Part shown: in pieces, positions 1 to 64,000 of the stretch
Position numbering within the stretch: the stretch's first letter is position 1
Layout: the number at the start of each line of letters is the position of its first letter
Origin: Liolophura sinensis
Lineage: Eukaryota; Mollusca; Polyplacophora; Chitonida; Chitonidae
Direction: 5' to 3'
DNA length: 64,000 nucleotides
Assembly (NCBI RefSeq): GCF_032854445.1
Contig: NC_088295.1
Span: 25,839,385 to 25,903,384 of the forward strand
Made by a program: the position numbers and the translations under genes
The notes under the pieces: generated by a model
Seen by the model: only the letters and a program-made list of their open reading frames with translations
Databases searched by the model: none
What the model was told of the DNA's origin: nothing

Positions 1-3000
1 AATTGATTGGTCAAGTATAGGGCTCGTATTCATAGATTTACTTTTCTCATTTTAGAAAAATGTAGAAAACTATACAATACAAACGTTGTTGGGCAGTTTG
101 ATAAATATTTTGTCTTTTATAGATGGGTGATCACGCTCACAAAAATCTGCTCTCTTGCAACTAGAAAAAAATTTTAAAAACTTTATTTTTCGCACTATTC
201 CATGAAAAACATTATGACATGCAAATATCCTGGGAAAGTGTTATCAAAGTTATGTACCCCCAAAAGGAACAATAAACAAGTAAGCAGAATTTAAATTGCC
301 ACCAATATTTCAAACATATTTGGTTCTTACACAATAGCCACACTTTTCATGTGGATGGTGGGCCTATATAACAGAAAGGTGACATGCTTTAGTTACAATA
401 TGGATATATCTATTGGCGCGTTACGACTTGGATGGAGAAAACCTACTCTCCGTTAGCATAACAACAACAACAACGTGCTGTTCTTTAAGGGGGGTAGTCC
501 AGATTTCTAACTAATATGTTTGATAACATTTGGACAGTGGCATTTCTTAGTGCATTAAATTTAAACTATACGGCGAGAGACAATAGCATGTAACGATGGA
601 GCATTTGCAGTGTTTGTGTCTCTGTCAGTTAAGTGCTGTTACGTCATCGATTTAATGCCGTTTGAATGGAGACAGGCAACCGACTGTCGGCATGGATAAC
701 TGTCAAGTCTTTACCTATATATCCATGTACATTTGTATGTTAACTGAATCAATGACAACTCATTCGTTGCATTGTACTGAAAATCATAATTTAATCATGA
801 AGTACAGTGTTTGTGTTTATGCTGAATAGCTCTGACCGATGTAAACTGAACTTTATGGGCTTAGACCTTTTGATATTGCGTACGTATCCCAACGCCCGTC
901 AGGTGGTGGCCGATCATTTCACCATGTATAGAAGACATTGTTATAGCCGCATTTTCCTGTCTTTGTACTCAAACCGAGCATCGTGGTCACGTGATGTAAT
1001 TACAAACGCCGCTCTGCAGAACGACTTGATATTTATTCCACTATCGGAGGAAATACAGGTTTAAACCTAAATCGTCTTCTCTTGTTTTCTTTGCTTATTT
1101 AACTACAGACAATAACACTCCTAACTCTTAATATTTGGTAAAACAAAATTCCTTTCATTTGATTTTACAAATTATTTTCTTTTTAATCTAGTATATAATA
1201 TGGATTCAATGTCCGCTGAATTCTTTTTTTTTTTAATTTATTAAAACTTTTTTCTTCTTTTTGACAACTTTTTTCGAGTATATATAGTAAAATGACATCG
1301 TACCCATAGTATCAGATGGCAGTTCAATCAAGACGGTGTCGCTCCATTTAACTGTTTATGGTGACCCCAGATTTTAAGAACGACCCCACAACCACCCTCT
1401 CCTGTTTTACCTCCCTCTTCCCCCATCATCTCTCGTCCACCGCCAGCTTTGATGAGATTTTATTGCGATGTACACTGCTGGCGGCTGGTAGGGCGCAATC
1501 AGAAGAGAGCGTTGTGGCTCGACACTGGCTCGTTAGCTTTTACACGGCTTCAATGGAAGCCCTTAATGCTTATCGATCAGAACCACCCCGAGAAATTGTG
1601 TGAAAAGGTAGAAAATGGATACATCCCTGCATAATTCATTATCATATAAATATTATAGCAGTGATCGATGTTGGCCGATTCCCTCCAAACTCGCCCGCCC
1701 TCAATTTGTGTTTGTGAAGGCATTGTCCCACTTGAACGAAATATTTATGCTTTCGAAAACAGAACGTATTGGCCCTGTGTCTTTCACTGACATGTCCGGC
1801 CGGCGTCAATATGTTGAAGTGGAATTAACGGTGAATTCATTGTAATGTCGCTGAGTTACGGCAACAACATTTCCCAGATTCATATAGTGACTATTGTAAT
1901 ATCACTGTTTTATTCGCCAGTCACATTTCCTTTACATATCCGTCTACCATCAATCACATGTCAGGATTAACGGGGCATTCCATAGATCGATTAGCAGGTG
2001 ATAACCGTTCTATGTTATGTATTGATTATACTGTCCCGATTTTAGCCAGTTCACAGTGAATGTCGAACTGTAAAGTGCACGAATTCCTGACAGTTTGTGG
2101 TTCACGCTGTTTGGTGAACCCTTTGCCATGCCATTAAGGATCGTCATCAAACGAATTAATATCCAAGACCGGCAACAGTGCGATTTTACGGCCAAACCAC
2201 ATTTTCAGTGATTTCAAAAACAACACTTTTAGTTCGGTTATTCATTTGGTTGTCCAAAATAAAATACGACTGCGACTAATTCGCTTCGTGAAAACGGACT
2301 GACTTTAGCATATACACTTAGCATATCCAACAGAACTATATGTACGTGTGAAAAAATTGTAAGATAACAATCACAACCTACATAATGACCATAAACAGAT
2401 ATGTGTCCCTGCATGAAAAACATGTTAGACAAAGGGTCTGAAATCCCTTCCATTTCTCTCATTGAAAAAATATCAAAGTAAAAATCGGGTGTAACAGTGC
2501 ATAATCACGTCACATTACGTGTTTGGCGTTTTGCAATTTGACTTTCTCAGCCACGGGATAGAATTTTCAAATGCACCCATCCGTGGTAAATAGATAAGTC
2601 AAGTTGAGATGTTTTTTGGTTGCCGTTTGGACCATCTGCACAAATTGCAATTTGCTAGAATTAAACACTTGAGGCTCGCCCATGTTAATTTCTCCCAGAG
2701 CCGAGCAGGTCCCCGGTTGCGTTATACAATGGCACTCTTCACCTGTGAATACAATATAAACCCAGCCATACATACATCAAAGTTTGCCTGCCGATATCAT
2801 AGAGCGATAATGCTGAGGGTGTGTGTATACAAACATCCAGGGGGCCGGGCTGGACAGAGGGTCCTGTAGAGAGATCTGAGGCGCTCCCTCCGCCACTAAG
2901 ATCTCTTCCCCCATCGGTTCCCATCATCGCAGGACAAATCATTTCAGCGTGACCAGAACTAGAAACATAACAACAGACCTTTGATCTTTTCTTTTTGCTT

Positions 3001-5340
3001 TACCTTCACAAAAAGTACGCAACAAAGTATAAAGAGATAAATAGACAAAAGCTCTGGTTATGAAAACTAGATAGATGGATTCATCAAAGCACAATCCTTG
3101 TGCACCTACTGTTAGAAAACGAACAGAATAAAGATTCTATATTTGACATGTTCAGTATTTCGGTATACGATGCACGGCATGTATACTCTGTATAAGAGTT
3201 TCTTTCTTGTTGGCTATCAAATTTTCCTGTGGAACATATGATCTTTGAGTATCCGCATGTGGGTTATGTACCGTGACTGTATGTCATCAATACACCACAC
3301 CTACATATACTGTAGCGCACATTAGAATGGAACATGCTATACACCGTTCTGAAATAACATACAACAGACGCTGTCTGTACGCCCAATTCTGCATAGAACT
3401 TGTCAAGTCCGTAGAGTAATTGTGAAGTCCGTATAGTCAAATAATCGTTCATTTGGCATAAATCGTGGGATAGTCATATTATTTTCAGATTCATTCAAAA
3501 ACACGAAATAAATAGTTAAACAAATAGTTAAATATCTTCTGAAGGCTGCATAATATTACACTTACATCAGTATCAGATTTTGGAGTTTATTTTTACACGG
3601 TTTTTTGAACAAGCATTGAGGAAAACGAATAAGACAAAACACAACGGCTTTTTCCGTTGTGCCGTGGTGTATGTCGTGTATATATCAGTATGGTGACAGA
3701 TATACGACGCATCGTTTGGGGCTTAGCGGTGGACATCTTGAGAAGTATGAGTAACGTCAGATTACAATACACTGTTCTCAAACAAATTTCCACGACGCCA
3801 AATTGTGCTAAAATCAATTCTAGGAACTATAAACCAAAGTGGGCATAATTAGGTGTATAGCCAAGGCAAGGTACCTGTTCTGTGATGTTAACGCAGGAGG
3901 TACATAGAACGACTGTGAAGAGTGCATGAAACTCCCGAGGGACTGTGTGGAAATGATTGCTTATTAAAATGACCTTTGACCGAATCCCCATCTCTTCAGG
4001 AGAATTTTAATTAAAGCTTTGCATAGTTTGTATGAAGTTAACTCGCCAACAAAGCTGAGGGTTTGGCTTGTTGACAGTTCGTCGGAAACTGGAACTGTTT
4101 GGGTTAGCGAGATCTCCCCCGCAAGAGGGCCCAGTCGGAAATATTGCGTGTATTTTTTGTAACCGAATCTTCTGCCATAAAGGGCAAACTATCAATCTGT
4201 GAACACAATAACTTATGAGCGTTGTAAGTGTATAATTAAAGCGCCTAATGGTGAATTGACATAGGCGATCAATGTTTGCTGTATCAGGCCCGATCTTTCC
4301 GCAGAGGGTGTGCCACGACAAGGTTCCATTCTCCGTCCCTGGCTGTTTACTGCGCTCCGGCTAATGGGTAATTTGTAAGCTGGGACGGAGCTATAAGGTA
4401 GTTCTCCATGCTTCGCTGTCTTTGCGCAAACAAGAACAAAAGGGTAAGGCGTGTTAGCGCTATGGCGTTCAAGCACGGAAGTCATTATAACTGGCTATTG
4501 TTTCGGCTTGATGACGAGCGTAGTTGGCGGTAACTAAGCGCGTTTACGCTGGCGGATGAATCCTGGCGAAGCATTGTTTGTTTGCGCACGATTGGTCAGC
4601 CGAGGCCAATGTTTCCATCACGCATCGACGTGTTAACGGTAAAGGTAACAAGTCAGTTTCATAAATATCTGTAGAGAGCCGTTACTTGACGGTTTATCTC
4701 TACCGGATCACCGTCGGCGTCCATCACAGAGGCCAAACAGATCTAACAGACCTGAACGCAGCCTGAAAACGCACAAACAGCGGTCACCCCACCAATACAA
4801 CGAGCCTCTGTGTTAGCACGTACTCGTAACACATGCGAGCACGTGCTCTTATACAACCACATACAGATCAGTTCCCATACCACAAATGTAATACTAGTAA
4901 ACCCTAAATTTCTTTATTCAGTCTGACATTCTCATTTCTAATATTTTTATTGAAACCTAAAGAAACACTAAAAGAGCAATCTTCGATGATACACACAAAA
5001 GCAGTAAATAGAGCATTATATTTTATGATTCGGACCATGGTATAGATCAGGAATCCAATCTTGGTATATAAAGTTGAATTAATTTTCAAAGCCTGCAGTG
5101 TAATAATATAGGAGTATAGCTCATGCGTAATGAGGAGAATAGCTAAACGTTACTATAGGTTATAAAAGCTTCCCACGCCTGCAAGATTGGCAAACTGCAA
5201 GTACGCAGATGGACAAAGACAACTTTATAAACTCTGATTGAAAAATAAAAATGAACTTTTGATAGGCTGAATTAGAACCAACAAATGCATTTTAAGGCAG
5301 TGATATCGTCGTGGTATTCTTGTCTCCAAAAAAGAAATCA
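1..5340. other. No gene seen
   Basis: AT-rich sequence with only short random ORFs (longest 104 codons, no family recognised). No repeat shared with the rest of the window was found by eye. Confidence 0.5.
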
Positions 5341-5630
5341 ATGTATATGTCGAAACAGACATTCGTATACCAGACGTCAACCAATTTGGACGTTCAAGGT
5401 CAATCGAATGGCCAATCCCAAAATGACGTTTAACACAAACCACCAAAGAACTAAGGAAAGTGGGAAATTATGACGAAATCGTGCAAAGCAAAGCGATCAA
5501 CAGTTTCCAAAGATGTAGGAAAAGCGCAAGGTATGTTCGAGGCGAATGAGCGGAATCAGTATTCAAATCCTGTATCATGCTGGCATTATAGTTGTGGACA
5601 ATAAAGTATGTATCTCAGTTAAAATGTGAC
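5341..5630 (+). repeat. Dispersed repeat R1, copy a
   Basis: Shares with four other places in the window CGAAACAGACATTCGTATAC at the left, AGTTTCCAAAGATGTAGGAA-type middle, GGAATCAGTATTCAAATC, and a GACAATAAAGTATGTATCTC right part. Cut at its right end by a V-SINE. I do not recognise the family; no coding capacity is visible. Confidence 0.75.
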
Positions 5631-5795
5631 TTCCTCTCCGGCTGTACGTGGGAAGGTCTGGCAGCAACCTGAGGATGGGCGTGGGTTTCCCCCGGGCTCT
5701 GCCCGGTTTCCTCCCACAATAATGCTGGCCGCCGTCGTATAAGTGAAATATTCTTGAGCACGGCGTAAAACACCTATCAAATAAATAAATAAAAT
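5615..5795 (+). mobile_element. V-SINE (RUDI-like), 5'-truncated
   Basis: Core GGCTCTGCCCGGTTTCCTCC, resembling the V-domain of V-SINEs, then GCCGCCGTCGTATAAGTGAA, ATATTCTTGAGCACGGCGTA and an (AAAT)n tail. Lacks the tRNA-like head. Inserted at the end of an R1 repeat. Confidence 0.8.
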
Positions 5796-8700
5796 GTGAA
5801 AATGTATTAAGTTAAAATGTCGTTTAATCCTGATTACAGCACCAAAGCATATATCGAAATATCGCATTTAGAAACGAACAGATATAGCCATTCGGGAAAA
5901 ACAGTTTTATTTTATGTCCAGCGTTATATCATGTCTACATATATATAGACATAAGACATTTCATCAAACTCGCTTGAAAGGAAGCACAACAAACAGTATA
6001 ACCTGATTTAGTTTGAAAGAGGAGTAGAAACAGATCTAAACAGCCACGGACATTTTCTGGCGTGCTTGATAAATCAACATAAATCATGAATCATAAATCA
6101 ACTTTTAATCAATAATTCTTACGAGGCCATGTTATGCACCATGCTAGAGCAACCGGAACATGATGTTGTTCCACGTCTACCACGTCTACCAGGTCATACT
6201 GTATATGGTAAAAGGCAAACTGGGCTCGGAAACCGCTGCATCTTCGAGTTGTAGAAGTAACTAGCGCTTGATTGATTAAAACTGATAGAATGGCGGCGCT
6301 TCCGAGTGTCTTATTGTGGGAAATTTTTATTACTTTGAACTGCCATATCTCGGTTGTGCGACATCACAAAAAAGTTATGCTTTTTAAACTTTCTTTGGGG
6401 TACTTTATTGATGCACATATACATTTGGTCCAGTGTTATCTTTTCTTTTATAAATTTAACCATGGACAGAGCTAGGTTTTCTGCGCAAATGTTTTGCAGA
6501 GCCGTATCTAATTTAACATGAATGGTGCTTGTATATTAAGCGTAATGAATGATATCACTACGCAGGTTATGTGAGAAACTACATGTAAAGCTAAACCGAT
6601 AAACATGTATTGCTTGATGAACGACTTAGGTAGCCCAAATGCAATGTGGTTTGGTTTTATGTGGACTTAACTCCGTTACTTGGCCTTTTTTTTATCTGCC
6701 CGCCGCTATATACGTATAGAGGATGTATGCATCTGTATATGGGCAGTAGAAACTAATCGGAGAAATAAATCAAAGATGAGTTAATACTGTTTGCCTGTTT
6801 TCACAAGCTTAGTACAGATTGCATGCAATGAATATCAATTAAATCTTTCCATCAATGATGATCTTTGGTAGGAAACCTTCTGACAATTGGAAATGCCCAA
6901 TTTATATTTAGATGATTTACTACGAGGTGTCCAGTACTGAGCTATACATATGTAAATCAGTCCGATAATAAGTCCTCTGTATGGACAATCAGGCCACAGG
7001 AGACGTTTTGACCGATGTCAATGAAACACTGTTTTCAGAAACAGTACGAACAAATGAAAGGAATAAAGATCATAGTCACTCCAGGCAGATCTTGATTATA
7101 ATTGTTCTCTCGTGATGCACCTTTAACCAGAATCCAGCCCATTTTCCATGCTCCCATGCAATGCATTTATTTCGGCTGCATGAATTTTGCACCGGCCAGC
7201 TATGGCACACTTCGCCATGAAGTGTTTTATTTCTTTGTGGCTATTTCTGTGCAACGGCGTGCGGTGCAGGTATTTCTTGAAATACTGTGAAATAATAGAA
7301 AACAAACTTGTTGAGCTGAGAGTCGGTGGTTATAGAGTGGAAATAAACGCATAACACTGGCGCGTGCCGTTGACGTGCTTCTCATGCAGTGCACGCGGCT
7401 TCTACGTCGGTACTTTCCGGAAAACCGCCTAGACGGCGGCTGGAGGTCGATCGCTGAGTGGTAGCCATTGATTGCGGAGCATGTGGCTGGCGTCCTTCTA
7501 TTATTAATCTGTTATGATACATCCTAACATTCAGTTTAATCAACTGATCCGGCTCATATATATTGCCCGTGACGCCCCATTGCTGGCACCGCCCACAAAT
7601 CACAATCTATGACTGACAGAAAACTCCATATCGCTTTTCCTCAGTTTTAAGCGCATTGCTCCCTAGGGTTCGTTTTTGTCTGGAAAATCGACAAATTAAA
7701 CAAATGCACTTAGCTCCCGTGGTTCCAACAGCGCAATGTAAAAAGAGGTGGGTTTCAAGGAATTGACAGTTGGAAGTAATGAAGTGCTGTCAAGGGAATG
7801 TCATTCGCCGAATATACAGTATTATAATATACAATGCAATAAGAGTGCACCGAATGATCGTCGAGGATGTCGTTTCTTCTTCATTCATTCATATTTATTA
7901 GAGAGCCTTTGTCCAGGACATAAAACAATGTTTACGGTTTTATCCAGGGACTTCTGTAGCTCGTTTGCTGCTCCCGTCTCTCTTGGGTGCAGAGAGAATG
8001 GTAGACATACCTCAAAAACAAAGAAGTTTCCGACTCAAGCTGATGAAACAATATTGATAACGACAGAGGTGATGTTGCCAGGAAGTGCCTTAGCGCAGTA
8101 AATTAGTAAACCCATTCGTCTTCTGTATAAGTTACGCGACAAATCTTTACTAAGGTCGTGTTAGCCACTGGTGACAAATATAACAAATCTATTGATGTTA
8201 GACATAATTAAAAACAAATGTTATATTCAAGATATCCACGCTTCGGAAAATATAAAAAATAACAGTTGGGTAACATATTATAGAATCTTAACACTCGATC
8301 ATCCTATGGAATAATCCAAAGACTTCGTCAGGTGTGTCAAACCAAGCATGTTTCAGTTACCTAACATGGCATGAAAGTTGGGTGTAGCGCGACAAACCCA
8401 ACACAGAGTTGATATTTTAGCACAGGCGCCACAGGTGAAAGACAGATTATTGATCAAATATGGGTCATGTGTATCCTGTCTCTAAGCTGAATTTTTTGCA
8501 TCACGTTGCACGTGCCTGCTTATTTACACACCTTACCCTCCATTATCTGTGCCCTTGTCCTTCCTGCGGTCACATGAGCTCCATCCAAAACGAGTACGTT
8601 ATTCACTCTTTTTTGAGAAAACTAATTTTACGTTTTTGTCTGGAAACATCTTGAGATAAACGAATTGTTTAAAAAGAAGTGAGGACAAAAAAGACTAATG

Positions 8701-8928
8701 TGCCTTGTATTAGAATCTCAGATTTTGTAAGCAGGTATGAATTAGCTCATTAGTTCAACTGAAAAACAAATGGCTCAACAAACCGTTTTCTACTCATCGA
8801 ATCAACATGATTTTTTCTGCAAGTAAACGTGGCGATTTGTTCATTTATTTATCTATCTATTATTTTATTATTTATCTATTTGATTGGTTTGTTACGCGAA
8901 ATGGATGAGTTTGTATCATGTATATCGG
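5796..8928. other. No gene seen
   Basis: Contains a 117-codon ORF at 7748-8101 with no recognisable motif and no splice context. Otherwise unique AT-rich DNA. Confidence 0.5.
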
Positions 8929-9206
8929 TCCATGCGTCGAAACAGACATTCGTATACCAGAACTAAGTAAGTATACAAAGTGCGAAATTACGATGGGATC
9001 ATGCAGTTTTCAACTATGTTGGAAAACACAAGGAATGTTCTGGGTGATGGACTGAAATCAGTATTCAGATCGTGTACCATGATAGTATATACGCCGTCGA
9101 CAATAAAATATTTATCTTAGTTGCGCTTTAATAGCAACTGTTCATATATCCAATGTGGCGATCTAATTCAAAACGGTGAATATACAGTCTCTAACCCCGG
9201 GTTAAG
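8929..9206 (+). repeat. Dispersed repeat R1, copy b
   Basis: Starts with the same CGAAACAGACATTCGTATAC and lacks part of the middle. Ends TCCAATGTGGCGATCTAATT, then CAAAACGGTGAATATACAG and CCCCGGGTTAA. A MITE-like element follows 37 bp later. Confidence 0.75.
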
Positions 9207-9243
9207 CCATCTAGGTATACACGGAGACAAAAGCGTGAGTAAA

Positions 9244-9446
9244 CTGAGTAATTCAATGGAGCTAATTCGACTCAGAAAACTGAGTCATATCACCTAATCA
9301 TCTGGTTATATTTTGACTCATTTGGTTAGTCGAAAAACTTACAGGTGTCGTCCATGGCTCAGCTAGCATGGTCATATGACACTATGACAGGGTGTAGTGT
9401 AGGATGACACTTGTCTGAGTCTAATTAGCTCCATTGAATTACTCAG
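9244..9446. mobile_element. MITE-like element, 203 bp, 33-bp terminal inverted repeats
   Basis: The left end 9244-9276 (CTGAGTAATTCAATGGAGCT...) and right end 9414-9446 (...AGCTCCATTGAATTACTCAG) are reverse complements over 33 bp with one mismatch. No coding capacity. I could not identify a clear target-site duplication, so the superfamily is open. Confidence 0.75.
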
Positions 9447-10894
9447 ATTTTTGAATCAGTTGATCCAAAGTTTTCTTTCATTGTAGGATAATGAACGGTA
9501 AAATATGTGGCTAACTCGACCTGTGTTAATAAATGAATTAGATAAGAAACTATAAAACCTTAATACTATTACGTTTTAGTGTGTTTGATAGTTTCGATAT
9601 TGTTTCTGACAATGTAGCTAAAATATGCTTTGAAAACATACACTGTATTTATATATTGTTTGCCCTGAGCTAAGAACAGCTATGTCAGTTCAGGGGCATT
9701 TTAATGTTGTAAATGTTGTATAATGTTGTAAATACAAAGTAATATACTTTATAATTTTTAAGAAAGTTTTACAAGCTCTAATTTATGAGTGCCAACAACA
9801 TCCCACATATTTCTGACTATAAAGAACAATAATTTCTCTTGGCCCGTTTTCCCATTGAACATTCCCTCTGCCTTTGCTAATAACTGTATTTCGTATCCCT
9901 TGCCGTTGTTCAAAAACACATTAACCTTTCATTCTTTACTTACGGGTTAATTTATGAATACATACCTGCTAATTTTAATGTGTGAACCTATTTTAAATGC
10001 TCGTGAAGCGCGTTATTTACAAACTGGAGACATGCAAATAAATCAATGGAGACATTTATGGCCTAGAAGGCGACAATATATAGAAGTTTAAGTCGATAGA
10101 AGGTGAGTATCACCTTACATGGGACGTCCCTAAGCACATTCATTATAACACGAGTGTAAGCTCAGCTTGAGCTAGATAACACATTACAATGGGATAAGCC
10201 TGTAAAAAGCATTTAGTCACTGGGCTCAGCGCCGCGGCAAAACACTACTGCTCTCTGATCAGCATGGCTTTGTTATAGAAGGTGTCCACAAATATGTCTA
10301 TTCAAGAAAAGCCTCTGAGTTTTCATGCATAAGCCCTCATACCTGGCTTTGCGTGTTGTACTGCTTCAAGACTTTGCAGAGGAAAAAAACAGTGCTCACT
10401 GACCGTGAATTTGCCTGCGTGGTTTATTGAATGTCGTCCGGCTTTGTATTGTTAAAGGACGACTTGAATTTCGGACAGGAGAGAACTTTCCCGTGTGATT
10501 TGTTTGTTGTGAGTTAAGACCCTTCATTATCCGTCGCACTGTAGTCGCTTACGGCCTATAAGACAAATTTGTCGAAAAAGGGAGAATACTTTATGGCATA
10601 TTGTTTGTAATTATGGTTATTTATTGGAACTGTCTAGAATTGGACGCAAGTCGATGTGATTCTTCATACCGTTTGTTTTCATTGTGGGCTTTACTACGGT
10701 AAAGTCAAGACAACATCAACCATTTATCACTGATACATGGGATGAGTTGACAACACTTTTGAACTGTAAACTGGGACGATAATTCACTGATTTCAAGGTG
10801 CCTGAATATGTTTTTATACCACAGTCTTGTTTAAAAATCGTTTCAGTATCAAACTGTTATTTCCATCGCGATGGCCACAGTAGTGGTTACCGTG

Positions 10895-11107
10895 ATGGTG
10901 CAGCGCAACGAGCAAAAGACATCTCGCCAATGCGATCGCTGTGAGTTCAGCTCATGATGGTTTCCTGTCCGGCCGCGCAGCAACCTGCGGATGGTTGAGA
11001 GTTTCCCCAGGGCTCTGCCCGGTTTCCTCCCACCATAATGGAGGGAGCCGTCTTACAAGTGAAATATTCTTGAGTATGGAGTAAAACATCAATTAAGTAA
11101 ATAAACA
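10895..11107 (+). mobile_element. V-SINE (RUDI-like)
   Basis: Keeps part of the head (AATGCGATCGCTGTGAGTTC, a box-B-like region), the core GGCTCTGCCCGGTTTCCTCC, and the tail AAATATTCTTGAGTATGGAG. Its 3' tail is AAGTAAATAAAC. Confidence 0.8.
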
Positions 11108-12194
11108 ATGTGACTGTACAACAGAATAGGGAAACATTACATTATAATAGATCTACCTCTCGTTTCTTGGGGCATAAGTCTACTGCAAGCAAGCAGGAAA
11201 TTCGGAACGTTGTGGCCTTTTAGCTCCCGTTTAAACCAATCACTAGGTTATTACAACGACAAGATGGAATGAAGTACACTGATGGTTTCTTTATAATGAT
11301 GTACCATATGTAAGATACTTTCAGCACTGTTTTGTCTGCTCTGCAAGTTTGACCAAATGCCAATAAGGCCTCGATCTTACTGTAGCATTGTCTGGAATAA
11401 CCGACTCAGGTACTACATATTTCGCAAACAGTTTTAGGGCCGGATTATCTATATATTTATAGGTCTAAGAATGTTGAAAACTGGTTCAGATGTAAAGCAA
11501 GCATCCCATAATAAGTTGACTCAATGAGGTCGGATTTAAGACAAAACAGTATAATTTCAGAAAACCATGCAACGTATGTATAGAGCCCTGGTAATACATA
11601 CTTTGTAAAAAGCATCCTACACTTGTTTCGGAAACCTCATAAATCATAAATACAAAAAGAAAGTAAGCTGAATAACAAAGCCTGTATATCTTTACAGCTC
11701 TGTAACAAAGGCAAGATGTAGATGCCGCGGCGTTGGAATTAACTACGGAACATTTGTTATATTCCCCTGTTGGTGGCCAGCTGAAATTTCGGATTGCTCC
11801 GTGAGGGTGTTAATTTTTAATAAATGGCGAAACTCCAGACTTTTTATACAGTGAAGCATTTCTGGATTGCAAGCTGTTCTGAAACTTCTCAAGCGAAGAA
11901 TAATGTGTCTAAGTTTTAAGAAATTTTATTCTTGTTTTATCTCGCAAAATCTGCGTCTCCAAAGAGACGCAGACCAGGAGACTGTCTGTGTCTTAGATAA
12001 CACCAGTCGTAAGCCTTTGGTGCATTTCTTAACATAGCAGATGTAATGTCTTGGTATAGTAATTTGGCGGGGAAACAATCAATGACTGCGTTTATGCTTC
12101 AGGACACATAGCCACGTGATACGGTATCCAGTTGGGTTTTTATCGCATAAATATTAAAGGTTATGTGATTCTCCCCTCCCTTCGATTCTTGGAT

Positions 12195-12345
12195 TGTCAA
12201 ACTTTTGCAGATGACAAAGTTCTTTTAAAAAATAACGCATCTGCTCTCCAGACAAATTTTTTGGGGGAATTCGAGAGAGAAGCGATTTTGAAAGTGAATA
12301 ATGGAGATAGACGTGAAATCTATTTGGTACACATGTGGAGGAGTG
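12195..12345 (+). pseudogene. Possible relic of a non-LTR reverse transcriptase
   Basis: One frame reads QTFADDKVLLKNNASALQTN and later EREAILKVNN. The FADD box, the LQ about 10 residues on and the LKVN about 25 residues on have the order and spacing of CR1/RTE-type reverse transcriptases. Nothing upstream or downstream extends the match, so chance is possible. Confidence 0.25.
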
Positions 12346-13631
12346 TTTGAAATAAAAGCTTTAAGAAAAAGCGTCAGATGAACCATCTGCTTTTGCTTGA
12401 GCAGAAAGCAGACTGGATACCTCGTCCAGACGTTCGTAAACATCCATCAAACAGTTCAGACCATCCTCCCGCCATTTTTACCAATAGCCAGCAGCAGTGA
12501 GGTTTTACCCACAAACATAGTATCAATAGGCTATTCAGTCAACTTACCCTCTTAGAGACAAACATGACACAATACAATCGTATAACAGCCTCCCCTCTGT
12601 CACTGCCTGAACACAGATGTGTCAAGCTGGTCAGGCCTAAGTTCAAAAATTTCTCCTTCTCATCTCTAAAATCTGTTAGCATCTGGGTACGACCCTCACT
12701 GATTCAGGTATTATAACCTGACGATTGTTACGGTGAAGGACTAGACCACTGTCCTTTTACAAACTGTCTCAAAGTGCTTGTCCGGGGTTTGAAAAGGGCA
12801 AGGGGCAGTGCTAAACAGATTTTAAGTGGTAGACAATTAAAGTACAGGGCACATCTGCAAAAGACATTCAGTGTTCAAGTTATGACCAAGGGCAGATAAC
12901 TCTAATTGCAAGCCTCTAAGCGGGGCGAGATATTTGTCATAAATTTAACTTTCATTGAGCATACGTTAGAAATGTCTGAAACGCTACATGAATAATGAAC
13001 GTCCCGTGAACTGCGTGTAGACTATTAACTCTGTAACAAACTAGTGATAATACTCAGATTTGTTTGTATCAAACCGTGATTCGGTTTTCTAACAGCCACT
13101 TTTTTATAAGAACAAAATCAAATATGTCATACTTTTTGTACCATTAAATATACTATGTATCAGTTAAACGCGCCTTAGTCCATTACAATCCTTACCATAG
13201 GACTAAATATATCTGTTCCAATCAAGGCACAAATGAGAAATATATTTTGATTAACGACAACTTACGAACTACTTGGCACATGATTAGGATGCTGTTTTAT
13301 GTCGTTCACCTAGAACATTCCTTATGTCTCCCCACCGTCACTGACATTCTGGGTAAATTATTGTACAACAAATTTCATCTGAACTAACTGAAAGGAACGT
13401 ACCAAATTTTCTGACTGAAGTTTTGACTTAAGTCTAAGATGGCTTCGACCCTGGAGCACTTGTCCATTTGCATTGTTTTCATATGATTGTTTACTAAATG
13501 TGTTGAAATCACAGTACATGTACTTTGAATCATCCTAGACCAATCATGTCTAATGACGTGCAACTAACACAATTTCATTGATGGGAGTGGGGGGGGGGTA
13601 GGGTGTTTTGTTTTTTTAATTTATTTTTTTT

Positions 13632-13800
13632 TACCCATTCTGCTTAAGCCATTGTGCCTAAGTTGCTAGTGATATAAGCATTTGCATTAATGGTTAGAAA
13701 TAAAACGATAACTGAAACAAATAGTCAAGAGGCTGTATTTCATCGGCCATATTCTACCATTTGCCAACTATCTAATTCTGTTTAACCCATGTTGTTACAG
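13632..13800 (-). repeat. Dispersed repeat R2
   Basis: CATTCTGCTTAAGCCATTGTG on the plus strand, followed by GTCAAGAGGCTGTATTTC and ATTTGCCAAC. Antisense relative to the copies at 22,460, 24,040, 32,240 and 37,380. Confidence 0.55.
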
Positions 13801-15677
13801 GGTCGTGTGATTTGCAACTATTTAAGAATTTAGATGAAGAGTTAAAATTAAACCCTAACTGAGGAAAATTGACAAGAGGATGTACTCCAAAGATTACGTG
13901 CTTGACGGTTTGCCAACACACTGTCGTCCGGAGAGGAGAGAAAACCCAAGTTTGGTAACATAACGTCGAATGTACCGGAAATCATACAGATATTATGACT
14001 TTTGCAACATAGGGTATCTACAGGGCTATTTTTTCCGTTTACAAGCTCATCCATGCGAGTCAAGGCTGTACGGCTGATCTAAACCCACCTCTTTCATTCG
14101 CAGTTGCTTGTTACACACATACTTAGTGGAGAGTGGGAGCTTATAAAGCCGTATTTGTTATAAAGGTGGGAATTTACTTCTGGACCAATGCATCTAACAA
14201 AACTGAGGTTGTTGCTGAATCCGTTGTGCAAGTGCGGTAGGCAATCCATGAAACAAATGACGCGGTATACTTCTAACAAAAGGTCGTGAGCTCTTTTTTT
14301 TCTCGACACGGCCCGGTAGATATCTCCACAATTCCTCTCCTAGTTTATTAACGCCTTTCTTGGCGTTTGACCGGTGGTTGTTAGGAGTCGATGTTAAATC
14401 CGATCAGTAAAAAATCCGGAATGGGGAGTAAATCGCTTTTGACTATCTGAAGTAGAAAACCGGCTGTATTTAAATGAGAAAAAATGTGGTGAGGAAATTA
14501 AACCACATCCTCTCTATAGAAGAGCTGAAGTTACACCTGACCAAGTATTTAAAATGCGCACAGTTATGTTTGGATCAAAAATCGATATGTTAATATCCAG
14601 TTTGACTTGGTTGTAATCAGCCTGGCACATCCCGTCAACCGGTTTACCTGGGCACACGTGCAAGCTATTGTGTTGGGGTGGGTTGACGGGGCCAGTCAAA
14701 GCCACAACCTAAACGAGACACGGGCGCGCAAAGTCTGTTAATAAAGAATAAATAAAAGTGGATTCGGAAGAAAAATCACTGTTAATGCAAGCGAGGAGAT
14801 TGAAATTTGAAGGAGTTTCATACAGGTCACACTTGTGTGCACAACGGGATATTGCTTATTCACGTTTCAGAACCTGCCTATACTTGTAGACCATAGCAAG
14901 AAATCAGTAGTATAGACAGCTCAGAAATACTATCCACAACTTAATTTCCATAATTTCACGCCAGTTAAATTTCACGCGTGTCTCTGCAAACATTTCTTTC
15001 GATGCTTAAAATCAGTTGGTTGCGATTTTACATGCAGTTCTTTACATGCAGCCTTGGTGTACACTCCATCATAAATATACTAACAGAAAATAGATGATTT
15101 CCCTCCCCTCCCAAAAAACAAATCCCACTGCCATCATCAGAGTACAGTTGTGCTATTATCTATAATGTAAGTAAGCTTAATTTTAATAATAATAAATTAG
15201 GCACAATTATGGCGCAATTATGGTAGGCGGAGAAAGGGTGTCACAAAACCCTGTTAGTATTTAGAAATATGTTAATTGTATTCCGTTGAAACAAGTATAT
15301 TTAAAACTTGAAAGTAATGTAAGGACAAAAGTAAATGCCAAATGACCTAACAACGTGATGTTTCAATGTCATGATGTTGTCGTTATGTTAACTGTTCATC
15401 AAATAATATCCAAAATAGGCCGACATGAATATACACTTTTGAAAGTGTACATGTACACATGAGCCGCGTCGGCAAATATATTACCAGGATTTTCCAACTC
15501 ATCATGATTTTGTAACTACTTTTCAGGGGCATATAGCAGTCACTGGATTTTAACACTGACACAGGTTTAAGGGTATAACTTCTTATATCAAGTTGAATAA
15601 AAACGACGTTCAAAAGAAAGTTGAACGAGAAAGTTAAAATAAACCGCAAGGTTAACTTGTTTCAGTGTTAAATTTTG

Positions 15678-16010
15678 TTATATACACAGTGCATGCCAAC
15701 GACTTTATACACCGACATTACTGCTGTTATACACAGTACATGCCAATGACTTTATACACCGGCATCACTGCTGTTAAGCACAGTACATACCAACTACTAT
15801 ACACCGGCATCACTGCTGTTGTACACAGTACATGCCAACGACTTTATACACCGGCATCACTGCTGTTATACACAGCACATGCCAACGACTTTATACACCG
15901 GCATCACTGCTGTTATACACAGTACATGCCAACGACTAAACACCGGCATCACTGCTGTTATACACAATATATGCCAACGACTTTATACACCGGCATCACT
16001 GCTGTTATAT
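15678..16010. repeat. 47-bp minisatellite
   Basis: About seven units of GTTATACACAGTACATGCCA, ACGACTTTATACACCGGCAT, CACTGCT, with small deletions in two of them. The unit is not a multiple of three and has few stops, so it keeps an ORF of 136 codons open in shifting frames; I do not call that a gene. Confidence 0.93.
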
Positions 16011-17870
16011 GGGTTTATGGATATTTAAGGACCCATGTATTAAATTATTATTTGAAACCCGCAGACATGCACTAGATTTGTAAAAGTCTCGTTTTCGCAG
16101 ATGACATGGGCACTGAATTTCCCATGGATACGCCCATTTTAGCAAAATACACAGGTGGTTCACAGAAATTCTAACAGTCTCAAGACGGGTTTGTGACTGC
16201 ATAGAGATGATTCAGATAACATTAAATACCCACTAGCCCGAGTCCATTTGCTGCTGGGGAAGAAGTAGCTCTTCCTTTGTAGGGTCGGCGCACGAAATCT
16301 CCTTTCCCAGCGTTTAATAGTTTTTATTTCTTTCAATGGACTTTCCCACGCCCTATACCTGGGCCGCGGAAGGAAAACAGTGTTTCGGTCAGTGATTTCG
16401 AAGTCTTTGTTCCGAGGGTATACAAGATAGATATTGAAAAAGTCTGACCTGAACGTTGCTTGTCGTCAGCAGATCTCGACCTTAGGCCAAGTCTTAACAA
16501 TGGTATAACAGTAGCATACATCTTGTAGCCGTATGCACAATGTCTGGTGTGCGCGTGGCCACTCTCGCCGTTTGACCAGCGATATGGCTATATAATTATT
16601 ACCCGTGTATACTTTCGCCCGTGTCCGTCTGACCAACATGTTTTAATTATGCTAAACCATATGCCGGTCCATTCAACCTGCTAACAATGCAAACGACCTG
16701 GCTGCAGTTATATTGTGTTTTGAAGCCGATGCTCATTTACGTCCTGTAAAAAAGAGGTTTGAGGAGAAAAAACGAGCACTGAAGGATCCTAGATCAACAT
16801 GTATGAACAACGGAATTCTTTCTTTTTTGTGTGACAAGTGTTTGAAAAAAACTTTAACATTTTGCAATGAAAATCAATTTTTGCACAAACTGCTTTTTTA
16901 ATAATAATAAAAAAGAACTAAACAATATACACGAAAATTGAGTTTTTTTACGTGCACGATTTGTAAGTAAAATTTGAAGTACAATTTTGATAGTACAATA
17001 CAAAAATTGACCAAAGTCAGCCTTTATATTTGCCCCTAAAACCAGTATTCTCTCGCGTGACACACTCCTGGCTAGTTATGTATAGTCTCTCTTACTGTCT
17101 TGTACAATGTATTGCCCTTTACAGTCTTCTTAAATACATGTAACAAGCATATAGTGACCAAAATCACGACAAATTGTTGATCATCAAGCCATCGAATCGG
17201 TGTTCTGTTGGGTCCAAGTGGGGTTCATTTCAAACCTTAAACTAAGACTTGAAGATTTCGAGATTTTGTTTCAATCCTAAAAGTACATTCTGTTTTTTTA
17301 TGTATTAGGTTATAAATTGAATTTCTCTGTTGACCTTTTGTCTCGTGAGCTTGTTGAACTGTTGCTCTAATGCTGATACCTGATTCAAAAGCTTTAAAGG
17401 ATCTGATCCTGGTATAATTACAGCTGATGGTGTTGTTGTGCACAGCGGAGTCATTCCAAATCAGGATTGCGTGTTCCACCCAGGTGACACTCACTGACAC
17501 AGGTGAAAAGTGATAAGGACCGATCTAAAAGGTCAACAGTCTTTTCACACAAATCTCAATCCGTTCTCACAACTACAAACGTTAATGACTTTCTTCGAGT
17601 CTAGATCAAATTGCAGTTCCTTGTACGACGCGTTGGTGAACCTTTTCTATGGTGGGACTATTTGACTGTTTGTAAACCGAGCTGTACAAGACGGTGACAA
17701 AGCCCCTCATTAGTTTTCTTGTGTTACTACACTAAATTGTTGGTTTCATGGGTTACCTACTAGGCATTCTGTCGTCCATATTGTTCCCATGAGAAATTAT
17801 CTCTCCATTTGCCAAAAATACCTTCAACTTGTCAGGGTGATCATAAATCTTTTCGCCATGATCTGAACTT

Positions 17871-17942
17871 CCATAAACTACCCACTGACCATGCCATAAA
17901 CTACCCACTGACCATGCCACAAACTACCCACTGACCATGCCA
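17871..17942. repeat. 23-bp tandem repeat, three copies
   Basis: CCATAAACTACCCACTGACC plus ATG three times, with one T to C change in the third. Confidence 0.95.
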
Positions 17943-18019
17943 CGTAGTCAGCAACACCTGTACAAACTTATCAAACAGTTGCTGTGTTACTGATGGCATG
18001 TTGTAATTTTCTTTTTAAA

Positions 18020-18200
18020 TGCAATCAACATCGCTGCCTTTTTTAACTAATTCTGCTTAAGTGATGTGTTATCTGCTTGATTTACATGAACATGAACAAA
18101 ATAAAACTGTCAAGAGGCCGGTCACGTGTGACCACTTACCAGATATCACACGGTCGTTGTTGCTCTTTTTTTACTCTCCATGCACTCTCCATGTTTTTAA
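18020..18200 (-). repeat. Dispersed repeat R2
   Basis: AACTAATTCTGCTTAAGTGA, then CTGTCAAGAGGCCGGTCACG and TGACCACTTACC, the same landmarks as at 13,632 and 35,220. Confidence 0.55.
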
Positions 18201-18559
18201 TTATACTATATCTGAAAAAGTAGCCTTATTAATCGGTGCACACGCAGAGCAAATTGACTAACAAGCTTCAGTTTTGTTCTGTGCATTAGCCATAGTCATC
18301 ACTTGTCATGGCCACCATCATCACTATCATTACTGAAGTCACTCAGTGGTTATCCTTGTCATCCAAATTATTTACACACCATCATGCATCTAACCATTCA
18401 GTCTTACTCATTGCTATATAGTATCATTCCCTTACCCATTACCATCGTTAATTAATCACTGATATTATTTAATGGAACGTAATTATCAATGTGTTCCATT
18501 AATTGACGCACCCGGGTCGGGTCATACAAAAGATTTTCAATTAAAATGTTATTTTCTAC

Positions 18560-18705
18560 TGCTTGGCTTGGTGCTCAACACTGAGAGGTTAGAGCAAGGA
18601 AACGTGACTGCTTAGCCCGGTGTCAGTGTAATGTGACTGGGTGGGGTGTCTTGTGTCATCGGCATGATGCTTCAGTGAGTGACGGCAGCACTTTGGCGAC
18701 GTGGA
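18560..18705 (-). repeat. Dispersed repeat R3
   Basis: Reverse complement reads CACTGAAGCATCATGCCGAT, GACACCCCACCCAGTCACAT, TGACACCGGGCTAAGCAGTC, matching the copies in introns of the mannosidase genes. Confidence 0.65.
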
Positions 18706-21700
18706 CTCGCCCTGTCACAAGAAAACACAGCATATGTACCAAGACCTAATGACTCTTCGTCGTTATATTACTGATTTTTTTAAGTGCGAAGTAAAACCCC
18801 TTGACACATTCATGCTGATGAGAATTCTTGTTGTGTTATCAATAATTATAATTAATATCCTCGGCACCAAAAGTCTTAACCGCAGAACTTACTGTTAGAT
18901 TAAATTACACAGATATGTAGGCTCTGTAACCAATTTTTTTTTTTTAACTAAGGACATTAAAGCGGATTACTGAGTGATTACTAATATTATTCTTCTAACA
19001 GGAAACACAATCAAAAACACATTCAGTAAAATGCATCAATTTCAACGAAGCCTTCCCTCGATCACATTCAGGCGGATCTACTTACCTTTAAGAAAAAGTC
19101 CAGAATAGTATTTTAGCTGTTGAATTATAATTATTACGTCACAGCTTGTTGAAAGTTGCTGCAAAAACGATTCCGTTCAGTCCATGTATGACTTTCTGTG
19201 CAATGCCAAAATGGTGACACCATGTTATAACCAAACCCGAATATTCTTACACATTTCTGAATGTTATGTAGCCACTGTTTACTAAGAAATTAATTTATAT
19301 TTTTTCTAGGGTTAAGAATGCTGATGAATATATTCTTACATTCTCACATATATTCTATAACTATACCTCGAGCGTTTGAACACTGTATACGGGATCAAGC
19401 GCAGATGGTTATCATTTGTAACAACATGACGAGGTAATGTCAGCCCCACTCAGTAATTTTGATCCACTCTGTGATAAAAATCTTCTTATAGCCGAGTAAA
19501 AGCTTTTCAATGTTGATGTCTGGAAATTTATAAAACTATGGACCCAAATATTTAATAGCCTTAAAATTTTAGATTCACATATTTATACGCTAGGCAAGTC
19601 GCGCATCGGGGTCCGGCTAAATACTATAGGAGCCAATCAATCGCTTTGTATGTCCTACAGGGTGTAGGTTTGCACCGAAAATATAGGCCAACGTTCTGCA
19701 CCCAACTAAAACCCTCCTCGTGTGTTAAATGACAGACATCTTCAGTTAAACCTGACTCCATTCCAGTCTTGAGGTAATAAATTACAATGGATGGGAAGTA
19801 GAAGTGTCGGTTTTATTGCGGGACGACATCTGTAAGTATGAATGAATCGTGCTTTCATAGCACCCACAAAAACGCTAACAAGTTAGCTTAGAAACGCCTG
19901 GGTGCCTGTACACAAAACCATGTGAAAAGTATATCCTCAGTCATTTGTTAGACCTGTACATCTCAGTATGTAGATTGACATGAGGGCCTCTGGTTGTAAC
20001 CTAGGATGATCTGGACTACATTCCCACGGTCGTGTTCCCTTGACGTAAAGAGGAGTAACGCTTTCAAAAACTACATACGACAAGTGGTAGGTAATTTGGT
20101 TTAAAATATAATTCTATTGGTAGTCTTCAAACTATTACTGTTTCGTTGACTACTCATACTGTTTGGCACTATCTCCTGACAGTGTTCGCTATATGCTTTA
20201 TTTGTCACAGTGTAAATTTTTAAACTGTTTACCTCAATACTTTTGTATGTTTTCAAAAAAAGGTAATACATGACAATGTAAGAAATACTACAAGCAGAAA
20301 ATCTACCGATTTACTAACAAGCTTCCATAATGAGGAACCGAGTCCATTATCCTGTTTCGTCAACGAGTTATACAGAATCATACATCGGTGTTTTCTTACC
20401 GATCAGACTACAAGCGATGCTTGTTTTTTTGTTGTCGTTTTTTTTTTTTGTTTTGTTTTTTTTTTTGAGAAATTATATGTTTGTATGTCGACTTGTCTGA
20501 ATTTCTGACAAGCTCTTGACATTTGAAATTATAGAGTGGATCCTTCTAGGCTGTTGCATCTGATGTGTACATCCTTACATGGCTAACTCTTTTCTTCTGT
20601 ACTATCTGCTAAAACGAGTCCATTCCAACGTTTGCTTTTTGCACTTGTGGACATATTGAAGACAAGGTCGGTTTTGTGAATGATTACCCGATAAGATTAT
20701 ATGAACAAGGATTGTCTCAGTGGAACACAATGGGTTATTTTCTACTGAAAGGAGGAGGTGTATGCTCGTAGGTTCGGATGTCGCTGGCTATATCTAAGAT
20801 GTTCAACCGGTTACCTCTGCACCACCATGCGCCACCCGCCTCACCCCACCTATGTCGTATATAGTCTACAGACCTACTACAGTATATCATGTATGTGTAT
20901 GATAGCAACCCTGATCAATTACCAAAACATTGCATTCCAGTTCAAGTAAGTATTAATGCGAAAGTTAAGAACGTGAGTGAAGTTATAAGTCCGCATGCGG
21001 TTCACACTTAGCAGTTCAATAATCAACAGGTTCAATATTTCTATAAATATATATTTGGCTAATCTCCATTAATATTGTAAGTACAGACTTCATACTTGGT
21101 ATATTGATGACGCTTATTTCGGGCTATCCACACTGAGAAGCAACAGAAACGATACATGTTAAACTCGATTATAGTTGTCTGCGTTGGGCATGTACGCGGA
21201 CTTTGTCCTAAAGGACACGATGGTATGTCCCTGAACACTTAGTTCTTTTGTGGGACAAAGATACAGTTTATCTACTTGCTAACTGCAGTTTACATGCACA
21301 AGTTCATGTACCTGTAGTATTTATAGTGTTAAAATGATTTTAAAGGTAAATAAATTTTAGGAACTGTATTACGTATTTTGAGCGGTAACACGTGCACATA
21401 CGAGAGTGGTATATTGTGAAAGATAAATTTTTTGAGCTATTCTAAAATAATATCCAAAATTCGACCGGATTTATGTTGATCGACATTTTAGCAATCTCCA
21501 CTTCTTTGAACAACAAGCAAATAAATCAAATAATACGTTTAAAAACATGATCTTGACAGCGGTAGGTATGGCCAGCGGTATACTGTACTTATGTTACTGA
21601 GGGCGTGGACGGAGTAGTAGAGCTCACGCAAGTGGTTTGATAACTATGTCAGCAAATTCACCAGCCCAGAGAATAGCGCGACAGCATACGAACGGTTGAT

Positions 21701-22051
21701 TAGGCCGTGGATAGTGACGCATTTGTCTTACATTGGAATGTTTGTAGGTAAGTGAAAGCGGGACATGAAGGATGTTCATCTGATGTGATAATGGGCAGTA
21801 CGACGTCAAAACACCGGTGTCAGAATCTGCCAGGTTCAGGGATAATAACAGATCACCATCTTTTAGCATTTCAAATTACCATACATGCAATATTCCATGA
21901 GGCCTTTCACATATATGTAAGAATTATACTACTTCAGAATTATGCTGGATCTTCCCCTTTTATTATGGATATGTGGGGTTTAGTATACTGACATCAAATC
22001 TCAACTGAAATCACGCAATCTATATAGAGCAATTTTTAAAATGGTACTATG

Positions 22052-22446
22052 GGGAGATCACGGGTTCGAATCTATGCGTGGAATCTGACCTTCGTATACT
22101 TGCCGTCAACCAATAAGGACGTTCCAGGTAAATAATCGCAAGGCCATTTACCAAAACGACGTATAACACAAGCCACCAAAAAACTAAGAAAGCATGTAAA
22201 GTACGAAAACAGGTCGGAGTCTTGCAGAGAGAAATAGACAAAAGTTTTCAATAATGTTGGAAAGACGCAAGGTATTATCCAGGCGACTGAGTGAAATCAG
22301 TATTCAAATTATGTATCATCCTAGAATATAAGTCTTCAATAACAAAATATGCATCTCGGTTGTGCTATTAATTGCAACTGTTCATACATCCAACGTGGCG
22401 ATCTAATTCAAAACGATGGATACACAAGGCCCTAGCCCCGGGTCAA
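22052..22446 (+). repeat. Dispersed repeat R1, copy c, longest
   Basis: Begins GATCACGGGTTCGAATC, which has the form of a tRNA T-arm (pol III box B), and runs through the R1 landmarks to CCCCGGGTCAA. The box-B-like start suggests a SINE-type origin, but I see no clear box A. Confidence 0.75.
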
Positions 22447-22459
22447 TAGGTGCTGAATA

Positions 22460-22690
22460 TTATTATATAATAAAAGACTACAGCACAGAGAGTAAAACCA
22501 GAGCGACGACAAAGAAATAATTGGAAAAATAGTGTCACATAACCGGTGAAATACGCCCTCTTGCCAATTTAACTTAGTTATGGTTTTTGTCTAACTGTCC
22601 ATGTAAATGCTTACATAGTAGCAAAGTACACGTCCCCTAGCACCATGGCTTAAGCAGAATTAGATTTTAAAATGCAACGTTATTGGTGTA
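22460..22690 (+). repeat. Dispersed repeat R2
   Basis: CAGCACAGAGAGTAAAACC, CCTCTTGCCAATTTAACTTA, CTAACTGTCCATGTAAATGC, CACCATGGCTTAAGCAGAAT. Follows an R1 copy. Confidence 0.6.
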
Positions 22691-23013
22691 GAGTTCATTC
22701 ATGTCACAGCCACGTACCAGAGATCGTGAATTCAAGCTTCTGCTCTTATCCGGGGCTAAGTTTATAGGTGTTTAATAGGTTCATCAGTGTACCAGAGATC
22801 ACAGATTCAAGTCCAGCTCAGATCCAGAGCAGGTGTATAGGTGTTCAGAATATTGAGTTCATTCATGAAGTAGCCACGTTCCAGAGATCACGGGCTCGAC
22901 TCTCGCTGTAATCCGGAGAAGGTTTGTAGATGCTTAATGTGTTGAATACACACAACAGCGACGCAGCAGAGATTGTGGCTTCGATTTTCTCTCCAATCCG
23001 GAGCACTTTATAT
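22691..23013. repeat. Array of four box-B-bearing units
   Basis: Four imperfect units of about 70-90 bp at about 22691, 22779, 22855 and 22944. Each has an AGAGATCACGGGCTCGACTC-like core (tRNA T-arm shape), then ATCCGGAG and in three of them a GTATAGGTGTT-like end. The core resembles the 5' end of the long R1 copy just upstream. Confidence 0.6.
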
Positions 23014-24039
23014 TTTTTCTTAGACACTACTGGAACCGAATTGCAGATATAGATAACTAACAAGGCAATTCAGTGCTAATTTATGAAGTATATATAATTA
23101 CACATTACATAATAATTTACAGCCACATCTCCACCGTATACGCATATAGTACTCCACTTACAATAGTCAGCAAAGAGGATACGATGATTATACAAGGGAT
23201 TGTGCAGGTTACGTTTGGTTTATATTTGTAGTCTTTAAGAAAAAGGAAAACACGTAATCAAGATTTTCTAGACTGGGTATAAAGACTATATGGTGAGATG
23301 ACAAATAAATATAAAGTTTTCAGTGGAAATTAATTCTAATTGCACGTCTCATGAATTTATTTTTACGTAAGTATTTACACCTACCCAATACTGTCCAATG
23401 TAGCAAGAGCCAGGTGAGAAATACAGAGTGAATTTTTATTTGCAGAATTCGTTTCACTCTTTTCAATTATTAAAGTAGTTTTATAGTATCTTCACGGCTG
23501 GCTGATGTCCTTCGTCGGTCACCAGGCGTGTGTCAAGCTCGGGGCTGGGGGGATCCTATGGGTAACATCCTAACCCGCCACGCACCCCACCTGTTGTTAC
23601 AGAAGGTAAAGAGAATACCAAATGAAAGAAACTCTGCTAACTACCTCGGGAAACTCCGCCCAGCTTTTATGCCGCCCATACATCGTGCTAACAGGACGGT
23701 GGAGATCAGAGAGGGGCAACCAGACAGTTTGAGAACAGAAGTGAAATTCTAGAACAGACGTTCTTCGAGAGTTATAGATGTACCTATGTAGTATGATGAT
23801 GGGTGATCGCTGCGTTGATGCTTAGAGAGTCATAAAGATAGTACGGGAAATAGCTATGGTGTGTGACGGTGAGCAGACTTGCGACAGCCTCAGGTGGGGA
23901 GAGGGAGACGGAATGCATCAGCCAGCTGTACACGTGTCATACAATCTTTTCGTGGTTGCAACATCTGTACATAAGAATGTACTAATACAAATCACTGAGA
24001 AATATTAACGCTTTCCGGGGCTTAATTTTCTGTCCTTAT

Positions 24040-24215
24040 AATATAAAAGACTGTAGCATACATAGTAATCCCGGAGCAGTAAGACAATGGCATATGGCCA
24101 CACGTATTCTCTTGTCAATTTACATCAGATAGCACAATGGCTTAAACAGAATTAGGTTAAAAATGCAGTGACTTTAGTTGCAGTTTATTAGACGTCATTG
24201 GTTACTTTCTATAAT
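24040..24215 (+). repeat. Dispersed repeat R2
   Basis: TATTCTCTTGTCAATTTACA, CACAATGGCTTAAACAGAAT, then TTAGTTGCAGTTTATTAGAC and GTCATTGG. Confidence 0.6.
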
Positions 24216-25654
24216 CAGATATCAGGTGTCTGGTATCAAGACTTACGCGACGACGTTTTGTCATTTTTCTTGCCTGATGTAAAATCATTCTCACAGTTAA
24301 ATACATAAAAGCTCTTGCATTTCTCATATATATGAGTCGAAAATGAATCAGTTTAATTTTGAAAATAATAGAAGAAAAATTTCGACATCTTATACCAAAG
24401 TATTCAAATGATGCAGGCAGTGTGAAAAAAAAGAGAGAGCGGCATGCACCAGAGGGAAAATCTGGTGTTAATTATAAGGCCACCATAGGCAGGTGAAAAT
24501 TTGACCCAGTGCAATTTGCATATTCGAATTAATTGACACCTTATTAATCTTCTTAGTTTTGCGAGTTGTGAGTTTAACAAGTTTAGGGCGGGGTCATTTG
24601 AGTGTATTTGTGATCAGTTTTAGGGGGCTCGTCATTCGAGTCGTGTGTCGGGGGTTGACTCCTGACCCGTTGTATTGACAACTGTCAGGAACAAGGCCTA
24701 AATTAACGAGTCATTACTAACGGATTATTTTAGGTGTCTTTCAGTACCATCCTAAGTTTCCTGTACGACTTCTTCTTCTCCATGTGAAGCTGTTTATTTT
24801 ATATTCCTCTTATGCTGGGGTAAATTTACAATATGTCAGTATAATGGTATTAGTGGAACTGATTGTGGTCTGTATTTTCCCTCATCGCTTTACCAACAAA
24901 GGCCGGACTGAAGGTAATGAGGTTTGCGAAGGCCCCTGGGACAATGGTGAAATCCCAGGGGGATTTTAATAGAGAGAGACCCCGACTCACCTGCGGCTAT
25001 TGTCACTCAAGCGCTGCCCAGTGCACCCGCCAGCGCGGACCGCTCAGAGAGCCACACAGGATAGGAACCGATCGCATTTGAGAGTTCGCGTCGGGCCGAT
25101 CAGAAAGCACTTTGGCTGAACAGAAGCAGTTGTCCCTCTGTCCGTCAATTACCTGTGCTACCCTATTATTAAAACTGAGATCATATCTCATTCTTTTGGT
25201 CCTAACTGCACCAAATTGCAATCGGTTCCTGTTTAAATGAACTGCTTCAAGTGGTTATAGCGATTACCTGGTAATTAACCGTGGTGTTCTCTTATACACT
25301 GACTAAACTGCAGGAAAATTGGTATGAAGTGACCATTCAGAATACCTTGAACTCTGAAAAAAAAATCAAAACCTGAGCTAATGTTAAATTGATATATATG
25401 TTTCTGGATATGACAAAGTAAAAAATAAAAGCAAATCAGTTGGTCATTATGCCAATTTTGCCACGTTCACGCGGTGGGAATTTTGCTCTTTGAACAGTCA
25501 AATGAAATAGAGCAAGCTGTTTTTTTCTCGTCTTGTACCGGTTGGCTAAAATCAAACAGACAGATCACGCGTTAAAATTTCTGTTAAATTCCGCAAGTAG
25601 GCATCTCAAATCGCGCCAAGGTAAACTGTGCTTTGGCATGTATACGCTTAGGTC

Positions 25655-25813
25655 TGTTGGCCGTATTTGGGAGGGTCTTGCAGCCACCTGCAGATAGTCG
25701 TGGGTTTCCCCCAGGCTCTGCCCGGTTTCCTCCCACCATAATGCTGGCCGCCGTCGTATAAGTGAAATATTCTTGAGTACGGCTTAAAACACCAAATAAA
25801 ATAAATAAATAAC
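25655..25813 (+). mobile_element. V-SINE (RUDI-like), 5'-truncated
   Basis: GGCTCTGCCCGGTTTCCTCC core, ATGCTGGCCGCCGTCGTATA, AAATATTCTTGAGTACGGCT and an AATAAATAAATAA tail. Confidence 0.8.
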
Positions 25814-26828
25814 TATAATAGGCCTATTATTATATGAGTCGATCAGTAACAAAGCCTTTCTACTCGATTCATTGTCGAAATGAAAAAAGTCCTTATTGCA
25901 AATATTCTCTGACTGGCAAGTACAGAATTTAAGCTGAGCCCAACATTTCAAATCGCAGACCCGTGAAACAAAAAAAAAGACGAACAAATACTCGATTCGA
26001 AGAGTATACCATGTACAAATTTATTATCGATCTAATATAGCAGTGTAGGGTCGTTCAGGAGAAAAAATTGGCCAGTCCAGCAATGCACATGTCCGAAGTT
26101 GTTATCGCTCACCATCGCCTCTATTCATCTGTCCAGTTAAAATCGACTCGTTTAGACAGCACATAGATAGCCAGCACCTAAAGGTGTCTCCCATGACAAA
26201 GAAACCCGCTCCACTCGGCCATTTCAACCAATTCCCCCCAGACTTGTTGACAGCTAACCAAAAAAATCTATCAGCGAACTGAGAACAGGTTGAGACAACA
26301 TGGCCGCGTATAGCTGATAAGCATCTCCTAAATGGCAGCTCGCCGGGTGAAAATTTGCAATTTTAGAGGATTTAATGTCTCAATCAGACAACAGGTAAAG
26401 AGTTCGGAAAAGGTCTTTTATACCCATTTTAAAGAACTCGCTAATCACCACTAAACCCCATAGTGCGTCTCATCTCCCGTGTTCAAGTTAATGAAAACTG
26501 ATATGCATCTATTTTCTGAGATTCTATCCTTTCTGCTTCATTTTTATTCGCTTTCAGAAGATTCTTTCTTGTTTATCACCCACCTTATTAAGACGTTAAC
26601 AAGTTCAACTTTGATCAGGCAATTTGTAGATGTTCCACTCTTCCTATTTCTGGGGCCTCAACTGGTGACAATTGGCAATCGACAATGGACGTTTACGCAG
26701 TCTAACGTACTTTGATGACCGATTATCTTCTACACCAATATGGTGTGTATATCTATGTCACATGTGGACTTTGCCAAAGGTCGGTAATTATCACCTGCCC
26801 TATACATTTCGGTGATACAGAGAACTGA

Positions 26829-26898
26829 CACCATCGTATAAATCCACCTTCTTGAGCATTGCGTTAAACAACTTTAAAATAAATAAAAAAATAAATAA
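26829..26898 (+). mobile_element. V-SINE 3' fragment
   Basis: Only the 3' part remains: ACACCATCGTATAAAT, CTTCTTGAGCATTGCGTTAA and an AAATAAATAAAAAAATAAAT tail. Confidence 0.55.
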
Positions 26899-27058
26899 CT
26901 TAATTCTTATCAGGCAGTTGAAGCTGCTAGCGTTAACCGTAGAAACTGGTTTAAGCAGGCTGACTTTGTCAAATTAACGGTACAGTTTTACCGCAGGCCA
27001 TTTCCGTTTAATTAATAAACGGGTGCACATCAAATCGGTCATTAAAGATTCTTTGTGT

Positions 27059-27103
27059 GTCACATAAATCACGTGATTTATGAAATCACGTGATTTATGT
27101 GAC
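27059..27103. repeat. Perfect hairpin, 21-bp arms, 3-nt loop
   Basis: GTCACATAAATCACGTGATTT, ATG, and its exact reverse complement. Each arm contains CACGTG. Overlaps a 30-bp direct repeat at about 27,091-27,150 ending TTGTTTTCATGAACTCC. Confidence 0.95.
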
Positions 27104-28094
27104 TTGTTTTCATGAACTCCTGTTTTATGTGACTTGTTTTCATGAACTCCAGTGGAAAATCGGCACCTCCCTGTCCTGGATATGTCTCTGATACACTGGG
27201 GATTTGAGCGAACAGAGAATGGAGTATGACGCTTGCCGGATCAGACCCCCCAAGCCTCCGGGCCCCTGGGCTTGAGAGCGATGCAATGATAGCGGCGTAC
27301 CGAAATTACAGATTTCCAGCTGATGCGATTCACACAGATTTCCAAACAAACCGATACTTGTCTATCGATCAATTATACCATGACAAGACAAATTATCTGC
27401 TCATCCTGTAGCACACCAAGATGAACATAAAGCACGAATATCGTAGAGGGATATATAGCGTTCCTTTCCACCTGCGCGGCGCGAGCCGCATCACAACGCA
27501 TGGCATAACGGAGAATTCATCTTTCGCTGATGACGATTGATTTCGACCCCACAGATGCTGCTATTGTTATTGTTGCTTTGAAACAGATACACTAACTGCT
27601 GCTCGCGATTAGCGGTATTTGAGGCGAACATGCTCATGCGACAGCCGTTTACCGTTAATCAGAACAGTATTAAACCCAAAAGACTCTACCATTGTCAGTG
27701 ACTAACAGCATCAATCATTCCGCCCAGCAGCGAGACTCATCACTAATTGCATTCTGTGAACATAGTTAAGTACCTTAAATAATTACACTCGATTATGGGT
27801 CAGCAAGGGTTTTGGACTCACGGTTGAACAGGATATAGCCCATGTCAGTTGAGTTCAAAGTTATAAAAAGTGTCATACATCCCACGTACTTAACAATTTT
27901 CAGGGTACACATAATATAATAATGAAAATGTAATTTGCTCAAGAGAGTAATACTGTTCTTCGTTAAAGACTCCTTCGCATTGCTATCTAAACAAAGGATT
28001 TCAGCATAATTCATTCCATGAAATATTGTACAAAATTTCATACAATGGTTTCTATAAATGATTAGAGGACTCAGTGTCCGTGTCCAATTGGCTG

Positions 28095-28311
28095 GGGCGC
28101 TAGCGTAGCTCAATGACTCAGGGAGTCACCAACGCCTACGCTGTGAGTTCAAGTCCAGCTGGCTTAATTCGTCTCCATTTTTACATGAGAAGGTCTGCTA
28201 GCAACCTGTGGATTTTCGTGGTTTACCCTCTGGGGCTCTGTCCGGTTTCCCTAGTATCAGTGAAATGTACTGAGCCCTGTCTTGGAGGAGAACTATATTC
28301 TGGAGTACGTC

Positions 28312-28349
<38 letters not shown>
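28095..28349 (+). mobile_element. tRNA-headed V-SINE relative with long poly(A)
   Basis: Head with TAGCGTAGCTCAATGACTCA (box A-like) and GTGAGTTCAAGTCCAGC (box B-like), V-core GGGGCTCTGTCCGGTTTCCC, a diverged 3' part and about 36 A residues at 28,314-28,349. The long A tail suggests a younger insertion or slippage. Confidence 0.65.
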
Positions 28350-28350
<1 letters not shown>

Positions 28351-29517
28351 ATAAATGCTGATGGAGCCCGTGACACGGGGTCAACAGCACGCGGTCAACT
28401 GCGCGGAGTCCAACAAATACAGGGGCTACCTGGCCGGAGACTGGCCCTTAATTAAATGAAGTTAAAAACCCGAACTCCGTGTCGTAAACACTCTCACCCT
28501 CTCTCTCCCTCGATAATGCTCTGCTTTCACTACATCGAGCCATAACGGTCTGAAGTGGGTTTGGATTAGCGCGGTCAAGCGTGCCACATAAACCAAGCAT
28601 GGTTATAAAGAGATGATGGCGCACGTCCGAGAGGATGGTCAACGCGTGTCGCGCCAGTCAGCCTTTTCTCAAGGCCTCTTCACACCATCTCGTCACACCG
28701 TGTTAGCACGCATCCAGGCAGAAGTAAAGGTTCACACAGACCATATCCGACTAACTTGTCTGGCGTTCCGGTAGGTAGGTAAAAATTTCAGTTGGGAATG
28801 GGAAATCAATATACATGTACTGCAGGATTAAGATTAATTGTGAGCGACTGGTGAACAAACGACGTGCGGTGCAGTATTATTAGCCCAAATCGTCGGAAAA
28901 ACACAATTTGTCGCCAACACGTGGCTAACTGGTTTCTTTTTTTCCACCTTATCAGTTTTTTGACAGCAGTCCTTTTTTTAGCCTTCATATATCTCCCTTC
29001 CTGATTGTTCTCTAATCTGCCTCGTATATCATACGATAGATACAAAGAAAATCATAGTTTCCAATACAAACAGCGAACTAAAGGCAATTCCTTACATACT
29101 CAGTGCTCACTGTATCTATCATGCACTGCCAACAAGATACCACGTTAGCATAACGGACAATATTTGCAGAACCAGTCAGAAGGCTGTGTAATATGCATGT
29201 TTGTTAACCAGACGGTACTCAGTCTAGCATTATATGAGTACAGAAGAACTGACTGATAGTATGCCTGTCTTAACGTGGATATGTAAACACACTCCACTTT
29301 CGATAGTATCATAGATACATGTTGATTAATAAGAATAAACCATAGCAGATTTGCTACGTGTACCTAATAGGATGTTTTTGTGTTGTTTTTTTTTGGACGT
29401 GAAGCGAAAGTAGGGTGTAAGTTCAATCCCACTATCGGACAGACAATTTTAGAGATTTCTTGCCCTCACTGTTTTAGGGAAAGCATCGCCAAAGCTCGTA
29501 GGGATGTCCAAGTATCC

Positions 29518-29594
29518 TGTCAGTTTACTCTGCGGGTGGAAATTTGTGCGTCGACTGTCAGTTTGCTCTGAGGGTGGAAATTTGTGGGTCGCAT
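29518..29594. repeat. 38-bp direct repeat, two copies
   Basis: GTCAGTTTACTCTGCGGGTG and GAAATTTGTGCGTCGACT, then a second copy with four or five changes. No function visible. Confidence 0.85.
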
Positions 29595-30954
29595 GTGGCA
29601 GATCGACAGTCAACTGTCATAGGCCAGTGCATAGCTTTAGGTGTATCCGTTTCATACACCCATGACAATGGCCGCCGTATAACATCATCTGAACGTTCTT
29701 GCGTACAATCAATCATTCAATCAATGTTACAGCTGAAGAGTCATAAAAGAATTAAACAATAAAACCTTTGGTACGATTATGTAGTTAGTCTAGTTTTGAC
29801 TGATCTGAAATCTTTTAGCTTGGCGTTTTGGCCAAATCGGATGTGTTTTCTGAAATGTATATACCGGGACTCGTTATTTCGTATTTTGATCTGGCTGACG
29901 ATAAAGAGCATGTAATTGAACCTGTCGTATCTGCAGGTGTATAATAAGCACGCATATTGTCTAACAAGCCGTCAGCCTGTATCTGTACGGACAATAGATT
30001 CGTCGCCACATTCTGCAGGATGTTATATGGTGGATAGGGTAAGCGTATTATCCGATACAATTCACTGATATAAAGTATAAAATGTGGACGTTTTTCGCAG
30101 TCTGTTAACCATATGATGTATCTCGAGATCTTATCACTTTTTAATGACACAGTTATATGTATGCTTAGTCCTAACTCACGTCATCATCTACTGGCTGCCA
30201 ACATTTCAGATCTAAACCAGACGTCCCAGGTCAGTTGTCAAATATCCTATAATTATACAGAGTATAACTCATACGTTAAGAAAGGTTAAGCTATGGCGTT
30301 CAAACGGATTCTTAGTCAAGGACAGGGTTTATCCGGTGACAACCTTTACTTCTCTAGTAAATCAAGTGAATTTTATCCACAGCCCTTTCGGGTTAAAGAA
30401 CACACAAAAGATGCTTACCGCGATGTAAACATACAACCTTTATGACATAGCCAGTACGCCGTTCTGGTAACAGTAGATCTTTACGTCGTTCTAACTGAAT
30501 GAAGGTTATTTTGGTAAAGTTAGCGAGCCATAATATCTTTAGTGGTATCTTCGAACTGATGGATGGTATACAATGCGGTTTCAGCTGACACCCTTTTAAA
30601 TTACAATGGGGGTGAGACGCTTGTCTGCATCACAAGAACACAAGAGATGCGGGTTTTTATCAAGCCTTTGGTAAAGAATTTATAGGTTCCTCCACTCTAA
30701 CTGTTTATTGGTCCAACGCGAGAATAAGCTGCTAGCAACACTCATGTGACCGTCTGCACAGTCTAACGGTCGTCCAGTGTGACGTCTTTACCTTGAATAT
30801 CATATCTGGGAAAGTTTGTCTGTAACTTGCCACTCAGTGACTGGTTTACTGGGCATTCAGTTCTCTAGTTCTTAAGTAATCAAATAAATAAGTATATATA
30901 AATTTAAATTTCAAAACACGTGCATCCACACAACGTCGAGTTGTATATTGGTTA

Positions 30955-31280
30955 GGAATCTATGCGTCGAAACAGATATTCGTGTGCCAGCCGTTTAACA
31001 ACGGCTGTAACACAAGCCACCAAAAAAAAAAAACTTAGAAAGTATATAAAGTACGAAAATAGGACGGAGTCATGCAAAGAGAAGCAATCACTAGGTTTCA
31101 ATGAAGTTGGAAAGATGCAAGGTATGTTCTAAGTGACTGAGTGAAATCAATATTCAAATCGTTTGCCATGCTAGAATATACGTTGTCGGTAATAAACATG
31201 TATCTCCGATGAGCTTTGATTGCAACAGTTCGTATATCCAACGAGGCGATCTAGTTCAACATGATGAATATACACTCATG
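30955..31280 (+). repeat. Dispersed repeat R1, copy d
   Basis: GAATCTATGCGTCGAAACAG start, ACACAAGCCACCAAAAAA, GAGTGAAATCAATATTCAAA, and the ATCCAACGAGGCGATCTAGT end shared with copies b and c. Confidence 0.75.
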
Positions 31281-32239
31281 GATTCACATGGGTCTTAAGA
31301 CGGAGAAGGTATCGTCAACTGGCTTAAGGGCTACTTCAGCACACCGTAGGAAAACGTTTCTAAGTTTGCATTGTGGTTATGCTGTACGTGATTATCCACT
31401 TTCAGTGCATCTGTATAGGCAGATTTCATTTCCGTTGCCTTTAATTAAATTTATTTATTAAAAAAGGTGTTACAGGTACAAGTATTTCTATAGAGGCACT
31501 TAAATTGCTTACCAACAAGTTCCAAGAAAAAAAACTTTTAACTAAATGGTTGGGGTCTACCACACAAACCGATTTGTGAATTATTGCCATTTTCAATTGA
31601 GCCATCGCTGAAACACTACTTGAGGAGTTTGACACACTATTTATCCAATGTCATCTCTTTTGTTAATGGTGGTTGTACCTCTTCAAACAGAGTGAACATC
31701 AATTAACCCAGGCACTGTTCGACGGCGCCGAGTGTTTGTCTAAACGCCAGGTACCTTGTTATATATTCTGTGATCAACGTCAGGCACGTGTCACTCAGTG
31801 AATCACGTGTCCATTCTAAGAGGGCACTCACAGCTGGTCACGTGCATATTAAAACCATAGAAACTCAATTAACACTTAAATATGTCAATTTTCTGGTCAG
31901 CCTCAGCGCACGCGCTACCTGTCTGGAGTACTGCTCACCTGGTTTGTTTATATCTGTGAGTAGTGATCACCTGGATGCAGAGATGTAAAAACACGGACAA
32001 GCGGCCACTTAGACTGCCACGTTCCGCGAGCCAGCAGCACTCCACAGCACTCCACTCGCACACTCCATGGTTTGCCAAGAGACTTGTCAACGACACGTGC
32101 GGCACCGATGACGTCAGTGTTGAGTCGGGGACATGGATTTACATCAAACAACTATGACTTCCGAACTCAGATTAAACACAGGATGATAGCCATTTATTTA
32201 GTACGTTGATTATAACGAAAGTTCACACCAAACCAGAAA

Positions 32240-32500
32240 TGCAATAATACAGCGTAGAGAGTAAAGCCAGCGCACCGAGGAGAGTATGATGGTTGGCAAA
32301 GGTTGCTACTCAGGCCTTTTGTCAATTTATTCAGTTAAGGCCTTACTATTAACGCTTCATGTAAACACGTAAAATGTAACAACTTACCGCACCCACCCCC
32401 TACCCAGCATCATGGTTGACGCAGAATTAGGTAACAAAATGCAAAGTTGGTTCTCTTAGTGTAATAGACGTCACTGATCTAGAATTACTAAGAACACCGT
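32240..32500 (+). repeat. Dispersed repeat R2, 3' of copy A
   Basis: ACAGCGTAGAGAGTAAAGCC, TTTTGTCAATTTATTCAGTT, CATGGTTGACGCAGAATTAG, AATAGACGTCACTGATCTAG. Lies in the 3' region of copy A and supplies a candidate polyadenylation signal on the minus strand. Confidence 0.6.
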
Positions 32501-32605
32501 GTATCACACTTACAAGAAAATAAATGACTTAATACTAATCCAAATTATCGTTTTACACCACCACCGGTTTGTTACTGCTTAACCTGGATAGATGTACATC
32601 TTGAA

Positions 32606-32730
32606 TTAAACGTCATTGTCCTCGCCCATTGCCAGGGTTAGTTGATACGTCCTAATCTCCATAGGAGTCAAAGTGATATCTCGAGAGTCACTGCTGCTTA
32701 TGGAATGGCGGGTTGGTATTTGCTGTTTGG
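32606..32730 (-). CDS. MAN2B1: Copy A last exon (26) with stop codon
   Basis: Joins exon 25 through a split Ser codon and ends [18 protein letters not shown] plus seven residues before TAA at 32606-32608. Human MAN2B1 ends with ITLEPMEIRTFLASVQW. Candidate polyadenylation signals AATAAA on this strand lie at 32326-32331 and 32193-32198, the first inside an R2 repeat. Confidence 0.9.
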
Positions 32731-35700
32731 CTGAAATATGAAGATTTAGGAGTCATAACATATAGTCCTATACCAACAGTTAACCATCATGGACGCTCCA
32801 GGTCAAATAACTGGGCTGAATACCAATTTCTAGACCAACGCACACTTCAAACCACTAAAGAACCATGAAAATATATCAAGGAACTAGAGACGATTCATGT
32901 GAAGAGGAACAGTCAACAGTTTCCAATGATGGGGGAAAGACACAAGGGATGCTCTGTGGTTGTGCAGACTTAACAGTTTGTTACAATTTAGTTTTCGTTA
33001 ATCAAAACTATGCATCTCAATTGCACTTTGACTGCAATTCTAAGCGCAAGGTGGTAAATTCACTCAACCCGATGCTAACATATACATTCCTTACCCCTGG
33101 GTTGGGGCCTTCGTGGCCGAGGGGGTTAGCACGCCAAAACACCGCAATGGCCCAGGAGTCTCCCACCAATGCGGTCGCTGTGAGTTCAAGCCAGCTCATG
33201 TTGGCTTCCTCTTCGGCGTACGTGGAAATGTCTTGCAGTAACCTGGCCGCCATCGTATAAGTGAAATATTCTTGATTACGGCGTAAAACACCAATCAAAG
33301 AAAAAAAATAAATAAATACCCCCGGACTGCACAAACGTTGCATAAATTAAAGATTCGAACTCCAATATATTAGTTCTGACGTTTAAAAAACGCTGCCAGA
33401 AAAAAGGCTAGTTTCGAATTTCTAACACAATCGACGTTTTTCGTGTATCGGTGTTAAAAACATGTATCCAGTGAAACTTACAGTTCTGTCTGGCAGTCTG
33501 CCAAACCAGACGGCGAGAATCTGCTTTCTTCTGGTTGGCCCCTAACATCAACTCCTCAGCCGAATCCACGTCAAACGGTACAAATAAACCCTGAAGGAAT
33601 AATACGCTTGTAAGTATTATACGCCCTATAGCCGACATTAAAATTTCCCATTGTCATCAAAGATTACCTCGGGAGACCCTATCAAAACGGGATTAAAGGC
33701 AATATTTTTTATCATTTCGCACATTTGAACAAAAACATATTTAGGCAAATAGTTATCTTCACAGTGGAAAGGAAGAGAGCAAAAGATTATAACTTACTGT
33801 CATTGATATGTTCACGGGTTGTGACAGTTCACTGTCCTCGCTGGATTGATAGAAATGTTCAAACCGGGCAAGGTAAGATTTGCCTTCCCATTGTTCTAAT
33901 GACATGAGATGGACATTTGGCGGGAGCTCTCGGGTCAAGCCACTCCACTGAAAGTCAAGTTTGCATTTTTTACTGTTAACAGGAGACTAGGAAAACATTT
34001 TCATATGAAAAAACCCAGTTTAAAAAGAAGAGAGAGATAAAAGCTATATGTGCGTTACCTGCACACATCAGTTGACACTGAAGAACTGTGTAAAGTGAAA
34101 TAAATTTGCAAAGCAGCAGTAATTACTATGCAATGTTATCTGAAGCTCAAACAAATTTCTTAACACAGTGAAACGGTTACAACATGGTCTAAAGCAACAG
34201 AAGCAAATATGAGAATGACATTTGAATTCAATACATTTGAGTGTTCTTCATGTTTTATGACTTTTTATGATTTAAATGCTTTGGTAAAAGACTGAGAAGA
34301 CACGTTTCAGGAACTGCTAATTGCTTACAATCTGTTATGACAGAACCTACACTGTCATAAAAACTCATTTATTTTCAGGGCAAGACAAGCATGTATAGAA
34401 TGAATCACACTTCCAATAGCTGATGTAACTGCCAAGTGACTCGTACCTTGGTTCTGTAGTTATCACTCCACTGGCTGTATGACATGCTTACAGGCACGAA
34501 CGTTAACTCGGGACTCATGTACAGCTGCAGAGCCATATCCCTTTCAAATCTGGAAGCTTTGGATTGCGTGTTTAGCATCAGATACTGTTTGCCTACAAAA
34601 ACATGCCACATGTTTGCTTGAAATCATAACTAAAAGTAATTGCTTTCTCTTATTTTTCATATGTGAATCTCATAAGACAACGATAATTAAAACACTGATG
34701 AAAAACTAAAGATTCTAGTTTGTGGAGAAAAGTGGTTTAAAGCAGCGTGTGTTTCAAACAGTTTCTACGACTACCCAATATAATGACTTTGAACCCTCCC
34801 AGAATGTCTACAAAATCAAATGGTTTTGACTGGATGCTGTAAAAGCCATCATAGGATGCCGTAACATGCTCTCAAATTTACCAAGTACAGGAGTTGGTAC
34901 AGCCAAAAATGAAATCCTTAAGACATGTTTAATTTGTATAGAATTTGCATGATGAAAGAAAACTACCGACTGATGAGAGTAACATAGCATGCGCCTCTTT
35001 GTGTTGTACCTAGTTTTCATGTGATGGTTTATTAAATATGAAGACAACATAGCATTTTGAGTTATATTGTATTCCTGCATAAACCAGGATTTCGATGGTG
35101 TGCTAAGCATCCGTGTGGCCTGAGATCATATTCAAAAGGGAATCTCAGAACAGAATAAAAAAAAACTCAAAAAACATTTTGAGTCCTTCTAGAACAGTAA
35201 CATCTATTTAATTGCAACTGACGTCACTGCTTTTTTTTATAAAATCTGATTCAGCTGTAGTCTGAATGCTCGACGACGTAAAAGCTGCTTCTATTTAAAC
35301 AGAAGTCGCTTCTATTTAAGCAATTGCGGGAAAAGTTAGAAGAAAGCCCTAGCTGAGGTAAAATGACAAGAGGCTCGATTTCACCGGTTACGTGTGGCCA
35401 GTTGCCAACTATTACATTGTCGTCTGTGCTCTGTTTTACTCCTCTTTACTCTTGGTGTTTTGTATGACATGGTGTACCAGAAAGGCTTGTATACGCTCGC
35501 ATGAACGAAGACCCCATACCGCGTATTATCAGTCCCTTGCCGTCCGAGCCTGTCTCATTCAGTGGCTCACCCACTCCTAGCGCGTCGTCGTGCAATAAGC
35601 GGCGATGAACCTATGCAATAAGCAATAGTGAACAAATACAGAATGACAGGCAGGAAGACTAAATGTTGTTTTCCCTCTATGTACAGTCCCATTTATCTAG

Positions 35701-38700
35701 GATTGTGCATAGTAAAGTTATAATTATTGGTATGTAGTCATACACATAAGTATGTTATGTAAATAAACAAATGGAGACTACAAGAAGCGCGTCAGAATCT
35801 GTAACAGATTACTGACGTGTGCTTAATCTTTTTTAATTCAACACCTGAGTCGGACATAGTGGTCTGACATTAAGAATTTGGAATAATGTATGCCATATGG
35901 TGTCATTCCAAAGTTTGCCGGACTTCTCTGCTGTACATCTTAATTTTACTACATGTTGGTGGGGAATTTAAAAGCTGGTGTTGATTAGCTAATATGCATT
36001 ATAATGAGAGATACGCACACGTATAGGTACCACTATTCACCATGTTCTCACCATGATTTCTATCTCCCCCTCCCGGAGACTGCCTCCACCCTCAGATCTG
36101 TCCGTCAACACGGCGAACTGTGTATTCTTGTTACCACACTGAAAGAAGAGACGGAGGCTCTGCTTGGGAATGGTACGAATCCATGTGCCAATAAAGGGAG
36201 ACGTGCTTAAATCGGCGTTTTTTCTCTGCAAAGCTATTTCAGACTTCATTTATTTGCTTGATTGTTGTTTAAAGACATGTTAAAGAATTTTTCATTGACA
36301 CCATTCCGGTCTGGAGGTTGTTACGACAAAAGATATGCTGATGAATGTTTCATTTATACCATAGAGGTCGGGAAGTAACTGGAGTCAAACGGGTAAAATC
36401 ACAGGGATAAAAAGTACGCTCCATTAGCACGTCACTGCCAGACTTTTTCATGTGTAACGTACAGACTTGCAAGCTGTATTTGTGGTATACACGTGCTCTT
36501 CCACGAACGTAAGACTGTCTATCTAGTCCATAGAGCAGCGAGAACGAAGGAATTTAGAATGATAATCATCCAGTACAGTGCACATATAACTTCTACGTTT
36601 CGCTCTAGACCACTGGGGGTTTCTATTCAACAGCTCACAATCTCAGATGGATACTTCACTTATTTACGGCATGTCAGCTGTTCTTTCAAAGCGATGAATT
36701 AGGCCTGAAGAGTGGAGAGACAGGCAAGGGGAGATAACCTTTCCGAAAGATACGTCAATTCAGAGTTAAGTCCCCTGAGACAGGTTTCAGCTTACCACGT
36801 CATCTGGTCTTTTAGAAGGATAAGATTCAGTTCACAAAATCATCATTTTAGGCAACTCTGTTATACGCAAAATAAGAAAATTTAAGATCGTCGACATGAT
36901 ACTCAGATTTTCGCTGCTTTTGTAAAATATTATCACAATTATAAAGAAAGCAGCATTTTAATGAAATGTTGAACTATACTTGCCTGCATGAAGATTTTAC
37001 TGTTAACTGGATAATAGTTGCCTGCCACAGGTTCAGTTTGATTTAGTTTCCATGTGGGCCTGTAGTCTATGCTGTAAATAAAGGCTATAAAATAAACCAT
37101 ATGACTACTATCACCTGACCATTAGACACCTAAACAAACGGTCAAAAATCTACACATATACTAAATACGATCACAGAACAGTAAACCCCTCGAAGCGAAG
37201 CGAAACTTCTCTCCTACAATCAAGTAATAACTCAAATTTTACAAGGCCCATAGTTTTTCTGAAACTTCCGCACAGACCTGGATTTCTATAAGCTAACTGA
37301 TCTCTTAAAAAGTTGATAAATGTACATCCTATGATATACATGTATATAATATATTAGAGAACACCGATTAAATAGAACGGTAACGACATTCAGATAGTTG
37401 ACAAATGTCACACGTAACCTATGAAATACCTGAGGTATTGCTCTAACTGTTCATGTAAATGGGGATATAGAAGCAACTTTCACAGTCTCTAGCACCACAG
37501 CCCTAGCAGAATTACGTTTTATTGAAATCTGCACTTACGTTAATTGCAATACATTACATTTCCCTTACCTAGAACTACTCAAAATACTGTGCAATCATCA
37601 CAATAACTAGTAATAAACGTTTACAAGAAACTAATGCAAAACCCTACCTTGATACCATTTGTAAAAGAGCACGAAAAAAGTTCTGGCGGCAGGAAATGTT
37701 TTCAGGAAACCACTTCCTCAACAGTAAAACCTTCAGGATCCACTTACATTCTCTTCAGGATTTGTCGGCCATTGGCGTCTGTGTAAAATGTTCTGTCAGT
37801 CATCATGTCTGTCTGAATCCGATTCACAACCTCCTTCCCGACTTTGTCGCTGAAATACGGGAAATTATACCTGTCAACTGCACCGGAGTAAAACAAATGA
37901 AATGTCTGTGGCAGTGGTGTTTTTGTTTAAAATTCTCTCGTTGAGCAATGGTAGAGCGTTCAGTTCTTGTACAACGTCAGTCATGCTAAAGGAAAAGTTG
38001 TAAAACTTTGGAAGTTTTGCTGCTTGTATACATATAAAGTGCTGTTCAATATTATTGACGGAATATTTGTTGAATATGACAAATGCATGAAACTTTGGCA
38101 CCTCTTTCATTAGAAGTATTTTTCAGGTCCCACTCCGACTACAAATATAATTAATAGAACTGCTTGTGAAAACATGGCATATAAAGGAGACTTACTCGAT
38201 GGGGATGGGTCCAACTGTCCACTCCAGCTCAGCATATTCGGCGTCCTCGTAGAGCCTGATCACCTGACTGACCCACGGGCTGAACCTCTGCTCCACCTCC
38301 TGTACAAGAGGACCCTGGGGCACAGACAAACGTGATCGGAGATTGAGGTGACTGCGGCAATACGGTAAGGTTCGGTTCAAGATGTATCGGTTCACTCAAA
38401 AGCATTATTTAACTTCAGAATTAGTAGTTGTTGTATGAACATTTAATGATCGGCTACTTAATCCACTCGTTCTAACCGAAATCCCACTTGTAAGCAAATT
38501 CAGTGATAGCTATCTTAGTTTAACTCTTATGAAGCTTGGCTAGTTCAAAGGGCTGATTCAACACTATCTGAGTAATATCACCCAAATAATGATTTCTTTA
38601 TACAATATTTTCTTACTTTTCATTTGTTCTAAAATTTTAATATAAAGGATAAAAACTGGTATATTGAAAAACAAAAACGCTGAATTTATTAATGGATACA

Positions 38701-41700
38701 AACGTTTAACGACAGTAACAGAAGGCTAGTAACTAGAAAACGTTAACCTGTGCGATCCTGGTATGTTTCACTGATGTACCACTGTTAAACGTGTGCGGCT
38801 CCATCTCGTTGGGTCTGAAGATGTAAGCCCCGGAGGCCTGGAACTCCGGTTTGCTGTTGTTGCCTATAAATCCCGTGTAGTAGGCGAATTCTTGTTTTAA
38901 TTCTACCGATACTTGACTGTCAAGGTTTTCCATAGATGATAGGTGTCCAGCGTCATCAAATGTGAGAGAGATATGCTGAAATGTGAGTCCAAATGTAAAC
39001 CAGGGTAAGCGGCAAATATCATAGTGGTAGAATATATTTATTTTTACCACCATTCAAAAGTTCTAACAGCATACAGGTATAAAATGGCCCGTGTTGGAAC
39101 ACTTATAGCACTTCATTATCACCGCAAACCGGGTAGCTTTTAGTTATTGATCTACTAGTATCTTAATGTTGCAGATAATAAGTACGGTTACGTTTATTTA
39201 TTTATTTGATTTATGCCGTTCTCAAGAATATTTCACTTATACGACGGCGGCCAGCATTATAGTGGGTGGAAGAGTCCGGGGGAAACGATCCACCCTTCGC
39301 AGGTTGCTGGCAGGCCTTTCACGTATGGCCGGAGAAGAAGCCAGCATGAGCTGGACTTGAACTCATGCATTGGTGTGGGGCTCCTGGGTCATTGCGCCGC
39401 GCTGTCAATCTAACCAGCTAAGCCACGGAGCGCCCAGAGCGGTTATGTGTACCATGACAGAATCAGTCATCGACTATATCCGTATCGAAAAATTGCTAAT
39501 ATGAATTAGGGCACCCTAGAAAAAATTGGTTTAGTGTTAGCCAATTAGTATAAAGGTGTAAAAACAAAAACACCCTTGTCTAAAGAAAATGTTTAATATA
39601 TTTTTGTATTTTTACGATCATAATTACGTTCATGCTTTCCTTATTATAACAAATAGTTATGGAAACCGTAATACCTTGTTCTTTAGAACTGTATCGGCAC
39701 CTGTGATGTCCAGCTCGCGGAAATCACTTAGATTCTGGTCGGGAACATCTGACAAATATAGTGTCTACTTAGTGTATCAGTTCTTACTGGTTTTGAATTG
39801 TCTGTGTGTTTGTTTTAGAAAGCAACGGTCAATTACTGAAAGAATATTTAAGTACTGAAGAATAATGTAACTGAGGTGACTTATTCCAAACACGCTTCTC
39901 TTCAGTTTAAAACGAGGTGAGGAACGATTTATGAGAATAAGCAAATGATTATTTTTGTACATGTAACACATAAAAAGTCTGCGGCTTTCATATAGACCAT
40001 GTACATAAATCTACTGTTCCTCCTCAGCACTTACCGCTAGTCATCTGAACAAAGTACGAGGCAAATCCTAATGCCGGTATCGTAACGCTGAATACCAGCT
40101 CAAGGGTGGCCTTACTCTTCCGTTCTGGGATGGACATGGTCCTGGCGCTGACTGGCAGTAGCTGACAGAGAACAGCAAATCACGACAACAGCGCGTTAAC
40201 ATTCCCATTTTCACCGAAAAACTCAGTGTTATACTATAAACAGTTATTATAAAAACATTAAATCAGGGAGATGTATTAATTTCATTTATTCTGTTTGTTA
40301 ACTTTGAATATTAAATACCATATTTTTAAGTATCCATACATTACCTGTGTGGCTACAGACATTCCGTCTGAATCTGTCACATTATACGTTCCTGCCACCA
40401 CGGGCAGGCGCACCCAGCGGGTTACATGACGTCCCAGAGGATTGTAAGCCAACATCACAAACTGAAGAGGACAAAGCGCAAGAACAAAATAACAACCAGC
40501 ACAGTGATAAGAGCAAGGGTAGCGCGATTTTCTTTGTGTGTGTTTTCTTTTTTCCTTGACATGCGTGTAATTGACGTCTCTTTCAGTAATATATTTCTCA
40601 GATGTCTGCGGTGACTCTTTACAGGAGGCCTGTTCCAATGTCGACATATTTAAAGCGCTGCCTCACTGAAAGCCATTGGAAGACACCTCATGCCGAAGAC
40701 ACCAGACACTCAGTCACAGAACATGTGATATCCACATTTTTTCGCCCGACAAGATCACCAAGATTGCCGTTTTAAGATCTTACACTCAACCAATAAAGTT
40801 GACCATTCAGATAACATAAAAAATTCTCCTCAGTTTTTATGCTATTACATACTAAAGAACAAATGTATACAATGATATCTTGTGAGATTTTGTTAAGCGC
40901 CTCAGTTGTTACCTGTTTATTATTCTCTGTGACGTCACACATACTGATATTCAAAAGCCCACAGTAGTGCTGATCGAAGGGTACATCCGTCCCGGACTTA
41001 CTTAGTAACTTCTTGTAAGCGTCATTAATGGTTTTCTGGGAAAACAACGAATCAGATCATATGAACGAAAATAACATTTCGTTTCAAAAAAGAAACAGTT
41101 TGAAACATTCAAATGTGGCTGTCACTTCTTTATATACACACAATTCCAGTATTGTAAAACATTCTATCAACATCAACATTTCCATAATTAAAGTAGAAGC
41201 CTTATTTACACTGCCATAGTCAGATGACACTGGCTGTTCAGTTCAAAAGATGTGTGCTAAGGTTTGGAAAATCTATATAAGGAGATTTCTACTTACAAGT
41301 GTGAAGGAGTTCAAGAATTTCGGAGGAAGGAAGACAGGTAGAATAATGGCTTACCCTACATTCGTTCACTCCGTTTGCCAATCTTTCAGCGTAATCATAG
41401 GCAACCACCTGCTTCTCAGTTCCTCTAAAATGATAGTAATATGAAACTGTCACATATTTCTTCAAGAAAATATGGAAAACATTCAAAGCTGTGTAGTCAT
41501 ATTTCATTTGATTAACATTAAAATGTACATAAATAGTAAATACAATAAAATTACATACATACAATGAACTTACGAGACTCCATCATGATGCTGGGCCACG
41601 CCCATCGCCTCCTCTATAAAACGAAAAAACAGCCTGAGCAAAATGACGAATGCCCATAAAACGTTGTCTTTCAAGTTTGTTTTTCCGGAGGTTTATTTTT

Positions 41701-44700
41701 ATCATTCGCATCACAATACAAATATAAAAACGCATGTCTGCGAGAAAAACTTAAATGAAGACGTATTCTGTGACCTCAAAAGTAACATATTTCAAGGGAT
41801 TTTTTTTTTGGTAAGTTTCATTCTTGAATCAACTAGTCTTCATTGTAGATCCTATTCCAAAGCACTGCAAATCTATACTATAAACTTTCAAAAGGTAAGA
41901 CTTACTGAGAACTTCCACGCTGACAGAACTATGCTGAGAATCGTCAAGTTGTGCCAGGGCATCCATTTGTTTACACACCTAGGTAACAGGTAAATAAGAA
42001 AACAAATTCAAGCTAAGCGACTCGTGAAGATATATTTAATCCACTGAAGTGTCTGTGTTCTTCCAATCATACAGTTGTTGTTTGGTCGTTGATAAATATC
42101 TATGGGAAGTGTATGATTTGACTTATATGTTCATCTGTGTGATATCTCCAAATCTAATTGTCGTATAAACACACATTCACATACCACTCATCAAGCATAA
42201 TGGACGTTCCCCATAGAAAATGCATTTTCGAAAACAACGTCAAGCACAAACTATCGTAGTGATAAAGCAGTATATCAGAAAGTATAGCAGGGAGTTAAGT
42301 CAAGAAATGCAGTCATATCTATTTGTCGATCGGATTTGTCATTTATCGTAGGAAAGTTCAACTGTTTGATGTACCTGAAGAAAACTGATCTTTCTACTGT
42401 ACCTGAAGAAAGATGTTAGTCTGTCTGACCTACCTGTAGGAAGTTGGTAGTCTGTCTGACTTACCTGTAGGAAGTTGTTAGTCTGCCTGACCTACCTGTA
42501 GGAAGTTGTTAGTCTGCCTGACCTACCTGTAGGAAGTTGTTGGTCTGTCTGACCTACCTGTAGGAAGTCGTTAGTCCGTTTGACCTACCTTTAGGAAGTT
42601 GTCAGTCTGCCTGACCTACCTGTAGGAAATTGTTAGTTCGTCTGACGTATCCCTTGAGTGCAGCTCTGCTAGTAAAGTAGCCTGTCCAGAAGCTATGAGC
42701 TCGGTGAGCGTACGGGAAGAAGTCATCACTTTTGGTTGTCCATGTTTTGTTTGCCAGGTTTAGTTGTTTCAGATAACAGGATGGAGTGGAGTAAAGTAGA
42801 TTCACTTTGGTATTGTTCAGAGTTTGCTGAATCGAAAATGAGAGAAGAATGAGTCTAATTATTTCACTTGTTACAGCAGTTTAGAGGGGTTTTGAGTGCG
42901 TTGCACAATTTACTGTATTTGAAATAAAAATTCACGCAAAAAATATATTATTTAAGATGCCAGTAAGGGTTATAATCCATTACTTTAGATGCTGAAGCCA
43001 AGACTTTTCCATCGAGATACCATCCTGCCATCTGGAATGAATAGAACTCCTTAGACAAAATGAGTAACTTGGCCATCGTCGAAGTTCTCGGTCAAATACA
43101 AAATGCTTCGTGATAAAGCGAAAATATATTACAGACAATCTTACCGCATGTGCACATGTGACTAAATATCATCCCCTACCTTACAGACAGGCGGATTGGG
43201 TCAGCTTTGCGACCTCAAAATAAAGTTAAGAGTATTTGGGGCATTTGAATTTACTGGGTAAGAACACGGTTGTCTAGGTCAAAAAGAACTCAAAGATTTT
43301 GGACACGTCTTGGCTAGATTTTGCGGTTTAGGGTTGATTATGGTTATTTTTGTTCTTTCCTGGCACTTTAGAAGCTGACATCGAAACGGAAAGATATACT
43401 TTCCGTTTGTCTCACCTGTTGGTTGACATATTTGATAATCTTGTCCAGGTTCTTGTACCAGGTCAAAGCGTCCGTGTACTGGAAATCACTGCCCATCGTC
43501 ATAATCAGATGATCGGTAGCGTAATGCTTGGCCTGCAAATATTCATGATCCTATGTACATATCAAAAAGAGAAGTGTTGAAAACTTGAAAAAGTCTGTTA
43601 TATGGACGGGACTTTTGGGGCAGAGAAAACAAGTCAAAATAATTATAAATGAAAAAAAAAAATGATTCTCAGAAGTATCATCAGGTTGTTAAGGCACCTT
43701 TATTGTAGATATCTTAAATGTGGAAAACTTCTTGTAAAATTACGTTCAGACGTAGTTCATATCAGAGCTGTGTCATACCTGATCAGCCACGTCTTTGAGG
43801 AATTGGTTAACTTTCTGCGGAACATTGTAGTCATGTAGAGACTCGTCATCCTGAAAGATTCAGAAATTAAATTATTAAACACATGACATAATGTGCTACA
43901 GAGTTCTGAATAAAGATAATTCTTTTTTCTTGAAAAAGTAAATCTTAAAAACGGGAATAAAGAATGATTTTGATATGAGTGGTGATGAAGACTTCATACC
44001 ATAACGGGGTCGCTACAGTCGTACGCAAAGCAGATGCCAGGTGGGGGTCCATATCCATCATACAAAGCTCCCGTGAACAGAGAAGAAGAAATTCCTGTGG
44101 AAAATGCAGCAGTTCATAAATTCAATGAAGGAGTAATTAACCTTTCATCATTTTTCGGATTTCTCATAAGTATAACATTTACCAAACATTTTGTTTTTCG
44201 AGACAGCGGAACTTGGCCCAGTGGTGAGACGCTCGGCTCCAAACACGGGGCAAAACAAAGAGTGGGTTCAACCCCGATCTTGGGCAGGGAAATTCTGTTT
44301 CCATGTTATCAGTGTATTATGACCATAAGCGGCCAATATTGTGAGGGCTGAAGACCACTTGAACAAAATCTGTACCCCCAGCGAAGTAAGTATGGGGTTA
44401 AACAAAACAAATATATAAAAAAAGACCAAGATCTATATTTCAACACACACACAAAAAATAACTAATAATTTTAAAAAGTCAAATATTTCAAAAGGTTTAC
44501 AGCAACATCCGGTTTATCATTAAAGAGGAGTAATACCTTAATTCTGTGTAAAATTTAGTGTCGAAGATAATACGCTTTCTTGGTGTCTAGATAAGTATTT
44601 AAGTTCAGTACATGTGATGTTTTGCTGGAAACTGTCGAAAGGTAACTTGCCTAAGTCATCGCTCCCTTCCCAAACCAATTTCCATTGTCGATGCGTTGAC

Positions 44701-47700
44701 TCGGTAATCTTTATCCTGGTAGTCAAGGCGGCCGAAAAATAAACCGTCATATCCCATCTGTAACAGACATGAGTCTACATTAAAACACACCGTCATATCT
44801 CATTTGTAACAGACATGAGTCTACATTAAAACACACCGCCTTATCCCATCTGTAACAGACATCAGTCTACATTAAAACACACCGCCATATCTCATCTATA
44901 ATAGACATGAGTCCACATTAAAACACACCGTCATATCTCATCTGTAATAGACATGAGTCTACATTAAAACACACCGCCATACCTCATCTGTAATAGACAT
45001 GAGTCTACATTAAAACACAGTCATGTCATCTGTAACAGATATCAGCCTACATTAAAACACACCGTCATATCTCATCTGAAACGGACATCAGTTAACATTA
45101 AAACACACCGCCATATCCCCTCTGTAACAGACATTAGTCTACATTTAAACACACCGTCACATCCCATCTGTAACAGACATTAGTCTACATTTAAACACAC
45201 CGTCACATCCCATCTGTAACAGACATTAGTCTACATTTAAACACACCGTCACATCCCATCTGTAACAGACATTAGTCTACATTTAAACACACCGTCACAT
45301 CCCATCTGTAACAGACATTAGTCTACATTTAAACACACCGTCACATCCCATCTGTAACAGACATGAGCCCACATTAAAACACAGTGGCATATCTCATCTG
45401 CAACTGACATCAGTTAACATTAAATCACACCGCCATATGCCATCTGTCATAGACATTAGTATACTTAAAACACACCGTCATATCTAATCTATAATAGGCA
45501 TCGGTCTACATTAAAACCCACCATCTTACCTCATCTGTAACAGACATGAGTCCACATTAAAATACACCGTCATATCTCATCTGTAACAGGCAGCAGTCTA
45601 CATTAAAACACACTATCGTATCTAATCTGTAACAGATATGAGTTAAAATTAAAACACACCGTCATATCTCATATGTAACAGATATCAGCCTACATTAAAA
45701 CACACCGTCATACCTCATCTGTAACAGACATAAGTTAACATTAAAACACACCGTCATATCTCATATGTAATAGACATGAGTCCACATTAAAACACACCGT
45801 CATACCTCATCTCTAATAGACATGAATCTGCATTAACACACCATCATATCTCATCTGCAATAGACATGACTCTACGTTAAAACGCATTATCTACTCAGAA
45901 CCCCATGGGCTTTCCGCACAGCGTTACAAAAAAATTGTTGAAGAGCTCACCTGAGCAAAGAGAGAGGCTTGTTCTCGAGAGTGGCCAAAAGGGTCGATCT
46001 GCCAGGCCACCCTGGGTCGGGCACACTCCCCAAACGTCTCCCGGAGAAAGCGGAAGCCCAAGGTGTGCTGGTCAATGATGGCGTTATAGTGAGTGGACGC
46101 CTCATCATTCATCGACCAAGCTCCCAGAATAAACTCCAGTCGACCTGAAAACAAGCCAGTAAACGTTAAGCTTTCACGGGCACAATGGATTCATCTATTA
46201 TACAGGTTCCACATTTCACCTGAACACCATGGTGCGAAATATGTGTTTCAGTATGCAACGACCATTGATCCACCATTTCTAGCTTGTTAATTTCCAGAAT
46301 TTTCTATTTCTCAGCCAGAAAATGCAATAAACAGTTTGAAAAAACAGAAATCAATCAAAATGATGATGCTAAGTTTTTCACCAACTGGAATTACCTATCC
46401 TGATGACCCAGAATGCTCGGTATGTATATATGCTACGGGTTATACGTCGTTCTTTACAAAAAAATTTAGTCATACGACCATGAGGAGTCATTAGGTGTAC
46501 TTATACAGTGTCTTCAAGTGACAGGCTGAGTAGATGGCGGCGAAGCGCTGCCGCCACTGAAGTATCATGCCGAAGACACCAGATATGACACCCCGCCTGG
46601 TCACATAATACTGACACCGGGCCAGCCAGTGCTGTTTCCTTGGTCTAACTGCTCAGTGTTGAACACGAAATAAACATATATAAAACACAAAATATCATAT
46701 TTAAAGTCGCTGGTACGGTTTTGTATGCTTGGTAATCCAATTGTTAACATTACCATAACCATAGGAAATTACATTTGACAACATAATACAATTGAATACT
46801 TCTTTGACAGCAAAGCTTCTTGTTGCTTAAGTACGTACACTGCATTCACTACCAGAACTATTTCACAAAGCGGGTACAGCAATCTCACCTTGATTGACCA
46901 GACCTTTCACGATGTGTCTTATGGTATCGTCCTGTTCATCCCACCATCGTTTAAAGAAGGCAATCTCCACATAGATAAACCTCCTGGACGGGTCCATTTG
47001 TATTTGAGGAATGACCGTATCCAGAATATATTGTACACCTGCATTTGTAGAGATAAATGAACGATTTAAGGTATTTAATTCTAAAAATTATTGGGTGTCA
47101 GACTATAGCTGTCTGCATTATTCTGTCACCATAAGGACAAAGTTCTCTAATCATCTAGAGCCAAGAAAACATTTTATGTCAAATATTGAATTAAATTCGC
47201 TTCAGGTTATATCCATATTATTGATGGAGTATATCCGGTTAATTTCTTCCATTTTTCAGTGCCGATGGTCGTTTAACGAAAGCAAACTATACAAGGTAAA
47301 AAAAAAAAAGAAATGTATTTGTTTACGATCTCCGCTATTGACAGGGTAAAAGTAAAACCATTTTCACCCGTCTCGAGCCGCACAATGACATAGGAGTCCC
47401 CAGACCAGCTCAGTCTGGCTTCCCCTCTGGCCCTACTTGAGAAGGTCTGTCAAAAACCTGCGGATGGTCGTGAGCTTCCTGCCCAGTTTCCTCCTACTAT
47501 AATGCTCGCCGCCGTCGTATAAGTGAACTATTCTTGGGTACAGCGTAAAACACCAATCAAACAAATAAATAAACAGATAAAATCAGTGTTGAACGGTATT
47601 ATATTTACGCTGGTAGTAGTATTGGTCCACGGTCATGATCCAGCCGACGTCATCATGAGTGTGAGGGACAACATGGACGTTGATCATCCCTTCTTTCACT

Positions 47701-48414
47701 GGATTACAGCTCTGAGAACAATATAATGAAGAAACAGATACACCGAGGAAACATTTTGAGCAACAAAGAGAAAGCGTATAAGAAATCTTTATCATAGTTT
47801 TACGCAATGTTCAAGGCATTCTTCAAGGTGCATGTAGGAGCTGACTTTCCTGTTCTGAAAACAACCACCTTCGACAACTGATGGAGACAATACAGCGATT
47901 AATGGTGTGCTGCCACTCAGTGCTGTCTTGATTATGCTTTAATTGGAAATCCTACACATATTCGCTTGAAACAGAAGATGTATTTAGAGCACACGTGTGC
48001 CATGAAGAGATAATTTTAATACACCGTAACTCGTGTACTCGGCTCCTTCGTTTCTAAACAGCCATGGCATAATACCATTCCCAAAGCTTTCGTGGTTATT
48101 CTTATCGCTCTCATCCATGTTCTACAAATCATTAGAATTCAGGCGTCAGACTGAGCACTTAGTGAAACAACTTCTGTAGTTCCACACAAGCACGTACACT
48201 TTGATAAGCTGGTGTTGGTTACGGAAGGTGTGAGCTACATGATCACGCCTTTACCTGTCTACAGAGTAAGTTGGCCTAAACTACTAACCTCATAACCACA
48301 CGTGTCATCATCAGGAACTGACTCTCTTTGATCTGACGAGAACACAAGGGTTTTCCCCATCACCCCGAATTGAGAAGCGATGAGACCAACCAAGACGAAC
48401 ATCAAGGTCTCCAT
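32606..48414 (-). CDS. MAN2B1: Lysosomal alpha-mannosidase copy A, 26 exons, frameshift in exon 5
   Basis: GH38 exo-mannosidase that removes alpha-linked mannose from glycoproteins in the lysosome. Exons in transcript order: 48289-48414, 47609-47711, 46889-47038, 45951-46144, 44651-44757, 44000-44094, 43779-43850, 43416-43532, 42620-42826, 41906-41978, 41574-41613, 41355-41424, 40913-41035, 40345-40461, 40035-40161, 39675-39748, 38748-38975, 38196-38314, 37748-37849, 36984-37071, 36052-36138, 35520-35610, 34447-34592, 33798-33947, 33482-33590, 32606-32730. Phases agree at every junction. Lengths sum to 3,040 nt, one more than 1,013 codons, the excess being the extra base in exon 5; human MAN2B1 has 1,011 residues. 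Zinc and catalytic residues of the family are present: HTHDD (exon 2), the nucleophile Asp in IDPFGHS (exon 4), and QHHD (exon 11). An N-terminal hydrophobic stretch is a likely signal peptide. As written the protein ends in exon 5. Exon 2's 3' end is uncertain. Confidence 0.9.
32775..33112 (+). repeat. Dispersed repeat R1, copy e, in intron 25 of copy A
   Basis: More diverged: CATGGACGCTCCAGGTCAAA, ACAGTCAACAGTTTCCAATG, TATGCATCTCAATTGCACTT and a CCCCTGGGTTGG end. A full-length V-SINE follows directly. Confidence 0.65.
33112..33320 (+). mobile_element. V-SINE with tRNA head, in intron 25 of copy A
   Basis: Head GGCCTTCGTGGCCGAGGGGG-TTAGCACGCC resembles a tRNA D-arm region, with CGCTGTGAGTTCAAGCC as box B. 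The 3' end is AAATATTCTTGATTACGGCG and an AATAAATAAAT tail. The V-core itself is deleted. Confidence 0.75.
33482..33590 (-). CDS. MAN2B1: Copy A exon 25
   Basis: Reads [20 protein letters not shown] and continues [10 protein letters not shown], the C-terminal beta-domain stretch equivalent to human LFSTFTITRLQETTLVANQ. Same length (109 nt) and phase as the diverged exon at 51416-51524, with which it shares roughly half of its residues, so the two belong to different paralogues. Confidence 0.88.
35220..35460 (-). repeat. Dispersed repeat R2, intron 22 of copy A
   Basis: AATTGCAACTGACGTCACTG-type left end, TGACAAGAGGCTCGATTTCA, GTGTGGCCAGTTGCCAAC and TCTGTTTTACTC on the plus strand. Confidence 0.55.
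36984..37071 (-). CDS. MAN2B1: Copy A exon 20, cut by the duplication in copy B
   Basis: Reads [20 protein letters not shown] and continues PVNSKIFMQ, almost identical to human [22 protein letters not shown]. The donor is CAG|GCAAGT, a second GC-type donor in this gene. The duplication unit starts at 37063 inside this exon, so copy B keeps only its first 9 nt. Confidence 0.92.
37380..37600 (+). repeat. Dispersed repeat R2, intron 19 of copy A
   Basis: CTCTAACTGTTCATGTAAAT, CTAGCACCACAGCCCTAGCA then GAATTACG, ACGTTAATTGCAATACATTA. Also at 52,420-52,640 in copy B. Confidence 0.5.
39190..39436 (-). mobile_element. V-SINE with tRNA head, intron 16 of copy A
   Basis: Complete element on the minus strand: (AAAT)n tail at 39190, CAAGAATATTTCACTTATAC, core, and the tRNA-like head (GCTTAGCTGGTTAGATTGAC on its own strand) near 39,410-39,436. 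Present at the same place in copy B. Confidence 0.85.
40650..40765 (+). repeat. Dispersed repeat R3, intron 13 of copy A
   Basis: Partial: GCGCTGCCTCACTGAAAGCC, CATGCCGAAGACACCAGACA, CTCAGTCACAGAACATGTG. Duplicate in copy B at about 55,670-55,785. Confidence 0.5.
41574..41613 (-). CDS. MAN2B1: Copy A exon 11: 40-nt exon with active-site QHHD
   Basis: A very short exon reading [13 protein letters not shown], which carries the third zinc-binding His of GH38 enzymes (HHD, His446 in bovine numbering). It joins exon 10 (phase 1) and exon 12 (phase 2) to give [20 protein letters not shown], matching human [20 protein letters not shown]. Easily missed by gene finders because it is too short for an ORF scan. 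Confidence 0.92.
42375..42645. repeat. 31-bp minisatellite grown from the exon 9 donor (copy A)
   Basis: About eight extra units after the real junction. On the gene's strand each unit is ACTAACAACTTCCTACAG (end of exon 9) followed by GTAGGTCAGGCAG (start of intron 9). Most units keep CTACAG|GTAGGT, a good donor; one unit has CTAAAG. The two most distal units are degraded. Confidence 0.93.
42620..42826 (-). CDS. MAN2B1: Copy A exon 9
   Basis: 69 codons including [33 protein letters not shown] and a TNNFLQ end, matching human VLYSTPACYLWELN and DDFFPYADGPHQFWTGYF. Phase 0 on both sides. The last 18 coding bases and the following 13 intron bases are repeated in tandem downstream (see the 31-bp array), so several near-identical donors follow the real one. 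Only the first donor keeps the reading frame into exon 10 without a stop. Confidence 0.92.
44206..44412 (+). mobile_element. Second tRNA-derived SINE, intron 5 of copy A
   Basis: Head CTTGGCCCAGTGGTGAGACG fits pol III box A, and GTGGGTTCAACCCCG fits box B, spaced as in a tRNA. A unique body of about 110 bp follows. No V-core, so a different family from the others. Confidence 0.7.
44651..44757 (-). pseudogene. MAN2B1: Copy A exon 5 with a +1 frameshift
   Basis: Starts [16 protein letters not shown], the conserved stretch after the nucleophile exon. One extra base at 44677/44678 (AAATTGG where copy B has AAATGG) shifts the frame and brings TGA at 44656-44658. The copy B exon is 106 nt and open. 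The exon ends TTAG|GCAAGT, a strong GC-type donor, and joins exon 6 in phase 1. Its acceptor and first 15 bases are the seed of the minisatellite that follows at higher coordinates. Either a real null mutation or a sequencing/assembly indel beside a long tandem array. Confidence 0.85.
44743..45893. repeat. 46-bp minisatellite grown from the exon 5 acceptor (copy A)
   Basis: About 25 tandem units, imperfect, with five near-identical ones at about 45,120-45,360. Read on the gene's strand each unit is the end of intron 4 (TCTGTTACAG), the first 15 nt of exon 5 (ATGRGATATGACGGT), then GTGTTTTAATGTAGACTCATG. The first unit overlaps the real exon 5, so the array begins at a working splice site. Not a CRISPR array: no spacers, degenerate units, animal intron. 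Confidence 0.95.
45951..46144 (-). CDS. MAN2B1: Copy A exon 4: catalytic nucleophile exon
   Basis: 65 codons including one split codon, reading [20 protein letters not shown] and later [21 protein letters not shown]. The Asp of IDPFGHS is the GH38 nucleophile and a zinc ligand. Very close to human [17 protein letters not shown]. It starts after TTTTCAG and ends before GTGAGC. In the usual NGGW position this protein has LGAW. Confidence 0.93.
46525..46670 (+). repeat. Dispersed repeat R3, intron 3 of copy A
   Basis: GCGAAGCGCTGCCGCCACTG, ATCATGCCGAAGACACCAGA, ACACCCCGCCTGGTCACATA, CTGCTCAGTGTTGAACACGA. Duplicate in copy B at about 61,858-62,000. Confidence 0.65.
47376..47574 (+). mobile_element. 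V-SINE abutting exon 2 of copy A
   Basis: CCAGACCAGCTCAGTCTGGC, AACCTGCGGATGGTCGTGAG, GCCCAGTTTCCTCCTACTAT, GCCGCCGTCGTATAAGTGAA and an AAACAAATAAATAAACAG tail that runs to within about 35 bp of the exon 2 donor. It sits antisense to the gene in intron 2. Confidence 0.85.
47609..47711 (-). CDS. MAN2B1: Copy A exon 2: zinc-binding HTHDDVGW exon
   Basis: Reads SCNPVKEG, then [15 protein letters not shown] and a DQYYYQ tail. The His and second Asp of the HTHDD motif are zinc ligands in bovine lysosomal mannosidase. The acceptor is a clear CAG. The donor C|GTAAAT at 47608 is in the right phase for exon 3, but leaves out about 8 residues that orthologues have here. Translation past that donor gives KYNTVQH, which resembles the missing KNDIQH-type segment, and then a stop exactly where the tail of a SINE begins. 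See findings. Confidence 0.8.
48289..48414 (-). CDS. MAN2B1: Copy A exon 1: start codon and signal peptide
   Basis: 42 codons beginning [17 protein letters not shown], a short hydrophobic run typical of a secretory signal peptide, as expected for a lysosomal enzyme. It ends in CGYE, matching the GYE that precedes the mature GH38 domain in animal orthologues, followed by donor GTTAGT. I chose the ATG at 48414 rather than the in-frame ATG at 48495 because the upstream extension is rich in Lys/Arg and would bury the signal peptide. A V-SINE lies about 220 bp upstream. Confidence 0.85.
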
Positions 48415-48634
48415 GTTACTGGAGGTAGGCAAGAAGAAACTATCGTTCCTCTTTCTCTTCTCTGCCTGTCTCGTGAGGTGGTAATACGACACCACATGAT
48501 TTCCGAATATAGATGAATATTCATTAACTGGTAAATACAGTACTTTAGCCCCGTATCAGTTATCAGTGGAGAACAACAATACCTAGCTATGTCAAAGGCC
48601 AAGGACGGAGATAGGACCGGCGTGCCAGGTCGAC

Positions 48635-48832
48635 TTATTTATTTATTTATTTATTTGATTGGTATTTTGCGCCGCACTCAAGAATATTGTATTTATACAA
48701 AGGTGGCGAGCATTATAGTGGGAGGAAATCAGGATTAGCCCGAAAGAAACCCACGTCCATCTACACGCGGCCAGAAAACCTTTCCACATACAGCCAGAGA
48801 GGACCTCCGCATGAACTGAACTCACAGCAGCC
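48635..48832 (-). mobile_element. V-SINE upstream of copy A
   Basis: (TTTA)n at the left, TGCGCCGCACTCAAGAATAT, GCGAGCATTATAGTGGGAGG and a diverged head. It lies about 220 bp upstream of the copy A start codon and so may sit in or near the promoter. Confidence 0.75.
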
Positions 48833-51047
48833 GCACTGGTGAGATACCAGGTATAGAGAAATGTGGATGTTACACAACACTTCTTTGACTAAAACCTCGG
48901 AATACATCACAACACAAACAATCAAACAGCAGGCAAATGGGGCTTCACGGTATAGCGATCTGGGATTAATAATGCGTTCGTGATTACTTCTGGGATCACA
49001 AGACCCATACTGACGACGACATCAGAAAGGACACTGAAATCAACAGACATTACATGTGCTGCAGACACCAGGCGTGACACCAGACAGGACACTTTACAAT
49101 GCCTTAAGTACATTTTCCAAAGCTTTTGGATCCGCCACATACATGATGGGAGTTGTGGACATATACACGTGAGTTGGTCGTATGCCTGTGTTCATAACCC
49201 AAACCATGACCGACCGACCGAAAAGCAGCAAGATTCATGTAATTAGCCCCGTGTCCCATAGTACAAAGAGTTCCAAGTGCATTTTGTTCCCATTTTGTTT
49301 TTCACTTTTAGCAAGGGAAATGTCAATGTGTCAATGCAAAGTATCAGCAGATAAATTTCCATGCATCAATCTGCTAGCCTGTCCATCCAAAGATACCGCC
49401 ATAACCACACCAAATGTGGCTGGCCGGTTAAGAAGTATGAAAGTAGTTTTTTAATTGACGCAAATCGCGACGTCCAACACAGACAGCGTTTCTCCAACAA
49501 CAAACAAGACAACTGTCAAGTAATAAAGAAATAAGTGGTTTTCACAAGAATTCTTTGGGTAATATTCGCGAATTAATAAAAAAAAAATGCATGAACAACT
49601 GTTTAGTACAAATCCATGCAAGAAAACCACATCCACTCAGCATGCATCTGGGGAAATGGTGGTGATATATTCCACACAGGTTTACATTTTCTTTCTTCAT
49701 ACAATATATACAACACTGCCAGTTTTTACATACATTCGACTAACAATGTAACATCATCTTTTTTTTTGTCAAAAATATTACACTTAACATAAATTTACAT
49801 ACAATTTAAATCACAAGTTACTAAACAAAATTAAAATGACTTTATCGGATGCCACACTAATAGATATATACAGTAACAGTATACCAACAATGTAAAACCT
49901 TCAAGGACGCAAAAAGAGAAACAAAAATGTGGCTACACATTTACTATTAAAACATTCATTGAAACCATGATAGAAGGAAAAAAGGGTAGATATATGTCAA
50001 CTATTAAAAGACTTGGGTGAACAAAAAAGATAGGTATATATATTTACTTTTAAAACATTAATGGAAACAATGGGAGAACCGCTGGGAGGTTAGTTATATG
50101 TAAAATGATGTACATGTTTCTGTTAACTTTTAACCATTTATGGAAACATAAAACTTACATGGTAGCTATATATTACATATATTATTAAAATCTGTCCAAG
50201 TTCACAGGTGGCATGTAAGTAAACTCCGTGGTAAAATGTGAAGTGTAAATAATACATCATGATCTTGTAAAACACTGTATTGAAACCCACAACAAAAACA
50301 CCCATGTCCAGGACAAAAACATGGTTAACATTTAGCAGTTTCTGGAGATGCAACAACTTCTTTTTGTACCACTGTATCTTCAAATATGTGTAATTTCGCA
50401 TGTTTTTCCTTTCTTTGCCAAGGAAAGTTTTCCTTTCTTTTCTTAAGTGGTTTAATATCTGAATTATTCAATTTGAATAAAGGGTGTATCTTAAAATTTT
50501 ACAATACATGTTGCAAATTTAATCTTTACATTTTTTAAAAATTATATCACATATAACACTGAACATAATGCCAATAGATCATTCATTAAATGTACACCCC
50601 AATGATGGTAGATACCCTAAAGATTACCTGAAATACAGTACATAAAGCAAGACAAATACATGTACATGTACTTAAAACGCATTAATAGCCTCGAATTTGA
50701 AAGAAATGTTAAATTCTAAAACACATTTTAGCACTTCAAATATAAGTAAACTAATTCATATTATAACTTCCTCACCTTCGTGAAACAGCATTTAACAGTC
50801 TGTTTAACAAGAAAGCCTTTAACCAGAAAACAGCAACTCAAGAATAGCATCACTAATACAAGTAACAGCAACTTGCCAGATCTCTATTACAGTGAAAAAG
50901 AGTAAAGAAGTAAACTGCCTTCTGAGAGAGATTTGGGTTTTGAGATACATGGACGAGAAAATCACAGGGGCCACATGTGGAATATTTTACACACGGACAT
51001 GTAATATCATGAGTAGAGCATCCTCTAGGTATTATGTCACCCTAGGT
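48833..51047. other. Intergenic DNA and probable 3' UTR of the third paralogue
   Basis: Right part (about 49,500-51,047) is very AT-rich and lies just downstream of the minus-strand stop at 51048, so it is probably 3' UTR. At 49,930-50,170 there are about three diverged ~100-bp repeats (ACTATTAAAACATTCATTGA, ACTTTTAAAACATTAATGGA, ACTTTTAACCATTTATGGAA). The left part shows nothing recognisable. Confidence 0.5.
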
Positions 51048-51524
51048 TCATCTAGGCGTGAAGGCCACTTGATAGGTTCTGATCTGCATAGGTGTAAGAG
51101 TTACATCCCTTGTATCACGGTAACTCTCCTGTTTCTTGATCTCCTCAGTTCCTGAAATATATTCACACAGTTGTTATGAAGTTATGAAAGCTTGCTTACC
51201 CATTCTGTGTAATTTTATCTCCATATAAAGACTTAAAACACTTGCACAGCATTCAAAGTTGTATTTTATTCATAGAAAACAGCTGAAGATTTACAATGAT
51301 GAGAACAGAACAATAGTGAGCTTGACATATATCAGTGTAGTTTAGTTTTTTTCACACTGGCAAATTACAAAGGAAGACACAGGTAAGTAGACAAATAGAT
51401 GAATAAACTACTGACCTGTTTCTCCTACTATTTTCCATTTCAGTCTGCTGACATCAGCAGTTTTCTGGTTAGCACCTAATGTCAATTCTTCTGCACTTTC
51501 AACATTGAATGATGAAAACAAATC
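51048..51524 (-). CDS. Last two exons of a diverged third alpha-mannosidase paralogue
   Basis: Exon at 51416-51524 reads DLFSSFNVESAEELTLGANQ then KTADVSRLKW. Exon at 51048-51151 reads TEEIKKQESYRDTRDVTLTP then MQIRTYQVAFTPR and TGA. They join in phase 1 (GT donor, CAG acceptor) and correspond to exons 25 and 26 of copy A, but are only moderately similar. No equivalents of exons 20-24 are visible between 51,525 and 52,102, where copy B starts. I infer that the rest of this gene once lay to the right and was separated by the tandem duplication. The downstream 1.2 kb, AT-rich, is probably its 3' UTR. Confidence 0.85.
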
Positions 51525-54229
51525 CTGAAAGACAACAGTCAAATTACAGTTTGAAAACACACAAATCAATTCATAACAAAATTTATATAACACTGCACAT
51601 TTGCTAATAAATTACCTTACATATCTACGTACACAAATGTGACTGGTAAAGTATAACAGTCTTGTTCACGTATTGGCACATATGTACTTCATAGAAATAA
51701 TACAATAACCTGTGTTAAGAATAACTAACATTCCCATAATATGCCAAAACCTGGACATGTATCTGTGGTCAAACTTGTTGAGTATTTAGGGTAGGCTGTT
51801 AAAATAATTGGTCTATATCACTCAAGTATGTACATGTAGCCAAACTGCCTTCAAACACTGTCTGCACCAGAGGTTCTCCTATGCAAACAAATTTCTGACA
51901 GATTTCAAAAGTCCAAATTTATCTCCTTTCTTCTTTAAATATTATATTTTATTTAATTTAATTTAATAAAATTTAAAATAATAAGTATTATGCAAAGAGT
52001 AAATGATTACAAACTTTACAAACTAATACCACTACATTTTGTTGGATTCTCAGGGTTTCTTGGCCAATTCAATGGTATTTGTTACCCCCACCCTAAATAC
52101 CATAGTCTATGCTGTAAATAAAGGCTATAAAATAAACCATATGACTACTATCACCTGACCATTAGACACCTAAACAAACGGTCAAAAATCTACACATATA
52201 CTAAATACGATCACAGAACAGTAAACCCCTCGAAGCGAAGCGAAACTTCTCTCCTACAATCAAGTAATAACTCAAATTTTACAAGGCCCATAGTTTTTCT
52301 GAAACTTCCGCACAGACCTGAATTTCTATAAGCTAACTGATCTCTTAAAAAGTTGATAAATGTACATCCTATGATATACATGTATATAATATATTAGAGA
52401 ACACCGATTAAATAGAACGGTAACGACATTCAGATAGTTGACAAATGTCACACGTAACCTATGAAATACCTGAGGTATTGCTCTAACTGTTCATGTAAAT
52501 GGGGATATAGAAGCAACTTTCACAGTCTCTAGCACCACAGCCCTAGCAGAATTACGTTTTATTGAAATCTGCACTTACGTTAATTGCAATACATTACATT
52601 TCCCTTACCTAGAACTACTCAAAATACTGTGCAATCATCACAATAACTAGTAATAAACGTTTACAAGAAACTAATGCAAAACCCTACCTTGATACCATTT
52701 GTAAAAGAGCACGAAAAAAGTTCTGGCGGCAGGAAATGTTTTCAGGAAACCACTTCCTCAACAGTAAAACCTTCAGGATCCACTTACATTCTCTTCAGGA
52801 TTTGTCGGCCATTGGCGTCTGTGTAAAATGTTCTGTCAGTCATCATGTCTGTCTGAATCCGATTCACAACCTCCTTCCCGACTTTGTCGCTGAAATACGG
52901 GAAATTATACCTGTCAACTGCACCGGAGTAAAACAAATGAAATGTCTGTGGCAGTGGTGTTTTTGTTTAAAATTCTCTCGTTGAGCAATGGTAGAGCGTT
53001 CAGTTCTTGTACAACGTCAGTCATGCTAAAGGAAAAGTTGTAAAACTTTGGAAGTTTTGCTGCTTGTATACATATAAAGTGCTGTTCAATATTATTGACT
53101 GAATATTTGTTGAATATGACAAATGCATGAAACTTTGGCACCTCTTTCATTAGAAGTATTTTTCAGGTCCCACTCCGACTACAAATATAATTAATAGAAC
53201 TGCTTGTGAAAACATGGCATATAAAGGAGACTTACTCGATGGGGATGGGTCCAACTGTCCACTCCAGCTCAGCATATTCGGCGTCCTCGTAGAGCCTGAT
53301 CACCTGACTGACCCACGGGCTGAACCTCTGCTCCACCTCCTGTACAAGAGGACCCTGGGGCACAGACAAACGTGATCGGAGATTGAGGTGACTGCGGCAA
53401 TACGGTAAGGTTCGGTTCAAGATGTATCGGTTCACTCAAAAGCATTATTTAACTTCAGAATTAGTAGTTGTTGTATGAACATTTAATGATCGGCTACTTA
53501 ATCCACTCGTTCTAACCGAAATCCCACTTGTAAGCAAATTCAGTGATAGCTATCTTAGTTTAACTCTTATGAAGCTTGGCTTGTTCAAAGGGCTGATTCA
53601 ACACTATCTGAGTAATATCACCCAAATAATGATTTCTTTATACAGTATTTTCTTACTTTTCATTTGTTCTAAAATTTTAATATAAAGGATAAAAACTGGT
53701 ATATTGAAAAAGAAAAACGCTGAATTTATTAATGGATACAAACGTTTAACGACAGTAACAGAAGGCTAGTAACTAGAAAACGTTAACCTGTGCGATCCTG
53801 GTATGTTTCACTGATGTACCACTGTTAAACGTGTGCGGCTCCATTTCGTTGGGTCTGAAGATGTAAGCCCCGGAGGCCTGGAACTCCGGTTTGCTGTTGT
53901 TGCCTATAAATCCCGTGTAGTAGGCGAATTCTTGTTTTAATTCTACCGATACTTGACTGTCAAGGTTTTCCATAGCTGATAGGTGTCCAGCGTCATCAAA
54001 TGTGAGAGAGATATGCTGAAATGTGAGTCCAAATGTAAACCAGGGTAAGCGGCAAATATCATAATGGTAGAATATATTTATTTTCGCCACCATTCAAAAG
54101 TTCTAACAGCATACAGGTATAAAATGGCCCGTGTTGGAACACTTATAGCACTTCATTATCACCGCAAACCGGGTAGCTTTTAGTTATTGATCTACTAGTA
54201 TCTTAATGTTGCAGATAATAAGTACCGTT

Positions 54230-54476
54230 ACGTTTATTTATTTATTTGATTTATGCCGTTCTCAAGAATATTTCACTTATACGACGGCGGCCAGCATTAT
54301 AGTGGGTGGAAGAGTCCGGGGGAAACGATCCACCCTCCGCAGGTTGCTGGCAGGCCTTTCACGTATGGCCGGAGAAGAAGCCAGCATGAGCTGGACTTGA
54401 ACTCACGCATTGGTGTGGTGCTCCTGGGTCATTGCGCCGCGCTGTCAATCTAACCAGCTAAGCCACGGAGCGCCCA
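54230..54476 (-). mobile_element. V-SINE with tRNA head, intron 16 of copy B
   Basis: Duplicate of the intron 16 element in copy A with a few substitutions; inserted before the 15-kb duplication. Confidence 0.85.
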
Positions 54477-57389
54477 GAGCGGTTATGTGTACCATGACAG
54501 AATCAGTCATCGACTATATCCGTATCGAAAAATTGCTAATATGAATTAGGGCACCCTAGAAAAAATTGGTTTAGTGTTAGCCAATTAGTATAAAGGTGTC
54601 TAAAGAAAATGTTTAATATATTTTTGTATTTTTACGATCATAATTACGTTCATGCTTTCCTTGTTATAACAAATAGTTATGGAAACCGTAATACCTTGTT
54701 CTTTAGAACTGTATCGGCACCTGTGATGTCCAGCTCGCGGAATTCACTTAGATTCTGGTCGGGAACATCTGACAAATATAGTGTCTACTTAGTGTATCAG
54801 TTCTTACTGGTTTTGAATTGTCTGTGTGTTTGTTTTAGAAAGCAACGGTCAATTACTGAAAGAATATTTAAGTACTGAAGAATAATGTAACTGAGGTGAC
54901 GTATTCCAAACACGCTTCTCTTCAGTTTAAAACGAGGTGAGGAACGATTTATGAGAATAAGCAAATGATTATTTTTGTACATGTAACACATAAAAAGTCT
55001 GCGGCTTTCATATAGACCATGTACATAAATCTACTGTTCCTCCTCAGCACTTACCGCCAGTCATCTGAACAAAGTACGAGGCAAATCCTAATGCCGGTAT
55101 CGTAACGCTGAATACCAGCTCAAGGGTGGCCTTACTCTTCCGTTCTGGAATGGACATGGTCCTGGCGCTGACTGGCAGTAGCTGACAGAGAACAGCAAAT
55201 CACGACAACAGCGCGTTAACATTCCCATTTTCACCGAAAAACTCAGTGTTATACTATAAACAGTTATTATAAAAACATTAAATCAGGGAGATGTATTAAT
55301 TTCATTTATTCTGTTTGTTAACTTTGAATATTAAATACCATATTTTTAAGTATCCATACATTACCTGTGTGGCTACAGACATTCCGTCTGAATCTGTCAC
55401 ATTATACGTTCCTGCCACCACGGGCAGGCGCACCCAGCGGGTTACATGACGTCCCAGAGGATTGTAAGCCAACATCACAAACTGAAGAGGACAAAGCGCA
55501 AGAACAAAATAACAACCAGCACAGTGATAAGAGCGAGGGTAGCGCGATTTTCTTTGTGTGTGTTTTCTTTTTTCCTTGACATGCGTGTAATTGACGTCTC
55601 TTTCAGTAATATATTTCTCAGATGTCTGCGGTGACTCTTTACAGGAGGCCTGTTCCAATGTCGACATATTTAAAGCGCTGCCTCACTGAAAGCCATTGGA
55701 AGACACCTCATGCCGAAGACACCAGACACTCAGTCACAGAACATGTGATATCCACATTTTTTCGCCCGACAAGATCACCAAGATTGCCGTTTTAAGATCT
55801 TACACTCAACCAATAAAGTTGACCATTCAGATAACATAAAAAATTCTCCTCAGTTTTTATGCTATTACATACTGAAGAACAAATGTATACAATGATATCT
55901 TGTGAGATTTTGTTAAGCGCCTCAGTTGTTACCTGTTTATTATTCTCTGTGACGTCACACATACTGATATTCAAAAGCCCACAGTAGTGCTGATCGAAGG
56001 GTACATCCGTCCCGGACTTACTTATTAACTTCTTGTAAGCGTCATTAATGGTTTTCTGGGAAAACAACCAATCAGATCATATGAACGAAAATAACATTTC
56101 GTTTCAAAAAAGAAACAGTTTGAAACATTCAAATGTGGCTGTCACTTCTTTATATACACACAATTCCAGTATTGTAAAACATTCTATCAACATCAACATT
56201 TCCATAATTAAAGTAGAAGCCTTATTTACACTGCCATAGTCAGATGACACTGGCTGTTCAGTTCAAAAGATGTGTGCTAAGGTTTGGAAAATCTATATAA
56301 GGAGATTTCTACTTACAAGTGTGAAGGAGTTCAAGAATTTCGGAGGAAGGAAGACAGGTAGAATAATGGCTTACCCTACATTCGTTCACTCCGTTTGCCA
56401 ATCTTTCAGCGTAATCATAGGCAACCACCTGCTTCTCAGTTCCTCTAAAATGATAGTAATATGAAACTGTCACATATTTCTTCAAGAAAATATGGAAAAC
56501 ATTCAAAGCTGTTTAGTCATATTTCATTTGATTAACATTAAAATGTACATAAATAGTAAATACAATAAACTTACATACATACAATGAACTTACGAGACTC
56601 CATCATGATGCTGGGCCACGCCCATCGCCTCCTCTGTAAAACGAAAAAACAGCCTGAGCAAGATGACGAATGCCCATAAAACGCCGTCTTTCAAGTTTGT
56701 TTTTCCGGAGGTTTATTTTTATCATTCGCATCACAATACAAATATAAAAACGCATGTCTGCGAGAAAAACTTAAATGAAGACGTATTCTGTGACGTCAAA
56801 AGTAACATATTTCAAGGGGTTTTTGGTAAGTTTCATTCTTGAATCAACTAGTCTTCATTGTAGATCCTATTCCAAACCACTGCAAATCTATACTATAAAC
56901 TTTCAAAAGGTAAGACTTACTGAGAACTTCCACGCTGACAGAACTATGCTGAGAATCGTCAAGTTGTGCCAGGGCATCCATTTGTTTACACACCTAGGTA
57001 ACAGATAAATAAGAAAACAAATTCAAGCTAAGCGACTCGTGAAGATATATTTAATCCACTGAAGTGTCTGTGTTCTTCCAATCATACAGTTGTTGTTTGG
57101 TCGTTGATAAATATCTATGGGAAGTGTATGATTTGAGTTATATGTTCATCTGTGTGATATCTCCAAATCTAATTGTCGTATAAACACACATTCACATACC
57201 ACTCATCAAGCGTAATGGACGTTCCCCATAGAAAATGCATTTTCGAAAACAACGTCAAGCACAAACTATCGTAGTGATAAAGCAGTATATCAGAAAGTAT
57301 AGCAGGGAGTTAAGTCAAGAAATGCAGTCATATCTATTTGTCGATCGGATTTGTCATTCATCGTAGGAAAATCCAACTGTTTGATTTAC

Positions 57390-57660
57390 CTGAAGAAAAC
57401 TGATCTTTCTATTGTACCTGAAGAAAGATGTTAGTCTGTCTGACCTACCTGTAGGAAGTTGGTAGTCTGTCTGACTTACCTGTAGGAAGTTGTTAGTCTG
57501 CCTGACCTACCTGTAGGAAGTTGTTAGTCTGCCTGACCTACCTGTAGGAAGTTGTTGGTCTGTCTGACCTACCTGTAGGAAGTCGTTAGTCCGTTCGACC
57601 TACCTTTAGGAAGTTGTCAGTCTGCCTGACCTACCTGTAGGAAATTGTTAGTTCGTCTGA
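57390..57660. repeat. 31-bp donor minisatellite (copy B)
   Basis: Same array with the same number of units as copy A, differing by a few substitutions, so the array was complete before the 15-kb duplication and has been length-stable since, unlike the 46-bp array. Confidence 0.92.
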
Positions 57661-59218
57661 CGTATCCCTTGAGAGCAGCTCTGCTAGTAAAGTAGCCTGT
57701 CCAGAAGCTATGAGCTCGGTGAGCGTACGGGAAGAAGTCATCACTTTTGGTTGTCCATGTTTTGTTTGCCAGGTTTAGTTGTTTCAGATAACAGGATGGA
57801 GTGGAGTAAAGTAGATTCACTTTGGTATTGTTCAGAGTTTGCTGAATCGAAAATGAGAGAAGAATGAGTCTAATTATTTCACTTGTTACAGCAGTTTAGA
57901 GGGGTTTTGAGTGCGTTGCACAATTTACTGTATTTGAAATAAAAATTCACGCAAAAAATATATTATTTAAGATGCCAGTAAGGGTTATAATCTATTACTT
58001 TAGATGCTGAAGCCAAGACTTTTCCATCGAGATACCATCGTGCCATCTGGAATGAATAGAACTCCTTAGACAAAATGAGTAACTTGGCCATCGTCGAAGT
58101 TCTCGGTCAAATACAAGATGCTTCGTGATAAAGCGAAAATATATTACAGACAATCTTACCGCATGTGCACATGTGACTAAATATCATCCCCTACCTTACA
58201 GACAGGCGGATTGGGTCAGCTTTGCGACCTCAAAATAAAGTTAAGAGTATTTGGGGCATTTGAATTTACTGGGTAAGAACACGGTTGTCTAGGTCAAAAA
58301 CAACTCAAAGATTTTGGACACGTCTTGGCTAGATTTTGCGGTTTAGGGTTGATTATGGTTATTTTTGTTCTTTCCTGGCACTTTAGAAGCTGACATCGAA
58401 ACGGAAAGATATACTTTCCGTTTGTCTCACCTGTTGGTTGACATATTTGATAATCTTGTCCAGGTTCTTGTACCAGGTCAAAGCGTCCGTGTACTGGAAA
58501 TCACTGCCCATCGTCATAATCAGATGATCGGTAGCGTAATGCTTGGCCTGCAAATATTCATGATCCTATGTACATATCAAAAAGAGAAGTGTTGAAAACT
58601 TGAAAAAGTCTGTTATATGGACGGGACTTTTGGGGCAGAGAAAACAAGTCAAAATAATTATAAATGAAAAAAAAAATGATTCTCAGAAGTATCATCAGGT
58701 TGTTAAGGCACTTTTATTGTAGATATCTTAAATGTGGAAAACTTCTTGTAAAATTACTTTCAGACGTAGTTCATATCAGAGCTGTGTCATACCTGATCAG
58801 CCACGTCTTTGAGGAATTGGTTAACTTTCTGCGGAACATTGTAGTCATGTAGAGACTCGTCATCCTGAAAGATTCAGAAATTAAATTATTAAACACATGA
58901 CATAATGTGCTACAGAGTTCTGAATAAAGATAATTCTTTTTTCTTGAAAAAGTAAATCTTAAAAACGGGAATAAAGAATGATTTTGATATGAGTGGTGAT
59001 GAAGACTTCATACCATAACGGGGTCGCTACAGTCGTACGCAAAGCAGATGCCAGGTGGGGGTCCATAGCCATCATACAAAGCTCCCGTGAATAGAGAAGA
59101 AGAAATTCCTGTGGAAAATGCAGCAGTTCATAAATTCAATGAAGGAGTAATTAACCTTTCATCATTTTTCGGATTTCTCATAAGTATAACATTTACCAAA
59201 CATTTTGTTTTTCGAGAC

Positions 59219-59420
59219 AGCGGAACTTGGCCCAGTGGTGAGACGCTCGGCTCCAAACACGGGGCAAAACAAAGAGTGGGTTCAACCCCGATCTTGGGCA
59301 GGGAAATTCTGTTTCCATGTTATCAGTGTATTATGACCATAAGCGGCCAATATTGTGAGGGCTGAAGACCACTTGAACAAAATCTGTATAACCAGCGAAG
59401 TAAGTATGGGGTAAAACAAA
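59219..59420 (+). mobile_element. Second tRNA-derived SINE, intron 5 of copy B
   Basis: Duplicate of the copy A element with small indels near its 3' end. Confidence 0.7.
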
Positions 59421-59757
59421 TATATGAAAAAAAGACCAAGATCTATATTTCAACACACACACAAAAAATAACTAATAATTTTAAAAAGTCAAATATTTCA
59501 AAAGGTTTACAGCAACATCAGGTTTACATCCGGTTTATCATTAAAGAGGAGTAATACCTTAATCCTGTGTAAAATTTAGTGTCGAAGATAATACGCTTTC
59601 TTGCTGTCTAGATAAGTATTTAAGTTCAGTACATGTGATGTTTTGCTGGAAACTGTCGAAACTTGCCTAAGTCATCGCTCCCTTCCCAAACCATTTCCAT
59701 TGTCGACGCGTTGACTCGGTAATCTTTATCCTGGTAGTCAAGGCGGCCGAAAAATAA

Positions 59758-61222
59758 ACCGTCATATCCCATCTGTAACAGACATGAGTCTACATTAAAA
59801 CACACCGTCCTATCTCACTTGTAACAGACATGAGTCTACATTAAAACACACCGCCTTATCCCATCTGTAACAGACATCAGTCTACATTAAAACACACCGC
59901 CATATCCCATCTGTAACAGACATCAGTCTACATTAAAACACACCGTCATATCCCATGTGTAACAGACATCAGTCGACATTAAAACACACCGTCATATCTC
60001 ATCTGTAATAGACATGAGTCTACATCAAAACACACACATTTCTCATCTATAATAGACATGAGTCCACATTAAAACACACCGTCATATCTCATCTGTAATA
60101 GACATGAGTCTACATTAAAACACACCGCCTTATCCCATCTGTAACAGACATCAGTCTACATTAAAACACACCGCCATATCCCATCTGTAACAGACATCAG
60201 TCTACATTAAAACACACCGTCATATCCCATGTGTAACAGACATCAGTCGACATTAAAACACACCGTCATATCTCATCTGTAATAGACATGAGTCTACATC
60301 AAAACACACACATTTCTCATCTATAATAGACATGAGTCCACATTAAAACACACCGTCATATCTCATCTGTAATAGACATGAGTCTACATTAAACCACACC
60401 GCCATACCTCATCTGTAATAGACATGAGTCTACATTAAAACACAGTCATGTCATCTGTAACAGGCATCAGTCTGCATTAAAACACACCGTCATATCTCAT
60501 CTGAAACGGACATCAGTTAACATTAAAACACACCGCCATATCCCCTCTGTAACAGACATTAGTCTACATTTAAACACACCGTCACATCCCATCTGTAACA
60601 GACATTAGTCTACATTTAAACACACCGTCACATCCCATCTGTAACAGACATTAGTCTACATTTAAACACACCACCATTTCTCCTCTATAATAGACATGAG
60701 TCCACATTAAAACACAGTGGCATATCTCATCTGCAACTGACATCAGTTAACATTAAATCACACCGCCATATGCCATCTGTCATAGACATTAGTATACTTA
60801 AAACACACCGTCATATCTAATCTATAATAGGCATCGGTCTACATTAAAACCCACCATCTTACCTCATCTGTAACAGACATGAGTCCACATTAAAATACAC
60901 CGTCATATCTCATCTGTAACAGGCAGCAGTCTACATTAAAACACACTATCGTATCTAATCTGTAACAGATATGAGATAAAATTAAAACACACCGTCATAT
61001 CTCATATGTAACAGATATCAGCCTACATTAAAACACACCGTCATACCTCATCTGTAACAGACATAAGTTAACACTAAAACACACCGTCATATCTCATATG
61101 TAATAGACATGAGTCCACATTAAAACACACCGTCATACCTCATCTCTAATAGACATGAATCTGCATTAACACACCATCATATCTCATCTGCAATAGACAT
61201 GACTCTACGTTAAAACGCATTA
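59758..61222. repeat. 46-bp acceptor minisatellite (copy B)
   Basis: Same array as in copy A, expanded to about 32 units. It includes a higher-order duplication of six units (period about 274 bp, from about 59,853) that copy A lacks, and only three of the near-identical TTAGTCTACATTTAAACAC-type units instead of five. Confidence 0.95.
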
Positions 61223-62705
61223 TCTACTCAGAACCCCATGGGCTTTCCGCACAGCGTTACAAAAAAATTGTTGAAGAGCTCACCTGAGCAAAGAGAGAGG
61301 CTTGTTCTCGAGAGTGGCCAAAAGGGTCAATCTGCCAGGCCACCCTGGGTCGAGCACACTCCCCAAACGTCTCCCGGAGAAAGCGGAAGCCCAAGGTGTG
61401 CTGGTCAATGATGGCGTTATAGTGAGTGGACGCCTCATCATTCATCGACCAAGCTCCCAGAATAAACTCCAATCGACCTGAAAACAAGTCAGTAAACGTT
61501 AAGCTTTCACGGGCACAATGGATTCATCTATTATACAGGTTCCACATTTCACCTGAACACCATGGTGCGAAATATGTGTTTCAGTATGCAACGACCATTG
61601 ATCGACCATTTCTAGCTTGTTAATTTCCAGAATTTTCTATTTGTCAGCCAGAAAATGCAATAAACAGTTTGAAAAAACAGAAATCAATCAAAATGATGAA
61701 GTTTTTCACCAACTGGAATTACCTATCCTGATGACCCAGAATGCTCGGTATGTATATATGCTACGGGTTATACGTCGTTCTTTACAAAAAAATTTAGTCA
61801 TACGACCATGAGGAGTCATTAGGTGTACTTATACAGTGTCTTCAAGTGACAGGCTGAGTCCATGCCGGCGAAGCGCTGCCGCCACTGAAGTATCATGCCG
61901 AAGACACCAGATATGACACCCCGCCCGGTCACATAATACTGACACCGGGCCAGCCAGTGCTGTTTCCTTGGTCTAACCGCTCAGTGTTGAACACGAAATA
62001 AACATATATAAAACACAAAATATCATATTTAAAGTTGCTGGTACGGTTTTGTATGCTTGGTAATCCAATTGTTAACATTACCATAACCATAGGAAATTAC
62101 ATTTGACAACATAATACAATTGAATACTTCTTTGACAGCAAAGCTTCTTGTTGCTTAAGTACGTACACTGCATTCACTACCAGAACTATTTCACAAAGCG
62201 GGTACAGCAAGCTCACCTTGATTGACCAGACCTTTCACGATGTGTCTTATGGTATCGTCCTGTTCATCCCACCATCGTTTAAAGAAGGCAATCTCCACAT
62301 AGATAAACCTCCTGGTCGGGTCCATTTGTATTTGAGGAATGACCGTATCCAGAATATATTGTACACCTGCATTTGTAGAGATAAATGAACGATTTAAGGT
62401 ATTTAATTCTAAAAATTATTGGGTGTCAGACTATAGCTGTCTGCATTATTCTGTCACCATAAGGACAAAGTTCTCTAATCATCTAGAGCCAAGAAAACAT
62501 TTTATGTCAAATATTGAATTAAATTCGCTTCAGGTTATATCCATATTATTGATGGAGTATATCCGGTTAATTTCTTCCATTTTTCAGTGCCGATGGTCGT
62601 TTAACGAAAGCAAGCTATACAAGGTAAAAAAAAAAGAAAGAAATGTATTTGTTTTCGATCTCCGCTATTGACAGGGTAAAAGTAAAACCATTTTCACCCG
62701 TCTCG

Positions 62706-62904
62706 AGCCGCACAATGACATAGGAGCCCCCAGACCAGCTCAGTCTGGCTTCCCCTCTGGCCCTACTTGAGAAGGTCTGTCAAAAACCTGCGGATGGTCG
62801 TGAGCTTCCTGCCCAGTTTCCTCCTACTATAATGCTCGCCGCCGTCGTATATGTGAACTATTCTTGGGTACAGCGGAAAACACCAATCAAACAAATAAAT
62901 AAAC
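62706..62904 (+). mobile_element. V-SINE abutting exon 2 of copy B
   Basis: Same insertion as in copy A, at the same distance from exon 2, with a few substitutions. Confidence 0.85.
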
Positions 62905-63961
62905 AGATAAAATCAGTGTTGAACGGTATTATATTTACGCTGGTAGTAGTATTGGTCCACGGTCATGATCCAGCCGACGTCATCATGAGTGTGAGGGACA
63001 ACATGGACGTTGATCATCCCTTCTTTCACTGGATTACAGCTCTGAGAACAATATAATGAAGAAACAGATACACCGAGGAAACATTTTGAGCAACAAAGAG
63101 AAAGCGTATAAGAAATCTTTATCATAGTTTTACGCAATGTTCAAGGCATTCTTCAAGGTGCATGTAGGAGCTGACTTTCCTGTTCTGAAAACAACCACCT
63201 TCGACAACTGATGGAGACAATACAGCGATTAATGGTGTGCTGCCACTCAGTGCTGTCTTGATTATGCTTTAATTGGAAATCCTACACATATTCGCTTGAA
63301 ACAGAAGATGTATTTAGAGCACACGTGTGCCATGAAGAGATAATTTTAATACACCGTAACTCGTGTACTCGGATCCTTCGTTTCTAAACAACCATGGCAT
63401 AATACCATTCCCAAAGCTTTCGTGGTTATTCTTATCGCTCTCATCCATGTTCTACAAATCATTAGAATTCAGGCGTCAGACTGAGCACTTAGTGAAACAA
63501 CTTCTGTAGTTCCACACAAGCACGTACACTTTGATAAGCTGGTGTTGGTTACGGAAGGTGTGAGCTACATGATCACGCCTTTACCTGTCTACAGAGTAAG
63601 TTGGCCTAAACTACTAACCTCATAACCACACGTGTCATCATCAGGAACTGACTCTCTTTGATCTGACGAGAACACAAGGGTTTTCCCCATCACCCCGAAT
63701 TGAGAAGCGATGAGACCAACCAAGACGAACATCAAGGTCTCCATGTTACTGGAGGTAGGCAAGAAGAAACTATCGTTCCTCTTTCTCTTCTCTGCCTGTC
63801 TCGTGAGGTGGTAATACGACACCACATGATTTCCGAATATTGATGAATATTCATTAACTGGTAAATACAGTACTTTAGCCCCGTATCAGTTATCAGTGGA
63901 GAACAACAATACCTAGCTATGTCAAAGGCCAAGGACGGAGATAGGACCGGCGTGCCAGGTC

Positions 63962-64000
63962 GACTTATTTATTTCTTTATTTATTTATTTGATTGGTATT
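63962..64000 (-). mobile_element. V-SINE upstream of copy B, cut by window end
   Basis: Only the TTTATTTATTTGATTGGTAT end is inside the window; equivalent to the element at 48,635. Confidence 0.7.

Follow-up and report, generated by a model that had tools for sequence, protein, structure and literature searches.

Minisatellites that span a boundary between intron and exon, termed mirages, have been described in the amphioxus genes for Adh3, the globins BflGb6 and BflGb9, troponin C and PGBD5 (PMC3087553, PMC3902484). In amphioxus, regular splicing seems to be unaffected by mirages with AG/GT signals, as suggested by RT-PCR (PMC3087553; also PMC3902484). Here, we describe an array of this kind in intron 4 of a lysosomal alpha-mannosidase-like gene of the chiton Liolophura sinensis (GCA_032854445.1), located on the minus strand of the window, the 64,000-nucleotide stretch of DNA that was analysed.

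The chiton array resembles the amphioxus examples in that minisatellite-like tandem copies span an intron-exon boundary and many units keep AG/GT. It is of the acceptor type found in BflGb6 (3' intron end plus 5' part of the exon), and the same gene carries a second array, at exon 9, of the donor type found in BflGb9. The length of the BflGb6 mirage differs between haplotypes (6 versus 3 units), as does that of the chiton array between two gene copies, A and B. Unlike the amphioxus cases, the host is a mollusc and not a cephalochordate, the acceptor array contains 24-31 decoys compared with 3 and 6 units in BflGb6, and mirages of the acceptor and the donor type occur together in a single gene. 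Intron gain by tandem duplication is reportedly exemplified by the potato RdRp gene. The Rogers model of this process, in which AG/GT sites are tandemly duplicated (cited in PMC3087553), likewise involves duplicated splice signals, whereas no new intron has formed in the chiton gene, where intron 4 is old and common to a third gene copy, paralogue C. Among the openly licensed papers listed by our searches, we found no report of mirages outside cephalochordates.

Anatomy and host gene of the array

The array is a 46-bp minisatellite that fills nearly the whole of intron 4, all but its first 66 bp, and its unit joins the terminal 31 bases of the intron to the 15 coding bases that open exon 5, in agreement with the first-pass annotation. 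TRF reported 25.1 copies in copy A (44736-45883) and 32.1 in copy B (59751-61216), each with a period of 46 and 84% matches, within introns of 1193 and 1511 bp, respectively. A run of 25-32 tandem copies cannot be put down to chance. Each unit combines intron and exon sequence from a single boundary (31+15 bases), many but not all units retain the splice dinucleotide (AG in 21/24 and 26/31 decoys), and length is unstable between A and B (24 versus 31 decoys in copies that are 0.74% apart outside the array), which are the features by which a mirage is recognized.

The annotation had counted about 25 and 32 acceptors before the exon, totals that are correct only when the real acceptor is included, and the low end of its interval, 44651, is the final base of exon 5 in copy A. 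It had also portrayed the units as more uniform than they are. The CAG that was ascribed to every unit is kept in 18/24 (A) and 21/31 (B) decoys, the exact form GTTACAG/ATG occurs in just 9/24 and 9/31 and not in most, and G/GTGTGT, said to follow each exon-like piece, is present in 17/24 and 21/31 (slashes in motifs mark splice boundaries). The exon-like part, given as MGYDG for each unit, begins with ATGGG (MG..) in 14/55 decoys and with ATGAG (MR..) in 29/55.

The protein encoded by exons 4 and 5, the only exons compared, matched lysosomal alpha-mannosidase (PDB 1o7d) with E 9e-45 and a jack bean member of the family with E 1e-27; one 16-residue segment, which we take to hold the nucleophile, is identical to 1o7d. 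From this sequence similarity, the host gene is assigned by descent to lysosomal alpha-mannosidase (GH38), an assignment of ancestry and not of a working enzyme. Neither copy has a reading frame that is intact from end to end in this assembly, and the present-day function of the gene is therefore uncertain: copy A is broken by a 1-bp insertion in exon 5, where one extra T relative to copy B shifts the frame, and copy B by the duplication junction, which cuts exon 20. Over 718 codons, the copies show a Ks of 0.020, a Ka of 0.0018 and a Ka/Ks of 0.09, and only 3 of the 12 differences change the protein (P 1e-4 if neutral), indicating that the gene was constrained while the array was already present. 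This constraint lends indirect support to regular splicing across the array.

In the donor mirage, the copy A unit comprises 27 bases similar to the exon 9 terminus (24/27 identical) followed by GTAG.

Table 1. Positions of the duplicated gene copies, exons and arrays in window coordinates; unit B is given in window-plus-flank coordinates.
Feature	Copy	Position	Strand	Remarks
Duplication unit	A	37063..52102	.	15,040 bp
Duplication unit	B	52103 to 67448		Directly after unit A
Exon 4	A	45951..46144	-	Ends CAG/GTGAGC
Exon 4	B	61284..61477	-	
Acceptor mirage	A	44789..45884	-	24 decoy units of ~46 bp; AG intact in 21
Acceptor mirage	B	59804..61217	-	31 decoy units; AG intact in 26
Authentic acceptor unit	A	44743..44788	-	Exon 5 start at 44757
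Exon 5	A	44651..44757	-	Starts at 44757; GC donor TTAG/GCAAGT
Exon 5	B	59667..59772	-	Frame intact; GC donor
Donor mirage	A	42400..42646	-	31-bp unit, 8.0 copies; exon 9 end at 42620
Donor mirage	B	57415..57661	-	Exon 9 end at 57635

Seed, age and instability of the array

Paralogue C has the same orientation as copy B, lies ~20 kb away from it and contains exon 5 and an intron 4 of 335 bp without an array, and a genome-wide DNA search, which skips very common words and whose counts are lower bounds, found the 46-bp unit only in the arrays of copies A and B. It follows that exon 5 seeded the array, as the annotation had proposed. The exon in question is that of the A/B lineage: exon 5 starts with MGFDG (Phe) in paralogue C and 1o7d and with MGYDG (Tyr) in A and B, and the corresponding codon is TAT in 35/55 decoys and TTT or TTC in 0/55. 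The reverse derivation, which the annotation itself had named as its refuting case, is that the start of exon 5 was captured from an older satellite. No support for such a capture was found, and the conservation of exon 5 to 1o7d, its presence in paralogue C without an array and the absence of the unit from any other place in the genome search make this scarcely credible.

Units within the arrays diverge by 16% on average, compared with 0.4% between copies A and B for the paired units 1-11, showing that the array is long older than the A/B split. Its length is nevertheless unstable, with 24 versus 31 decoys in the two copies, and in copy B a block of five units is repeated letter for letter (B20-B24 and B26-B30).

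Comparison of A with B outside the array bins gave 100 differences in 13,462 aligned bases (0.74%). This value is below but near the reported heterozygosity of 1.24%, and the HiFi reads average only 8.3 kb at 14x (PMC11068029), which would fit a misassembly of two alleles in tandem and, hence, one polymorphic array. However, the units meet, with no N between them, at a sharply defined junction that interrupts exon 20, the pattern of a genuine tandem duplication, and the assembly is reported to have gone through purge_dups (PMC11068029); we therefore regard the allelic reading as rather unlikely, although it deserves some weight. The array itself stands whether A and B are duplicates or alleles.

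Splice signals and the probable fate of the decoys

The real acceptor scored 7.7, and three AGs per intron scored at least as high; 20 (A) and 24 (B) AGs scored at or above the weakest acceptor of a 19-site local matrix. With decoys that roughly equal the real acceptor in strength, some use of them is plausible. In both copies, unit 8 also contains a strong cryptic donor, GAG/GTAAGA (score 9.5). By contrast, the donor proposed by the annotation to close a 13-nt pseudo-exon, ACG/GTGTGT, scored 3.4 versus 6.3 for the weakest donor of a 14-donor local matrix. The geometry of the array would permit pseudo-exons, but no array exon tested was both in frame and free of stops (0/231 in A and 0/401 in B), and reading on from decoys with an AG led to an in-frame stop after 2-31 codons in 47/47 cases.

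These features could be cited for an array that lowers or tunes expression, with decoy acceptors or a poison exon reaching to the unit 8 donor giving transcripts that are destroyed via their stops, and array length setting the level. Precedents point the same way: the human ABCA7 VNTR, like the chiton array an intronic tandem repeat of variable length, differs from it in that its length is reported to correlate with exon 19 skipping and expression (PMC5954066), and a C. elegans minisatellite is described as over-represented near alternative splicing regions (PMC4039745). Nevertheless, we consider tuning unlikely, given the regular splicing through mirages suggested by the amphioxus RT-PCR (PMC3087553) and the lack of extra conservation of the decoy AGs, which vary no less than the rest of the unit (permutation P 0.56).

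The same lack of conservation weighs against selective maintenance of the tandem acceptors to buffer or back up exon 5 splicing, for which the AGs retained in most decoys could be cited. Moreover, a back-up would not rescue the protein, since using a decoy in place of a failed real acceptor gives a stop, and we judge this reading very improbable. The suggestion of the first-pass annotation that the array competes for or buffers the splicing of exon 5 is thus not supported. Purifying selection on the decoy acceptors is likewise not supported; the TTTAAT stretch, a putative branch site, was less variable than the rest of the unit (P 0.018), but this was one of 12 tests and was not built upon.

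Taken together, the array is a mirage with its seed in exon 5. It probably arose by a tandem duplication across the boundary of intron 4 and exon 5 and grew by slippage or unequal exchange, its decoys being spliced out with the intron. Seeding dates to the A/B lineage, after its split from paralogue C, and growth may have included block duplications, with copies persisting only on the intron side because those inside coding sequence would disrupt the reading frame. Exon 4 would still be joined to authentic exon 5, whose acceptor may be chosen as the sole one followed by a full exon and then a paired donor (exon definition). Most likely, the array is neutral slippage DNA that splicing ignores in this manner.

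Arrays at other exon edges and their meaning

Among 244 inferred boundaries in the CCT, myosin and kinesin genes surveyed in the same genome, seven more supported mirages were found, five clear and two probable. The exon hits used were 33 of the 50 listed for CCT, 34 of 81 for myosin and 57 of 132 for kinesin, leaving out matches with internal stop codons, thinly clustered loci and one clean match outside the cut (C1:48453530). In CCT and myosin genes, 6/131 boundaries carried an array versus 0.94-1.60 expected from random seeds (P 0.0004-0.006). In the kinesin replicate, set down beforehand, 2/113 were counted by rule versus 1.1-1.8 expected, and the prediction of more than twice the expected number of arrays at exon edges failed across these 113 boundaries. 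One of the two, L040, was rejected as a mirage, its boundary having been wrongly inferred; the other, L034, is probably an acceptor mirage, its true acceptor being located beyond the position that the script had assigned. Pooled, the survey gave seven supported boundaries versus 2.1-3.4 expected (P 0.006-0.057), or eight when counted by rule (P 0.001-0.023), and the enrichment of arrays at exon edges is suggestive only.

The MYO4 acceptor is ambiguous by 6 bases, so that between 3 and 9 bases of the exon fall within the array. Two arrays at the CCT4 locus L009 were uncounted: a donor array in a left-out match (gene-orientation ~5897) and an acceptor-side array at the first exon (~848; TRF 41 bp x 13.4), which showed no echo at 21/30.

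The chiton arrays extend mirages from cephalochordates to molluscs, with several in one genome. Tentatively, and with more doubt than confidence, mirages may be a genome-wide feature of chitons and not a peculiarity of amphioxus, at about one exon edge in 35, with exon edges perhaps being preferred seeds, which would suggest that the underlying mutational process is linked to splice junctions. Given their occurrence in molluscs, mirages either have an ancient origin or form wherever minisatellites abound in genes. Genes with dozens of near-identical acceptors or donors offer natural experiments on spliceosomal choice between equal sites, a question that deposited RNA-seq data from five samples (PRJNA973839) could answer for these arrays. 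In addition, mirages can mislead gene prediction and may give rise to new exons and introns.

Structure and origin of the intron 4 array

Except for its first 66 bp, intron 4 of the two tandem copies of the lysosomal alpha-mannosidase-like gene, A (1193 bp) and B (1511 bp), consists throughout of the 46-bp array, each unit joining 31 bases of the intron end to 15 bases of exon 5. The tandem acceptors described in the first-pass annotation were present, and its figures of about 25 (A) and 32 (B) before the real exon become 24 and 31 decoys, the authentic acceptor being the last array unit. AG was intact in 21/24 decoys in A and 26/31 in B, and CAG in 18/24 and 21/31. Two generalizations required correction: the exact form GTTACAG/ATG, attributed to most units, occurred in only 9/24 (A) and 9/31 (B) decoys, and G/GTGTGT, said to follow each exon-like piece, was counted in 17/24 and 21/31. 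In a comparison spanning 23 bases, no decoy matched the real acceptor exactly; windows one base off numbered 9 in A and 12 in B, including AG losses.

Exons 4-5 of both copies, on the minus strand of the window, matched PDB 1o7d, the bovine lysosomal alpha-mannosidase (E 9e-45). Paralogue C, outside the window, retains both exons with an array-free intron 4 of 335 bp. C and 1o7d carry Phe at a site where A and B carry Tyr, and the corresponding decoy codon was TAT in 35/55 and TTT or TTC in 0/55. A genome-wide DNA search of the assembly found the 46-bp unit nowhere else. Collectively, these three observations indicate that the exon predates the array, upholding the earlier proposal that the array derives from exon 5.

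B and C differed by a Ks of about 1.6 (near saturation) and a Ka of 0.13 (421 codons). Units diverged by a mean of 16% within each of the A and B arrays, whereas paired units 1-11 differed by 0.4% between A and B. Together with the array-free C, these divergences date the array as younger than the A/B-C split and far older than the A/B split. The array interior has been altered since the A/B split: a run of identical units comprises four in copy A (A13-A16) but two in copy B (B13-B14), and five units of B recur without a single base change.

Tandem repeats over an exon-intron boundary were first named mirages at amphioxus Adh3, according to PMC3087553, which describes acceptor and donor types of unstable length, units of 10-72 bp at Adh3 and 150-160 bp in globins, and RT-PCR suggesting regular splicing. 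Further lancelet mirages are described for PGBD5 and troponin C in PMC3902484. The chiton array shares the structure of the amphioxus mirages, but its host is a mollusc rather than a cephalochordate. A molluscan host is consistent with eight hits in the assembly for PF14830, the molluscan haemocyanin beta-sandwich family, and with the PDB matches obtained for one of these reading frames.

Coordinates of the features (window positions unless indicated; C1, contig NC_088295.1, on which the window spans 25839385-25903384)
Feature	Position	Strand	Remark
Authentic acceptor unit, copy A	44743-44788	minus	itself final unit of array
Duplication unit A	37063-52102		directly adjoins unit B
Duplication unit B	52103-67448		window-plus-flank coordinates; directly adjoins unit A
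Paralogue C, exons 4 and 5	C1:25919305-25919942		about 20 kb from copy B
Donor mirage, copy A exon 9	42400-42646		31-bp unit, 8.0 copies
Donor mirage, copy B exon 9	57415-57661		31-bp unit, 8.0 copies
Minisatellite	15681-16009		47 bp x 7.1
Minisatellite	17871-17942		23 bp x 3.1
Dispersed repeat of about 160 bp	5624-5793, 25659-25812, 39193-39347, 48642-48803, 54233-54387	both	79-89% identity

State of the gene copies

The low Ks (0.020) and Ka (0.0018) between A and B (718 codons, 18 exons) show that the coding sequence was maintained while the array was present. Both copies are non-intact in the present assembly: one additional T in the 44678 region shifts the frame of exon 5 in A, and exon 20 of B is cut after 9 bases by the duplication junction (52102/52103), a stop then being reached. 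The damage in the two copies is complementary. A and B diverged by 0.8% over all bins and 0.74% without the array bins, below the heterozygosity of 1.24% given in the genome report (PMC11068029), whose species name was later corrected to Liolophura sinensis (PMC12441733). A and B may therefore descend from two alleles united through unequal exchange, or may be two alleles misplaced by the assembler. A GC donor, AG/GCAAGT, follows exon 5 in A (44650) and B, whereas C has a GT donor there; exon 20 of A apparently also has this GC donor (about 36983).

Decoy strength and splicing

If the decoys were used or needed, AG conservation would be expected. Among the 31 distinct decoy sequences, AG positions were about as variable as others (mean 2.5 vs 3.0 variants, P 0.56) and the 15 exon bases were equally variable (3.2 vs 3.0); the pseudo-donor GT pair varied little (0.5 variants), non-significantly (P 0.12). 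In a local matrix of 19 acceptors and 14 donors (2/16 donors omitted, the excised segment lacking GT), the real exon 5 acceptor, excluded from training, scored 7.7, low for the gene, and decoys scored close to it; the other real sites were included in training, so their scores are flattered. The usual pseudo-donor scored 3.4, under all 14 real donors, and a donor in unit 8 scored 9.5. Reading on from AG-bearing decoys met a stop after 2-31 codons in 21/21 (A) and 26/26 (B), and in-frame, stop-free array exons numbered 0/231 in A and 0/401 in B, suggesting that erroneous site choice would yield lost message, not new protein. The authentic exon 5 acceptor would be selected through exon definition.

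Mirages elsewhere in the chiton genome

Exon 9 of A and B carries a donor mirage, absent from C, whose unit comprises 27 bases resembling the exon end plus GTAG and places 7 additional CAG/GT sites 3' of the real donor in each copy. Since the unit consensus is slightly nearer to the C exon (25/27) than to the gene's own (24/27), this array may preserve older exon sequence. The window also contains two minisatellites and a dispersed repeat that looks like a short interspersed element.

We surveyed further genes at loci picked, non-randomly, for dense matches, with boundaries inferred by script. The CCT-family and myosin set, 18 loci totalling 173,868 bp, contained 46 arrays that occupied 14.3% of bases, and 6/131 inferred exon boundaries had intron-side tandem copies. 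Donors accounted for five of these, with units of 109, 66 then 88, 31, 66 and 31 bp in 7, 11, 6, 7 and 17 copies, respectively, including the real one; the single acceptor, in a myosin gene, had a 32-bp unit in 34 matched copies including the real one, with a 6-base ambiguity. Random non-exon windows were repeated in 138/948 cases and exon interiors in 3/67; boundaries were thus repeated at a lower rate than plain intron, which is what protection of exons would predict. Across 19 kinesin loci (83,519 bp), 24 arrays occupied 12.8%, and 2/113 boundaries were repeated by rule, 1 following inspection (controls: random windows 126/872, exon interiors 0/57). Exon edges may be preferred seeds: the CCT/myosin survey pointed that way, the pre-planned kinesin replicate did not. 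Exon-edge tandem copies were seen at loci L006, L009, L017, L021, L023 and L034.

Collectively, the CCT/myosin and kinesin cases show that mirages recur within the chiton genome. In the seven supported survey cases, the authentic site is the one adjoining the exon body, as far as the reading frame tells, in keeping with exon definition.
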